A stretch of 64,000 nucleotides of DNA from Cladochytrium replicatum (Eukaryota; Chytridiomycota; Chytridiomycetes; Cladochytriales; Cladochytriaceae), in NCBI GenBank assembly GCA_025526935.1, contig JAHLKD010000001.1, positions 1,426,001 through 1,490,000 on the forward strand, written 5' to 3'. Positions 1-64,000 of this stretch are shown here, one piece after another; the stretch's first letter is position 1, and every line of letters starts with the position of its first letter. Made by a program: the position numbers and the translations under genes. Under the pieces are notes generated by a model that was given only the letters and a program-made list of their open reading frames with translations, was not told where the DNA came from and did not search any database.

Positions 1-2
1 CT

Positions 3-1437
3 GTTACTTTCCTCTCCACAAAGACCTCCGTGGCTCCAGCCAGGACTGCCGATCAGCCTGCCGAGGATCGACCCACCAATTCTGCAGATCAACCTTCCAT
101 CAGTGCACTCCTCCACGAGCCTTTCGGCTTTGCCAACGAGCAGCAGCAGGCGCTCTTCTGTCGGCTCGCAAAATACAACCAGATCGCTGCGCTCCGACCC
201 GAGCTACGTGATTCCGCTGGCAACACCGACGCGTCCATCTCTCCGATGGTGAAAGTTCCGATCAAAAGTACCGAAACACCTTTCGACATCTATCTTTACG
301 CGTCAAACACGGATATTGTCTCAAAGAGCATCGCGGTAATTGTTATTTAATGATCTCTGTTAGACTTAGATACTTAACGCTGATTTTTGCAGAGCACTGG
401 TATGGTTGATCTGGTAGAGTCACGTCACTATGGTAGTAACTCGTTCAATCAGGTCAATGGGAAGCACCAGGAATCAATGCAATCAAGACGAAGCTTGCCT
501 TGGTCGCGAAGGTGATCGGGATGACCCCGGCCTTCCTGGACATCGGTGCTAACATCGGATGGTTTACTTTCAACATGGCAGCGGCTGGTTATCCAGTGAT
601 CGCTTTCGAGCCAATGTCTCAGAATGAAGTAAGGTTGGCACACTCATTTCAATCGCCTGTCTCAACCATATTACAGGTCCTCTTGCGAACAACCATGTGC
701 GCCAATCCTTCTCTAATGTCTCGTGTTGCATACTACCCTGTCGGGTTGGGCCAAACGGAGTCAACGTGCTACATTGTCAGTCACATTGATAACGTAGGAG
801 ATGGCTTTACTGCCTGTGATAAAGGGCCGGACTTTAAGTGAGCAATCGTTTTGTTTCAGGAACTCTCACTGATCAACTCGTTAATTAGAGGTACTGACGA
901 ATACCCGATCCGTGGTGAGATGCAAACGAAGCTCCTTTCAAACATGCTTTCTCCGTACACTTGCACTGATCCGGGCTGTGCGAATCCCGGAGAGTGGACT
1001 GAAACACAGTTTGGATTGCGTGGCACTCCTCCGATCGGCGTGCTCAAGATCGACGTGGAGGGTTTCGAGCCTAGCGTTATAGAAGGCGGACTCGACTTCT
1101 TCCGGGCCACCAAGATCCCCTACGTTAGATCCGAGATTGGTATGGGAGGGCATGATGCCGCCGAAAAGTATTTGAGAATGTGGGTCGACATGGGCTACGA
1201 GGTTGGTTGATTTGCATTTGAGAGAAAATTCCTCATAGTTTCGCTATTTGCTAGTTACGGGTTGGAGAGGGGGTGTTTAACGGACCATGGAACGGACGTG
1301 TTCTCAACGAGCAGGACATTCGAAAGTATGTCGACACGCTCGAAGGTCTAGCGGACATCCACATGGTTCACAAGGAATGGCTAGATATCGCAGAAAAGGC
1401 CGGGCACAACGAGAGACAAAGCAAAGTGTATGGATAA
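3..1437 (+). CDS. FkbM-family SAM-dependent methyltransferase, 5' partial
   Basis: The reading frame is open at the left edge, so the N-terminus is missing. After the first intron (donor at about 336, acceptor at about 391) the product shows the SAM-binding motif LDIGANIGWFTFNMAAAG followed by IAFEPM, then NVGDG and, near the end, LKIDVEGFEPSVIEGG. That order of motifs is typical of FkbM-type O-methyltransferases. The last exon starts near 1255 and stops at 1437. One frame change near position 456 is not explained by an intron: one extra base would join SFNQVN to WEAPGINAIK. The join near 840 is also unclear, because the apparent intron would be only about 22 bp; a 66-bp alternative starting at GTAGGA also works. 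The methyl acceptor cannot be told from the sequence. It converges with the next gene, 94 bp away. Confidence 0.75.
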
Positions 1438-1531
1438 ACTGGATCTGCTTAATGAGCGATGCTCTGGCTTTAACTAGAACTTCTTTTAAGCCGCTTTTCA
1501 ATCGCAATAGAGGTTTTGCACCAGGAGTTTC

Positions 1532-4500
1532 TTAGGTATAAATTCGCAGTGTTCGATCCAGTCCAGCGCAGATGAAGAGCTTTCGGTGCATCGCATCCTC
1601 ACCAGCGTCCGAAACCCTGTATCAAGATTGTTGTGGGTGACAATTTTTGACCTGATCTGTGGGAGACATACCATTTGCAAGCTGAAATGGGCACTCTAGC
1701 AGCGGACGCGACAGCAACTGGATCAAACTCATTAGCTGCGTCACCGACCGCTAACGCAACGCTGCTTCCCCCCCAGAATGGATTAGACCCCCCCACTGTA
1801 CTTGTCGTTGTTCCAGCTGTTGATATTGTCGCAGACTTCGCTCGGGCCGACGAAACCAGTGCAGCGCATGCAGCTTCTTCCATCAACTTCATTTCGTTCC
1901 TCTCCAACTTTCCCGAGTGTAGGCGCCAGATATAAACGCCGGTAGCTTCAACGTCCCGACTTCCTACCCAGATAGGCCACTTGGTTTGTTGCCCTCCAGT
2001 GCCAATGCTTCCAGTCATGTTGACTGTTTGTGTGCCATTGCCATTACTGCTCGGTCCACTCGCTGTATTGTTTTCGGTACTGTTGTGATGTTGTCGGTGC
2101 GGCGACTTCTGTGCAGACGTGGACCAGAATGCCCGAATATCCCATGTTCCAGCGTACACGAAGTTACCACATGGACTGAACTGTCCTTCGATTCGCACAC
2201 CCTCAGATATCTCCCTTGCTGAATACACTCTCAGGGTAGTTTCGCAGGATAAATCCATCAACCGAATTTGATTTTCGCAGGACACCAACACAAAGTTGTC
2301 GTAGGTTGGATGGGTGTGCATTGTGGTTATGGCAGTTTTGCTGCCAAATTTTCATTTTGGTCAGTCTGATTAAAATGGTCTGCAAAACGACTCACTTCGC
2401 ACGTAATTCCGCTAACTGAATCGTGTGAAGCAACGAGTATGTCTTCATGCTAAAGATGCGGATAGAATACGACAAGGATACTACTAGCGTGAGTTTCCCC
2501 CCTGAGTCGCCACAAAATACAAACGAGGTAATTGGCTCATTGGTGTGTATTCGGCCCATGACCTTCTCGTCATCGGAATCAATATCCCATATCTTTAAGC
2601 TCTGATCTGCAGAGCAAGATACCGCACTGCATTGAGTTGTGAGAAAAAGTGCTAGTAACTTGACGCGAAACATACTGATTTTCTCTTCCAGGTACGAATG
2701 CAATCCGGTAGATCACCCGGGTATGCAGCTTCTTCCAGCATCGCAACAGTTCACTTTGTCCGGCTTCATTAAAACGGGTCTCTTGTCCGTCTGTAATCCA
2801 TCGTTCCAAGTTCCACAATTTAACGTCAAACTCCATATCGCTGGTCATCAAGAGTTCTGGACGTGTTGGATGAAAAGTGAGTGTGACCACAGGCCGGTGG
2901 GTTGTGTTCTTGATCTGGCACAAAAGACCTCCCGTACGAAGATCCCAGATACTGATCCTCCTATCGGAGCGATGATCCCCGCCTGCCGTGGCCGCAATAA
3001 CTCTAAATGATGGGTTTAAAAATTGATGAACTTATATTTAGTTTATATTTTCTTACTGGCCAGTCTCAGGAATTACTCGGACATCGAGAGTGCGAACATG
3101 TCCCAGTAAGGGACCGCAGATCGACGACATCTCAAACTCTGCGGTTTCTGGTATTTGCGACGCCGGGGGCAGTTTCTGGGTAAGGAGGGTTGATTAATAT
3201 CTGCATGCTTCAAGGTCCACGTCATCGAACCTCCAATTCCTGAACTCCATTATGGGCAGCAGGAGAAGGGACACTCCCTGTATCTGTGTCTGTCGGATAA
3301 GCTGCTTGCTCAAAAGTGTACGCGGGTCTTTTACCTGCTCGAATAGCTTCACGTCGCACTCGTCCAGTCTCACCGGCAATTCCTGGGATCGAAGCCTTTG
3401 AACGAACCGAGCTTGCTGAGCTCTTGCGACGCAAAGCCTCGTCGTTTGCTTTTGATACCTCAAAAATGTCGCTGGGATGCTTTGACCGAGCTGAGTGGGA
3501 GTAGAGTGCCGGGCTATCGGGACGCTGTGATCCTTGCCGACTTCTAGGCCGACTGATGTCTATCTGCCTGGAATCTGTCGCACCACTGTGAGCTTTTTGG
3601 ATAGATGAATCTCGACTATGCGAAGTTATCGTGGTTCTCTTTCGCATCTGATCGGCTACATTCCGTGTGGCAGATTCTCCTCGCATAGGGCGGCCAACAA
3701 TCTCACTTTCTGCTGCCAAGGCCGCCTCCATAAGCTCCTGATTGCCTGACCGATTCAACTTCTCGAAAACTTGTGCAAGCGATACTCCAGCTGCGTTATT
3801 GATGCTTTGGATCGTCTCTAGCCGCTGCAATGCTCCGCTTAGCAGCTCAGGAAGCTCTCCCAGTCTGAACTCCCTGTCATGTACTCCATCCATCACCACT
3901 TCGTTTCGTCTCAGATGCTTCAGAACTAATCCTGTGTCGACGAACCAACCGGCAACAGCTTGTGCATAATGGGGAGGATTATCCCCGCCAGTACGAGAGC
4001 TCAGTCGTCGTTGAACTTTATCCGGTTGTCCATTTTCATCTCCTACATCGTTAGATATCGGTTTCTCGTTCATCTTGTCCGAAGGGCTTAATTGTTCATC
4101 GTGGTCACCGCCTGGCATCTGTTTCTGTTTCGACTCGTATTGACGCAACCAGACCTTTACAGCAGCGTCCCAGAACCCTTTCAATTCGTGATGCCAGTCC
4201 CACGACTTTCCAAAGGTTTGATTAATGATTGCTATTCCGTCGCGCAGTGAGCCGCCATCCCGACTTTCAACAGCAAGCTGTAGGCATTCGTGCATTCGCT
4301 GGATGTCTTGATAACAAAAGACTCAGGCTTTGCATATCTCAAACTTAAATAAGCCTACCATCTGAGAACCATGCTAACCTTCTGTCCGAAACGAGAGTTA
4401 AGCGCTTTTTACTCGCCCCTCGCTCTTTTTCCCTTTCGACGTGAGGTTGTAAAAGGGTCTCCAAAGTTTTCCGTGCTTCTTCAGTTTGGCCCAACTCAAT

Positions 4501-6356
4501 CTGTCGTACAAACGAGTACTTTGACACGACATATCTAAGGTCATCAAAGGCTGATGCCTGGTAAGAAATTACCGTCTTTGAGATGGTCTCTTCTCACCTT
4601 TCATTAAGTGAATTTGTGTCTTTGTTCCTAATGTGTCAGATTTTGAATGTGAACTTTGAACGGAGCTACCATAATAAGTTAGCTCATATTCTACTGCGAG
4701 CATGAACGAGCGACAGAATCTTACCTGATCAAAGCTAATGCGCTACTGAAGTCCTTTTCTTCTAAATTCTTTGGGAGATTTCGAAACTCGCCTAGTGCAC
4801 AACTTGGCAAACCCGCTTCGGTAATTAACTCGTGAGCGGTTCGCACCATCCCCGCGTCCTCAAGACAACGAATCATAAAGTCGATTTGAGAGAGAGTAGC
4901 CTGCGTCGAAACGTCTTTACGTGGGATCCATAACGGATGTCTAGCGATGTCCCGCTTCGCCATCTAAAGTTGGTGATTGTTAGAACTTTTAAGCTACGGT
5001 TTGATAGGAACTTACATCCAGTTGCTGCGAGCATTGGGAAATGACGGACTTAAGCTGCGAATGGAGCCTGTCAAGCTCTTGCAATTGCGCAAGTGTTTCG
5101 GAATCTACACAGTCTGTCTGATCGCTCGACTTCGTAATGTATTTCACGCTTCCGTCAGATGGCGCTCTCCTGATCTGTGATTTTCCAGGCTTTGAATCTG
5201 AAGCGATACGATACTTTGAACGATCAGAATTCGAAGACAGTTCCCCAGGGCCAGAATTTGGTCGTGCTACCGCATCACCACGAAAATGCCAATTCTCCTC
5301 GAAAGTCGGGTTACCACCCTGTGCAGGGTAGCATGAGCTTTCACCTGCATAGCCGTTGACAATTGATATATTCAGCCCCGATGCTTGGTAGTTCCGCCCT
5401 GAGAGCCTGCGGCCAGCAGCTTCAGGTGTTGATATTCCGAGACCTCCGAGCCCATTCGCATCACTTTCAAGTTTCGAGACACTCAATCCTTCCCGTGACT
5501 TCTTGAGCGACCGCTTTTTCATCTGCTCACTTGTGTGTGCTTCTAAAGTGTGATCTTCAACGCCTGACGATTCCTCCATGCCATCCATCATCAGAGCCGC
5601 TCGAATGTTTGAGGAGGAATTGCGACGTCTATGAGCGGCCATCGCCTGTGGAGTCCCTCGTGTAAAATTTCCAGAACTATCATCAATTTTCCTCGTCTCG
5701 GATTCAAAATCAAAATCTCGGTTTCCGCGAGATTTTGTTCCGCGAAGGAGTTCTCCTGCAGTACTCGGTGTGGTTGTCACTGACCCGCGATGTGACAGTC
5801 GTCCAGAGGCAATGTCCCGAGCAACAGATTCAATTTCGCTATCATCAACATCGAAAGATTGTGGTCTAGCACTCCGTCGCACCATCTGCTTCACCTTCTC
5901 CATTTCCTCATCTTTGTCGACGTGCTCTGAAAACCACCCACTCCTCCGCCTTCGAACTGTTGGTGACGGTGTTGCAATGTCAGCTCTGTTTTCAGTGCTG
6001 GAAGTTATTCTTGCATCTGTCGACCACGACGCATTCACTGCTGCCTCCGGCGGACTCGAAAACCGGAGATCCGAAGAAATCGCCTCCGATATGGACAGCT
6101 CTATATCGGATGACAAAGTGTCAAATAAAGAAGTAGTTTTGTCCGGCGCTGATTTCGAATCTATGGATCTGCCTTCTGTATGGGCAAACTGTGTGGACGA
6201 GGGGCTGGATGAGGGTATTGGTTGAGTGGCCGGACGAGGCGAATCGAGAACCTTCACAGGCTTCTCAGCACGTATTGATTCAGTTGAGAGGGATCTTTTT
6301 AGAGTTCGTCGTGAGAGAAGTATATTTCGTTTGGTTGGTGCAATGGGCGGCAACAT
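1532..6356 (-). CDS. LisH-CTLH-WD40 repeat protein with long Ser-rich N-terminus
   Basis: One multi-exon gene on the minus strand. The first 1.4 kb encodes about 450 residues rich in Ser, Arg and charged residues. This is followed by a LisH-like helix (4,730-4,930, IDFMIRCLEDAGMVRTAHEL) and a CTLH-like segment (4,350-4,530, FVRQIELGQTEEARKTLETL). A long linker follows (3,222-4,295), then WD40 repeats at 1,532-3,180 with WD-type ends such as RISIWDLRTG, VKLWNLE and LKIWDID. I joined linker to propeller through a 55-bp intron at 3,168-3,222, which keeps frame (QELE|KLPPAS). The last exon, after an intron with donor GTATGT, ends KLFICAGLDRTLRIYT and stop. The start at 6,356 is the first in-frame ATG; an upstream non-AUG exon is possible. 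LisH-CTLH-WD40 proteins are usually scaffolds of ubiquitin-ligase or microtubule complexes (WDR26, WDR47 types). I cannot assign an orthologue. Confidence 0.75.
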
Positions 6357-6738
6357 GACTGGATTGGACCATGACTGAGTTGACAATCCGGCTACAACAT
6401 CGTGCACCGAAATTGATTCAGGGCGACGACGAAATGGTAGAAGCTGCGACGATAATGGATGCCTCCTTTTGGGTTGAAGAGAATCGTCCAGCTGGTGTTC
6501 CGAGTTTGGAAGTCGCCGAGAAGGTTGGTTACGACCGAAAGCCTCTAAAACTGAGCTGGATGACTATAAGAAGACGGATTTTCCTGATGAAGTCTCTTTG
6601 ACAGCGGATGCTTACCTGATCATGCGTGGATAGTGCAATGCGGTTCTTGCTGGGTCGGGGTGGGCGAGACGCGGCGTTTCCAAATGTGGCTGGACTTTGT
6701 TATGGCTACTTTTCACACTTTTATTATTACGATTGTCA

Positions 6739-9700
6739 TCAATAATCATCCTCCATAACGGCATCGTCCTGGTTGTTTATCTTTTGCGCTCGATACATCG
6801 TTTCAACCTGCTTCCCGGTCACCAATATTCAAAATTACGCTATCATCAGATCATACCTGAGTCGCTTTCGTGGCATCCTCCGGCGACTTGTCATCCCGAA
6901 TACGTACGAACCTTGGGAAGCGCAAGCTTACTCCTTTTGCTGGGTCAACTAGTCCTCGTGCTGCCTTGTGCACTGGTGAAATCGACAAATCTGCGGCTTT
7001 AACTTCCCACACCTGCATTACAAGAATCAAGAGTAAAAACCAATGTTTGAACGCTCAACTACTGTGTTACCATGGCCGGCGAAAACCAGATATCGGGGGT
7101 CAAATTTGGCGTGTCTGACCACTCGTAGTATGCAGGAGGCTTGGGTATGATGTGCTCTTTCAACAGGTTCGCATGGTTGGCCAAATCCTCTTCCGAAAAT
7201 CCTGTACCAATCTACGAAACGAAAAGTTGAATATCGCTGCGTTATCAAATCGCTCGATCCATGACCTACCTTGCAGATAGACTGATATTGCTCGTCGTCC
7301 TCGTCATAGCAAGCCAATAAATACCCGCCGTACACACCAGTCCTTTTACCCTTTCCAAAGTAGGCGCCGATCACAACCAGATCAAGCGTATCGCCAAGTC
7401 CGTTCACATAGTCCTTTTTCACTTTCAACCAGTTGCGAGATCGCTGACTGGGTTCATACGAAGAATCCTTTTCCAGGGTTTTCACCATTAATCCTTCACA
7501 GTTGCCTGAATGAAACATGACTAAGCACTATAATCGTATCACACTGACTGCGGTTACCTTCCACGGCAGCATCCAAGAATGTCTGTATGTCTTCAACAGC
7601 TGTCGCACTCATGGCCTTCGCGAAAGTAAATTCTCCTGGGATTTCGTTGAAGTTCGCATAGAGTTTCTCTCGACGGCTTTGAAGAGTATGGCTGACAAGA
7701 GATTCCCCATTCAAGTACAGTAGGTCAAACGCAAACACACAGCACTGGACTTGAATGCTTTCTTCTGATACGTCCTAACAAAAACAAAGCATATTCAGTT
7801 GCCTGACTATGTCAGATTAAAACATATCTAACCTTCCGCTTTCGAGTTGTGATAGCTTGGAAAGGGAGAATACAGCTTTTGTTTCGATCCCACGCGACTG
7901 CCTCGCAATCCAATACAAAAGATGTCACGCCTTCTTTGTAGATCTTAATTCATTCAAATAATTACGATCTGTTCAGCACCTTACAGTAAATAAATACCTT
8001 TGGGACACGCGCGATAATATCTGGATATTTTCCGGACAAATTCTCCGAGTTGCGGCTGTAAACCATCGCGGCCCCCATTTCAGTGAGGTGGATCTATTCA
8101 AGTGGCTAGTGATGAGGCACATTTGCGCACCTCACTGAATTTCTCACCTGGGCACGTTCTCCATCATACTTGAATTCGCAAGTGAACGGAATTCCTTCGA
8201 AGCGGTCCAAGATTTCAGATAGCGATTTTGTTGGGTGCGCAAGCATAGGCTTCACTGGGATTCCTGGCGTGAGCTTGCAGGTCTCCTGGATGTTCTCCAT
8301 GCCGTGCACGATTAAGTGTGGAACAATAATGTCGTATGTCGGAATCTCTCTAGAATGACAAAGAAAAGTCTGAGGTCCAGATTAATATTTGAAACTTAAT
8401 ACGTACGTGTAGACCTGCTTCAGAACCTTCTCGGCTTGAGCGAATTCCTCGGATAATCTGCTTGGAGACCATCTCTTTCTCGATTTATCTGCAGCCAAGT
8501 CAGCTTGATTGAGGAAGATAATCATCGATCAAACCTTGTTCTCGTAGAACAACAGCTTTCGCAAGAGCAATCAGCACAGTTTTTTCAGCAAGGCCGATTC
8601 GCAATTTTCCCGAAAGACATCTGTCATAAAATTAGAGTACATTGCGCAAAGCTACACGGATAGTACCTGACAAGGTATCTCGCTTCCACACTGCTCACAT
8701 CAATGAGCATCTTGCGTATCTCGCCCATCCTCCTGTTCTGAGACTAATTTTCACCTGTTGCGTGAGATCAAGCAAAGTGATATCCGATGAAGATACTAAC
8801 ATTAGCGCCAGAGAAATTTGCGATCTCAGTCAACGATTTGAAGACAGATTCGACGGTCAAACTTTGTTTCTTTCCAAAGAAGCGTTTCTGTGTCCCAACA
8901 ACTTTCTAATCCACCATTAGGTTGCAATCCTTCCTCAATGCCCACACAGCCTACCTCTGCCACTGTACCCAAATCTCCGATCTGATTCAGTTTAGACTTA
9001 ATACTCGGCGCAGTCTGCCCAGCTGCCTCAGCAATAGCCTTAATCAAGATGCTCTCCCCCACTCCAAGCTCTTTTGTATCATATTCAGGTCCAATCTTTT
9101 CCAGTGTAAGCAGACAGATTGAAATCCAAGTACCACATTCTCACCCGATTTAAGCACAGATAAATGCATTGATTTAGCGAGTTCGGGGAGAGGGATAACA
9201 CTGCGTGAAAGAACGACGTTAAAAAGCCGATGATCTCCAGTCTAGAGACATCTTATCAGAGATGTCCTCCGTCCAGAAATGGTTCTCACCGTTTGGTTGT
9301 CGTGGAGCACTTCTCGAATGTGTCGCACAATGCAGAGTACGGCACACTGAGTTTGGTTATTAAAAACTCCATTGGATAAGCATGCAAACACGGGTACCTG
9401 GCTCCCTTTTCCCATTTAAAACATGAATCCCTGCTCAACGCGATATCAGCACCTTAGACAAGGCAGTCCCAACAGAATCACCCACTTTTGAAAGTCGAAA
9501 TGATCTTCAGCTTGAGTAGCGACCACATTCTCTTTCTTTTTTTCCCCTGGATCGAACGTCATTAAATTTTCGTTACGTTTAGTCTAAAATTATATCATAC
9601 CTTTTGTATTCATTTTTTCCACATCAGAACGTGCATCACTTTGTGCTTCATCGGCAGTCACCATAGGATCCATTACCTTTTCAGATTTGTCACTATGTTC

Positions 9701-10228
9701 GTTCGCCTTTCGCTCCGCTTGTTCCTTTGCAATCGACCATGGATTCTTCACACGTACCGATGCCGGCTCTTCACGTTCCTTTCCGTCACCATCCGACTCT
9801 CCGTTGCTTCCTTCCTCTTTGTCAGACTCAATAAATAGCTTTTTTGACTTCCTCTTCTTGGAGCCTCCATTCTTCGGTGATCCTTCCTCCTGATCTGATA
9901 TCTGAGTGCAATCCTTCTCCAGCTCAGCGGCTCGTTTTGATCGCTTTGGCTGGGTGTCTGCAGTTCTTCGAGAGTCGGGAGTTGGACTCCTCTTTTTGTC
10001 CAGGTTTGAAACCTCCGCCTTCAGGTCCACATTTTCTTTCTCCGGAACGATTGACGACGCAGCATCAGGTGCATCATTGGATGTCGATTCCAGAGTCTTC
10101 GAACGCTTGTTCGTCGGGAATCCAGTGGGATCTTCCCCGGTTCGCTTCCGTGCACTAAGTTCTTCAGCACTGGTCTTTGAATAAACCGAGGCGTTATGAG
10201 CGTAAGGAATCTCTGTGTGTGCTTTTTC
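6739..10228 (-). CDS. LIG1: ATP-dependent DNA ligase I (replicative ligase)
   Basis: Seals Okazaki fragments and excision-repair nicks in the nucleus. The adenylation motif [12 protein letters not shown], with the nucleophilic Lys, lies near 8,165-8,195, preceded by [20 protein letters not shown]. Further motifs in order are [14 protein letters not shown] (about 7,710), CEGLMVKTL (about 7,490) and NWLKVKKDY (about 7,430). Next come [20 protein letters not shown] and [20 protein letters not shown]. Introns are short; the last, at 6,814-6,863, joins ATKATQ to VETMYRAQK and the protein ends MEDDY. The DNA-binding domain is seen as [21 protein letters not shown] at about 9,050. The N-terminal 200 or so residues (9,590-10,228) are Lys/Ser/Glu-rich and disordered, as in other ligases I. 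The initiator ATG and PCNA-binding box were not found; the open frame stops being supported near 10,228, so the 5' exon is unresolved. Confidence 0.92.
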
Positions 10229-11554
10229 AGCGACTTTCAGTCCACCTTCGAGCGGTCATTCAGATGCGCAGGTTAATATAAGATGCAAAATATTCACCGA
10301 GTTTTGCGAAATCATTCTCCAGAGAATCGGTTGCGGATGCGACGGGTGTACCTGGTTTGGAGAAGTATTTGCTGGATCAGCCAGATTGAGATTCAGAATC
10401 ATTTTGTCGAGAATGAAACATTCATCACGCACTTTAGAGTAGTTTGTCTGCTCGCAGGTTTGCCCATGGCCCACAGATTTCTTCTTTGCACTGACGGCCA
10501 GGTGAGTTGGGGATTCGCTTAGGAGGTCTATATCCATACCAAGAGAGGCAGATTGTACTGTAGAGTTGGAATGGATGTAAATGCTCTTCCTCCAAGTTGA
10601 AACAGCCAGTTGCCAACGCGTCAGGATTTTGAGGAACTTAAGATTCTGGAGCTGCGGACACATCCAACAGCGCTGCAATATAACCAATTAAGGAAGTTGG
10701 CTTTCCCAAAAATTTTACTTCTCGGAATCCAAAGATGCGAAAGGAATGCTGTCATGTCTCAATGCAACGAGTTTGCTTCAAGCATTGAGCGTATTTCTCT
10801 CATAATCCTCCCCGTCGGATCTTAATTATTTTCAAGACCATCCGGATACTTGCACTGCCTGATGTGGAGCAGATCCATCCATTAGTCGCTTTACAGACCA
10901 AGAAGACGTGAGGAACGGCATTTTCATTCTCTATAGACCCTGCGGAGTCCCTGTGTCTGTCACAAGCGTCTGATTCGTATGTGTAGTCATTTTCATTCTC
11001 CCTGATTACGCCGTGTCTGAATTCCAAACCATAATCTCAACGCGACTCGATTTTTGGCCATAGAATAGCTCTGTTTCCAAGTGAATAGACGCTTGAAATC
11101 CAAGTAGATCCATTTCGGCCCAATGTTGAAACTTTAAGATCTGCTGCCTTCCCTAATTCCTCCGCCCGTGTACCATGCATCAGTGTTCGTGCCTTCGTAC
11201 TTCAGCTAAAACGGAAAGACCTGTTTGGCTTTTCAGAATGCTTTTCATCGGGATATACTGGGCTCTATGGCGATGAAGATGGTTTCTTCGAGTATATTGG
11301 TTCACAAATGCCTCAGGTCGACCTACTGCCCTTGCTAAAGAAATCTTCCCCGTTCTCAAGAGCTCAAAAACCAGAACCGATCGAGCGGAGTCCACCGCTG
11401 TCGTGGTGTGCGTCGCGAATGCGGCATAAAGAGAGATTTGGGGAAAGAGTTGGGTGAATGGGACCTCCTTTCTCTTATTATAATTGGTTCTTTATAGAAA
11501 GTTGAATTATTTGTTTGGTTTATTCAGAATTTTTTTATAGAATCACGTGACTAC
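10229..11554. other. No recognisable gene; may hold the 5' exon of ligase I
   Basis: Short open stretches occur on both strands, but none has family motifs or consistent splicing. On the minus strand a 70-residue stretch at 11,180-11,395 is Arg/Leu-rich at its start and could be a leader. It cannot be joined to the ligase frame by reading alone. Confidence 0.4.
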
Positions 11555-11866
11555 AAATATAGAATTGCAACACAGCTGACAGCTGCATTGTGCTCAGTTC
11601 ACTAGACCAGCAGGCAAACATACGCGCCTGAAAGTACTTCAGTCTGGACTCAAATGTAGGAGTTTGCGCAAACAGAAACAAGCCAATACAAGAAGTCTTA
11701 TGGGCATGTGAGAAGAGACAACATAGTGAATGATAGTAAAAAGGCTTACGCCACTGTCACTGAGCAGCAGATTGGTCCAATAAGGCTAAACCAAACTCAA
11801 GCAAAGGCTGAATAAAATGCAGAAATCAACTTGGCAACACGAGCTGTAGAATAGCTCATAGTACCC
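11555..11866 (-). mobile_element. Decayed non-LTR retrotransposon remnant (ORF2 C-terminal region)
   Basis: This stretch lines up with 18,228-18,540 of element D (thumb region of ORF2), with many substitutions and small indels. Shared landmarks include agaattgcaacacag, aagtacttcag versus aggtacttcag, and taaaccaaactcaag. It is clearly more diverged than element A beside it and has no open frame. It is best read as an older insertion of the same family that served as target for element A, whose poly-A end abuts it. Confidence 0.7.
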
Positions 11867-11870
11867 AATT

Positions 11871-13097
11871 TTTTTTGAACTTCATAATATGTATTTGTTT
11901 CCAACCAGGATTGACAAACAACAAATCGATAATGGAGTAACCATTGCGAGAAGAAAATGTGGGGTTATGACAGGAAGGGTGCTTAACTAGAGAGAAACTA
12001 GCGGCAGAAATAAATTGCTCAAACAACCTACCCCTACGATTTCAAGAATGATCACCAGTAGCTAAAAAACGGGCATTGAAATCGCCCAACAAAAGAACAG
12101 GGCAGGGAGACGACGGGACATGTTGAGGAAGCGAAGCAATAAACTCTTCAAGGAAGGGGTCCTGAGCAATACCACACGGAGGCAAATAATACCCTCCAAC
12201 CAAAAGCCCACGAAATGTAAACCATAGAGAGGTGCCACCATAACTAGAAACGAGACGGAAATCAGAAGCTCTACAAAGACTGCGATTGATCAAGACTCCC
12301 ACACCAGCCCGTCGTGTACCCGATGACCCAGGAGAAAAGCGAGTGTCAAAAATCAAATCTGGGGAAGGCAGCAGGTCTAAAGGAAAAAGGTGTATTTCAG
12401 TCAGGAGCAGAAAAACAATGTGATTTGGGCGCATAAAATGAAACAGTGAATCAAGAACTCCAAAGCTCAAATTTCAACAATTGAAGGTACCAACTCGAAC
12501 ACTAATCATTGACGAAGATGGGTTGAGCGAGGCTGACGCGCAATCCCACGGGCACTGTCCAGCACAGTTTCCTGAGCATCCATGGGGAGCTGACCACGGA
12601 CATACAGGAAAATAGCAGGATCAGTAACTGAACTGAGGATATGTGCATATCTCTTGTGGACAACTTCCCTGACCGCAGCCTCCCGCTGCTCCAAAGGCAG
12701 AGTAGAGGCTCGGCAAAGAAAGTCAGGGTTTGATTTGTCAGTGGAAGCTTCCTGGGTGGAGAAGTGCGCACGGAGAGCAATTGCAGTTGAGCGAATCCAG
12801 ATAAAGGAAGCAATGTTGCGACCAACAAAACTGTGGCGGATACCACGCACCACCTCATCGCCCAAGAGAGCCCTCAGCATGGTCCGCACAAAGCCGAGCC
12901 GCTGTCTCATGATGTCCTTGATGTACACAGTGGTCAAATCATCCACACGGTCCTGAAGATCAGCAGGTGGGGAGACCAGCAGCGGAGAGGTTGGTGGATA
13001 GAATACAACAGGCCGAGGGCCACGAAGGCTGACATTCGAAGTGGGGTCACGACCAGCAAGGACAGTCCTGACAGGTTCTGCACGAGATTCAGCACTC
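11871..13097 (-). mobile_element. Non-LTR element A, internally deleted copy of the D family
   Basis: The 3' end starts with a T-run (minus-strand poly-A) at 11,871-11,879 and the same terminal sequence as element D (gaacttcataatatgtattt). After about 35 bp it jumps directly into the endonuclease part of ORF2, matching D from about 20,421 onward, and continues into ORF1 up to the point equal to D 21,615. The 12,042-12,470 part encodes EN residues close to D's, and 12,506-12,946 the ORF1 C-terminal region. About 2.9 kb of ORF2, including the whole reverse transcriptase, is missing. Nucleotide identity to D over shared parts is very high, so it is a recent copy. It is cut at 13,097 by the poly-A end of element B. 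Confidence 0.85.
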
Positions 13098-13336
13098 AGT
13101 TTCTTTTTTTTTTAACAATATTATTATTTATTTTGCATATACAATGCATAACAAAAAACAACACCCAACGTGCCTTACAAGATGGTCATGGACCAGCACA
13201 TAGGGAAGCGCGCGCAGCATAAAGAAAAGCAACAAAGCAAAACAGAGAATGTAAACTCAAACCTGTGGCTACCCGTCAGATACTGCTAAGGTGGCCAAAA
13301 AAACAGGTGAGTAATAAATAATGAAAAAAGAAACTG

Positions 13337-16300
13337 TTAAAGATCCACAAATGCAGGGCCAAAGAGGGAGTCTGGAGGAGAAACTTCTAATGGCAGACCC
13401 ATTAAGTGAAGCCAAATCTTATGGAGACAACAAAAAACTAGATACCACGGTGCAAGATTCGCTGGGTTGACAATGCGAAGTGGACGAAGGCTATCAATTG
13501 CAACGTCAAGCGGAAGTTGTAAAACAGGAACATGAACAGGAGGCAACAATAGGTCAAGACGCAAACATTCTGAAACATGAGATCTAGAGAGAGTTGCAGT
13601 GCGGCAGCGACAACACTGCTTGCGGGGTGATAAAACAAACGTCCAAGGTGATCCTGCAGAAGCCTCAAGATTGACGAAATAGGGAAGCATGGAGGAGCAA
13701 TTGCTAGCGCATGAGGGTGTGCAGATGCAAGGGGAGCAAAGCTAGCAGCTATAGAACCATAGGCAGATGTGGCTACTTGGTGAATGTGATTTGCGATAAC
13801 ATCAGAAGGTTTGGGAACAACAACATTTGCAGCCGGGAAGAGGAAGTGATTGTTGAAAGGGACAGGAGAACAACGAAAGTGCTTTCCCTGGTGAAGAAAG
13901 AATGACAACATAGAGTGAACCATATCAGGGGCATCATCATCCAGCCAACGTTGAAACATCTGAAACTGCAGATATTGAAGCCGAAACTGAAGGTCAGGAA
14001 ACTTAAAAGACAGCAAAACCCCAGCAATTGAAGTGGAAAATGAAAGGCGAAGAAATCGACACAGACTTTGGTGAATAAAAGTCCGAACTGGTTTGCAAAC
14101 AGCAACAGAGGGAAGAATAAAATATAAACCAAATTCAAGCGTAGGTCGAATAAAAGACAAAAACAAATGACAAACCACAACCAGAGAATGAGAACCAAAC
14201 ATCCTTGAAAAAGAAAGCAAAGCAAAAGAAGCTGTGCGCGCTTTGGCAAGTCGATGGGAAATAGTCAGTGAAACATCAAATCCAGTATCTCCAAAAAGCA
14301 ACCCAGATAACGAAATGAAGGCTTGAGAGACAGAGTTTGACCATGAAGAAGCAAAGGCGAATTAGCAGGAATAGGAATTCTTGTGAGAATCACAGACTTC
14401 AAAGGAGCAAAAGAAAAACCACGAGCTTGGGCAAACTGGTCACAAACAGAGAGAAGAACCTGCATAGCATCCAAAGTAAGTGCAAACAAGGCCAAATCAT
14501 CTGCAAATAAAAAAGAATTATATCGTGGTTTGGCAGGATGAAAGAGTGTTATAGGTGGGGCAAATGGTCGGAGGAGCCCAGGTAGAGGATCAAGAAAAGT
14601 GATATAGAGAAGTGGACTGAGAACAGAACCTTGAAACAAACCTCTAAACAAATCAAAAGCATCTGAAAAACAATTTGCAACAACCACTCTGGAAGAACAA
14701 AAATCAAACAGAGACTTCAAAACAAAAACAAATGGCAACGGTACTCCCCTAGAAAGAAGCTCAGCCCAAAGAATTGCACGATTTGTGGTGTCATAAGCTG
14801 CTTGAATATCTAAAAAACCAGCAACCCAAGGAACCTTGGCATTAGACGCACGGGAGATACATGCATGAAGACCAAAAACACATTCCATTCCCGAGCGGTG
14901 TGACTGAAATCCCGCGTGGGCAGCATCAAGTGGGCGTTGAGACGTGATAGCAGAATAAAGATGTGGCAACAAAGCTCGCTCGAAAATTTTTCGGGCAACA
15001 CACGAAAGAGTAATGGGGCGATAATTAGTAATGTCACCGAGCGTACCACGTTGCTTCCAAACTGGGTGCAAAAGCCCAAGATTCCATGAAGTGGGTGTAA
15101 GACTACTGCGAAAAATGGACTGAGAAAGTTGCAAGAACAATGGAGCAAGAATAGCTGAAATTGGGCGATAAAGTTCTGCAGGCAGACGATCATGACCTGG
15201 GGCAGACTCTAAAGGGCAGTCCCTAATAGCTAGAACAAAAGCTTCAACATCCAATGGCAGCTGAAAATCACACAGAACAATTGAAGGTGAAACTGGGTCA
15301 GTAGCCTGAGCATTGTAGACACTAGCAAAATGATCAGCATATTTGGCTAAATACTGAGGATCAAAAATCTAAACCATTAGCTGAAGTACGAAAGTTAGCA
15401 CAGCGCCGAGCATGAGACACATGTTTCAGAAGAGAAGGCACTGATGAAGAACTAGGGTCATCAAAAAAATTTGCTCTTGTCTTACGCCTGTGTGATCTCA
15501 GAGCTGATTTGAATGCTTTGTGACTATCACGTTGGCGAGTTCTTAGAAAAGGAAGAAGAGGGTCAGAAGAATTGTGGTGCAAGAGGGAATAATAGTCACG
15601 GAATGCTGAACGAGCCTTACTACGCAACAAAGCAATCTCAGGGGGCAGAGGAGTGGTTGCTGGTGCTCTACGACGAGGTGTTGGGGGTCCCAATGTCAGA
15701 ACTGCTGCTGCCTCAACAAAATCAACTATAATTTGAAATGCGGAATCAATTGCTCCCTGGGCCACTGCACGAGAAAGAGAAGTCCCCACAGGGACCTGAA
15801 GTGGTTCCAATGCTGCTGTTAGCGCCTCTGATGTTGGAGGAAGCAGAATCTTAGCAGTTTCCTGTGCGACTTACGAATAACTTCATCCTTTAACAATCAG
15901 AGATTCCAAGAAGGTAGAGGAGGAGGCACAGTGGCCTGAGGATCTGGGCCAGCTAAAGAAAATGAAAAGGTCACTGCAAAATGGTCTGAAGGATGGGGAG
16001 CCATAGACTGGGGTTGATCATGCACTAATTAAGAGGAAGCTGTCACATAAGTAGAAGCAAAAAACAAATCAATAATTGAACTCCCTAAGTGGGAACGAAA
16101 AGTTGGGCAACGAGCAGAAGAAGAAGCTGGGACAACCAATGAAAGTGAGTGGGCTGTAAAAAAAGGAAGAAGTGCTCTGGCACGGGCATTAGTAACACGA
16201 TCACCGGTGCTCTGAATTCTAAAATTGAAGTCACCCATCAAAACTACTGGTGTGTCCGAATTCGAAACAAATTGAGGAAAATCAGATAATGCACCCAAAC

Positions 16301-16646
16301 AGTCTTCCGCAGTCCAACGTGGGAGAAAATAAAATCCACCAATCACGACCTGACCAAACCTAAACCACAAACTAAACCCAGAAGGAACTGATGCAATCAA
16401 CCTAATTTGATAAGTACTGCAACGATGTGGGTTAATAAGAAGAGCAACACCAGATGCCAAAGGAGCGTCTTGTGGAGGACGAGAATCAAACAACAGATAC
16501 TCAGAAGAAACACTGTCTAAAGTTAACTGATGAGTTTCTGTTAAAACTAAAAAATCAAGCTGATGAGTAACAAGCCAAGCAAGTAAATCTGAAAAATCCA
16601 GAGGCAAACCTCTACAGTTGAAGGTTCCAGAACAAAAAGTCCACAT
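13337..16646 (-). pseudogene. Element B ORF2: AP-type endonuclease plus reverse transcriptase, frame-broken
   Basis: The EN part (16,029-16,646) has the N-terminal GTFNCRGL, the catalytic-Glu motif LVLTETH and LMGDFNFR, ending in a stop before the rest of the domain. A linker piece lies at 15,361-15,810. The RT (14,265-15,254) has NYRPITLSCVARKIFERALL, GFQSHRSGMECVFG, FLDIQAAYDTTNR, GLFQGSVLSPLLY and the catalytic FADDLALF. The thumb and C-terminal parts continue in other frames to 13,337, with a putative zinc motif (CCRCRTATLSRSHVSEC). At least four frame breaks or stops separate these pieces, so it cannot make a full protein. The start overlaps the ORF1 stop as TAATG. Confidence 0.8.
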
Positions 16647-17191
16647 TAATTGCGAGATGTAGGTTCAGAACGCGAAGAACGGGCTAAAGAAACAGTAGCT
16701 TCAAAGTCAACAGCAGGAAGATTAGAACGAAGATAATGAAAAACTGCAGGATCATGAGTAATTCGCAAGAGGTGAGCAAATCTTTTGTGAACAGCCTTTG
16801 CTACAGCAACTTGACGTTGCTCAAGTGATTGAACAGACCCAGAACGAAGCTGCCCAGGGTCAAAAAGATCAACGGGCACTTCATCGCCTAGAAAAATGTC
16901 CTTGCGGAGCTTGTCAGCACAGTCAGAAGTACAAATAAACTCAGCAGTGTTACGCCCAATAAAACTAATATGGCGAATGTCACGGGAAAATTGAGGGTTT
17001 CCAGAAATTCGATTAATCAGAGTGCGGAGCTGATTAAGTGGGCTGACGACTAATTTCCTTAAACCTCGCGAACGGGCCTCAAAAATCACGGTGCCACCAG
17101 AAAGTCCATCAGGGGGCACAGCGGGTGCGGCGGGCGGCGCGGCATGCGGCGCATCAGGCGGCTGCGCATGCGGAGCGCTGGGAGGGGGCAT
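16646..17191 (-). CDS. Element B ORF1-like protein, chimeric N-terminus
   Basis: Starts at the ATG at 17,191 and stops at 16,646, about 181 residues. Residues 1-40 (Pro/Ala-rich, from MPPPSAPHAQPPDAPH to FEARS) are nearly identical to element D ORF1. From there it jumps to RGLRKLVVSP and matches only the C-terminal nucleic-acid-binding part of D's ORF1, for example RDIRHISFIGRNTAEFI against D's RGIRHISFVGRNIASFI. About 300 residues present in D are absent. Its stop overlaps the ORF2 start by one base (TAATG), which suggests termination-reinitiation. The reading frame is intact, but whether it is expressed is unknown. Confidence 0.6.
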   Translation of the reverse strand: MPPPSAPHAQPPDAPHAAPPAAPAVPPDGLSGGTVIFEARSRGLRKLVVSPLNQLRTLINRISGNPQFSRDIRHISFIGRNTAEFICTSDCADKLRKDIFLGDEVPVDLFDPGQLRSGSVQSLEQRQVAVAKAVHKRFAHLLRITHDPAVFHYLRSNLPAVDFEATVSLARSSRSEPTSRN

Positions 17192-17236
17192 TGATTTTAG
17201 AGAGAGAGGGAGAGAGATATAGAGAACCTTTTTTAG

Positions 17237-17476
17237 GATTCGATTTTTTTTTTTTAACAATATTATTATTTATTTTGCACATACAGTGCATAACAAAAAA
17301 CAACACCCAAAGTGCCTTACAAGATGGTCATGGACCAGCACATAGGGAAGCGCGCGCAGCATAAGGAAAAGCAACAAAGCAAAACAGAGAATGTAAACTC
17401 AAACCTGTGGCTACCCGTCAGATACTGCTTAGGTGCCAAAAAAACAAGTGAGTAATAAATAATGAGAAAAGAAAAC
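17237..17476 (-). mobile_element. Element C: 5'-truncated 3'-UTR fragment of the B family
   Basis: About 240 bp nearly identical to 13,104-13,345, the B-family 3' UTR, beginning with a T-run at 17,247-17,258. It stops within the UTR, as expected for 5'-truncated target-primed insertion. Flanks share only ttcga, so a target-site duplication is possible but weak. It separates the element A/B nest from the 3' end of element D. Confidence 0.75.
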
Positions 17477-17639
17477 GTTCGAACTTTTTTTTTTTGGAAC
17501 TTCATAATATGTATTTATTGTCCAACCAATACATATCACCCGCTGGTGCAAAATCCAAATACAAGTGTAAAAATACACGCAAATTGGCAGCATATGGGGA
17601 GCCGTGCGAGCCGTAGGAAAAGTAAAATGTTTCAAAACA

Positions 17640-17993
17640 CTAAGGCATATCCAAATCAACAAAAGCAGACAAGATACAATCAGGAGCTGGAGACAAAACT
17701 AACTCATAACCAAGACAGTTTGACCAAATTTGGTTAAGTGCACGAAGAACAAGAACCCACTGGGAAAAAGCAGGGGAAGGATAAAAAGGCCGTGGTGAAA
17801 GCATATCAATTGCAATGTCAAGAGGTAGGCGGGGATCGTCAGGCGGGCCCAAATCAAAACTAGCAGACAAACTAGCACGCAAATGTAGACACACAGAGAC
17901 ATGGGCACGCGACACTTCAGGGGCATCATGACAGTTCCTACAATAAGGTCGGGGGTTTGGAAACAGGCGGCCAAGCCGATATAGCAGGAACAA
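17640..17993 (-). pseudogene. Element D ORF2 C-terminal zinc-motif part, separated from the main ORF
   Basis: Encodes LGRLFPNPRPYCRNCHDA followed by HVSVC, a Cx2C...Hx3C cluster. The tail ends in SAFVDLDMP and matches the tail of element B (SLFGPAFVDL). In an intact element this would be continuous with the ORF2 at 18,061-21,021. Here the 185-bp inverted segment lies between them, so the zinc cluster cannot be translated in frame with the RT. Confidence 0.7.
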
Positions 17994-18060
17994 ACGAAGA
18001 CAATGATCTCATTGTTCCTATGCCTGTTGTGCCCCCACTTCATCCGTTGATGTTGCATTT

Positions 18061-21021
18061 TCAGTCTTTAGCTGTTGCGCATAATGGACCAATTGCAGTT
18101 TCGTTTGCCCCTGTCCTCAATTTGAAACTTCCACCCTTTGTTGCTACCCCCCACACCAACATCTCCCAACAGTATTTGTGACAAGCGGAAAAATAAGGAG
18201 ATGAACCATAACCGACTGGAGATGACCGATAGAATTGCAACACAGCAGCTGGTAACAGAGGGCTGGAATCACTAGACCAGCGAGCAAACATACGTGCCTG
18301 AAGGTACTTCAGCCTGAACTCAAAAGTAGGAATTTGCGCTAACAGCAACAAACCAACACGCGAAGTGGTATGGGCTATCGAAAACAGACGACACAGTGCA
18401 TGATAACAAAAACGCTCGAGTACCTGAAGCTGAGCAGTGGAAGGCCGAATAAGTGCTAAACCAAACTCAAGTGAAGGTCTAATAAAAGACAAAAACAACA
18501 ACCTGGCAACACGAGGAGCAGACCCACCAAAGTACGAGACATAAGGTGCAAAAAGATACAATGAGGCACGAGCTTTCTCTAAGCGATGATCAATAGTTGC
18601 AGCAAGATCAAACCCTTCAATAGTAAAATAGTGACCAAGGTATCTAAATGAAACCTCTACAGGGAGGGCAGAGCCATGAAGCTTCAAGGGGGTGGGTAAC
18701 CGTTGAGAAGATAACACAGCACACTTTGAAGGTGAAAACACAAAATGAGAAGCTAAAGCAAAATCTTTACAAATTTTCAATGCACGTTGGGCCTGCTCAG
18801 GGGTGGCAGAAAACAAAGCTATGTCATCAGCAAAAAACAACGAATTGAAAACAGGAGTGTTATAAGAAAACCTAGCAAGATGAGAAGATTCACGACGAAG
18901 GAGCTGTGCTAAAGGATTGATGAAAACTGAGTACAAGAACGGAGACAAAACAGAACCTTGAAAAAGACCTCGTGGAAGCGAAAACAAATCAGAAGAACGA
19001 TTCTCTATAACAACCTGAGAAGAACAACGATCAAACATACTCATCAAAACAGAGATCAAACGGTTTGGAATTCTGGGAAATTGACGAAGACGTTCCCACA
19101 AAAGAGGCCTATGCACAGTATCATACGCTGCTTTAATATCTAAGAAAGTAACACAATAAGGCAGAGCAGTGCGGGAAGCCCGTCGAAGGGTAGCATCTAA
19201 TGCAAAAACACACTCAACACCTGAACGATTGGCCTGGAAACCAGCTTGGGCGGGATCAAGTTTACCAACATGAGCTACAAGCATAGGAAGCAGGGTACAC
19301 TCAAAGATTTTTCTATCAACATTGGTTAAAGTAATGGGGCGGTACTGACTAATATCACCAATGGAGCCCTTATTCTTCCAAACAGGTAACAACAAGCCAG
19401 CATTCCAGGCAGAGGGCGACAAACCTGAACGGAAAATAGCGTTTGAAAGTTGAACAAAAAGGATAGCAACATCAGAAGCTAACGGCTTAAATAACTCAGC
19501 TGGAATATGGTTTGAGCCAGGAGCAGAGTTGTTTGGGGAAGAACGAATAGCACAAACAAAGTCACTAACACTAACTGACACAGAATCATTCAGCGCATGT
19601 AGACGAACGTGTTCTGCACTGGCAGAGGATTGTGCAAACTGAGTCTGATAAACGGAGGCAAAGTGATTGCGATAATGAGATAAAGAGGCAGGATCAGACA
19701 ATAAACCACTTGCAGCTGAGTGCCGTTGATGACACCTACGCGCGGTGGAAAGAACTTTGCTAACCTCGGTTAAAGAACTAGGAGAAGAACTAAACATATT
19801 GTCGCCAGAAGCCTCTCGAGCTCGCTGAGAAAGAGACCAAGTACGAAAAGCTTTGACACGCTCACGCGATAGCCGGTCACGCTCCAAGCGGCAATACTCA
19901 ACTAAACCAGGATCAGGATCATCACAGGAAGAAACAGCTAAATAGTGCTTATGAGCAAGTAAGTAGCTCCGTCGCAAGGCCACTAAATGCGGCGGCAACA
20001 ATGGCAGGGCAGGGCGACGGCGAACTAAACTGGGGGGTCCAATGACACAAGCAGCACATGAAGTAACAAAGGACAAAATAATATCCAATGCAGAGTCAAT
20101 ACATCCCTGTGCAACATCCACAGACATTTGGGCAAAGGCGGGAGCTTCTAAAATTGGACTGAGTGCAGCATTGCCATCAGCAAGGGTGGGATCAAAAAAC
20201 AAATGTCCCACATCCTCCATTGCTTGAAAGACAGCAGGTTCACGCAACAGATGAGCAGCCCAGCGCTTGTGGGGGGGTGCAGCAGAGGGAGCGCTGGCAT
20301 TGGGAGGAGCAAAAGAAAAAACAGCTGTAACCGGAAAATGGTCAGAAGCCCAAGGCATAAACTCGCCGTCGGCTAGACGACTATGAACTATGTAAGAAAT
20401 AGGATCACATTGAAGCAGAGGATTGACAAACAACAAATCGATAATGGAGTCACCATTGCAAGAAGAAAATGTGGGGCTATGACAGGAAGGGTGCTTAACT
20501 AAAGAGAAACTAGCGGCACAAATAAATTGCTCAAACAACCTACCCCTACGATTTGAAGAATGATCACCAGTAGCTAAAAAACGGGCATTGAAATCGCCCA
20601 ACAAAAGAACAGGGCACGGAGACGACGGGACATGTTGAGGAAGTGAAGCAATAAATTCTTCAAGGAAGGGGTCCTGAGCAATACCACACGGAGGCAAATA
20701 ATACCCTCCAACCAAAAGCCCACGAAATGTAAACCATAGAGAGGTGCCACCATAACTAGAAACGAGACGGAAATCAGGAGCTCTACAAAGACTGCGATTG
20801 ATCAAGACTCCCACACCAGCCCGTCGTGTACCCGATGACCCAGGAGAAAAACGAGTGTCAAAAATCAAATCTGGAGAAGGCAGCGGGTCTAAAGGAAAAA
20901 GGTGTGTTTCAGTCAGGAGCGGAAAAACAATGTGATTTGCGCGTATAAAACGAAACAGTGAATCAAGAACTCCAAAGCTCAAATTGCGACAATTGAAGGT
21001 ACCAACTCGAACACTAATCAT
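18061..21021 (-). CDS. Element D ORF2: endonuclease-reverse transcriptase
   Basis: 986 residues in one frame. The N-terminal EEP endonuclease shows VGTFNCRNL, PLLTETHL (catalytic Glu), LLLGDFNARF (Asp/Asn pair) and WASDHFPVTA (catalytic Asp-His), within about residues 1-230. The RT spans roughly 430-780, with YRPITLTNVDRKIFE, AGFQANRSGVECVF, FLDIKAAYDT, GLFQGSVLSPFLY and FFADDIALF (catalytic Asp pair). A thumb region follows to about 930. The last 34 or so residues come from antisense reading of the inverted segment and are not native. It starts at ATGA, overlapping the ORF1 stop by four bases. Nicking and target-primed reverse transcription activities could be intact, but the missing C-terminal zinc cluster argues against autonomous mobility. 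Confidence 0.88.
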   Translation of the reverse strand: MISVRVGTFNCRNLSFGVLDSLFRFIRANHIVFPLLTETHLFPLDPLPSPDLIFDTRFSPGSSGTRRAGVGVLINRSLCRAPDFRLVSSYGGTSLWFTFRGLLVGGYYLPPCGIAQDPFLEEFIASLPQHVPSSPCPVLLLGDFNARFLATGDHSSNRRGRLFEQFICAASFSLVKHPSCHSPTFSSCNGDSIIDLLFVNPLLQCDPISYIVHSRLADGEFMPWASDHFPVTAVFSFAPPNASAPSAAPPHKRWAAHLLREPAVFQAMEDVGHLFFDPTLADGNAALSPILEAPAFAQMSVDVAQGCIDSALDIILSFVTSCAACVIGPPSLVRRRPALPLLPPHLVALRRSYLLAHKHYLAVSSCDDPDPGLVEYCRLERDRLSRERVKAFRTWSLSQRAREASGDNMFSSSPSSLTEVSKVLSTARRCHQRHSAASGLLSDPASLSHYRNHFASVYQTQFAQSSASAEHVRLHALNDSVSVSVSDFVCAIRSSPNNSAPGSNHIPAELFKPLASDVAILFVQLSNAIFRSGLSPSAWNAGLLLPVWKNKGSIGDISQYRPITLTNVDRKIFECTLLPMLVAHVGKLDPAQAGFQANRSGVECVFALDATLRRASRTALPYCVTFLDIKAAYDTVHRPLLWERLRQFPRIPNRLISVLMSMFDRCSSQVVIENRSSDLFSLPRGLFQGSVLSPFLYSVFINPLAQLLRRESSHLARFSYNTPVFNSLFFADDIALFSATPEQAQRALKICKDFALASHFVFSPSKCAVLSSQRLPTPLKLHGSALPVEVSFRYLGHYFTIEGFDLAATIDHRLEKARASLYLFAPYVSYFGGSAPRVARLLFLSFIRPSLEFGLALIRPSTAQLQVLERFCYHALCRLFSIAHTTSRVGLLLLAQIPTFEFRLKYLQARMFARWSSDSSPLLPAAVLQFYRSSPVGYGSSPYFSACHKYCWEMLVWGVATKGGSFKLRTGANETAIGPLCATAKD

Positions 21022-22415
21022 TGACGAAGATGGGTTGAGTGAGGCTGACGCGCAATCACGCGGGCACTGTCCAGCATAGTTTCCTGAGCATCCATGGGGA
21101 GCTGACCACGGACATACAGGAAAATAGCAGGATCAGTAACTGAACTGAGGATATGTGCATATCTCTTGTGGACAACTTCCCTGACCGCAGCCTCCCGCTG
21201 CTCCAAAGGCAGAGTAGAGGCTCGGCGAAGAAAGTCAGGGTTTGATTCGTCAGTGGAAGCTTCCTGGGTGGAGAAGTGCGCACGGAGAGCAATTGCAGTT
21301 GAGCGAATCCAGATAAAGGAAGCAATGTTGCGACCAACGAAACTGATGTGGCGGATACCACGCACCACCTCATCGCCCAAGAGAGCCCTCAGCATGGTCC
21401 GCACAAAGCCGAGCCGCTGTCTCATGATGTCCTTGATGTACACAGTGGTCAAATCATCCACACGGGCCTGAAGATCAGCAGGTGGGGAGACCAGCAGCGG
21501 AGAGGTCGGAGGATAGAATACGACAGGCCGAGGGCCACGAAGGCTGACATTCGAAGTGGGGTCACGACCAGCAAGGGCAGTCCTGACAGCTTCTGTACGA
21601 GATTCAGCACTCAGTGTGGGGAGACTCTCAAGCACACGGGCACGGGCATTGGCAGCAGCAGCGGCATAAGTGCGTGGACCACGAGGTCCACGTGGGGCAG
21701 GTCGACTAGACGGGGGGCGAGGGCCAGGAGCACCAGAGTTCCCAAGATCGTCCTGAATTGGAGGATTACCATGCAGTTGTCTAGGGGGAAGGCACACAGG
21801 CGCAGCCACATCATCATGGCGGGAGACTGGGGCAACCGGAGGTGAAGGCGAAGGCAGCGGCCTCCCAAAGCGACCCACCAGATCCTCGGCCATATCACGA
21901 CAAACACTAAAAAATTCAGCAGGAGTGTCCCTCGGCAAATGTGCAAGCATAGGATCCAGCATCGCCAACGGATCAAAGGTTGCACAAACAGATCGCATCT
22001 GAGTGAGAACAACACGGAGATCGGCCAGAGATGCAACACTCGAGGGAGCAGCCACAGCAGCAAGAACCCGGACACCCGGCAGATGTGATCGGGAACGAGA
22101 ACGGGAGCGACCACGGGGCAATTCATGTTCAGCAGGTCTTTTGGCGCGTCGGTCACGTGATCGGAAGTCACGTGATTCGGCATTTTCATCCTCCCCCATA
22201 TTCACATCATCGGCCCAGTGAATTGGAGAGGCAGGAGCAGAGAATGGAAGCTGTGGAGCGGAATTTTCAACAGAGGAGGCACGGGGGTGCGAACGGGCCT
22301 CAAAAATCACGGTGCCACCAGAAAGTCCATCAGGGGGCACAGCGGGGGGTGCGGCGGGCGGCGCGGCATGCGGCGCATCAGGCGGCTGCGCATGCGGAGC
22401 GCTGGGAGGCGGCAT
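21018..22415 (-). CDS. Element D ORF1: putative RNA-binding retrotransposon protein
   Basis: 465 residues from the ATG at 22,415. The N-terminus is Pro/Ala-rich (MPPPSAPHAQPPDAPHAAPP). A basic-acidic stretch with RGRSRSRSRS follows at about residues 100-125, and a Pro/Arg-rich section RPAPRGPRGPRTYAAAA near 250. The conserved C-terminal part contains RGIRHISFVGRNIASFIWI, also found in element B. I see no CCHC knuckles or RRM signature. The frame is open upstream through the (CT)n leader as Ser-Leu repeats, which I treat as leader, not protein. It probably coats element RNA, by analogy with ORF1 of other non-LTR elements. Confidence 0.75.
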   Translation of the reverse strand: MPPPSAPHAQPPDAPHAAPPAAPPAVPPDGLSGGTVIFEARSHPRASSVENSAPQLPFSAPASPIHWADDVNMGEDENAESRDFRSRDRRAKRPAEHELPRGRSRSRSRSHLPGVRVLAAVAAPSSVASLADLRVVLTQMRSVCATFDPLAMLDPMLAHLPRDTPAEFFSVCRDMAEDLVGRFGRPLPSPSPPVAPVSRHDDVAAPVCLPPRQLHGNPPIQDDLGNSGAPGPRPPSSRPAPRGPRGPRTYAAAAANARARVLESLPTLSAESRTEAVRTALAGRDPTSNVSLRGPRPVVFYPPTSPLLVSPPADLQARVDDLTTVYIKDIMRQRLGFVRTMLRALLGDEVVRGIRHISFVGRNIASFIWIRSTAIALRAHFSTQEASTDESNPDFLRRASTLPLEQREAAVREVVHKRYAHILSSVTDPAIFLYVRGQLPMDAQETMLDSARVIARQPHSTHLRQ

Positions 22416-22427
22416 TGATTTTTGAGA

Positions 22428-22630
<203 letters not shown>

Positions 22631-22637
22631 TGTGCAA

Positions 22638-22719
22638 GTCGGTGTGTCCGAGTGGTTAAGGAGTGTGACTAGAAATCACATGGGGTTTCCCCGCCTAGGT
22701 TCAAGTCCTAGCGCCGACG
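22638..22719 (+). tRNA. tRNA-Ser(AGA)
   Basis: Class II tRNA. The acceptor stem pairs GTCGGTG with CGCCGAC (one G-T wobble), with discriminator G at 22,719. The anticodon stem TGTGA/TCACA closes the loop CTAGAAA with anticodon AGA. A long variable arm (TGGGGTTTCCCC) follows. The T arm is CTAGG/CCTAG around TTCAAGT, giving a B-box GGTTCAAGTCC. TTTT at 22,721-22,724 is the likely RNA polymerase III terminator. There is no intron. It lies 7 bp after the (GA)n tract at the 5' end of element D. Confidence 0.93.
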
Positions 22720-22724
22720 CTTTT

Positions 22725-23625
22725 AGTGCCCCATTGAAGGTCAAGTTATTCATTTAGCGAATCAGTGTGCAACGACCGCTTCTTCTTCTACACATGTTGG
22801 TGTGGGCAATTGGGAGTAAGTTAGACTTAGCTAACGCACGTGTGTTCGCTAAGATTTTTGGCCCCAATAAAATTTATGAGCGACCAATCAATGAGTGGGT
22901 CCCAAAAAGGCCCCGGCAGAAGGATGAGCGGCAACTCCCCTCCCACCCGTTGAAACTCTCCGGTTCTCCACCCCAATCAAACCAATCCCATCTATCCCAA
23001 TATGATGCAATCACAGTTCAAAAGAGTAAACCTCTGTGAATTTGACCTAGCGCACGAATGGTTTGGTGCTGGTCTGAATAGCGGGGCATGGCAAGTCTAA
23101 CTAATCTACAAAATTGGTGTTCATACTTCAGCGGGTGTCAAAATGGGGTGCTCAAACACCTGAGTGCGGTCATTTAATTTTATTGGTGGTGTTTGACACC
23201 CCCTAGTGCTCTTTTCGGGTCGTGAAGATCACTTTTGGATTGGTTGCCACTACACAGGCAACGCTTTTTCTGTTAGAGTTGTACAAGGTTCTGAAGTTTA
23301 GAACCACCAAGGAGAGGAACCGTTTTGCTATGTTAGGCTGACACATTGGTCCTCCTCTACGCCATTGTTTCTCAATTACATCCGCGTCGATGTCGTCCTT
23401 GTCCCCATCTAATGGGCCATCTCCATCCATCCACATCTTCGGTTTCACTTCGTTCAAGTGATTAATTGTAGGACAAACTGAGGAAGCTTCTGTTCAACAT
23501 GTGGGAGTGTTTGAGACATTCTCGGTTACGTTAACAGGTCCGCCACACCGAGAATTGTGCAAAAGTTGTCTTTGATCATCAATTACAGCCAAAAACAAGA
23601 CATAAATGCATTTGATATTGTAATG
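22725..23625. other. Gene-poor stretch after the tRNA
   Basis: No supported gene. It contains a short imperfect inverted repeat (gggtgtcaaa at 23,133 and tttgacaccc at 23,192) with a related ggtgctcaaacacc between the arms. The rest is unremarkable single-copy-looking sequence. Confidence 0.5.
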
Positions 23626-25461
23626 TTAGTTTCGAGAGTTCTTTCCTACACTGGACATGGTGGTACCCGTCACCATGGACTTGTTTCGCTTGATGGCAGC
23701 AGCGAACGCCTTCACCATGATGTTGAAGGTCTTCTCCATTTCGCGAATTTCAGTGAAGACGTTTTGTTCAGTGAGACCTCCTGAGCTTTCCAGAACAGAG
23801 AAATCAAACTTTGTCACCTGAATTCAAAAAGAATTCAACACCATGGGTTCAAATCATAAACAAACCAATAATCTCACCTGTGACATTAGCCTTGTCAAAC
23901 TTCTGACAGGCCTGGTGATTCCAAACGCAATCACAGCAACTATGAAAATGCTCATGCATCCAAAGCCCACTGTTAATCCAATAGAGGTCTTCTGAGATTC
24001 GCGAATGTCATTGAAAAAGTCCGCGAATGGAATGGCTACAACTATGGCAACGGGTGTTGTGATGTTCAGCGACAGGGTATGGGACATGTAAAACCAGCTT
24101 CGAGACCCGTCTGATGACAGAGCTACGGAGTTAATCAATTTATCCAGCATCTTGACTTTTGAACTGTCGCCATTGACTTGATTTTGGATAAGCGTTCCAA
24201 GCTCGGTAATAATGGGATCGGGATGGTCCGTAACGGTGTCTGGTCATGAACACAAAACACAATTAAATAGTGTTTGAAAGTTACACATGTAAGTTTGCTC
24301 ACAAAAGGTCTTTGATGTTTGGTTAATGTCATTGCCAATGCCATTTGTGCCGGCTACTTTCCAATCAGAGGTGATTGCAAATAATTTTGACCCAGCGGTA
24401 GGCTGAAGACTTGTGAACAATGCCTTGACCTGAGAGTGAGATCAATTAAATTGGCCTGATATGCTAGCAAAAGGCAAGACTGTATAACCCACCACTGTGG
24501 TCCCATCTACCACCACCGAGGCTCCAAAAACAACAGGTGAGCTCTTTGAGCACTTCCCGTAGGTCAAAGAGAACGCTCCGTTAAGGGTTTCAAACTTCCA
24601 TGAACCAGTAGTAGGACAGGATGACAAAACTTGGCAAGGGTACAGAATTTTGCGCAGAGTCGGTTGTGGGAATGGTGCCTTCATGATAGGGAACTCCCCA
24701 GCACTACCGTTGCTTGGGTCAATGGGGTAAAGATAACAACCAGTTGTGTTTGTCCAGTCGCACTGTGTTATAGCATTGTTTCTGAGTAGCCATGTCACCT
24801 GTGTGATTATGTCAGTTGAGGTTCCGTCAGGGGTTTGTCCAGTGAGATTAAAAGGCTGGCATAGAGCTTCATAGATTGGATGTTTTTCAATCCCTACTAT
24901 CACGATCAAACTTCGATACGTACATAAAATCGACTTCTTGAGTGGCTCAGTTTGACCCAGCTGATCGAACATGAAGTAGTTAATCCTTGGATCTCTGAAG
25001 TAAGGTGGGGGTCCACTGAAAAGATTAATAATGGCTGGATTGGAAGCGATTGCTGTAGTAACGTGCTCGGCGGCCAATAGCTCGGTAGTTATCCCAGCTA
25101 CCACCTGGGCCACTGTATCCTGTTCGTGGTACCCAGTTACTCAAACAGCAGCATATCCAAAAAATCTCTACTGCAGACCACTTACTGAGAGAATAACCTG
25201 CGAAAGTGAACTAGTGGACATTTCCATTGTCCTGAAAAGAACAACACATGCCTAAACAGTCTTTCAATCATTCTGATAACATGCACCTAGAATCCTTAAT
25301 ACAGGGATAATAGCAAGCGCGATTGCGGGAATCATTGTCACCATCAAGGAGAGTTGAAGTGGAATAGCAGGAAATCTGGCTGCTTTGGTGCTTCCTTTTG
25401 CCTCCTTTGCTAGCTCTCCAACTCCGATATTGACAGTGGTGGCAATTTCTGGGTTCTCCAT
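23626..25461 (-). CDS. Cache-like sensory membrane protein with HAMP linker, no output domain seen
   Basis: Starts at the ATG at 25,461 (MENPEIATTVNIGVGELAK). A first membrane helix (LSLMVTMIPAIALAIIPVL) is followed by a large Cys- and Asn-rich extracytoplasmic region of about 350 residues. That region includes DWTNTTGCYLYPIDP and repeated Cys, and ends with FYMSHTLSLNITTPVAIVVA. This layout fits a dCache/Cache-type ligand-binding domain. A second membrane helix (GLTVGFGCMSIFIVAVIAFG) leads into HAMP-like ITRPVRSLTRLMSQV and an amphipathic helix (EMEKTFNIMVKAFAAAIKRN). The frame then stops at 23,626, where related chytrid receptors usually carry a cyclase or kinase. It is either a true orphan receptor or lacks a distal exon I could not find. 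The ligand is unknown. Confidence 0.7.
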
Positions 25462-25761
25462 GGTCGATGGGCAAGTGAGTATAGTTTCTGCTTAGATCAG
25501 CGCTCCGTAGTTATCAGTTCTGCTTTTGAGCTTGGAAAGTGAGCGATCGCTATTGTTTGTTTGGCACTTTAATTCAAAACCTGAAGCGCTTATAAACAGG
25601 ACCTGATTGGTTTGAAAATAAAAGATGGAGCCCGGCATGGTCTTAACTGCTTTTAATAGTTGTTTAGTATTCGTTTTACTTCGGTGCACATTTTCGTGAT
25701 CATGGGGTTCTTCCGCATGAACTGTTCTTAGTAAATAGCAACGGTTCCAAAGCCACGAACT

Positions 25762-27071
25762 TTATAGCAAGTTGGGAAGTCCATGCTTGGCGATCAGCGC
25801 CGCAAAGTCGTCCTTTACCCGATTCCTTTGTTGATCCATCCGTTCTTGACGCCGCTTGAGGGATTCTTTCGCCTCGTCGAGGTCATTCTTCGCCCGTTGA
25901 CCAGTCTCATTCCATTTTCTAGTCCCAAGCAGTGAACAACCACAACTGTAAATTCTCATGACACATATTCGCTATCAGGACTTACACACAGAGCTCCATC
26001 AACTTCCGCAATCCTGTCACAATTGCTTCACATCCATCTGTAATATTCCGATCAAACTCACGATCGTTGATAAGTTCGATCACCAAAATTTTTACCGTTC
26101 ACTTTCGTCTCCAATTCCTCTACAGAGAGCACTTCCGCGACTTTCGATTCATCGATGTCGGCATCTTCATCTTTGATGTCAGCGGTGTCATCTTCGCGTC
26201 TTGCATCGCTCGCAACGAGTTCATCTTTCTTGGAAAGTAGTTCAGCTTTTTCAACTCTGGAGCTGCGATGAGGTTCGTCTTCCGTCAGGTCAATGTCATG
26301 GCTGCTTTCATGGGAACGGATACGCTTGTTCCTTGAGTCCGACGCACGGTCCTCGATTAAACTTCCATCTATTATGTCATTCGATCGATGCTTTCCGTTC
26401 CTTCGCGCAATTTCTGATTGCCTCTCTGATACTTCAACCTAGTGTGTTGGGGTGAGAAGTTGGAATTGTGGAAACAGGTTGACACACCGGTTCGGTGAAC
26501 GAGACATTTTCATAGTCTTGAACTGGATCTTCAATATTTCCAGCTCCTTCGTCGAACATCACTGTGCTATCATTGTCATCAGCAGCGAGCTCACTGTAGG
26601 CTTCTGGTAGCTGGTCATATCTGTCACTAATTTTCCCACGCTTCTTTGCATGTCCTACAACCTGATAACGGGGGCCATTTTCTCCGGTGGAATCCCAGCT
26701 ACGAACATTGGAACCCCAGCTTGAGTACCCATAGGGCTCGTTCTGGTTTAGATCGCTCCTGTAGCTTGACGAATATGTTGGCGCAGGCGCAAGCCGTCGA
26801 CCAGTCCGATTCGGTAGAGTGTTTCGAGCTGACCAGTTGGTCGGTAACGCCCTGCTATCAGAATTGATCCAGTAAATGCTTCGGTTTGGGCTACACGACT
26901 GTGTATTTCCGCAAAATCTTGGAAGTACCTTTTGGACGACATCAACGGGGAGACATCCTGGAGCTGAGGTACCAGGTTTGACGCCGGTAGACCAGCCGAG
27001 GCAGTCAGGCGCTGTGGGATCCCCAACCTGACCAGTGATCCTGAACGAGTAGCAGGGGAGGGTTGGGACAT
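25762..27071 (-). CDS. Unrecognised acidic coiled-coil protein
   Basis: I do not recognise this family. The supported exons read RSWDSTGENGPRYQVVGHAK and AYSELAADDNDSTVMFDEGA. A clean intron (GTGTGT...ACACTAG) joins ENVSFTEP to VEVSERQSEIARRNGKH, followed by a very acidic section (DIDLTEDEPHRSSRVEKAEL). After two more introns the C-terminus reads DGCEAIVTGLRKLMELCVCG and then the coiled coil NDLDEAKESLKRRQERMDQQ, ending GLPNLL. The ATG at 27,071 (MSQPSPATRSGSLV) is the likely start, but the splice joining it to the next supported frame at about 26,800 is unresolved. Confidence 0.5.
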
Positions 27072-27149
27072 GGTTACTGAGCGAACCCAAAAAGGAAACA
27101 TTCGGGAATTCTTTTTAAAACGACCGCACTAAAAAAGCATCTATTCATA

Positions 27150-27832
27150 CTACGGTGCAGTCACAGAATCCAGGAATTGCTTGACCTCTTGCTCATTGCG
27201 AAGGCCAGTGAATTGATCGACAACCTTCCCGTTGCGGAATGCGATGACTGTTGGCAAAGAGACGATCTGAGAAAAACAAAGAAAGCAGTTTGAATAATTC
27301 AATGTTAAACCATATGGAGGATTTTTATCGCAAAGCATACCTCATACTTAGCGGTCACTTCCTCGTTCTTATCTACGTCGATCTTGACCAAGATCGCCTT
27401 GTCGTTCTCACGAACTGCCTTTTGCAGAACAGGTGCAAGCAGTTTGCAAGGGCCGCACCATCTGAGGCCAATAAGTGCCGTTTCAGCAAATGGCAATGCG
27501 GAAAATTATCAGCATATGAACTTGACATCATGCAGCATATTTGCTTACGTCGCGTAGAAGTCTACAAGGACTGGGACGTTCCCTGAGCTTAAGAGGATGT
27601 CGTTGAAATCAGCATCTGTCGCCTCAACAGTTGATCCCAGCCCAGGAGCTTTTGATTGAAGAGGTGCAGCAGAATGGAATGGTCGGGCTACTGCTGAGAA
27701 AACTGTTATCCTCGACGAAAGTGAAAGGTACGGCACCACCCGAGCACCCGCAGCGACCGCCGCCGTCGAAAGCCTTGCCAGTGCCGGCCCTCCCGCAACG
27801 CGTTTCAAGGAACGAAGAACAATCCGCGACAT
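27150..27832 (-). CDS. Mitochondrial thioredoxin
   Basis: A redox-active disulfide carrier. The first 60 or so residues (MSRIVLRSLKRVAGGPALAR...) are Arg/Ala/Ser-rich without acids, as expected of a mitochondrial presequence. The thioredoxin fold follows: VPVLVDFYAT joins across an intron to WCGPCKLLAPVLQKAVREND with the CGPC active site. Then comes ILVKIDVDKNEEVTAKYEV and, after another intron, IVSLPTVIAFRNGKVVDQFTG with the cis-Pro in LPT. The stop is at 27,150. The start codon at 27,832 faces that of the decarboxylase only 23 bp away. Confidence 0.9.
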
Positions 27833-27855
27833 GGATCACGTGTGCACGGATCAGG
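27833..27855. promoter_or_regulatory. 23-bp gap between divergent start codons
   Basis: The thioredoxin ATG (27,832, minus) and decarboxylase ATG (27,856, plus) are separated by 23 bp containing CACGTG at 27,838-27,843, an E-box/bHLH core. Transcription signals for each gene must lie inside the other gene, or the annotated starts are internal. Confidence 0.45.
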
Positions 27856-29601
27856 ATGGACGCGGACGAGTTCAGGAGGAGGGGATACGAGACGATCGAT
27901 CGCATCGCTCGGTACTACGAGGAGCTGGAGAAATACCCGGTCCTGTCGCAGGTGACGCCGGGTTATCTGGCCAAATTGCTGCCTCATGAAGCACCGGAAG
28001 GTAAATTGCACTTTTGTATCGCAATCAAATCCTGAACTCATTCCATTAAGATCCCGACGACTTCTCGCTCATTCAGAAGGACTTTGAGGAAAAGATCATT
28101 CCTGGAATAACACACTGGCAGAGCCCCAACTTCTTTTCATTTTTCCCTTCAAACTCGACGTTTCCTGGCATCTTGGCGGATATGTATTCCGACATGGTAA
28201 TCATGTGGTTATACTCTTGTGTTTCTGTTCTAATTCTCGGATTTATAGTTAAACGTCATTGCATTCAATTGGCAAACTTCCCCTGCTGCCACGGAGCTCG
28301 AAATGTTGGCACTAGGTGAGCATTGAAAGTGCCCTCCCAACGACCATTGCTAATTCGTCATCAGACTGGGTCGCCAAACTATTGGGACTTTCCCAAAAAT
28401 TCCTCTCGAAGAGCTGCAACCCCGAAGCACGTGGAGGAGGAGTCATTCATGGCTCCGCCTCTGAAGCTGTTTGTACAGCAATCATCGCTGCCTGTGATCG
28501 TGCTGCGAAGCGCTACCAGTCTCGCACAGGCTGCGACGACGATGCTGTTCGCGATTTCAAAACCAAATTGGTCGCCTATGGAAGCTCTCAGACCCATTCC
28601 TGCACACAGAAAGCGTGTAATATGGTGAACTTGCGGTTTCACAAAGTTCAGACCAATGCAGAGACGGAGTATTCTCTGAAAATGCAAGCTCTTAAGGCGG
28701 CCATGGAAGCCGATGTTGCGAAAGGTTTGGTTCCATTTTTCGTGACAGTCACCATCGGCACCACTTCGTGTGGTGCAGTCGACGACATCTCGGCTATTTG
28801 TGATGCTGGTATGAGAAATCACTTTCGTTGAAATGTCGTTAATTGAAACTGTTCTGCAGTCACGAATACCGACGTCTGGGTGCATGTCGATGCTGCCTGG
28901 GCAGGAGTAGCGACGGCATGCGAGGAGTTCCGTCCATACCTCGAAGGCACCGAAAAAGCCGATTCTTTTTCCACAAACATGCACAAATGGGGTTTAACCA
29001 ACTTTGACTGCTGCTGTTTCTGGGTGCAAGATTCCACCGCGCTGGTTGACGCTCTATCTCTCACTCCGCCGTATCTGCGCAACAAAGCAAGTGATACAGG
29101 CCTTGTCATTGACTATAGAGACTGGCAGATGCCTCTGGGGAGGAGATTTAGATCGTTGAAACTCTGGTTTGTTTTGCGCACATATGGAGCGAAGGGTTTG
29201 CGTGCACACATTCGAAAGGTGCTTCCACTTTGCTCAGACCTTTCAAAATGATCATTAATTTTATCAAATTGCAGCATGTGGATCAAGCAAAATATTTCCT
29301 TGGCCTACTGGAAGCTAGCAATGATCTTTTCAGCATCAAGACATCATTAAAGTTCTCGCTGCTAACGTTTCAGGTTTTGCCGCCAAAGGGCACCAAGCTT
29401 TCGGTCAACGAAGTGACGAAGAAGACCTATGATGCTGTTATGGCAAGCGGTGATATTATGATCACGTCGTCGATTCTCGATCCGGATGACTACGTTATCC
29501 GATTTGTGCCTGGTAGCCCGCAGACGGAGTTGCGGCATGTAATTGCAGCATTCGAATGCATCAAGAAGCATGCACAGATTATTATCAACCAAGCGAAATA
29601 G
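27856..29601 (+). CDS. PLP-dependent group II amino-acid decarboxylase (aromatic-L-amino-acid type)
   Basis: Converts an aromatic amino acid (or related substrate) to the amine and CO2. The N-terminus [20 protein letters not shown] is the usual start of animal DOPA/histidine decarboxylases. [20 protein letters not shown] and [20 protein letters not shown] follow. Next come [24 protein letters not shown] (cofactor Asp) and the PLP-lysine motif [19 protein letters not shown]. The C-terminal part has [18 protein letters not shown] and ends at 29,601. Exons are joined by short introns near 28,000, 28,195, 28,313, 28,812, 29,218 and 29,300. Fold and family are sure; the substrate is not. Confidence 0.88.
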
Positions 29602-29929
29602 TTTCGTTACACTTATAGAATACGGCCAATTGGTTTTACATATGAAGAATTGAATCAAATACAGTCGCTTGTCAAAATGTTTATATGTACTTGAGAGCAA
29701 GGAAGTAATCTTCGGAATTGATTGTATCCCTTCTCCTCGTCAAGCGGCACTAAGCTGGTTCCCATTAGAGCTCCTTGTACAGAGAGAGCACATGTATTCT
29801 ACCTTGCTTTGCATATTTACATGGCCCCGAAGCTAGTGCCTTGAATTGCGACTTTTTCAATGGCCCTCCGTTTCTCCACTGTTTTTGCCTCTTGTGCGTT
29901 CTCTTGGGGAGAAGAAAAGGCAAACTCAA
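29602..29929. other. Intergenic, no gene seen
   Basis: Short convergent spacer between the decarboxylase and the channel gene; it probably holds both 3' UTRs. Confidence 0.5.
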
Positions 29930-32440
29930 TCAGATTCTTGAGTATATTGTTGGTTTCAGCTGGGTCCTGACGGTTCGATACAGAGCCACACGGTCGTTTA
30001 TGCTCAATGGGTAGTTATCCAGGCAGCTGTTCAGAGTTACATTTGGCTTAGCTGGACTGCTTGCAGATGTGTGTGTCGGTGGGGTATGCTTTCTCTTCGA
30101 GTTTCCGTTTGGCAAAGCGGCTGGAGAAGAATTCCACGTTTTGCTCCACTGACTTACTAGATCATGTATGGCACATGTCTCCACTCCTGAAAACCAATGA
30201 GAAACAAGGTACTGAAAACCAAAGCGTCCGCTTACCTCTTGTATCATTTTGACGATAAAAATTGAGTTTGCATCTCCCAGAGCTTGCGTAACGTCCAAGT
30301 TTACACCGCTTTCAGTCGATCCTCCACCTCCGCTTCTGAAATTGATTACTCGCGATGCAGAATCAATCCCAGCCTTGACCAAACTGGTCCGCTTGAGCGG
30401 TGTTCCACGAACAACATATGCCTTCGGGTACTGAAAAGTATCCGGCCATATGCCATTCTCTTCCTCGCTCATCGTTTCTGCTCTCTTTCGAGCATGATAA
30501 TGATGGGTAAAAGTGCAAACTCCCCAATCTCCGCCGATTTTGCAAATCCCCGCACAGATCGGACGAAATGACGTTTTGCGCGAGCAGTGACGTTTCCGCA
30601 TATTAGAATGTGATTCACAATGGGATAAACGACTTCGTTTACGATTCCCGACATTATGAATCCTTCAGAAGTTCCACCACCCGTGTTTTGATATTGCACA
30701 AGGTCAAACGGGTTCGTTGTTTCGCTCTCAACTTTCGCGACTGTCCCAGCGCGAAGGAGCTGCAGCTCCGCTGATATACTGCGAGCTCGCTTCAGAATCC
30801 CGTAAAGAGAGCGAGGAATGTCAACGGGGTCTGGATTTTTTCGAAAGTCGTAAATGATGCGTCTGATATCGGACTCTTGACCTTTACCAATGCAAAATAT
30901 ACGTCACCGTCAGCCATGAGATAATCCTTCCCAGGATTGAAGCATATTTTCTCGTCAATAGCGAATTGGGTGGCCCCACTAGGTGCGCATGAATCAAACC
31001 AAATAGCATTGCCTCGTATCCACAGAACAAAAATCTGACAACATCTGCGTATCGGAAACCTACGAGTCCAAACGGAAGCTTGAAAGCATATATTTGATTT
31101 TCTGAGCCTCGTTTGTACTCCCGCTTGAATTATCGTCGTTGGTGAAAATGTGCGTACTAGATTGAGAATGAGCGTCAACACACCCGGTACAACAGTGTTG
31201 CTTGCAAAAATGGAAATCATAATCTCGTCCAGGCAGAGTACACTCACGATTGGTCCCACAGTGTCGTGCAAGGTCTTGAGATCTGATGTCCTGCACTTCC
31301 GCAAAAATAGCCAGATCGGGAAAGTTGGTCTTAGAAACAAGGGCCTGCATTACGATTTCCGCATCTGCACCACGGGTGACTCGGAGCTGTTCATCTTCTC
31401 CCCCATCGGCATTCTTTGCACATTCGTCAATATTCAGCAAAAACATCCCTGTCGCACTGGATACACCTGCCCGCCGAAGATCAGGAAGAGAAAGCGGTGT
31501 GCCTGACAGGTAGTAAACACGCGAACGATAGAACGGCGTCGAAGAAGTCTTTTGATTTCTAGAGTCGGCTCATGAGGACTCACGATCACAATACGGCCAC
31601 CAAGATCGGTCGGAAAGTATTCTCTGCAGAAGTCGATGATAACAGTGTAGTTCGCTTGTCCAGAGAGTATGACGTGGTTTTGTCGATGTCCCTGATCCGT
31701 ATAGCGAGGGCGTTGGAAATGGCTGGACATATACTATATAGCTCTGCCAGTCGGGAAGTTTGAAGAGGAACAAACACGAGCAAGAAAAATGATAAGAAGC
31801 ATATCAACTACGCGAGATGGTACAGAGGACGGAGTGAAGTCTCCAAACACGATAGTGATTTTTGAGATGTGTTGGTATTAAACATACTCAAGAGAATGCC
31901 ATTAACGAACCTAAAATTGACGAAAATGTAGTACAAACTATCGTGCCATTTCAGCAGTGACGGGGGCTGCTTTTAGTCAAATTCTAGCGTCTCCAAAGCG
32001 TTGATCACCGAAGCCGCCAAGAACACAAAGTTCGGGAATGTCAAGCATATGACGATGATCTCACGCTTCACTTCACTCTCGGAGAATGAGAGCAAACGAT
32101 ACGTTCGAAGGACTCTTGATGCTCTCAGGATGCGCAGATACACAAGAACCAAACGTACGCTGAGGTGTCCGAGACAAACTTATAAACCAACGGTGGAACA
32201 CATCAATCAACGATCCGAAATTGAAGTAGAATCTCAGTTTGTCCTCAGCAATGTAGAACCCCAGAACATTAGCAAACAGAAAAACTGAAGCCAGGCCAAT
32301 ATCTAAAGCTCTGATCAACCGTCGGTCGTTTAGTTGGATACTGTTGGTCAAGAGTACATAGTTGATAATCGCAACCAATATACATAGAACCTGGAAGACC
32401 ATCCAAACCTGACCCCATCTGCACGTAGTCAGCCATTGTC
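29930..32440 (-). pseudogene. BK/Slo-type potassium channel, frame-broken and without a start
   Basis: Minus strand, in channel order. An S1-S2 region (WMVFQVLCILVAIINYVLL, EDKLRFYFNFGSLIDVF) is followed by an Arg-rich S4 (LVYLRILRASRVLRTYRLL). Next is a pore segment with IVFGDFTPSSVPSRVVDMLL, then RCK1 (HVILSGQANYTVIIDFCREY, GGRIVIVSPHEPTLEIKRLL, GTPLSLPDLRRAGVSSATGM, RGADAEIVMQALVSKTNFPD). After VLCLDEIMISIFASN comes an RCK2 (NHILICGNVTARAKRHF, FQYPKAYVVRGTPLKRTSLV). The pieces lie in different frames with no room for introns. Breaks fall near 31,680, 31,515, 31,256, 31,130, 31,000 and 30,500, several at short homopolymers. No in-frame ATG precedes the first helix. It is either a decaying gene or a real gene damaged by consensus errors. 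Confidence 0.7.
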
Positions 32441-32538
32441 TTAGAGCCGACGGAGATAATGTATATCAGTTCATGGTTTCAGAGTTTTGCATTGAATGTC
32501 GTGGGAGTCTGCAGCCACTAAGCCCCTGCCGTTCTAAC

Positions 32539-35500
32539 ATGACGGTGGAGTTGGGCGACGACGCGATTGCGGTGCTGGAGACGTTCGTGGCAAAGGGGAG
32601 AGACAAGCATCGCACAGCATGGGCAGGTGGTTCGCTAGAGGACCTTGTGGGACGGTTGCCAAGAGAGGGACCGGGTGCATACGTGGACAGAGTTCGTAGA
32701 GATGTGGAGGCACGCATTCAGGACGTGCAGGTGTGTTTCGTGGCCCGTAAACCTGTTGATTTAGCGAAGAAACTGAACAAGAGTTTTCATCATGATATAG
32801 TTTGAAATGGATGATAGGGTAGCCTCTGAAAAGCGAGAGTTTACAAAGAATATGGGTGTGATCTGCGAGGCCGGAGCCAAAACAGTACGGCTTGCTCGAG
32901 ATCTCGAGGCTGAAACAAGAACACTGCAAGATCCAGTGGTGAGAGAGAACTTTTGGGGATAATCGAGATGCAATGTTGATCGGTCAAAAATGTAGCACGG
33001 GGGGGCATTCAGGGAACTTGACAAATTGTTGAGCGAAAGAATTGTTGCGCTTGAGACTTTGAACCAAGTTGATCGAGATATAGAAGTATTGGAGGGAATA
33101 CTTGAGGTGAGAAGATATCCCAGTTGAACAAATCAAAACACGTTTGACGGTGGTTGAAGGTCAACAGGATACTGAGATCTTTCGAGAGTGCGCTCGAAGT
33201 GGGAAATTTCCTTGAAGCTGCTCGACTTACTGTCCAAATGGTAACCATCTTGAAAAATCCTCATCTCCACTAAAACGGCATGTCAGGATCACCGTATTTC
33301 TTCGATTCCGAATCCTGACACAGTGGAAATCGTCATTCAGCTGAAGGATAAAGTAGAAAATGCAAAAATTCGTTTCCGTGAGGTGATCGAATACTTTCTG
33401 TCTGAAATGCTCATAATCAGCCCGTCAACGAACACCATCACGATCGTAGTACGATTACTAGTCCAAGGTTTGCAATTTTCAGTCTTCTCATACTTCCCAC
33501 TCACATCAGTATGTCCTAGCACCAAGCGAACCGGTGTTCACCGTGTCGCTCAATTCCGCTCTTGCATCAATACACGAGCTCGATACACTCGAAGAACTCC
33601 TGTCACCTTTTCTCGTCGCTTGCTGAAAGAAGTCCTACTGAAAGTCGTTCAGGACGCTCGATGGGTTGTCATTGATGCTTCACAAGAAGAAGCTTTGGGG
33701 CATGTCGCAGGATGGGGCAAGAACGACCGTCCACCCATGAAGCTTCAATTGAGACGAAGCGCTGATAGAAATTCAAAGAGCTGGACAGAACGCTCAGGTA
33801 AGTAAATTTTCGAGGAGCGGTCTATTTAGATATGTTTACCGATGACTTTGCGTTTCAGACTGCCCGTTTTCACTTCTTACCGGCATCTTCACATTCCTCA
33901 AATCCGCCTTAACATCATTTTCGGATGAGAGCTCCAGTAACTCAGATCAAGTATCGCCGATTGTTTTAGCCAGAGCAGCGTTCGTAGTGATTGGAGGAAT
34001 CGTGTGGAGGGACCTCTCCGACAGGCTCGTGCACGAGTACCTGACAAAGATGATTCCGACCACTGGAGACGCGCTTGGCTCCTTCGATAGCGTCGTTGAA
34101 CGTGTCTGGGAGTTCGAGGATGGTTTAGTAGCTGAAGGTTTAACATCCACGCAGACTACTTTTTGCTTGCACTAAAATGTGTATGCATTCGCAGGATTGA
34201 TTTCGTTCAAGCAGACAGTACTCATCAACTTCTGTAATGATGTCGATAAGCATTTCGCCGTCGCAATGAGAACAAGATTACATGAAGCCGTGCGCAAGAT
34301 TCTGTGTGAGGATGACAAGTTCGAGTCACTCACAATTGATCAAGCTCCCCTTGATGGTAAGATCTAATGAATTCCAAATGTAGGGAGGTTTCTTATCATT
34401 TTATTGCAGTTGGAATACTCCTTGATTACTGGAATGGTACGAAAGCAGAGAAAGAAGGAAAGTACGAAATCAACACGGCGAAAATTTTGGGGCTATCAAA
34501 CTCGAGTGGGGAAGCCGGTGTCATCCTATTTGATCCCAAACAGCTTCGCTGCACAACCGATTTCTCCTTACGCTTCCCAAAGTGCACCGTGAGCGTCAAA
34601 GCTGCCCGCGTCGTCGAACTCATCCGGAACGCATTGAAAGAAGTGCTTAAGATCCGCTCAGGCGAATGGTGATTTTTATCCTCTGCCGCTAACAAACAAT
34701 AAATCCTTTAACACTTCGAATCATAAACAGTGCACGATATGTCCTTCTCTGCATACGTGACGCTTTCGATCTCTTCCGCGCCCTCAGATCAGTGCAATCC
34801 ACCAACGACTTGAGTGTTCCGCCTGGTGTCGGCATGGTCGTGCACAACGATTACATGTATCTTGCACATACGGCCGGTTTCGGCGGGCTCATGACACGGG
34901 CTATTGTTGTCGGACTTTGTTCGCAAAATAAGACCGATCGGACTTCTCCAGCTCTGGAATCGGATCCGGGGCCACAGTCCGACGGGTGGTCGGACGCCGG
35001 GGTAATGGAGGACGATGCGGACACGGAGACGGACGAAGCGACGGGTTTTGTGGATTTGATGGTCGCATTGACGAGGGAGGCGGAAGGTGCGTTTTCTCTA
35101 GTTGTGGTACGTGGTATATAGAAACTTGGTTTTAATGGCCGTCGAGTGAATCTCTTCTTTGTTAGACTGCACAGCGAGAGAATCTGAAGGACATTCTGAA
35201 CGACGCAGATGGCTTGAGCGTTGCGGATGACAAGCGCTACGCGCACGTCGAGCGCATATTGAAGCAAGTCGTGCACCAGCTCAAACACCTCTCGTCAGTA
35301 TGGAAGGTGAGTTCTCGCACAAATTTCGTACTGTGCGTTTGTCTATTGACCGACGTATGATGTGCAGCCACTTCTGCCCAAACGCATGCACCTCAAATCA
35401 ATGAGCCTTCTCATCCGCTTCGTCCTACAAACCGCAACCCACGAAGTTCTCGAGCTCACCGACATCGGCGACGAGGAAACCCTGCGATTAAACGGGCTCC

Positions 35501-35805
35501 TCTCCCGTCTCTGGGACTTCTGCGTCGAGATTTTCGAGTTTGGCGTAAAAGGGCGGGACGCTAATGACACGGGGCGGTTGGCGACAAGGGTGATGACGCT
35601 TGCGGTCGGGATGACGGTGTGTGCACGGTACCGGCATGTGACTGACATGCTTGACTCGCGGTTCGCGGATATCATGGACCGGTTTAGGGAAGGCGGGCTT
35701 GTGGAGTTTGATGTACGTGAGTTGGCATCGTTCGTGAAGGCGGTATTTGCGGATAGCGAGTTGAGGAGGAGGAATGTGGATGAAATATTGAGGGGGCACC
35801 CATGA
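32539..35805 (+). CDS. ZW10: ZW10-like subunit of a kinetochore/ER tethering complex
   Basis: ZW10 works with RINT1 and NAG in Golgi-to-ER vesicle tethering and, in many eukaryotes, at kinetochores with Rod-Zwilch. It starts at the ATG at 32,539 (MTVELGDDAIAVLETFV) and stops at 35,805. Helical segments include KTVRLARDLEAETRTLQDPV, LNQVDRDIEVLEGILEV and SALEVGNFLEAARLTVQM. The C-terminal third is the clearest match: VERILKQVVHQLKHLSSVWK, LLPKRMHLKSMSLLIRFVLQ, VRELASFVKAVFADSELRRR. About ten introns of 50-70 bp are present. One frame change near 33,620, between SPFLVA and LLKEVLLKVVQ, is not an intron and suggests a one-base consensus error. The start is about 100 bp from the first channel exon on the other strand. 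Confidence 0.82.
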
Positions 35806-35983
35806 GATTTTGAATACATAAAAGGATGTTGTCAGGGTTTGAAGACACAGATTTGAACGTGGCCAGCCAAAAGCACTCCCGGCAGGCAGATGCAAGGATT
35901 ACACATTGTCAAAGCTCGTTTGCGCGTGGTTTTTGCTCGGAGTGATTGAGCCTCACTTCCACCATTTTTTGACCACCGGCTTT

Positions 35984-36570
35984 CTACCACATCAATGGCG
36001 CTTTCACTGTTACTACCGCTTTCACTGCTTCAATCTTCAACTTCCATTCATCTTCGATCAAACTCAGCCGCATTTTTCGCCGAATACTCATTTCGACCGC
36101 CTTCTGAAACTCCAAAAAAACTCTCTGCTCGTGCCTTCGCTCCGTCTCCACCTCACTCTCCGCTCTACATCCCTCAAGCTCCTTCACAAACTTCATCCTG
36201 AGCTCGTCAGCCTCGGCGTATCCACGCTATCATACTCCATCTCATTCGCCTCCTAATCCTTCAGCGCGTCATCGTCCAGCTCCACAACCTCCACCTGCCC
36301 GTCTCTCGCCCTCTCCTCTTCCTCCGCCTCAACCTTTCGCGCTTCATCCTCCTCGTCACCTCACTCATCTCCGCCGCAGCGCGCTGGACCGCTTTCATCC
36401 TCCCGTCATCGCGGCTCTGTTTGGCGAGCGGAGGAGCGTCAGGATGGGCACACGGCTGGCGCGGGTTCACCTGTGCAGAGCATGCAGGTGTAGAGTCCAT
36501 TGGGATCGACTGGTCGAAGAGGGTGGTGTGATCGGCTGTCCGCACATGAGAGTTGTAGCAGAAATCGTAG
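35984..36570 (-). CDS. Possible small basic/coiled-coil protein, weakly supported
   Basis: An intron with good borders (GTGAAC...AACAG, 36,406-36,459) joins MDSTPACSAQ to SRDDGRMKAVQRAAAEMSEV. Upstream in frame is FCYNSHVRTADHTTLFDQ. Downstream, two frames compete (basic RLRRRKRRGRE or acidic ARKVEAEEEERARDGQ). A further helical stretch RRHEQRVFLEFQKAVEMSIR lies at 35,984-36,196. I do not recognise the family and cannot fix start or end; the strand is inferred from splicing and the hydrophilic helical composition. Confidence 0.35.
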
Positions 36571-36952
36571 GTCCACCGTGTGGCTACCGAAAGCAGTTCA
36601 GAGAGTGAACACTGCTTTCATGACTTACGAACATATCGAAACCTTGGAAGTTTGGGCAATGAAGATCCTCGGAGCAGTTCATCGCCTCGCACTTGTGAGC
36701 CGGTCATTATTTTAAAATGACAGTCACCCAATGTTTATTATATTTATTATTATTATTTAATTATTTCAAAATTAAATATCTTGCCAGTGCCACCTTTCTG
36801 TCCTGGCTGTTTCCGTCTCTAAACCTGATTCGATTCTGAACGTTGCGCTGCTACATTCCGTCTGCTACCACATCGCCTCCAGATTCGTTTCTTGCGGGAT
36901 TCATCTCGAGCAGTTCCATTGACCTCCCGACGTCTTCGTTACTATTGCTGTC

Positions 36953-39009
36953 ATGTCACCCGCTCCACTGTCTATTTCTCCGCACCACCCACCATCAGTC
37001 TCGCACGCCAGCTCGCACTTATCCTCTGCGATTGCACCCTCCCCCTCCGTCCTCCGCCAGATTTCGTATTTCCCGCATGTCAACCGCATCATGATTGGTA
37101 TTCATGGCAGTCACCAACTGATACGGTCACGTGTACTTATTTGCCTCTTTGGTTATCGCGTGTTCTTGTTCCCACGCAGACTTGGTCGCTGACATTGCGA
37201 TGAGCGTCATCAAGTGCGGTCCTGCTCCACCATTCGCCAGCTTGCCCGCTATGGCTTATTTCCTATCTTCTCTCGCTACCGCCACTCCCCTTCCCTGCAC
37301 ATCGCTCCCTCCCGTCATCTTTCTCGCCAGCGCAGTCTATCTTACACGCCTCAAAACTAGACTGCCGCAGAACGCGACCGGAAAGTGGTGCACAGTCCAT
37401 CGCATTGCGATGGCTGCTCTCGTTGTTGCTTGCAAATACTTTGTGATGGGACCGTCGATGACGCATCATCCTCAAGGGTCCCGTTGGACGAGTTTGGAAA
37501 CTTAATTGCACAACAGCCGCAGCAGTTCAGGGGATTCAACGTTCCTATGTCAAATCGCCATTGGGCAAGAAAGACCCACTACTTCAAAGTCCAGGAAATC
37601 AATCTCATGGAGCGCGAGCTACTCGCTTACCTGGTATGTGTATTTACCAGTATCGATTCTGGCTGACAGATATCACTTTAGGACTTTGAAGTGTCACTCC
37701 ATGAAGATGAACTCACTCAGGTTCTTATGTCCCACCGTTTGGGTCAAAAATTAATGGACAGTCTTAACGATCGTCCTGACGATGCACCAGCAACACTTCC
37801 AGTTCACCCCGGCCTCCCAGATACCAACCCTTACGACGAAGCACCAAGGAATGTGGTGGCATCTCATGTCCACCCAAGAAGTGTTCGGACCCTTTCCAAA
37901 ATCCGAACAGTCCCTCCCATGTCTAGTTGGGCCTCCACCTTGGCATCCCCTGTGTCACCAAGCAGGGCAAGTATGTCGCCACCAGTATCACCAGTCCAGG
38001 CAGCCACGGCAATCGAGTACAACGCTGAGAGCCTCTCTCCAGTAGGAGGTAACGCGCTGGTTTCCCCGATAACTTCATGTCGACCGTTAATGTCTTCGCC
38101 ATGATCAACTGCAGTCTCGCCCTCGGGTGCTGCCGCACTTCATCGTACCTCTCCGGTTCCGGCTGAATTCGCACGAGTGCTCTCTCTAAGTCTCTCGGTC
38201 CCCATGACAACATCGCTGTCACCTGAACGGAATTTCTCCTTGAGCAATTTGACGCGCTCACCCATTTGTCCCACGCTGCCTCCCGACCCAGCCAACACCG
38301 CCAAGCCCATTCCGATTGGGCAAACTATCCCAGGTTTCCCGTCTCGTCGCGCTACCACATCTTTAGCCTCCCCAATGGAATCACCTCTCGTGGGAACACA
38401 TCGTGCATCTCAACCTGCACCACCACCCGACTTCTACACAATAAATACACAGCACCAACCCGATCTTCCCGAGCCAGCATCGATACCTCGACGGTCGCCT
38501 CTTACCGTAATAGCAACATTTCCAGCGTCTCATTCTCACTCACCGAGTCCTCACCAGCCTCCATGACGTCCTCCTCGTGCAGCACACCAGCGCGGTACTA
38601 CTCCCCCGTCGCAGCCTCTGCATCTCCCATGTCGCCGCCACTTATCAACTCCCGCTCAACAACACGACCCAACAGCGCGGACCCCGGAAAGAGGCAAATG
38701 AGCGTTGTTCTTGGACGGTTGAGCGAGACGCTTGCGCTCTCGGGCCATGCGCCGAGCGGGAAGCTAAGGGCGACCAGCCAAGTGTCGTCGCCATCGACTG
38801 TGCGTACGCTGTCGTTTTCGTACGATGAGGAGGATGCAGAGAAGATAAATTCTGGGAAGAGGTGGTGGGAGTCGAGCGCGTTGCCGAGGCGTATGAGCGT
38901 TGGAGGGAATGCTATCGCATGGGAGAAAACGAAAGAAGGTGGGAACGGGAAGGGGTTTGCGGAGGTTATGAGGGGTTACTTTGGTTTGAAGAGGGTTTTG
39001 TCGATGTAA
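36953..39009 (+). CDS. Pcl/Pho85-type cyclin with long Ser/Pro tail
   Basis: Regulatory partner of a Pho85/CDK5-like kinase. Exon 1 from the ATG at 36,953 is Ser/Pro/His-rich and ends RQISYFPHVNRIMI. It splices (phase 1, acceptor at 37,181) to DLVADIAMSVIKCG, and the cyclin box continues PPVIFLASAVYLTRLKTRL, CTVHRIAMAALVVACKYF, then RHWARKTHYFKVQEINLMER and LLAYLDFEVSLHEDEL, the Pcl signature. The tail of about 450 residues is Ser/Thr/Pro-rich with many SP/TP sites and ends WWESSALPRRMSVGG... VLSM. There are three breaks: a frame change at TTT 37,440-37,442 (one more T restores KYFCDGTVDD), an in-frame TGA at 38,102-38,104 and a frame change near 38,550. These may be consensus errors or decay of the tail. 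Confidence 0.75.
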
Positions 39010-39967
39010 AGGAATTATTTTATTTGTCTTTTTTTGTATCTTTTCATCTTTCAGGAATCCATTTGTCCCCTATTTTATACCCATCTATATGCTTTGTCTT
39101 TTCTTTGAACCCTTCTTTTTATTGATTTTCTTGGTATTTTGATTTCTGTATTGTTATCCGCTTTGCAAACCCTTTTTGAGAAATGGGTAGTCTCAATTAC
39201 TACGTCGCTTCCATGTCCATTGTTCCACCTAAAAGGGGTTTTTTTTTTGAATTGTTCTTATCATCCCCATAACTGACATGAGTTTTGTGACAGTTGGGGT
39301 TGTTACCTGTTCGAAGGACAGATCGGTGGTCTGGGGATTCATAGTTCCAGTTCTCGTCCATTTCTGCGATAGCCACTGTCATGACCAATCTATCAGATGC
39401 ACCCGATCTTCGTGAAACAGAGTTCATGCCATCTTAAAGTACGTGGGAAAAGTGGCCCTGCACAAAAAGTTGAAAATACGTAAGCGAAAGGCGACGGCGC
39501 GATCTGCCAAGTTTCAAACAGCGTCTTGTGCACAAACGAGTTTGAAGCGAGTGGACCAGGTGGAAGGTTAAACTCGGTCCGACCTCATGCCGAAGCACGT
39601 TTATTGTCGTAGAGCAATGTGAGCGGCGCTGGGTAGTTAAGTGTGCTTAAGCGCGGTGGAGCTGGTGCGGTCGCCGAGGGGCGTTCGGAAGCGCTTCGAG
39701 GGTTGTTGAGACGGCTGATCCGTTGAGCGGGCGGGGCAGGGGCAAGAAGGATAGGGTTTGGAGGCGCATCAGTAGTGACGCTTTTCCTTCCTGAGCCAAA
39801 AAAGCGATCACTAATATTTCCTCTGCGACAGAGGGAGAAAGATGGTAATTACGTAATCTTCCCGATGTGTCAAATCTAACCATCCAAATTTAAGACAAAG
39901 AGCTCAGAATAACTGAGATTCAGTTCACAGAATAACTGAGATTCTACGGAATCAGACAATGCCAGCT
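39010..39967. other. Intergenic, AT-rich then GC-rich, no gene seen
   Basis: Begins with a T-rich 3' UTR-like stretch after the cyclin. At 39,903-39,947 an 18-bp unit (cagaataactgagattc) is directly repeated, each copy containing the small palindrome ctgag around aata. No coding feature has support. Confidence 0.4.
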
Positions 39968-41262
39968 TTATGATCGCTCGCTAAATAATACTCCCAAGAT
40001 GCAATGAACTTTGCAGAATAAATATGGAGTTAAACGGGACACGATCACTTTACTCTCTATCCACCACACGAGGCTGCAAACCATCGGGGCCAGCGCGAGT
40101 CGGTACTTTCCAGCCAAAGGTTGCTGGTCTAAGACCCGTGTCCCAGGTGCTGTACGTCTAACCCTCTCACTGTTCCCATGGCTGGACCGACTACCAAGGT
40201 AGTAAGGAATTAGCCACACCAGAGATCTAGCTCCAGGTTGTAAAATAGAGCAAGTCTGCAGCACAGACATTGCTGGAATTGAGATACCCAGGGTATCAAG
40301 GATGCGGTTGATGATGTTGGGAGCCCACAGAATGATGAAGGTCATCAGAAGCAAAAGCAAATAAGTATCTTAAAATGCGGATTACTGAGCTATCCTACAG
40401 GGAAAACAGAACCATGTATCGTAAAAGTGAGTTTCCTCGACGATTGGAAAAGGTTTTCACTGTCGCACTTGCGGGTAGCGTTGTCGGGGTTCCTCTTCTT
40501 TCATTAAGCGTTGCGTGCATACTTTGGGTATTTGTGCATTTAGATTCTCCTTTTTCGCTTTTTGATGAGCTGCGCGCATCGCTTTGCCGGACTTGCTGTC
40601 GCCCTTGGAAGAACAGTGAACATCACAGGTTAGCAAATCAGAGAAGTTTGACGAAGTTTATTAATGTCTATTCAGCGTTAAGAACTTACAATTATGACAT
40701 GCCAGAATTCGTGGGCCGTGGTGTAATCCTAATCGAACTGATTTGTTTGCAACAGTTAATTAAGAACTTCGAGACAAAAATGATCAAATCGCACACATCT
40801 GAGAACATTTCGGATCAGCACAAACGTGTACTATCTATTCTAACGCTTACAGACCATGGGACTCGGAGTCTGAGCCGTGGAACAATATGTGCTGGTCGGC
40901 GCATACCTGATCATCAGATGACAGGCAATAGCACCGAGAAACCATACAACCCAGACACCCCCGAGTATGTACCAAATACCCTTGGATACAACATCCATTA
41001 TCCGGTTTTTGGCTGATCACAGAGCTTAATGAAGTTGTCCAAAGGCAAACAAATATATTGATATCATCAAAACTGAGACCGTGGAAAGTGTGATAACCAT
41101 CAGAGTAAGATCTAGCACCTGCAAGAGCCGTTGACGCAAAAAGCCTGCAACGCAGGAGGCGATACTTCCTCTCTGTGGCAAATTACCCGTTGAGAGAAGA
41201 ATGCATCCGAGATCATCATGTTGATTGAATTTATGCTGCTGAAGAACTGGAAACCGCTCCAT
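39968..41262 (-). pseudogene. Fragmentary seven-transmembrane receptor (cAMP/Git3-like)
   Basis: Three membrane-helix blocks resemble class E/Git3-type GPCRs in the right order. The first, at 41,040-41,200, is SIASCVAGFLRQRLLQVLDL followed by VITLSTVSVLMISIYLFAFG (TM3-like). The second, near 40,950, is KGIWYILGGVWVVWFLGAIA (TM4-like). The third, at 40,200-40,360, is LLLMTFIILWAPNIINRIL with SLVWLIPYYLG (TM6-TM7-like). Stops and frame changes separate them, I see no convincing TM5, and TM1 would overlap the promoter of the neighbouring gene. The family call rests on the IxWxPNxINRIL motif. It is most likely a relic, or a real gene with unresolved introns. Confidence 0.4.
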
Positions 41263-41336
41263 CAGCTGACCCTGAAGCGCAGCACTTTGCTGGTGTAATT
41301 ATCAGTGAAGCTCAGTGATACCATCGAACTCGCAGA

Positions 41337-42104
41337 ATGGAACGGAAGAAATGGAGAATGCTTGGTGAGGAATGGAACCAGTGGGCTTGCTTCATCTGAA
41401 ACTATTGTGTAGAAAATAACCCTGATGTGATGAACCGACTTGCAGCCAAGTTGGGTCTATCATCCGATCTGCAGTTCTACGACGTCTATTCGCTGGATGA
41501 ACCCGAGTTGCTCTCTCACATTCCTCGACCTGTCTTGGCTCTGCTCGTTACCATTCCACTTACACCAGCGTGGGATCGTAATCGCAAGGTAGAAGATTCT
41601 GACAAGAAAGCATACACAGGTTCAGGTCCCGATGAACCAGTCATTTGGTTCAAACAGACCATCGGTCATGCCTGTGGGTCAATCGGTCTTCTCCATAGTG
41701 CGATCAACGGACCTGCGGTTGAATTTATCACACCCGGTTCTGATCTCGCAAAAATACGCAGCGACTCTATACCGCTAGATATGGAAGACCGTGCGGAAAT
41801 GCTGTACAGCAGCGACGCATTCGAAATTGCTCACAAATCGGTTGAACAGTCGGGAGACAGCTTTATAGACAACGGAGAGCGTGATGGTGGGCATTTTGTG
41901 AGTTTTGTGAAAAGCGGTGGGAAGCTTTGGGAACTCGAAGGGTCGAGAATGGGTCCGTTAGATCGGGGGAGTCTTGGTGAGGATGAGGATGTGTTGAGTC
42001 CGCGAGCGCTTGAGATGGGGATCAAGAGAATCATCAAGCTGATCGCACAAGAAGGAGGAGAGAGCCTTCTTTTCAGTTGCATTGCTCTGGCTCGCAGGGA
42101 GTAA
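41337..42104 (+). CDS. Ubiquitin C-terminal hydrolase, UCHL3/Yuh1 type (peptidase C12)
   Basis: Releases small adducts from the ubiquitin C-terminus. Exon 1 (MERKKWRML) joins across a 58-bp intron (41,365-41,422) to ENNPDVMNRLAAKLGL, the canonical UCH N-terminus. DLQFYDVYSLDEPELLSHIP, RPVLALLVTIP and the nucleophile block TIGHACGSIGLLHSA follow. The histidine block is RDGGHFVSFVKSGG, and the next block is KLWELEGSRMGPLDRG. In animal and yeast UCHs the third catalytic residue is Asp in an ELDG motif; here the motif reads ELEG. The protein ends IALARRE at 42,104, about 235 residues, normal for the family. Confidence 0.9.
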
Positions 42105-42288
42105 AATTTCATTTTTTAAGAAAGCATTTGCTGAAGGTGGTAGTGGCTGAGCAACCTGCGACCTGAAACTTGGACCTGGCGGTTACAAAACTGAAACGAT
42201 CGTTTGTTTTGTAAGAAATTAGTGGTTCTGATGGATCAAACAATGCGGATGTACTCATTTGCTAATCCAGGAACCTTCAGAAGCTCGA

Positions 42289-45200
42289 ATGGCTGACACG
42301 GTAATGTGAGAGAAGGGGTTCTGGGCCAGGAAGGATCAATCCTTGCAAGCAAATCCTGCTCTCTCAACCACTACGAATTGACGGCGACTAACAAATCTCT
42401 TCTTCGAATCAATCAACTTCCAACACACTCTCTCGTCCTTTCCCCTGTCGCATTACAGCCTCCACGAACGACTGGTTTTCGAAGCGAGAGTTTTCCCGGC
42501 CGCGGTGGTGCCGGAGTAGCCGGTCGAATTGGTGGCCGAGGAGGTCGAGGTGGCGCTTCGGCTATCCATGCGGCAGTTGCTGCAGCGGCTGGGGGTTCAG
42601 TACGAGGTGGGGGATCAGGATCTGCGGCAAGAGGACGGGGTCGTGGTGCTCCGCGGGGACGCGGGGGACTGTTTCCAAACAGAACGTTGAGAAACCCAAA
42701 TCCTTCGCCAAACGGAACGCTGCAAAATGGCGGAAGAGGTGGTTCAGCAACGGGGATACAGAGAGCTCCGGGAACCTTGCCGAATGAAGGAAATCAGTCA
42801 GCAAACGGTTCCATCAAAAAGACATTGCCAAAGCCAATTAGTACGTTGATACGCCTTCTTCGCATGGATCTCTTGGATATATAAGTTGATCACGATTGGG
42901 TTTCGGTGTACCATAGAATCTTTACCGCCAAGCATGTTCCTACCGTCCGTACCAATCTCTCCGGCAGCTCATTCCTCAGACGTATTAATGGGGCACGAGC
43001 TTCGATTCACACAAAAGAAATCGTTTGCTGACGCGGCGAAAATGACAAGCAATTCTTCATTTACATTTCCGGGTTCCACACAATCGAATATGCGGAATCG
43101 TGTAACTGGGAGACCCGCGTCGCTTCAGATGAAACCTCCGACAATTATTGAAAGAGCCGATGATGCAATGGAGGAAATTGAAGACGAGTACGTTGATAAG
43201 GACTTTATGATTTGCAGAGCTGATGAAATGATTAGGATGTATTTCGAAATGTTTGAAGGAGATGCAGATCCACTACCTATTCCCAATAGGTTTGAACAGG
43301 TAGTTCATGTAAAAGTCAGTCGTATTATTTGGACTCAATACCTCATTATTCCAGATGAAGGGTGGCAGAGAAAAACTCCGTGAGGATTATATAAAAGCTG
43401 GAAAAATGGCCGGAGGTCAATTAGATCTGAAAGATGCGATCACTTTTGTTGGAGAATGCATGGACATGTGTCCGGAGTATGAACGCCATGAACGTGAAAA
43501 CCACAACGGTCTTGATAAGCTGGAAAAGGTTGGTGCACATAAAATATGAAATTCTTGTTCGTTTATTCACATCGCACCAACATAAACAGATCCCTGGAAC
43601 TGACAACGTCGACCATTCCCGTGCTGTAAAGCGTTTCAAACGACCTGCGGCTGGAGACCCTCCTCCGCTCCCGTCAGATGTGCGACCACCTCCCGTGCTA
43701 ATGGTATCTGCTTCCTGTTCACGTCATCATCGGGTTTCGTTAAATCTGCTCTGTCATTTTTATTGTTTTTGATCTAGAAAACACTAAACTATCTTATCTA
43801 CGACGTGCTTGCGAATAATGGAATGGACGAATCGTATACATTCTTGAGAGATCGCCAGCGCGCTATCCGATCTGACTTTCAACTCCAGAATTACCGTGAA
43901 CTAGAAGCAGTGAAGGCTTTCGAGCTAATGGCCCGATATTCTGTTATGGCTCAACATCGAGTTGCCACAGAGGAGAAAGCTCTTCTTAGTGTCAAGCAGG
44001 AGATTGACCAAATGAACATGGGTTTGTTCGGAATCCTTCAAAATTTTTCAATCACTGAAGAAACGTTTAGTTCTCCAAAGTTTGTCGGAATTCTATGAAG
44101 AGAACGCGCGACGCGGCTACTTCTCACCGAATGAAGCTGAATTCCGAGCCTATTACATCCTATCGCACATCTGGAACCCAGAGGTGATCTCGCTGATGGA
44201 GAGAGAAGTTCGGCCCGAAGTTTTATTTGATCCACGAGTACAACATGCAATGAAAATTCGGGCGACGCTAGGAAGAGCTGGCCACAGCAGCGCGCACAAT
44301 GGAGGGTCCATCCAGTATGCAGAGTTCTTCCGACTGGTTCGCGATCCTTCAACAACGTACCTGATGGCATGCTTGATGGAGATGCACTTTGTGGCCGTTC
44401 GCAAGGCTGGATTCCAGGCTATGCAAAGGGCATATTACTCGTTTGAAGATCGTGGGACGTGGTTCCCCGGCGATGAATTAATGGAACTGATGTGCTTTGA
44501 CAACATCGATGAGGTTGTTGAGACGCTGGAGTACTATTCCATTCCTGTCGAAATTGAAGGGATGGGAGATGATACTTTGGTGTGGGCGAAATTTGGCAAG
44601 ATTCGGAGTGAAGGAACGATGCAAAGAGCACAGTTTGAGCGTAGGTACTAGCCATGCGCCTTGGGGGCAAATTCTTATAGTTGTTCTACCCTATCAAGCG
44701 GACGCGTCGCGACCACTGCTGCAGAGAATGAACCATACGTATGTGGAGATGAAGCGCGGGGAGTTTACGGAGGTAGATATTGTTGAGGGAAAGGGATCCG
44801 AGATTGGGACCGCTTCTCCCGTGTCTGCAACTCCGCCATCTCGACGACTCTCTAGTTGGGCTACTCCTACGCCCGTCAAGGAGCAGCTCAACTACAATGA
44901 TCACTTACGCGCTACGACCAGTTTCAGTTTCCTTACGACTCCTAAACCATCGGCTCCTCCAACAACAACACAACCAGTTTCGGGATTCTCATTCTTGACC
45001 GCACAACCAACAAATTTATCTTTCGAAGCACCTGCACATCAACCGTTATCCAATGCCTCAGTTGGACAGTTGAATTTTTTTCAACACCCACAGCCAACCC
45101 CACCATTATTTCCTGAAGCCTCGCCAAACATCGCTCCAACACCATTACCTTCAACATCGCAACAATTTCCTTTCACGTCAGTGCAAAAAGAGCAGTCAAC

Positions 45201-48200
45201 ATTCACAACACCAGCTTTCACTCCACCGGTGTCGTCACTGTTTCCTCAGCCACCAAAGGACACTTTCACCCTGAATCAAACTGCCTCTTTCTCTTCTATT
45301 TCAATTCCATCTTTTTCGAAACCACTGCCTCCACCGGAACCAGTTGTACAACGACCATACATTCCCGATACAGTAGCCGACGACATATTACTTACGTTGT
45401 TAGACGAGCACGTGCGGAATGCAGTGCACGAGCAATGCACGGGGTCCCTTCAAGAGATGCAACGAAGATCGGGTGATCTAGTTGCGCGAGTCGAAGGAAG
45501 CGGAATGCTCACGGAGCTTGCTTCGGATTTGCTTGTGGAAGTCACAGACTCGATGCTGACGGAAGTAGGTTCATGGGCAATGCAGGCGTGGACGGACGTC
45601 AGTGTAGAAGTAGCGCGGAGAGTGTTGGAGGAAGCTTACGCGGAAATGATGTTTGTTGTCGCTAACGAGGCGGTGTGGGAAGTCGAGCGGGAGGTACGGA
45701 TACTGTCGAGAGTATGGGGATACTGGACACAGAAGATGAAGAAACGTGCGGAACGACGAGCGTCACTGCAAAAGCGACGGAGAAACTTTATGGAGAATGC
45801 TAAGGAGGTTGGAGCGGCGGGGCCAACTGTGACAGGATGGGACATGAGAGGTGCAAAGCGGAGAAGAAAGTCGGGCGATGTGATCGACAGCAGAGATCTT
45901 GATCAAAGCTTGACCGACGTTTTCACCAAGGTTCGAATGGAGGAGATTACTTACGAACATAAACATGAACTAATAGTTCGGCAATGATATACGCAGGCCG
46001 ATGAGCGAAGACAGATGCTGATGAACCCACTGGATTTAAATGCAATCCTGAGCACTTCGCTCAGTCCTGTATCGACATTTTGGAAGCTATGTATATGCCC
46101 ACCGAGCAACCGAACGAGCGAGGACAATTTCCGCCGTGCATGGATTTGGAGCAAGTTTGGCCCCTTGGAGGAGGACATATGGGATGAATCGCCTGCGACC
46201 GGGGACGAGAACACGGTGACGCAGATCATGCGGACAAAAGTTGGCCAAAATAGTGTTGAGATTCTTGTCCAAAGCGTGGATGTTCGAACGCCTGCAATCT
46301 ACCCACTAAAGGTATTTTATCCGCGACAACTGAGACTGTGAAATTCAACTTTTCCGCTGTAGCATAATGCCGAAGCGCCCTTATCTGGCGCAAACGCGAT
46401 CATTTTCGCTCTTGACAGTTTCCCAGACGGGCTTGATTCGCCCAGGTAAGAAAACATCTCGAGGGCCGCCAAGGGCGCATTTAATTTGCGTTTGATAGCA
46501 TATCCTGGGGACGCGAGCGCGAGAAGTTGTATGCTTTCCTCAGCTGTCTTCCAATTCAAGCAAATGTGCCGCTTTTGCTGATAGTTTGGACAAGAAGCGA
46601 CCGAGTCGTTGAATCTCTCCGCAATGACGTAAGATTACATTCAACAATCGTCGTGACACTTTTTTGAACTCCATGTCAGGTGGCTGAAAATCTTAACCTC
46701 AATTCAATCATCGAGAAAGGACCAGTCAAATTGGTTGAGCTCTTGTACCTGCCATTTACCTCAAGTGGCGATCCACAAGCACTATCAATCAGTTTTGCAG
46801 AGAAGCTGCGCTGGTTGGCCGAGAATTCAGAGGATCTTCCGCTGCTCCGTTGTGAAATCTACCAAGGTAAAGAAGGCGAACACCTGCGCAGTCACAGCTA
46901 GATTAACTTCATTTTTCAGACCTTGTAGATGCACAAACGCTTGTCCATTTGGCGACTGCTACGAGGAAAGTTGCTGACTCGTTCCCAAGTGATCCGATGT
47001 GTATGTCTAAATAGTCGTTATTTTTTTCTGGCATTGAATTTTCCTACTGGCAGCTTTGGATCTCTCCAAGCATGTTGAAGCGTTTGACGTACTCGTTGAT
47101 CTTTTCAACGGGCAGGTTGAGGCTGTGGGATCAGTACTTGCCGATCCTTCTTTGATAGAGCTTGCGTACCCCGCAAAGGAGCAAGAAGGGCCACACGTAC
47201 CAGTTTTGGAGTGGAACACACCGACTGCAATCGAACAAGTTGCGTCGAATATTGCAGAGTTCCAGCTTCCCAAAATGCGTGTTAGGATTGCAGAGGTTGT
47301 TGGGGATGTTGAAATGCTTCTAGAGGGTCCAGGTCCCGCAGATTGCATTCGGTAGGGCTGCTACTTTGGGAATAGATCCGTAATGCTGATATTATTCTTC
47401 AGGGGAATTAAGCGTATGTACGCTAGTTATATCGCCGGGCTACGCCGATTACCAGGAATCACGGAATCCGCTGTGTCGAAAGTATCTCGAGACGTTTGGC
47501 ATTACCTTAGTGCCTATGAAGAGCAAAAAGGTTGGTCCATTCAACAGCGGATATACCAGATTACGGATAATTGATTCCATATCAGCTCATCGTTTCCCGC
47601 TCGATGCAATATTCGAATCCATTGCAACCGCAATTCTCTTCACCATGGAGCAAAGGTTGAGCTATTCCGATCGGCAATACACACGATCTCCAACACACAG
47701 CACCGTACATTCGCCATCGGATGACACAGCACCATTCTTTTATCTTGTGGCACAAATCCCAGTGGCAGCGAACGCATTCCGAAGATTATCGTTAGAACTC
47801 TTGTCGGCCTGGGAACGGAGGGTACGAGAATGGAGCTTGGCGACGTTGAACGGATGGCATACACCGCCGTATTCGAATGGAAAGCAAAGAGAAGCAGAAA
47901 TAACGATTCCACAGCTTTCCCCGATCAGCGTCAGTTTCGACACCCAAGTCGTGAGGTGGGTTGATGACTTCATTCATGATTTCATTGTCATTTGACCGTT
48001 CTTATTCTTCTTCTGCCAACTCATAACGTATCATCTCACTGAAACATTTTTCACGTATCCCATTCCGATCCTCATCCTGGGTCTCAGCAATAGAGTCAAC
48101 GAAACATCAAACGGGGGCACACTTTCCTCTGGGGAGATTTCTCCGCCCAAAAACCATTACGATCAATCTTTTGTGAACGTCTCAACGTCAGCAACTGGCG

Positions 48201-48310
48201 GTGGGAGCTTGCCAAAGCTATCACTCACTGAGCGACTTCAGCAAAAGATTGCAGCTGCCAGAATGGAGCTTAAAAACTCACAATCGTTTGATGCGAATGT
48301 GTCAATCTAA
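42289..48310 (+). CDS. SAC3: SAC3/GANP (MCM3AP)-like mRNA export factor
   Basis: Scaffold of the TREX-2 complex at the nuclear pore. Exon 1 is only MADT (ATG 42,289) and splices to PPRTTGFRSESFPGRGG, a Gly/Arg-rich RGG-type N-terminus (42,470-42,680). The SAC3 core begins AITFVGECMDMCPEYERHER, then PGTDNVDHSRAVKRFKRPA and FLRDRQRAIRSDFQLQN. An intron at about 44,021-44,070 restores NMVLQSLSEFYEENARRGYF. It continues EYAEFFRL-type SIQYAEFFRLVRD. A Ser/Thr/Pro/Phe-rich stretch with GFSFLT and SFSFLT repeats resembles FG-type nucleoporin sequence (44,900-45,330). The acidic-basic helical region after it, including WEVEREVRILSRVWGYWTQK, may bind centrin/Sus1 as in the CID region. The C-terminal 2 kb matches the MCM3AP/GANP C-terminal domain in layout. 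About twelve introns are present and no frame breaks were found. Confidence 0.85.
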
Positions 48311-48395
48311 GGAGCTCGCTTTTTGGGACCATACTATTTTGTACAGATTGAATTGTTTTGTCTAGAAACATTAAAAATGAAACGATAATTCAGTA

Positions 48396-51300
48396 ATGCT
48401 GCGCCAACTTCCACTCATGGAACCGAAGCCTCTGATGTCGGTGCGAATTGTCGCAATCGACTCCTACCAGTGCGCCCCGCACCCACTTATGGATCGGTGC
48501 TTTTCTCAATTCAGCCCTCCTAATTCCCCGGTTTCAGAAGTGCCGGTCATTCGAATTTTCGGGAACACTCCACTCGGAAAGAAAGTATGCATGCACGTTC
48601 ATCATGTAAGCAACATCAGGCGCTCTGTTGCGAGGTTTCAAAATAGTTTTTCATTTAATTGATGAATAAGGTATTTCCGTACATCTACATTCCATATGAC
48701 GGTTCAACCGACGAAACTGAAGGTTCTGGTACTGAGTGATTTCATGCAGCGAACTTATATCAAAGCAGTTCAACTATTTAGTTTCCAGCTTGCATCGAGT
48801 TTGAATTATGCAATCACCATATCGAACGGAAAGTCGTATGATAATCCTACGAAGAATCAGCACATAGCTGCAATCTTTCTGACTCAAGGAATACCATTCT
48901 ACGGGTTTCATGCAGACTATCAACTTTTCCTGAAGATCTACTTATATCCTCCAGCAACTGCTTGCGTGATTTTCAAAAATCCATGAGGTTGTTCTTAACT
49001 GGAAACTTCGCTCACTCTCAGCCCATATATAGTTTCAAAAGCTGTTGGACTACTGGAGTCCGGTGCCATAATGGGACGTGTCTACCAGACCTACGAGTCT
49101 CACGTCCCATTTCTTTTGCAATTTTTGATTGACTATAACTTATATGGAATGGATTTCATTCACATGAAAGATTTGCGGTTTCGACTTGATGAAGAGAAAA
49201 CTGCCAACAGTGAGTTTAATTACCTCCTGGTCTCCCTCAGACAGTAATACATGCTACGCAGATATTCACCAAAGTCAATGTGTTGATGGAGTTACCTTGT
49301 CGGATTCATATTTGTGGCCAGCACACTGCAAGATATCTCGGCAGAGCTACTCAGAACTTGAAATTGATGCACAGTCTTGTGATATACTGAACCAAACAAC
49401 AGTTAGGCAGAGAGAAACAGATGCACTGATTGATTTGACCAGTTCAAAAGTACACACCTCAAAGCTTGTTCCATCATTAGCAGCAATCTGGGAAGATGAA
49501 TACCAAAGAAGGCTTTTAAGGGAGTTACCAGAGATATCAACGCCACCATCACAAAAGATTGCAAGAGACACATATCTACCCTGGTCAAACGAACACACAC
49601 TACGTACTCTTCTTGATGAGAGGCTTTCAAACTGTGATCAAAGTCAGTACCAACAAGGTTCAGTTAATTCTCCTTTGAAAGGTGTCTTGACCACGTATGA
49701 AGCCATTGGAGCACTTTATATTGCACGGACTTTGCAATTACAAGTGGAAGCATCAAGTCTCGATCTTAAGAGTAGGTCTAGCTGGGATATCGTTCGCTCA
49801 AATAGTGGATCTCAGGATGGCTCAAACAGTGCTCTCTATGAACCACTTTCAAAACAGAGTAAATTAGAGGCAATTGGTACATTGTCACAATATGAATATG
49901 ATAATGTAATGGAAAAGATTTCAATAAATGTTGATGAGAATATCATAATGGGTGCATCACAAGTGGTCAGAAAAGGAACTTACTTTCTTTGATATAACAT
50001 TGATAAGAAGAAAAGGGTCTGTCCGATACAGTGGATTTACTTGACTGGTTACAGTTAGAAATGGACGTCAATGATACCTATACTGATGAAAATGCAGATG
50101 ACCATGTTTTAGGTAATGAAATACTCATCAGTGGCGGATTCAAATAATGTTATTGCAATCTAGATACCGGAGATGATAATATTACCGAGTGGGATAATCT
50201 CTTTGATGATATGGAGGATGAGATTATTGACGAGTACATATCTGGAGACTCATTCTTAATTTGTTTTGACCAGTTTCTAGGGGTGCCAATATGCCAACGG
50301 ATGAGAATGGAATGTTAAAGGTAGTTTCCGCAAGTACCACAAATAGGCACAAAATAAAAGTTAATCTTTAAGTAAGATCATCGATTATATGCTTAACCAA
50401 AGCAACTGAAACATTACAAGAATTCCTCAAGTCGATGGGATATTCAACGATGATATGCACTTTGATGTATGCACAGTATTAACTAAGTTACCACACTGAC
50501 TGTTCTCTAGGGAAAGAAAGTAGTAGCACACAAATTACTTTGGTGCTAAACTTACTATTATATTACAGATAGTGTTTGAGCCTTTTGGATTTGACACAGA
50601 ATCTTCTGATAAAAATGATGTGGAAATTGGACTTCCAGAGAAACAACCCACATATACCAACGAGAAGAATTTCTGGGAAACAATTGAATTGTTATCACCA
50701 AACCAGGATACCAACATATACTCAAATTCAGGTGCCCAACAGCAAGTACCAACCATATTATCTGAGGTATCAGAATTCTGTTTGTACTGTTATGTCAAGC
50801 TTTTTTTAATATGCTCTATTCAAAGACTGCAGAGCCTGAAAATTCTGAGAACTATCCACCAGAATCTTTCAATAAGAATAGTCTAGAGAAAGAGGCATCA
50901 TCACATTCACATTTAGTATACTCATTTCCTCAGAAGACGTTGCTTGAGAAGAGCTTTGCTGAAAGAAACATACCAGAAATAGTATATAATGAACCCAACT
51001 TCAGTGATACAAATGATATTCCCAGATTCTCAAAAACAATTTCAACAGAGGAGATAAACTTTAGGGCCCGTTCAAAGTTAAAGCCTTTTGAACATGGAAT
51101 TGTAACGTCATCACATTTTAGTAAGGATTCTGTTTACAATTATCCATGGTCTAATTGCTAAATAGGGCCATTTGCTCCTGATGCTGATTGGTAATTTCCT
51201 TAAAGTAATAAATGTGTAAAACTAAAATTCCAACAGTCAGAAGAGTACTATTCGACATTGGACATCCCCACTAATGCCCCCCCTTAAATCCCAAAATTAT

Positions 51301-54300
51301 GCAAAAATTTGCAGTAAGTGTTATTTTGATTTTTAGTAAATTCCTAAATATCTCCGTAAGAAGCTTCTGCATTAAGAACAAAAGCTCCAAAGGTACGCCT
51401 TTTGCACTTGCAAAAATAGTTAAGTTTCTACTGATGGTGATAAAGCAGACTGAAGTATCCAGAAAGCAGAAGTATGGGTTCAAATTTAGTCATTCCATAC
51501 CACAAATTCGCCCAAGTACATGCCAATATCTGAAAGTAATGAGTGTTGAAATACATGGTGAGGTTGACTGCACTTGTCCCACATTTCTGATGTTCATTAT
51601 CTATGTTAGTGAGAACCCGTGAAAAGATGTTACCTGACCCAACGCTGGACCCAATATGTGGGATCTTTTTCTGCATTAGGGATGATGATTTGCTTGAAGA
51701 ACCTGAGAGGTAAACTGGAGTGTCAAATATGAGCCTCACCAATTCAAATAAACAGTGAAATGATGGGTGCATTCGTTGTCTGTGATCTCAGCAAAATGAC
51801 GAAAACTGAAATGATTGGTACACACCAATTGTCCTGAAGAAAACATTTTTACTCACTTGCTCAATTGAATCAAGGTTATAATATTGAATACTTCAGTAGT
51901 GAACATGAAATAATTACAAAACTCTATGAGACAGTACGTCAGTCAGACCCGGATATTTTGGTTGGGTTTGAACTACATAGGAATTCATGGGGCTATATAA
52001 TTCAGCGTGGATTCCAATACAGTGAGTATAAATTTGGAGCTGTGTTTAATAGTCTTCTAATCAACTTCATGGCAGATATTGATTTATCCAGAGAGCTCTC
52101 ACGTATTGCTGCAAACACTCAGAAGAATATCAAAATAAATGAGTACTTTGATAAAAAGCAATCATCTCTGGTTACAACTGGACGACACTTTCTGAATATC
52201 TGGAGACTGTTGAGATCTGAGCTTGCATTAACTTCCTATACATTTGAGAATATTGTTTTTCATGTATGTCATACAAGGTATATAAGCAAGCACTTTTTGA
52301 TTTTCTGATGACTAACTAAAATCAGAGTTCCACGTTACTCTTACGATACATTATCTGGGTGGTTTCTCCGTGGAGGTCCTTTCACCTGCCGTGTCTTCAG
52401 ACACATGTTTAATTCTGTAAGACTTAATTTAGACATTTTGAGCAGAACCCAGATTATCAGTAGGACAAGGTTGGTAAAGATATATATTAATGGCCGTAAC
52501 TTATAAGTATCAGTGAATTTGCAAGAGTGTTTGGGATAGATTTTATGTCTGTCATTACACGTGGATCTCAATTTAAAGTTGAAAGCATAATGTGCAGAGT
52601 TGCTCGACCTGAAAACTTCATAATGATCTCTCCAAGTCGAATGCAAGTTGCACAACAGAGAGCAATTGAGTGTATCCCACTTGTTATGGAGCCAATGTCA
52701 AATTTCTACAGTTCTCCATTACTTGTCCTTGATTTCCAAAGTCTGTACCCCTCTGTCATGATTGCCTATAATTACTGGTGAGGTAGTTGCATAATGTGAA
52801 TTGTATGTTGACATACTATACATCTGAAAGCTACTCAACATGCCTTGGTCGAGCTAAGAAGATTGGAGAGCCCAGCAAATTTGGCATCCTTGATGATTTT
52901 GAAGTTCCACTAGAAGTTGTTCAAAAGTTCAAAGATCACTTGAATGGTGCATATTAAATTTGTGTTATCGTCTTTTGATTGAATATTTTTCTCTTCCAGT
53001 ATCACCAAATGGGATGGTCTTTGTCAAACCTCATATTCGGCAAGGAGTGATCCCTAGAATGCTCTCTGAAATTTTGGAAACTCGAGTAATGCTCAAACAA
53101 TCAATGAAGCACTACAAAGATGAAAAGGTATTGTATTGGTTATTTTTTTGCATGTAATTAATATCTCCAAAGTATTTGTACAGGATTTTAGATGCTCGTC
53201 AGTTGGGAATGAAATTTATAGCAAATGTCACATATGGATATACTGGCGCTTCATTTTCAGGTAGAATGCCGTCATCAGAAATTGCTGATGCTATTGTGCA
53301 GACAGGACGCGCAACACTTGAACGGGTATGTTTGGAAAATGTGCATCATATAAGTTGTAGTCAATCATTGTTCTCAAGTGTATCGACATGATTCATAATA
53401 CTTCTGAGTGGAAAGCTAAGGTTGTCTATGGGGATACAGACAGTCTCTTTGTCTATCTTCCTGGAAGGACGAAGGCTAGCGCATTTAGGATTGGAAAAGA
53501 GATAGTGGACCACATGACACAAAAGAATCCCTACCCTGTGAAGCTTAAGTTTGAGAAAGTATGCAGGTTACTGTAAACATGACAAGAAAAGTTTCAATTA
53601 ATTCTGTTAGGTGTACCATCCATCAGTTCTACTGACAAAGAAGCGTTATGTTGGAAATATGTTTGAAACAGAAGGACAGACAGTTGGTGTTTTTGATGCA
53701 AAGGGGATCGAGACAGTTCGAAGAGACAACTGTCCAATAGTTGGCAAGACTCTGAAAGCATCACTACTGTATGTGTTCCACGTAACTTTTGAGGCCCATA
53801 CATTTACACTGACTGTGCAGGGAATTGTTTCATACTCAAGACATGTCAAGGCTGAAGAAGTTCCTCACAAAGCAGTTCAGTGATATAATGACAGGTCAAG
53901 TATCTGTCATGGACTTAATAATTGCAAAGGAAGTGAAATGGGGCTCATACAGGTTTGTGATATAGTTAGATAATTGGAAATACAGATTGATGGAACGTTT
54001 ATTTGTCAGTTCTGTTGGTGTGCCACCACCTGGAGTAATGGTAGCTCTCAAGAAACTCCAAAACGATGTGCAAGCAGAGCCGCAATATGGCGAAAGAATT
54101 CCATATGTGGTGGTTGATCGTGGTCCTGGGTACAGGCTGGTTGACTGTGTAATGGATCCCGAAGCGTTTATGCGCAGGTTCGGCCAATACAACCTTTTGC
54201 AAGGCTATTTATTTATTGAATACTTGAAAAGTTCCCTGCAGATACATTCGAAGTACTACATAACAAAGCAGATCATCCCTGCGCTGAATCGAGTTTTCAA

Positions 54301-54844
54301 CATTGTTGGCATTGGTATTACTTTATTCCGAGTTGCCACAGACAACCGCTAACGCTTATGTTTTGCAGATATTATGCAGTGGTTCAACGAAATGCCAAAG
54401 CCCTCCACGTTCACGTCAATTGTATCATCAGGATATCAAATCAAGCAACTCACCTTTGGGATACACACCAAGGGCGGAGCTGCTCCTTCCACATTGGACC
54501 AGTATTATGCTGCTCAAAAGTGTCGTATATGCATGGATCACACTGCTAAAGGTGAGTTCTTTATCTCTTCCCTCGCAAAAATTAAGAATTGATCTACAGC
54601 GATTTGCGATGGCTGCGAGACTCAAACAGAGGCCAGTACTCTCCGGCAGTCTTACATGACGCGACATTCAGAAAAGTACTTGAGCAGCATACTGGATGTA
54701 TGCAGAGCGTGCTCAGGCCAACCAACGATGCTCGGCATACGGCAACCATCACAACAACTTCTGGGGGGAGCGGAATCATGCGCCTCGTTGGATTGCCCAT
54801 ACTTTTACTTGAAACAAAAGGCACTCAGCGTGTATGGGTTCTAA
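48396..54844 (+). CDS. REV3: DNA polymerase zeta catalytic subunit
   Basis: B-family translesion polymerase. The N-terminus has IVAIDSYQCAPHPLMDRCF and PVIRIFGNTPLGKKVCMHVH with VFPYIYIPYDG. A long poorly conserved middle is interrupted by introns. The exonuclease-like domain starts YLKVMSVEIH and PDPTLDPICGIFFCIRDDD, then DPDILVGFELHRNSWGYII. Polymerase motifs are LVLDFQSLYPSVMIAYNY (motif A), KFIANVTYGYTGASFSGRMP (motif B), VVYGDTDSLFVYLPG (motif C) and LTKKRYVGNMFE. The C-terminus has two cysteine clusters: CRICMD...CDGC and CRACSGQ...LDCPYFY, the second being the [4Fe-4S] site that recruits Rev7/Pol31-type subunits. It is unusually AT-rich and Asn/Ser/Ile-rich compared with neighbours. 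It starts 85 bp after SAC3 and ends 90 bp from CstF50. Confidence 0.92.
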
Positions 54845-54934
54845 ATTTTCGCAACAACTCAATGAAATGTTAAGTTTTGCATCGGGCTATCGCACGAGCT
54901 AATGTACAGAGGGTAAAATAGATTCCATGGGCCA

Positions 54935-56820
54935 TTAAAGCTCAACATTCCAGTATTTTACTCGATAATCATCACCGCACGAAACAAATGCAGCATCAAT
55001 GGGACTTGAATTAACTGCGCGAACCAAATTGTATTTTGAGTGTCCTGAAGTTTAAGCAGAATATTAGAATGCAAATAACATCACTCAGCCAGATATTAAC
55101 TCACCAGGAAAACGCTTCAATAGCATTCCTGTAGAGAACAACGTAATTCAGTCAAAACTGCACTAAAGCTAGACGAAAACGCACCTGTTCGGCTGTCCCA
55201 GCAAAATATTGAGGAAGTTTGCTCATCACTCATGAGGACATAGTCTTCATTCGATGTGAAAGCTACTGTCGAAAAGTGTTTCTTTTCAAACGTTGTTTGG
55301 TCACCATAAGACGAAGCGAAACGCGATACTATGATCTCACCTTTTGCGTTGCCCCCTCGAAAGTGTGCAACTGCTTTTGAGCGCCAAGGTCCCAGAGCCT
55401 CCCAAGAGAATCCAGACCGTTGGACAGTAAGTACTTGCCATTCTTTGAAAATCGAATCGATGACACAGGTTGCCCAGAGTGAGCTTTCGCAAACATCTGG
55501 ACGCATCTACCAGACACTCCGTCGTACACTTTTATCGAACCATCATCACTGCAGCTTGCTGTAGAGTGTCTTAGAAATTAAAATAACAGAAATTGAATCT
55601 AAAATACCGAACATGTTGCCTTGAGATGCATAACGGACCTAACAATGAACCGTCGTCAGGTCAGGGTAACGACTCCATTCCCATCTAATCTGGGGACATA
55701 CGCAGTTGATAGGGGCAGAATGAAAGTCGGATGGGTTTGGAGGTGTAAAGCACGTTGATGTTTGAATATCGTACATCCTAACGGCATCGTGCTCAGTTCC
55801 TTTAAAGGTTTGTCAGCTTACATGTTTCATACACAGCAAAGCGTACCAGAAAGCAAAAACTCTCCACATGGATGGAATGAGATTGATCGAACAGGATACG
55901 AATCTTGGAAGTATTTAAAGCTCCTTTTGGCGGGTTTTTGAAGATCATAAAATTTGATAGTATGATCTTCGCTGCACGAAGCCAGTACCAAGCCGTTAGG
56001 ATGGAATTGGAGTTCGTTAATCGGACCAATGTGGTCATAAAGCGTCCGGATAACTGAGTAATATAAGATGAACCGAAAGATCCCACCTCTTATCCGCACT
56101 AAAGCTTACCCGCCTTATCTTCAACATTATCTCGATGATTTGACTTGATCCTACCCACATCAATGATTTTGATCGATGAGTCTCTCGAACCAGTCGCCAT
56201 GTATTTCCCATCAACTGTAAATGCTGATGTTACGGCGAAATGAGTGAGAGAACGTCGTTCTGCCTCCAACATATCTCGCACCTGCACATCGAGCTGCAGC
56301 CCGATGCTGCGTGGAGTACCATGTGGTATAATTTGGTGGCGGTCGTGGTTCAGCAGCTGTGGTGTTTTTCAGTCAACACACATCATCAATAACGTTCAAT
56401 GTGCCGGTTACGAGTTTTCACATTTGTATCGATCACAAGACCGTTCGTCTCCAAATCCTCTTCTTCTTCGTCTTCGGCAATGTTTCCAACTGGTACCAAT
56501 TCCTCGTCTTCTTCCTCTATACCAGAAGTTTGAGGTCAAATCAAACAGCAGAAATAGATCCCAACGTCTCGCGTGCAAAGAATCGTCTAACCTGCGTCTT
56601 TTGTGTCTGATCCTGCATGAGCAAGCTCCGCCAAACGTGCCGAAGCACCGTATGGCAATGAAAATCCACTTTCCTCTGCAAGGTGCAGTGCTGTCGCAGC
56701 GTACCCATAGAATTGCAGCTGGTTTATAATCAACGGGATCAGCTCGTCTTTCTGCATCTGCGCGAGCTCTCCAGCGGTGTCCTCGAACATATCCGTGGCA
56801 ACCTCGTCGTTTGGGTCCAT
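54935..56820 (-). CDS. CSTF1: Cleavage stimulation factor 50-kDa subunit (CstF50)
   Basis: WD40 scaffold of the mRNA 3'-end cleavage complex. Starts at the ATG at 56,820 (MDPNDEVATDMFEDTAGELA). The N-terminal dimerisation helices include LIPLIINQLQFYGYAATALH. WD repeats follow: FTVDGKYMATGSRDSSIKII, VIRTLYDHIGPINELQFHPN, VLASCSEDHTIKFYDLQKPA and SISFHPCGEFLLSG. Further on come RFSKNGKYLLSNGLDSLGRL and NEDYVLMSDEQTSSIFCWDS, with the last repeat ending RVKYWNVEL (stop 54,935). The RTLYDH and KRSFKY segments are characteristic of CstF50 rather than other WD proteins. Introns are short and consistent. Confidence 0.9.
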
Positions 56821-56941
56821 CTTCAGGTTGCAATTGCGCCTCAAATAGGCTAATTAAATAGCAGATGGTGAATAGCAAACGGACGACCAACAGCGACACT
56901 GGATGAGGGACTGAGAGCCGGGAACTGGCTGAAATCTGTTT

Positions 56942-57475
56942 CTCAATTAGCAATATTCACCTTGGAACGAGCACAAGAATTGCAGTCGATCCTTGATATA
57001 CTTGATGCGGATATTATCTGTTTCCAGGAAACCAAGGTGACACGACCGCGCATTGAACCTGATGCGGATATGGTACCTGGATACGATGGGTTATTCTGGT
57101 GTGGTATTCTGGTGTGGCGACGTATGTAAAGTACGGGATCACGCCAGTTGCTGCCGAAGAAGGGCTCACCGTTATCCTTGGGATGCCTCAACTATCCGCA
57201 ACCACCGCGCAGCCAATCGATGTTGGAAACAATGCAGCTATGGCCATTATGGAGATATTCACCAAGAATTCTCAGCGAGTGAGCAAGAGGCACTTGAATG
57301 AGGACCACGTCGTGTAACGGATCACAGACTCTTCGTACTCTTCAACGTAATTGACTCTTCGACCTCTCCAACGTAATTGATTTCGTATTCTGGCATGAAA
57401 TTCGGTAATCAACCCCATTTTTGCAGATTTACTTCCCGAATGATGCATCAGAAGAAGGTGGAGACTTCCAAATGA
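56942..57475 (+). pseudogene. Relic of an APN2-type AP endonuclease
   Basis: Exonuclease III-family fragments in order: ELQSILDILDADIICFQETK, with the catalytic-Glu motif, then VTRPRIEPDADMVPGYDG. A frame change leads to YSGVATYVKYGITPVAAEEG, and after an intron-like gap to IYFPNDASEEGGDFQMK and an immediate stop (about 57,427-57,477). The catalytic Asp and His motifs of the second half are absent. The chain breaks in GYDG...YSGVATY, where a block of residues is missing. No start codon is seen. It lies between two minus-strand genes and is probably a truncated duplicate. Confidence 0.65.
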
Positions 57476-57644
57476 AGTAAGGCGAGATCCACAAGTTCCT
57501 CAAAAATGGAAGTATCAATCAGGTTCAACAGGGCAATTGAAATGGGCGTAAAGGCAATGCTGGCTGCTGGGCGAGGGGATGGACATTCCTTTGGGTAGCA
57601 CATACTCATATAAACACACATGGACAGAAATTGTCCCATCAGAC

Positions 57645-59296
57645 TCAAATCACAATCAGATCATCCAGCCCATTCACAGTGACATGGGCCTCCAGCTCTG
57701 CAACGATCTCGTCCAGCAGCTGCGGAGTGATGTTGCCCGTGTTGACCTTCTCAAGAAGATGGCGAAGGCAGTCGAGCTCACCTTCGAGGACCGCCTTCTT
57801 ACGACGCAAGGCGATGATGGTGTCTTGGTAGGACTCTTCCACGCGGTTGGAGATGGCGGAGAGGATACGGATGACACGCCAGATACGGAGGAAGATGATG
57901 ACGTTGGCACTAGCGCCGCCTGCGCCGGTGAGAATGACCTGAGCGACAAATGTAACAATGACGACGATAGCTATGAAAGTGCGACAAACATCAGCAATCA
58001 ATGTGAAATGTTTGCGTCATTACTCACCATCGAAAGATTCGAGCCAGTCATCGGTGAACCGTCGAATCCCAAATGCCACAAACTTTGACACCAGTTCCGT
58101 CACGAACACCGCCAAGATCGCCAAGGAAACCCTCGACAACACCAATAGTAAGTCTCCAAAGTACTCTGCTTCCTCCTCGGGCGTTGTGAACAACGAGATC
58201 AGGAGCTCGGTGATGACGATCAGGATGTCGACGCAAACAAGGATGAGAATGGACCATTCGACTCTAGGAGAGTCGAGGAACATCCCGAGCTTTCTGCGGA
58301 GGATGGTGAACTTGGTCGGTTCCGATGCAGCTGATCCACCGCGTTCGAAGAAGAGCGTGACGGCGCGATTGGCGACCGTGTGAGCGTGGTTGCGGAGCAC
58401 AAAAATAGGCTCGCGTCCATTTGAGCCCGTTTCGGGGTCGGATGGAGGCCCATCTGCAGTGCTTCCCGGACGGTCGAGAGATGAGAAGTCGGCAGAATAG
58501 AAGAGGGATGGGTTGTTGGCGATGGTCTTCCCGAGTTGGTTGGAGAGGTTCTCGATTTCCGTTTCGATTTCCTCGATTTTCTCCTCGAGTTCTTCGACCT
58601 GCGGTTCATATCGCTCCTGGACATTCTCGACGACTGGAAAAAGAAGATTAAAACAGGGATTTTAATGGGAAAGAGGCAAACGCCGACAAACCTCCTTGCA
58701 TGAAATCAAAGATGCGCCAGATACGGAAACCGATAAGGAGCGCTGCAGCATTTTCTGCATTTCCTTTGAGGTAGATTTGCAAGGATGCACTGGTGATTGT
58801 GACAAAGCCTAGAAATTTGAAAGTGTCAAACAAGGTGGCATCATAAGGATTTGGGTAGCTTGTACCATCGATGAAGTTCAGGAAGGACGAGAAATAGTAC
58901 TTGATTCCAAAAACATAGAGCTTCGCAAAGAATTCCAAGATGAAGATAAACATGATGATGTCACCGATAGTTCCAAAAACGATGTATGCAATATCGTCAA
59001 GACCCTCTTCCTCGTCGATGGTGGTGTACACAGCAATGACCATTTCAGTCAACGTGCAGGCCATGTCCAAGACTACAAATGCAAAGCATGAGCAATTGTT
59101 GTCCTAAAATTCTAATGTGCATCCACGCACAAACAAGAATAATGATGGTTGCATGAGTTCGCGGGTTTTCGAGAAAGTCTCCGAGTAGCTTCTTAAACTT
59201 TGCGAGCCCGGTGAGCTGCACCTCCGTATGTCCATTTTCGTTCTGCTGTCCACCCAGTAACGGGGTCTGCTCGTTGTTTACCACTGCATCCGACAT
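57645..59296 (-). CDS. Tandem two-domain Hv1-like voltage-sensor protein (putative proton channel)
   Basis: Five exons, 473 residues, no frame breaks. Residues 9-14 (EQTPLL) form an acidic dileucine signal. Domain I: S1 IIILVFLDMACTLTEM (D58), S2 FIFILEFFAKLYVF (E102, K106), S3 FLNFIDGFVTIT (D124), S4 GFRIWRIFDFM (R153, R156, then D159). A coiled coil (about 165-195, QVEELEEKIEEIETEIENL) and a linker follow. Domain II: S1 SILILVCVDILIVITE (D299), S2 AVFVTELVSKFVAF (E343, K347), S3 ESFDAIVVIVTF (D365), S4 FLRIWRVIRILSA (R394, R397, R400), then a C-terminal coiled coil. RxWRxxR in S4 with an S1 Asp is the Hv1 proton-channel signature. Known Hv1 subunits have one such domain and dimerise by a coiled coil. 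Function as a channel is inferred. Neither domain is followed by a pore domain. Confidence 0.85.
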
Positions 59297-59402
59297 GTGT
59301 CTCACACTAAATTGCACAGACGCACGCCACGCTTAGCCACGCCAGGACTCCGGCTAATTTCCACAGAAATCGTGAATTGCAAGCGACACACCGCTAAACA
59401 CA
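59297..59402. promoter_or_regulatory. 106-bp divergent promoter region
   Basis: Lies between the start codons of the tandem voltage-sensor gene (minus) and the START-domain gene (plus). No TATA box is obvious; gccacgc occurs twice (around 59,326 and 59,336). Shared regulation is inferred from spacing only. Confidence 0.4.
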
Positions 59403-60871
59403 ATGACACACTCTCCCCCGAAGGACCAGTCCTTCTCGTCGTCGGTTGAGCCAATCCAGGCCGCCGCTGTCATCATTGCTGGCGCCGGCGTTGTCTCGTT
59501 CCTGTTGAATTCAACCGTGCTCAAAGGCTCCGTTTACGCTCTGGATTCGCTCCACCTCGTTCTCATCCAGCTCGTGCTCGTCGCTCTATTCCATGAAGCG
59601 CTCGGTCTTCCATCCGCATCCGCCTATCTCGGTTTGAAGAAGGCGGCCACCACCACCGTGACTGTGGTTAAGGAAGTGAAGATCCCGACCCCGGCTCAAT
59701 CCTCCGTAATTGCAGACGCCGCTCCCGCTGCTGAAATGGCCCAGAAAGTCGAGGCCACAGCGGGTGTCGTACCAGCACCTGTCGAGAATCCCAATTTGAA
59801 GAGGGCTGGAGCGATTATGGACAAATTCATTTCTTTGGCAAACGACAAGGACCCCGCCCGCTGGCAGCAAGTTGCCCAGCAGAGCCGCGGAGAATTCAAT
59901 GTCACTGTCTTCAAGAACACTGAGCGGCCGTTCTGCCTGCGTTTGGAGGCCACTCTGGAGGTGAGCCAGTAACAACATGGCTGTGACGTCATCATTGAGT
60001 TCAATTTTCCCTTCCTGAACTTTGCTAGTCCACTCCCGAAGAAGCGTTTGATCTCCTCAGCGACCCCGATGCCCGTCCAACCTGGGACGACGTCACAAAT
60101 GAATGTGGCATCCTGGAGCACGTCCAGCCCGCCTGCCGCGTCATGTATATGCGAACGAAAGCGATCTTCCCCACTGCCGCGCGCGACGTCCTCGTTTTTG
60201 GGTCTGCTCGTCGCATGGTCGAAGCTGGTCCCCGCACTTACATCTACGCCATCTCAGGCTACGGCGACAGCCACCCGAAATATACTGCTAGGAAAGGTGA
60301 CGTTCGTATGGAACTCCACGTCGGTGGCCAGATTGTGTCTCCCGACCCCGCCGGCCGCGAAGGCTTCTGCCGCGTGGTTCAGATCATGGACGGTGATCTC
60401 AAAGGATGGCTTCCCGCATCCGTTGTCTCGTTGGTTACCACCCAGGCGATGCCGGCTGCGATGGGAAAAGTCAACTCTATTCTCCGAAAGAAGACTGAGA
60501 AGCTGACGGAATCTGCTCTGATCAAGTTCGTTGAAGACGAACTGAAGAAGGCCGGGACTGTCGCGCCTGTTGCATTGAAGCCGACGGCACACGCTGAGGC
60601 CGCACCTGCGGCGACACCCTCTCCTGCTGCACCAGTGTCCACTCTGCCTGCCGCACCTACTCCGCAAATCGCAGATGTTAAAACCACCCCGACCGCGCTC
60701 GACGCCATTCTGAATGCAGTTCTCGGACCTCTGTCGATCGATCCCAAACCTGTTCGTGCAGCTATTCTGCTTGTTCATAGGTCCCTCTCGGCAACTCAGC
60801 CGTGGTTCGTCACCATCATTGTGCTGATGTACGCAATTCGCGCCAATCGTCGAAAAGCTGTCGCTGCATAA
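59403..60871 (+). CDS. Membrane-anchored START-domain lipid-binding protein
   Basis: 466 residues in two exons (intron 59,961-60,028 joins ATLE to STPEEAF). N-terminal hydrophobic helices (AAAVIIAGAGVVSFLLN and LHLVLIQLVLVALF) lie within residues 20-65. An Ala/Pro/Val-rich linker and a START-like domain at about 130-345 follow. That domain includes RPFCLRLEATLE, FDLLSDPDARPTWDD, RVMYMRTKAIFPTAARDVLV and GWLPASVVSLVTTQAMPAAM, the usual C-terminal START helix. A second Ala/Pro linker and a C-terminal hydrophobic helix (QPWFVTIIVLMYAI) with basic end RANRRK suggest a two-ended membrane anchor, perhaps ER or contact sites. The ligand is unknown. It starts 106 bp from the voltage-sensor gene on the other strand. 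Confidence 0.82.
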
Positions 60872-61487
60872 TGTTTCAGTATGTGATCCCAAGCTTTGAA
60901 ATCCGTTGGTGGGTCGCTTTGTTATTTTTTCTTTTTCGAGAATCGTTTTCTGTCGTGCGTGCAAAAAGATCCATTCATATGGATTCAAAATGATGGGAGA
61001 TCAAAACAAAATACATGTTGTCATTCTATTGGCCCATCCTCCACTTTTTACACCCTACCTTATCTGCGCTTGTGTCGTTACAAACCTTGTCCAATCCTTC
61101 TCCCTCTGCTGGTCTGTGTTTGTGCTTTTTCTGCTGTTCGTTTTTTTCACCACTCTTTGACATGTACAACTTTTTTATCCTCTTACTGGTTGCTCCCAAC
61201 CTTCCGCCCGTTCTCTCTTTTTCCTCCTCCCCCCCAATCCTACGGGACCTCAATTATGTCAAACAACTATTTCGTTCATGTGTCATATTGTTGCTGCTGT
61301 TGTTGGGACTTTTGTCTGATTCTTTTTTCTTTGGCTTTTCTTAGAAGTTTACTTCCTCATTCATTCCGGCACAGTATGCCAGCAAAAATACACAGTTGAA
61401 AAGATCGTAAAATGCCCCCTTTTTCAAAATTCCTGGTTGATAATTGTGGCACTGGGACGAACCCCAACTTGCAGATCAACACCAATC
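60872..61487. other. T-rich 3' UTR / intergenic, no gene seen
   Basis: Pyrimidine-rich (many ctt/ttt runs) with no supported coding frame; it probably contains the START gene's 3' end and the next promoter. Confidence 0.5.
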
Positions 61488-64000
61488 ATGTCCTCGTCAT
61501 TCGGGGCCGGCGACATCCCCTTGAGAAATGCTGCCGTCTGGAAACGAGCTTTATCTGCCCTGTATCGCGACGACACTGAGGGCGAATTCGCCAGTTACTT
61601 AGAGATCACGGCCTTCCTCCTCGATGATCTCTTCGTGATCTCGCTCGTGGCTGAAGGGCTAACAGGCGGTCCCATTGTCTACACAGACGACAAGTGGCTC
61701 CAGTACACTCTGCGTACGCTCCAAGTATTCACGATCTTTCTTCTGGCCCTCTTTCTCCGTGGGCAGAGGGGATCACAACTACAGCGCCAAAAGAAAGAGA
61801 TGGCGGGAGCGACAACGACAGCGTCCCCGAATTCGTACTTTAGCTTGATCATCAGGGTATTTGTGCTTCTGCAAGGGACGGCTGTGATCGGGATGGTCGC
61901 GAACCCGAGTTTCTATTACATGGGTTGCTCCGTTGAGAGTTGTGAGCATGGTGCCTCGCTGAGCGCATCTGGGATCCTTGCCTGTGTCATCCAGGGGCCA
62001 TTAGCGATTTTCTTTGGCATTCTGTCTCCGATTGTGAATAGCAAAGTAATGCCAGGATTCAGGATCAGCCCGGCCGCGAGATCAACAGCTCGCCACGAAG
62101 CGCTCTTCTACCTACTCCGCGTGGGCATGTTTGCTGTCCACCAAACCACTGTGTCCCACCAGACCGTGATGCATGGGGTCGATATTGGCATCGTACTCTT
62201 CATGTTCCTCTGCAGCGTGCGCTACCAATCCTTCTACGTGCCCATCTTCAACCGAATGCGGTCGGCGTTCATGGCGGCTGCATTCTGCGGATCGCTGGTT
62301 CTCAATGTGTACACTGGTGACGACGCTACAGCGAAACTGGTCAGCTTCGTGTGCTGCACGACAGTGGGATTACCCATCGGATACCTTTCAAGCATGTATG
62401 CGGAGCGCAAGCTCCGTAGCATGTTTTTAAAGCGTTTGACGGACGGATTGGAACTTCACCATCAGTTCAAGGAGGAGTATGCGGTAGGGTCAGTGTTGAC
62501 CCGAGGAAACGAGGGAACCCAGATCCCGTCTGGACTGCAGCTTCAAATATTTCAGTCTTGGCATGACATTGAGTTCACCGCCCGCCATTTAATACCGAAA
62601 GCTGCTGGACAGGGGTTAAACATAGATGAAGTTACTTTGCTGAAACAACTGTTCGAGACAGGGTTATCTCAATTTGATACGTCATCAGGCAAGAACTCTG
62701 GATATGTTGCGAGTGCATTTAATGACTCACTCTCTGCTCTTCTAGGTCCGTACATACATTACACAATGTACATGTCAGCCCTTCACCTCATTGAAGAAAA
62801 GAAGCTCTATGCCATTCTCATCAAAGCCGAGCGCTGCAAACCAAAGTACGACATGACCATCTATTTTGTTTCCGAGATCGATCGCTTGCTGATGGCAGGT
62901 GGCGGCGCAAACTTTGAGTTTGAGAGATGCTACCAATCTGCCAAGACCCTCCACGCGAAAGTGAGCCAGGCCCTAGTTGAATGCTGGCAGTTCATCGCCG
63001 ACTTTCCCGATAAACTCATCATGCTCCCTGAATACGCCCGTCGCTTCAACGTCGCTTCCCAGGCCGCAACGGAATCATTCAAGATCCTAAGGAGACACTG
63101 GCCAAATTCCAGAAAAGTCAAGAATGCCTACGCGGAATTCATTGCGACAATTAAAGGAGAAGACAGTAGGATGCCACCTGAAGACAACGACTCTGATATC
63201 TCAAGAAGGAACTCTGGATCATCATCGGTAGCTTCTAACCCCATGTCAATTATAAATGACCGCAAATCTTCTGCAGAAACTGCTGGGATGAGGCGGATGC
63301 CAAGCAGCTATTCTCGCAAATTCTCCATAGCCGCCAATGGAGGCTCTCCAAGCAACTCAGTGGTTGCTTTGAATAGTGGAAAGAAGAAGGCTAAACAAGC
63401 TACAAAATCAGAGCTAATCAAAAAGCAACTGGAAGCACAGCTTCGCTGGAGCCTTGATGGATTTATTACTTCGCTTAATATTTCAGTTGTGTTGTTTCTA
63501 TTGCTCCTTACTGTCAGTGTAATCCTCATGTGGGCTTTTGGACAAGCAATTCAGCTGGAGCTTTCTTGCTTTGCATCCATGAGCAACATTCAAGTTGGTC
63601 TGATGAGAATAGGTATTGGAACTAGGAGAGTCATGATTTCAAAGACATATTTGAATGAAACCCTTACAAACAGTCAAGATGACTTTGAGAGATATAGAGA
63701 TTTTCTAGCTCAATCAAGCGAAATGACATTGCAAGCAATCTCAAGTATCTGGCAAAGTGCACTTGGAGTCCCTGAATTAATAAAAATAATTAGCAGTGAA
63801 GTGGAAGTTAAAGTGAGAAGCTTTTCAGGTGGACATTATCCGTCATCTACAGAGACCCTCAGCTTTCCGCTGATATTAGCGTTAGCTAATTTTGCAGAGA
63901 ATGGAGCTGGACTATCAGACCTGGGGTACAATGCAATTACAAACTTACAAAATCTAAGAAATCAAACAGGATATATATCTATTGTTGAACAATCACAATA
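61488..64000 (+). CDS. TmcB/TmcC-like polytopic membrane protein, 3' partial
   Basis: One frame from the ATG at 61,488 runs open to the end of the window (837 codons) with no intron. The N-terminus MSSSFGAGDIPLRNAAVWKR precedes about six membrane helices in the first 310 residues, including LRTLQVFTIFLLALFL, GILACVIQGPLAIFFGIL and IGIVLFMFLCSVRY. A helical cytosolic region follows with a TPR-like array, for example LLMAGGGANFEFERCYQSAK. The motif ILRRHWPNSRKVKNAYAEFI resembles the SYARFLEEV-type block of proteins labelled TmcB/TmcC in fungi and protists. After a Ser-rich basic linker, a new helix (SLNISVVLFLLLLTVSVILM) starts a second extracytoplasmic sensor-like region still open at 64,000. 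Relatives often end in a nucleotide cyclase; that part lies outside the window. The family name is from memory of motifs. Confidence 0.75.
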   Translation, partial: MSSSFGAGDIPLRNAAVWKRALSALYRDDTEGEFASYLEITAFLLDDLFVISLVAEGLTGGPIVYTDDKWLQYTLRTLQVFTIFLLALFLRGQRGSQLQRQKKEMAGATTTASPNSYFSLIIRVFVLLQGTAVIGMVANPSFYYMGCSVESCEHGASLSASGILACVIQGPLAIFFGILSPIVNSKVMPGFRISPAARSTARHEALFYLLRVGMFAVHQTTVSHQTVMHGVDIGIVLFMFLCSVRYQSFYVPIFNRMRSAFMAAAFCGSLVLNVYTGDDATAKLVSFVCCTTVGLPIGYLSSMYAERKLRSMFLKRLTDGLELHHQFKEEYAVGSVLTRGNEGTQIPSGLQLQIFQSWHDIEFTARHLIPKAAGQGLNIDEVTLLKQLFETGLSQFDTSSGKNSGYVASAFNDSLSALLGPYIHYTMYMSALHLIEEKKLYAILIKAERCKPKYDMTIYFVSEIDRLLMAGGGANFEFERCYQSAKTLHAKVSQALVECWQFIADFPDKLIMLPEYARRFNVASQAATESFKILRRHWPNSRKVKNAYAEFIATIKGEDSRMPPEDNDSDISRRNSGSSSVASNPMSIINDRKSSAETAGMRRMPSSYSRKFSIAANGGSPSNSVVALNSGKKKAKQATKSELIKKQLEAQLRWSLDGFITSLNISVVLFLLLLTVSVILMWAFGQAIQLELSCFASMSNIQVGLMRIGIGTRRVMISKTYLNETLTNSQDDFERYRDFLAQSSEMTLQAISSIWQSALGVPELIKIISSEVEVKVRSFSGGHYPSSTETLSFPLILALANFAENGAGLSDLGYNAITNLQNLRNQTGYISIVEQSQ

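Follow-up and report, generated by a model that had tools for sequence, protein, structure and literature searches.

Hv1 subunits work as dimers and affect each other's opening, behaviour that has been studied by linking two subunits. In the animal channel, Hv1/HVCN1, the dimer consists of two separate, equal chains. Two-pore channels, for their part, have a pore in each repeat. Fungal Hv channels such as SlHv1 of Suillus luteus and AoHv1 of Aspergillus oryzae possess an S1–S4 sensor, the RxWR motif of S4 and a coil past S4; they range from 183 to 309 residues, and the chytrid listed among them, Spizellomyces punctatus, has a protein of 227 (XP_016610604) (PMC7910559). One Hv per fungal species has been reported so far (PMC10377628). 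Engineered linked dimers of Hv1 join the C-terminus of one subunit to the N-terminus of the next through a 17-residue Gly-Ser linker, and such constructs allow a mutation to sit in one subunit only (PMC4568520). HVRP1/TMEM266 shares an Hv-like sensor and a coil, yet it has a single sensor with Val in place of the S1 Asp and shows no channel activity (PMC4148356). Two-pore channels are multi-domain voltage-gated channels thought to have arisen by intragenic duplication (PMC5150636).

Among the open-access papers listed by searches for Hv1 fusions, tandems, linked or duplicated forms and for Hv1 of chytrids, none presents a natural tandem Hv1 in its title or the opening of its abstract, and tandem or concatemer wording is absent from a tree-of-life Hv review (PMC10377628). 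To that extent the statement of an earlier note on this DNA, that no tandem Hv1 family has been described, holds. Neither the viral_contigs nor the genome_contigs collection yielded a confirmed relative; the latter is bacterial and archaeal and hence uninformative on fungi.

Here we describe a gene that appears to be of this kind in a 64,000-nucleotide stretch of Cladochytrium replicatum DNA, referred to below as the window, which lies on contig C1. Its product departs from the one-sensor-per-chain layout of Hv proteins by placing two sensors in a single chain. It shares with fungal Hv1 the S1–S4 sensor, the RxWR motif and the coil past S4, and with animal Hv1 the coil past each S4, whereas the two chains of the animal dimer are separate. 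Like an engineered linked dimer it holds two Hv subunits per chain; however, it is natural, has a 79-residue linker and joins halves that are identical at only 42 of 136 positions. It is likewise multi-domain when set against two-pore channels, but has no pore.

A spliced gene and its copy on a second contig

Splice models enumerated from a hand-picked set of splice sites reproduced the coordinates, strand, five exons and 473 residues that had been claimed for the gene, which runs on the minus strand from 59296 to 57645 with four GT-AG introns of 58, 57, 58 and 57 bases, phase 1 throughout (Table 1). The chosen model is not the longest: alternatives of 501, 492, 482, 479 and 477 residues, plus one more of 473, also came out. 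It was preferred for two reasons. In a second copy, on contig C4, intron 2 is 65 bases long and cannot be retained without a frameshift, and the splice sites of intron 1 agree with those of that copy; the 492-residue model with intron 2 retained is ruled out on the former ground. The exon 1 donor reads GTGCGTG in the window gene and GTAAGTG at the equivalent codon of the C4 copy.

Table 1. Features of the two-sensor gene in the window and their conservation between the C1 and C4 copies
Feature	Residues	Position in window	Strand	Identical, C1 vs C4	Ka/Ks, C1 vs C4	Remarks
Exon 1		59131..59296	minus			start codon at 59296; N-terminus, pre-S1, start of VSD1 S1
Exon 2		58866..59072	minus			VSD1 S1 (D58, E65), S2 (F99, E102, K106), S3 Asp D124
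Intron 2		58809..58865	minus			phase 1, codon 125, directly past VSD1 S3 Asp; 65 bases in C4 copy
Exon 3		58692..58808	minus			VSD1 S3-S4
Intron 3		58691-58634	minus			splits first coiled coil
Exon 4		58028..58633	minus			coil 1, linker, VSD2 S1 to S3 Asp (D299, E306, F340, E343, K347, D365)
Intron 4		57971..58027	minus			phase 1, codon 366, directly past VSD2 S3 Asp; 59 bases in C4 copy
Exon 5		57645..57970	minus			VSD2 S3-S4, second coiled coil, C-terminus, stop
N-terminus	first 33		minus	19/33	0.34	
EQTPLL	9-14	59255..59272	minus			identical in both copies within divergent N-terminus
VSD1	34-163		minus	129/130	0.006	four-helix sensor
VSD1 S4 motif	R153-I-W155-R156-I-F-D159	58705..58725	minus			same in C4 copy
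First coiled coil	164-201	58521..58692	minus	34/38	0.18	heptad score reached by 0/2000 shuffles
Linker	202-280 (79)	58284..58520	minus	63/79	0.21	no membrane helix
Pre-S1 helix and VSD2	281-405		minus	122/125	0.033	four-helix sensor
VSD2 S4 motif	R394-I-W396-R397-V-I-R400	57867..57887	minus			RxWRxxR
Second coil and C-terminus	406-473		minus	66/68	0.026	C-terminal part
Second coiled coil	about 406-440	57747..57851	minus			heptad score reached by 37/2000 shuffles

The chain runs in the order four-helix domain, coiled coil, linker, four-helix domain, coiled coil. The heptads of the coil downstream of the first S4 are strong and those of the second coil weak. At a hydropathy threshold of 1.4, six of the eight sensor helices are called; S3 and S4 of VSD1, both weakly hydrophobic, fall below it and were placed by alignment to Hv1. 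The highest 19-residue hydropathy in the linker region (residues 165-285) is 0.63, and no segment above 1.4, as an S5-S6 pore would show, is present past residue 405 or in the stretch from the end of VSD1 S4 to VSD2 S1. The codon that intron 4 interrupts aligns with the VSD1 codon that intron 2 interrupts. The second coil past VSD2, the Asp in S4 of VSD1 and the C4 locus are additions to the earlier description of the gene.

When the protein of either half was used as query against the genome from which the window comes (198 contigs, 50.5 Mb), two loci were returned, the window gene and the one on C4. The C4 copy has five exons encoding 475 residues, with introns of 51, 65, 55 and 59 bases at equivalent codons and phases, offset by two residues inserted early in the chain. 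The two proteins are identical at 433 of 473 residues (Ks 0.64, Ka 0.048, Ka/Ks 0.075); exons are 71–92% identical, and the introns agree at 32/58, 45/66, 31/60 and 36/60 columns. Across coil 1 and the linker, 32 of the 50 differences between the copies fall at third codon positions; together with the low Ka/Ks, this indicates that the joining stretch is translated and kept.

Could the two sensors belong to adjacent single-sensor genes, or to a faulty gene model? A gene model drawn from a single assembly leaves some room for that reading; both loci, however, keep four introns and an in-frame joining exon. Each copy has one Met between S4 of VSD1 and the last three residues of the chain (281 in C1, 242 in C4), and as the positions differ there is no conserved internal ATG between the two copies that could start a separate VSD2 protein. 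We regard adjacent genes or a model error as extremely improbable, and reject the two-gene and misassembly readings on the strength of the C4 copy: with shared introns, shared selection and no common internal Met, this is a single maintained gene and not a pair of neighbours. The sequence comparison thus gives good support to one gene that encodes two fused Hv1-like units, with purifying selection acting on VSD1, VSD2, coil 1 and the 79 residues that link the modules. Both copies belong to one genome, and the conclusion applies to that genome. Of the covalently linked pseudo-dimer proposed earlier, the one-gene part receives good support from the C4 copy, and the sense in which the chain folds on itself is plausible only.

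Family assignment and two unequal sensors

The protein has two Pfam Ion_trans matches (61.5 bits when searched as a full chain, 33.6 for the VSD1 half and 39.2 for the VSD2 half, against a cut-off of 25), both matches ending at profile position 110-111 of 241. Ranking was by solved chains only. For both halves the top chain is 3wkv, labelled only 'Ion channel' in the structure table and which we take to be a mouse Hv1 chimera (E 9.5e-15 for VSD1, 1.7e-16 for VSD2), followed by 5oqk, human voltage-gated hydrogen channel 1 (E 3.8e-9 and 6.8e-11). Hv1 thus comes first for each half, with no other family placed above it among the solved chains. The VGPC1_C model of the Hv1 C-terminal coil, searched down to an E-value of 1, finds no match in the protein, nor any in the genome, where a control was also without a match.

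An origin of both halves in another voltage-sensor family (a VSP phosphatase, a TPC or a Cav/Nav channel) with the effector lost would draw on VSD2, which scores 44.0 bits with a T-type Cav sensor, 1.4 bits below its 45.4 with human Hv1 (5oqk). Against this, 3wkv leads the best non-Hv1 chain by 35 bits for VSD1, where that chain is TPTE2 at 23.6 bits, and by 20 bits for VSD2; RxWR is present in both halves, pore helices are missing, and no phosphatase domain downstream of the sensor is found among the protein's Pfam matches. We consider such an origin very unlikely.

The two halves score 204 when aligned with each other, 139 (VSD1) and 148 (VSD2) with human Hv1, and 79 and 95, respectively, with a single-sensor protein encoded on contig C19. 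By these scores VSD1 and VSD2 are each other's nearest relatives among the sequences compared, namely each other, human Hv1 and the C19 protein, although their identity (42/136) is near that to human Hv1 (39/136 for VSD1, 39/123 for VSD2).

Alignment to human Hv1 agrees with the earlier assignment of an S1 Asp, an S2 Glu and Lys, an S3 Asp and RxWR to both four-helix domains. Both halves keep the S1 Asp, aligning with the acidic selectivity residue (D58, D299), a further S1 Glu (E65, E306), the S2 Phe, Glu and Lys (F99, E102 and K106; F340, E343 and K347) and the S3 Asp (D124, D365). The Asp185 position of Hv1 is Gln in both (Q135, Q376), the second S1 acid (Asp123 position) is absent from both, and neither zinc-site histidine position, which we take to be His140 and His193, is kept in either half. 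In the loss of the histidines and of Asp185 the protein differs from animal Hv1.

The two halves are not equivalent. VSD2 keeps the third S4 arginine (RIWRVIR) and, apart from the Asp185 position and the second S1 acid, all the S1-S4 charges of Hv1 compared; in VSD1 of both copies the third S4 position is Asp (RIWRIFD), so that this charge is reversed in sign. The idea that the gene is a natural version of linked-dimer constructs therefore fails in its symmetrical form, because VSD1 carries RxWRxxD. Fungal Hv1 has Lys at this position (RxWRxxK), in contrast to the Arg and Asp found here (PMC10377628, PMC7910559). Oyster Hv4 likewise has Lys at the third position, and one Penicillium has Gln; in one insect Hv channel the R3 to Ala substitution retained proton selectivity, and truncation ahead of R3 retained voltage dependence (PMC10377628), which means that VSD1 need not be dead. 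Among the open-access papers listed by a search on mutant names, none was found to describe an acidic R3 mutant.

Genome context

One further locus, on C19, holds a single-sensor gene (110761-111370; L056, L066). Its open frame (110761-111279, plus strand) shares with the tandem gene the S1 Asp, the S2 Glu and Lys, the S3 Asp (as FDA) and RxWR in S4 (RLWRINR), and a coil-like exon lies downstream of it, across a likely intron of 91 bases; the gene differs in having one sensor only. Its scores with Hv1 chains are weak (19.6 and 15.3 bits), a bacterial Nav scoring higher (23.7). The gene occurs at one locus. The genome thus seems, judging from motif and layout, to contain an Hv-like gene of ordinary arrangement beside the tandem gene, and the hydrophobic S4 with RxWR on C19 rules out that C1 and C4 hold the only Hv genes. 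Set against the one Hv per species of the available fungal literature (PMC10377628), this genome has two two-sensor loci and a single-sensor Hv-like gene.

With human Hv1 as query, weak hits also appeared on C101, C13 and C19. Of the genome's 19 Ion_trans matches, the 18 others were read on their own strands, together with C13; the remaining RxWR words in these stretches (three at L001, two at L054, one at L057) come after segments of lower hydrophobicity, and we regarded them as noise. We rejected C101 as an Hv, since it reads as a pore channel: an exon pair at 183548-184170 (L006) related to Cav/Nav/CatSper, in which CatSper3 is the third-ranked solved chain for the sensor exon and, for the pore exon, stands behind many Nav and Cav chains. 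A CATSPERB_C match (E 1.6e-25) lies on C131 at 62360-62623 (L051). Genome profile matches also include a radial-spoke protein and 65 chitin-synthase matches, and together with the CatSper parts these fit a zoosporic fungus. A rhodopsin profile search of the genome gave two matches just above the cut-off.

In sperm, Hv1 exports protons and CatSper admits calcium (PMC6104424), and by analogy with that pairing and the CatSper parts of this genome we would guess at a flagellar role for the tandem Hv. The N-terminus offers a different pointer. Its EQTPLL run, presumably a sorting motif of the acidic-dileucine type, might weakly suggest vacuole or endosome rather than flagellum; 4% of shuffled N-termini hold such a motif, and 8% of shuffles reach an identical run.

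The window and C4 share a block of 11 collinear matched pieces (window 34812-64000, C4 788104-807949) at 67–82% DNA identity, interrupted by long unmatched stretches such as 46853-54938; the 6.4 kb that hold the Hv-like gene are 80% identical. Chitin-synthase matches, too, fall on contig pairs with near-equal scores (C112/C7, C132/C2, C8/C5, C94/C111, C27/C56). The C1/C4 block and these pairs hint at a genome-wide duplication, a hybrid origin or very diverged haplotypes; a DNA search of the genome with the radial-spoke gene gave only partial second matches.

Near the gene, at about 56920-57320 on the plus strand, lies an AP-endonuclease-like remnant with its frame broken both here and in the C4 block; the name comes from reading the translation, as two pieces of it gave no Pfam match. 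On the other side, plus-strand open frames at 59403-60871, the second with a START domain, are also matched in the C4 block. Their first ATG (59403) is 106 bases from the opposite-strand Hv start, so the frames and the Hv gene may share a promoter. Elsewhere in the window, 17485-20890 and 11907-12378 are 97–99% identical to the end of C4 (812750-816154), as against the 80% of the block, and are perhaps a young mobile element.

Pairing of the modules and what it may mean

We interpret the protein, with somewhat more confidence than doubt, as an Hv-family proton channel made of two linked subunit modules, in which the chain would fold on itself, VSD2 would conduct and VSD1 would be an altered partner. 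Conduction, self-pairing and the division of labour we infer from sequence; each module would be complete, with a pre-S1 helix, S1-S4 and a coiled coil, and the connecting linker would be cytosolic. Each four-helix domain has an even number of helices, hence both should take the same orientation, and coils 1 and 2 would extend the S4 helices and most likely pair in parallel within the chain. VSD2 would provide the depolarisation-opened proton path. VSD1, having kept the selectivity Asp of S1 and the charges of S2 and S3 with Asp for the third S4 arginine, would be expected to move less charge, to open over a shifted voltage range or not to conduct, and to tune VSD2 through the common coil.

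With the S4 Trp set as position a, the best hydrophobic phase is equal for both coils in both copies, as would be required of coils that pair in parallel and in register; the coil of human Hv1 presumably has the same phase. Counts of attractive g-e' pairs are 2 and 1 for the two directions of coil 1 with coil 2, 1 for a coil 1 like pair and 2 for a coil 2 like pair, with no repulsive pairs. Net charges over the 39 residues counted are -9 for coil 1 (-8 in the C4 copy) and 0 for coil 2. We do not use opposite-charge pairing of the coils as evidence: the net charges differ and the g-e' count does not discriminate.

The same absence of g-e' charge repulsion in like coil pairs would allow two chains to associate through their like coils, the first coils with each other and the second coils likewise, into a four-sensor channel, and the Hv1 coil does join two like chains (PMC4148356). 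A pair of coils 1 would, however, be very acidic, coil 2 being neutral, and the 79-residue linker gives room for self-pairing; both points tell only weakly against two chains, an arrangement to which we would give roughly one chance in four. Less probable still, though not negligible, is a voltage sensor without proton conduction in the manner of HVRP1/TMEM266, or a protein in which neither half conducts in vivo. The missing third S4 charge of VSD1 would suit this, as does the example of HVRP1, which is related to Hv1 and has a coil but lacks channel activity; the S1 selectivity residue of HVRP1 is, however, Val (PMC4148356), where both halves here have Asp, and both keep the S4 Trp, a consensus Hv element (PMC10377628).

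Returning to the self-paired chain, the sequence makes an asymmetric natural pseudo-dimer likely, in which VSD2 would probably be the proton path and VSD1 an altered partner, conduction and geometry being predicted. A bolder form of this reading, which we put forward tentatively and hold to be somewhat less probable than its opposite, is an obligate natural hetero-dimeric proton channel: an Hv subunit would have been duplicated, VSD2 then serving as the proton path and VSD1 as a dedicated gating partner. If that were true, such a channel would occur in a flagellated fungus whose genome also holds components of CatSper and, as a gene of its own, a single-sensor Hv-like protein. If true, the RxWRxxD half would show how much deviation from RxWRxxR a proton-conducting sensor tolerates, and a natural linked pair with one voltage-sensing charge reversed would offer a direct way to probe the purpose of the second subunit.
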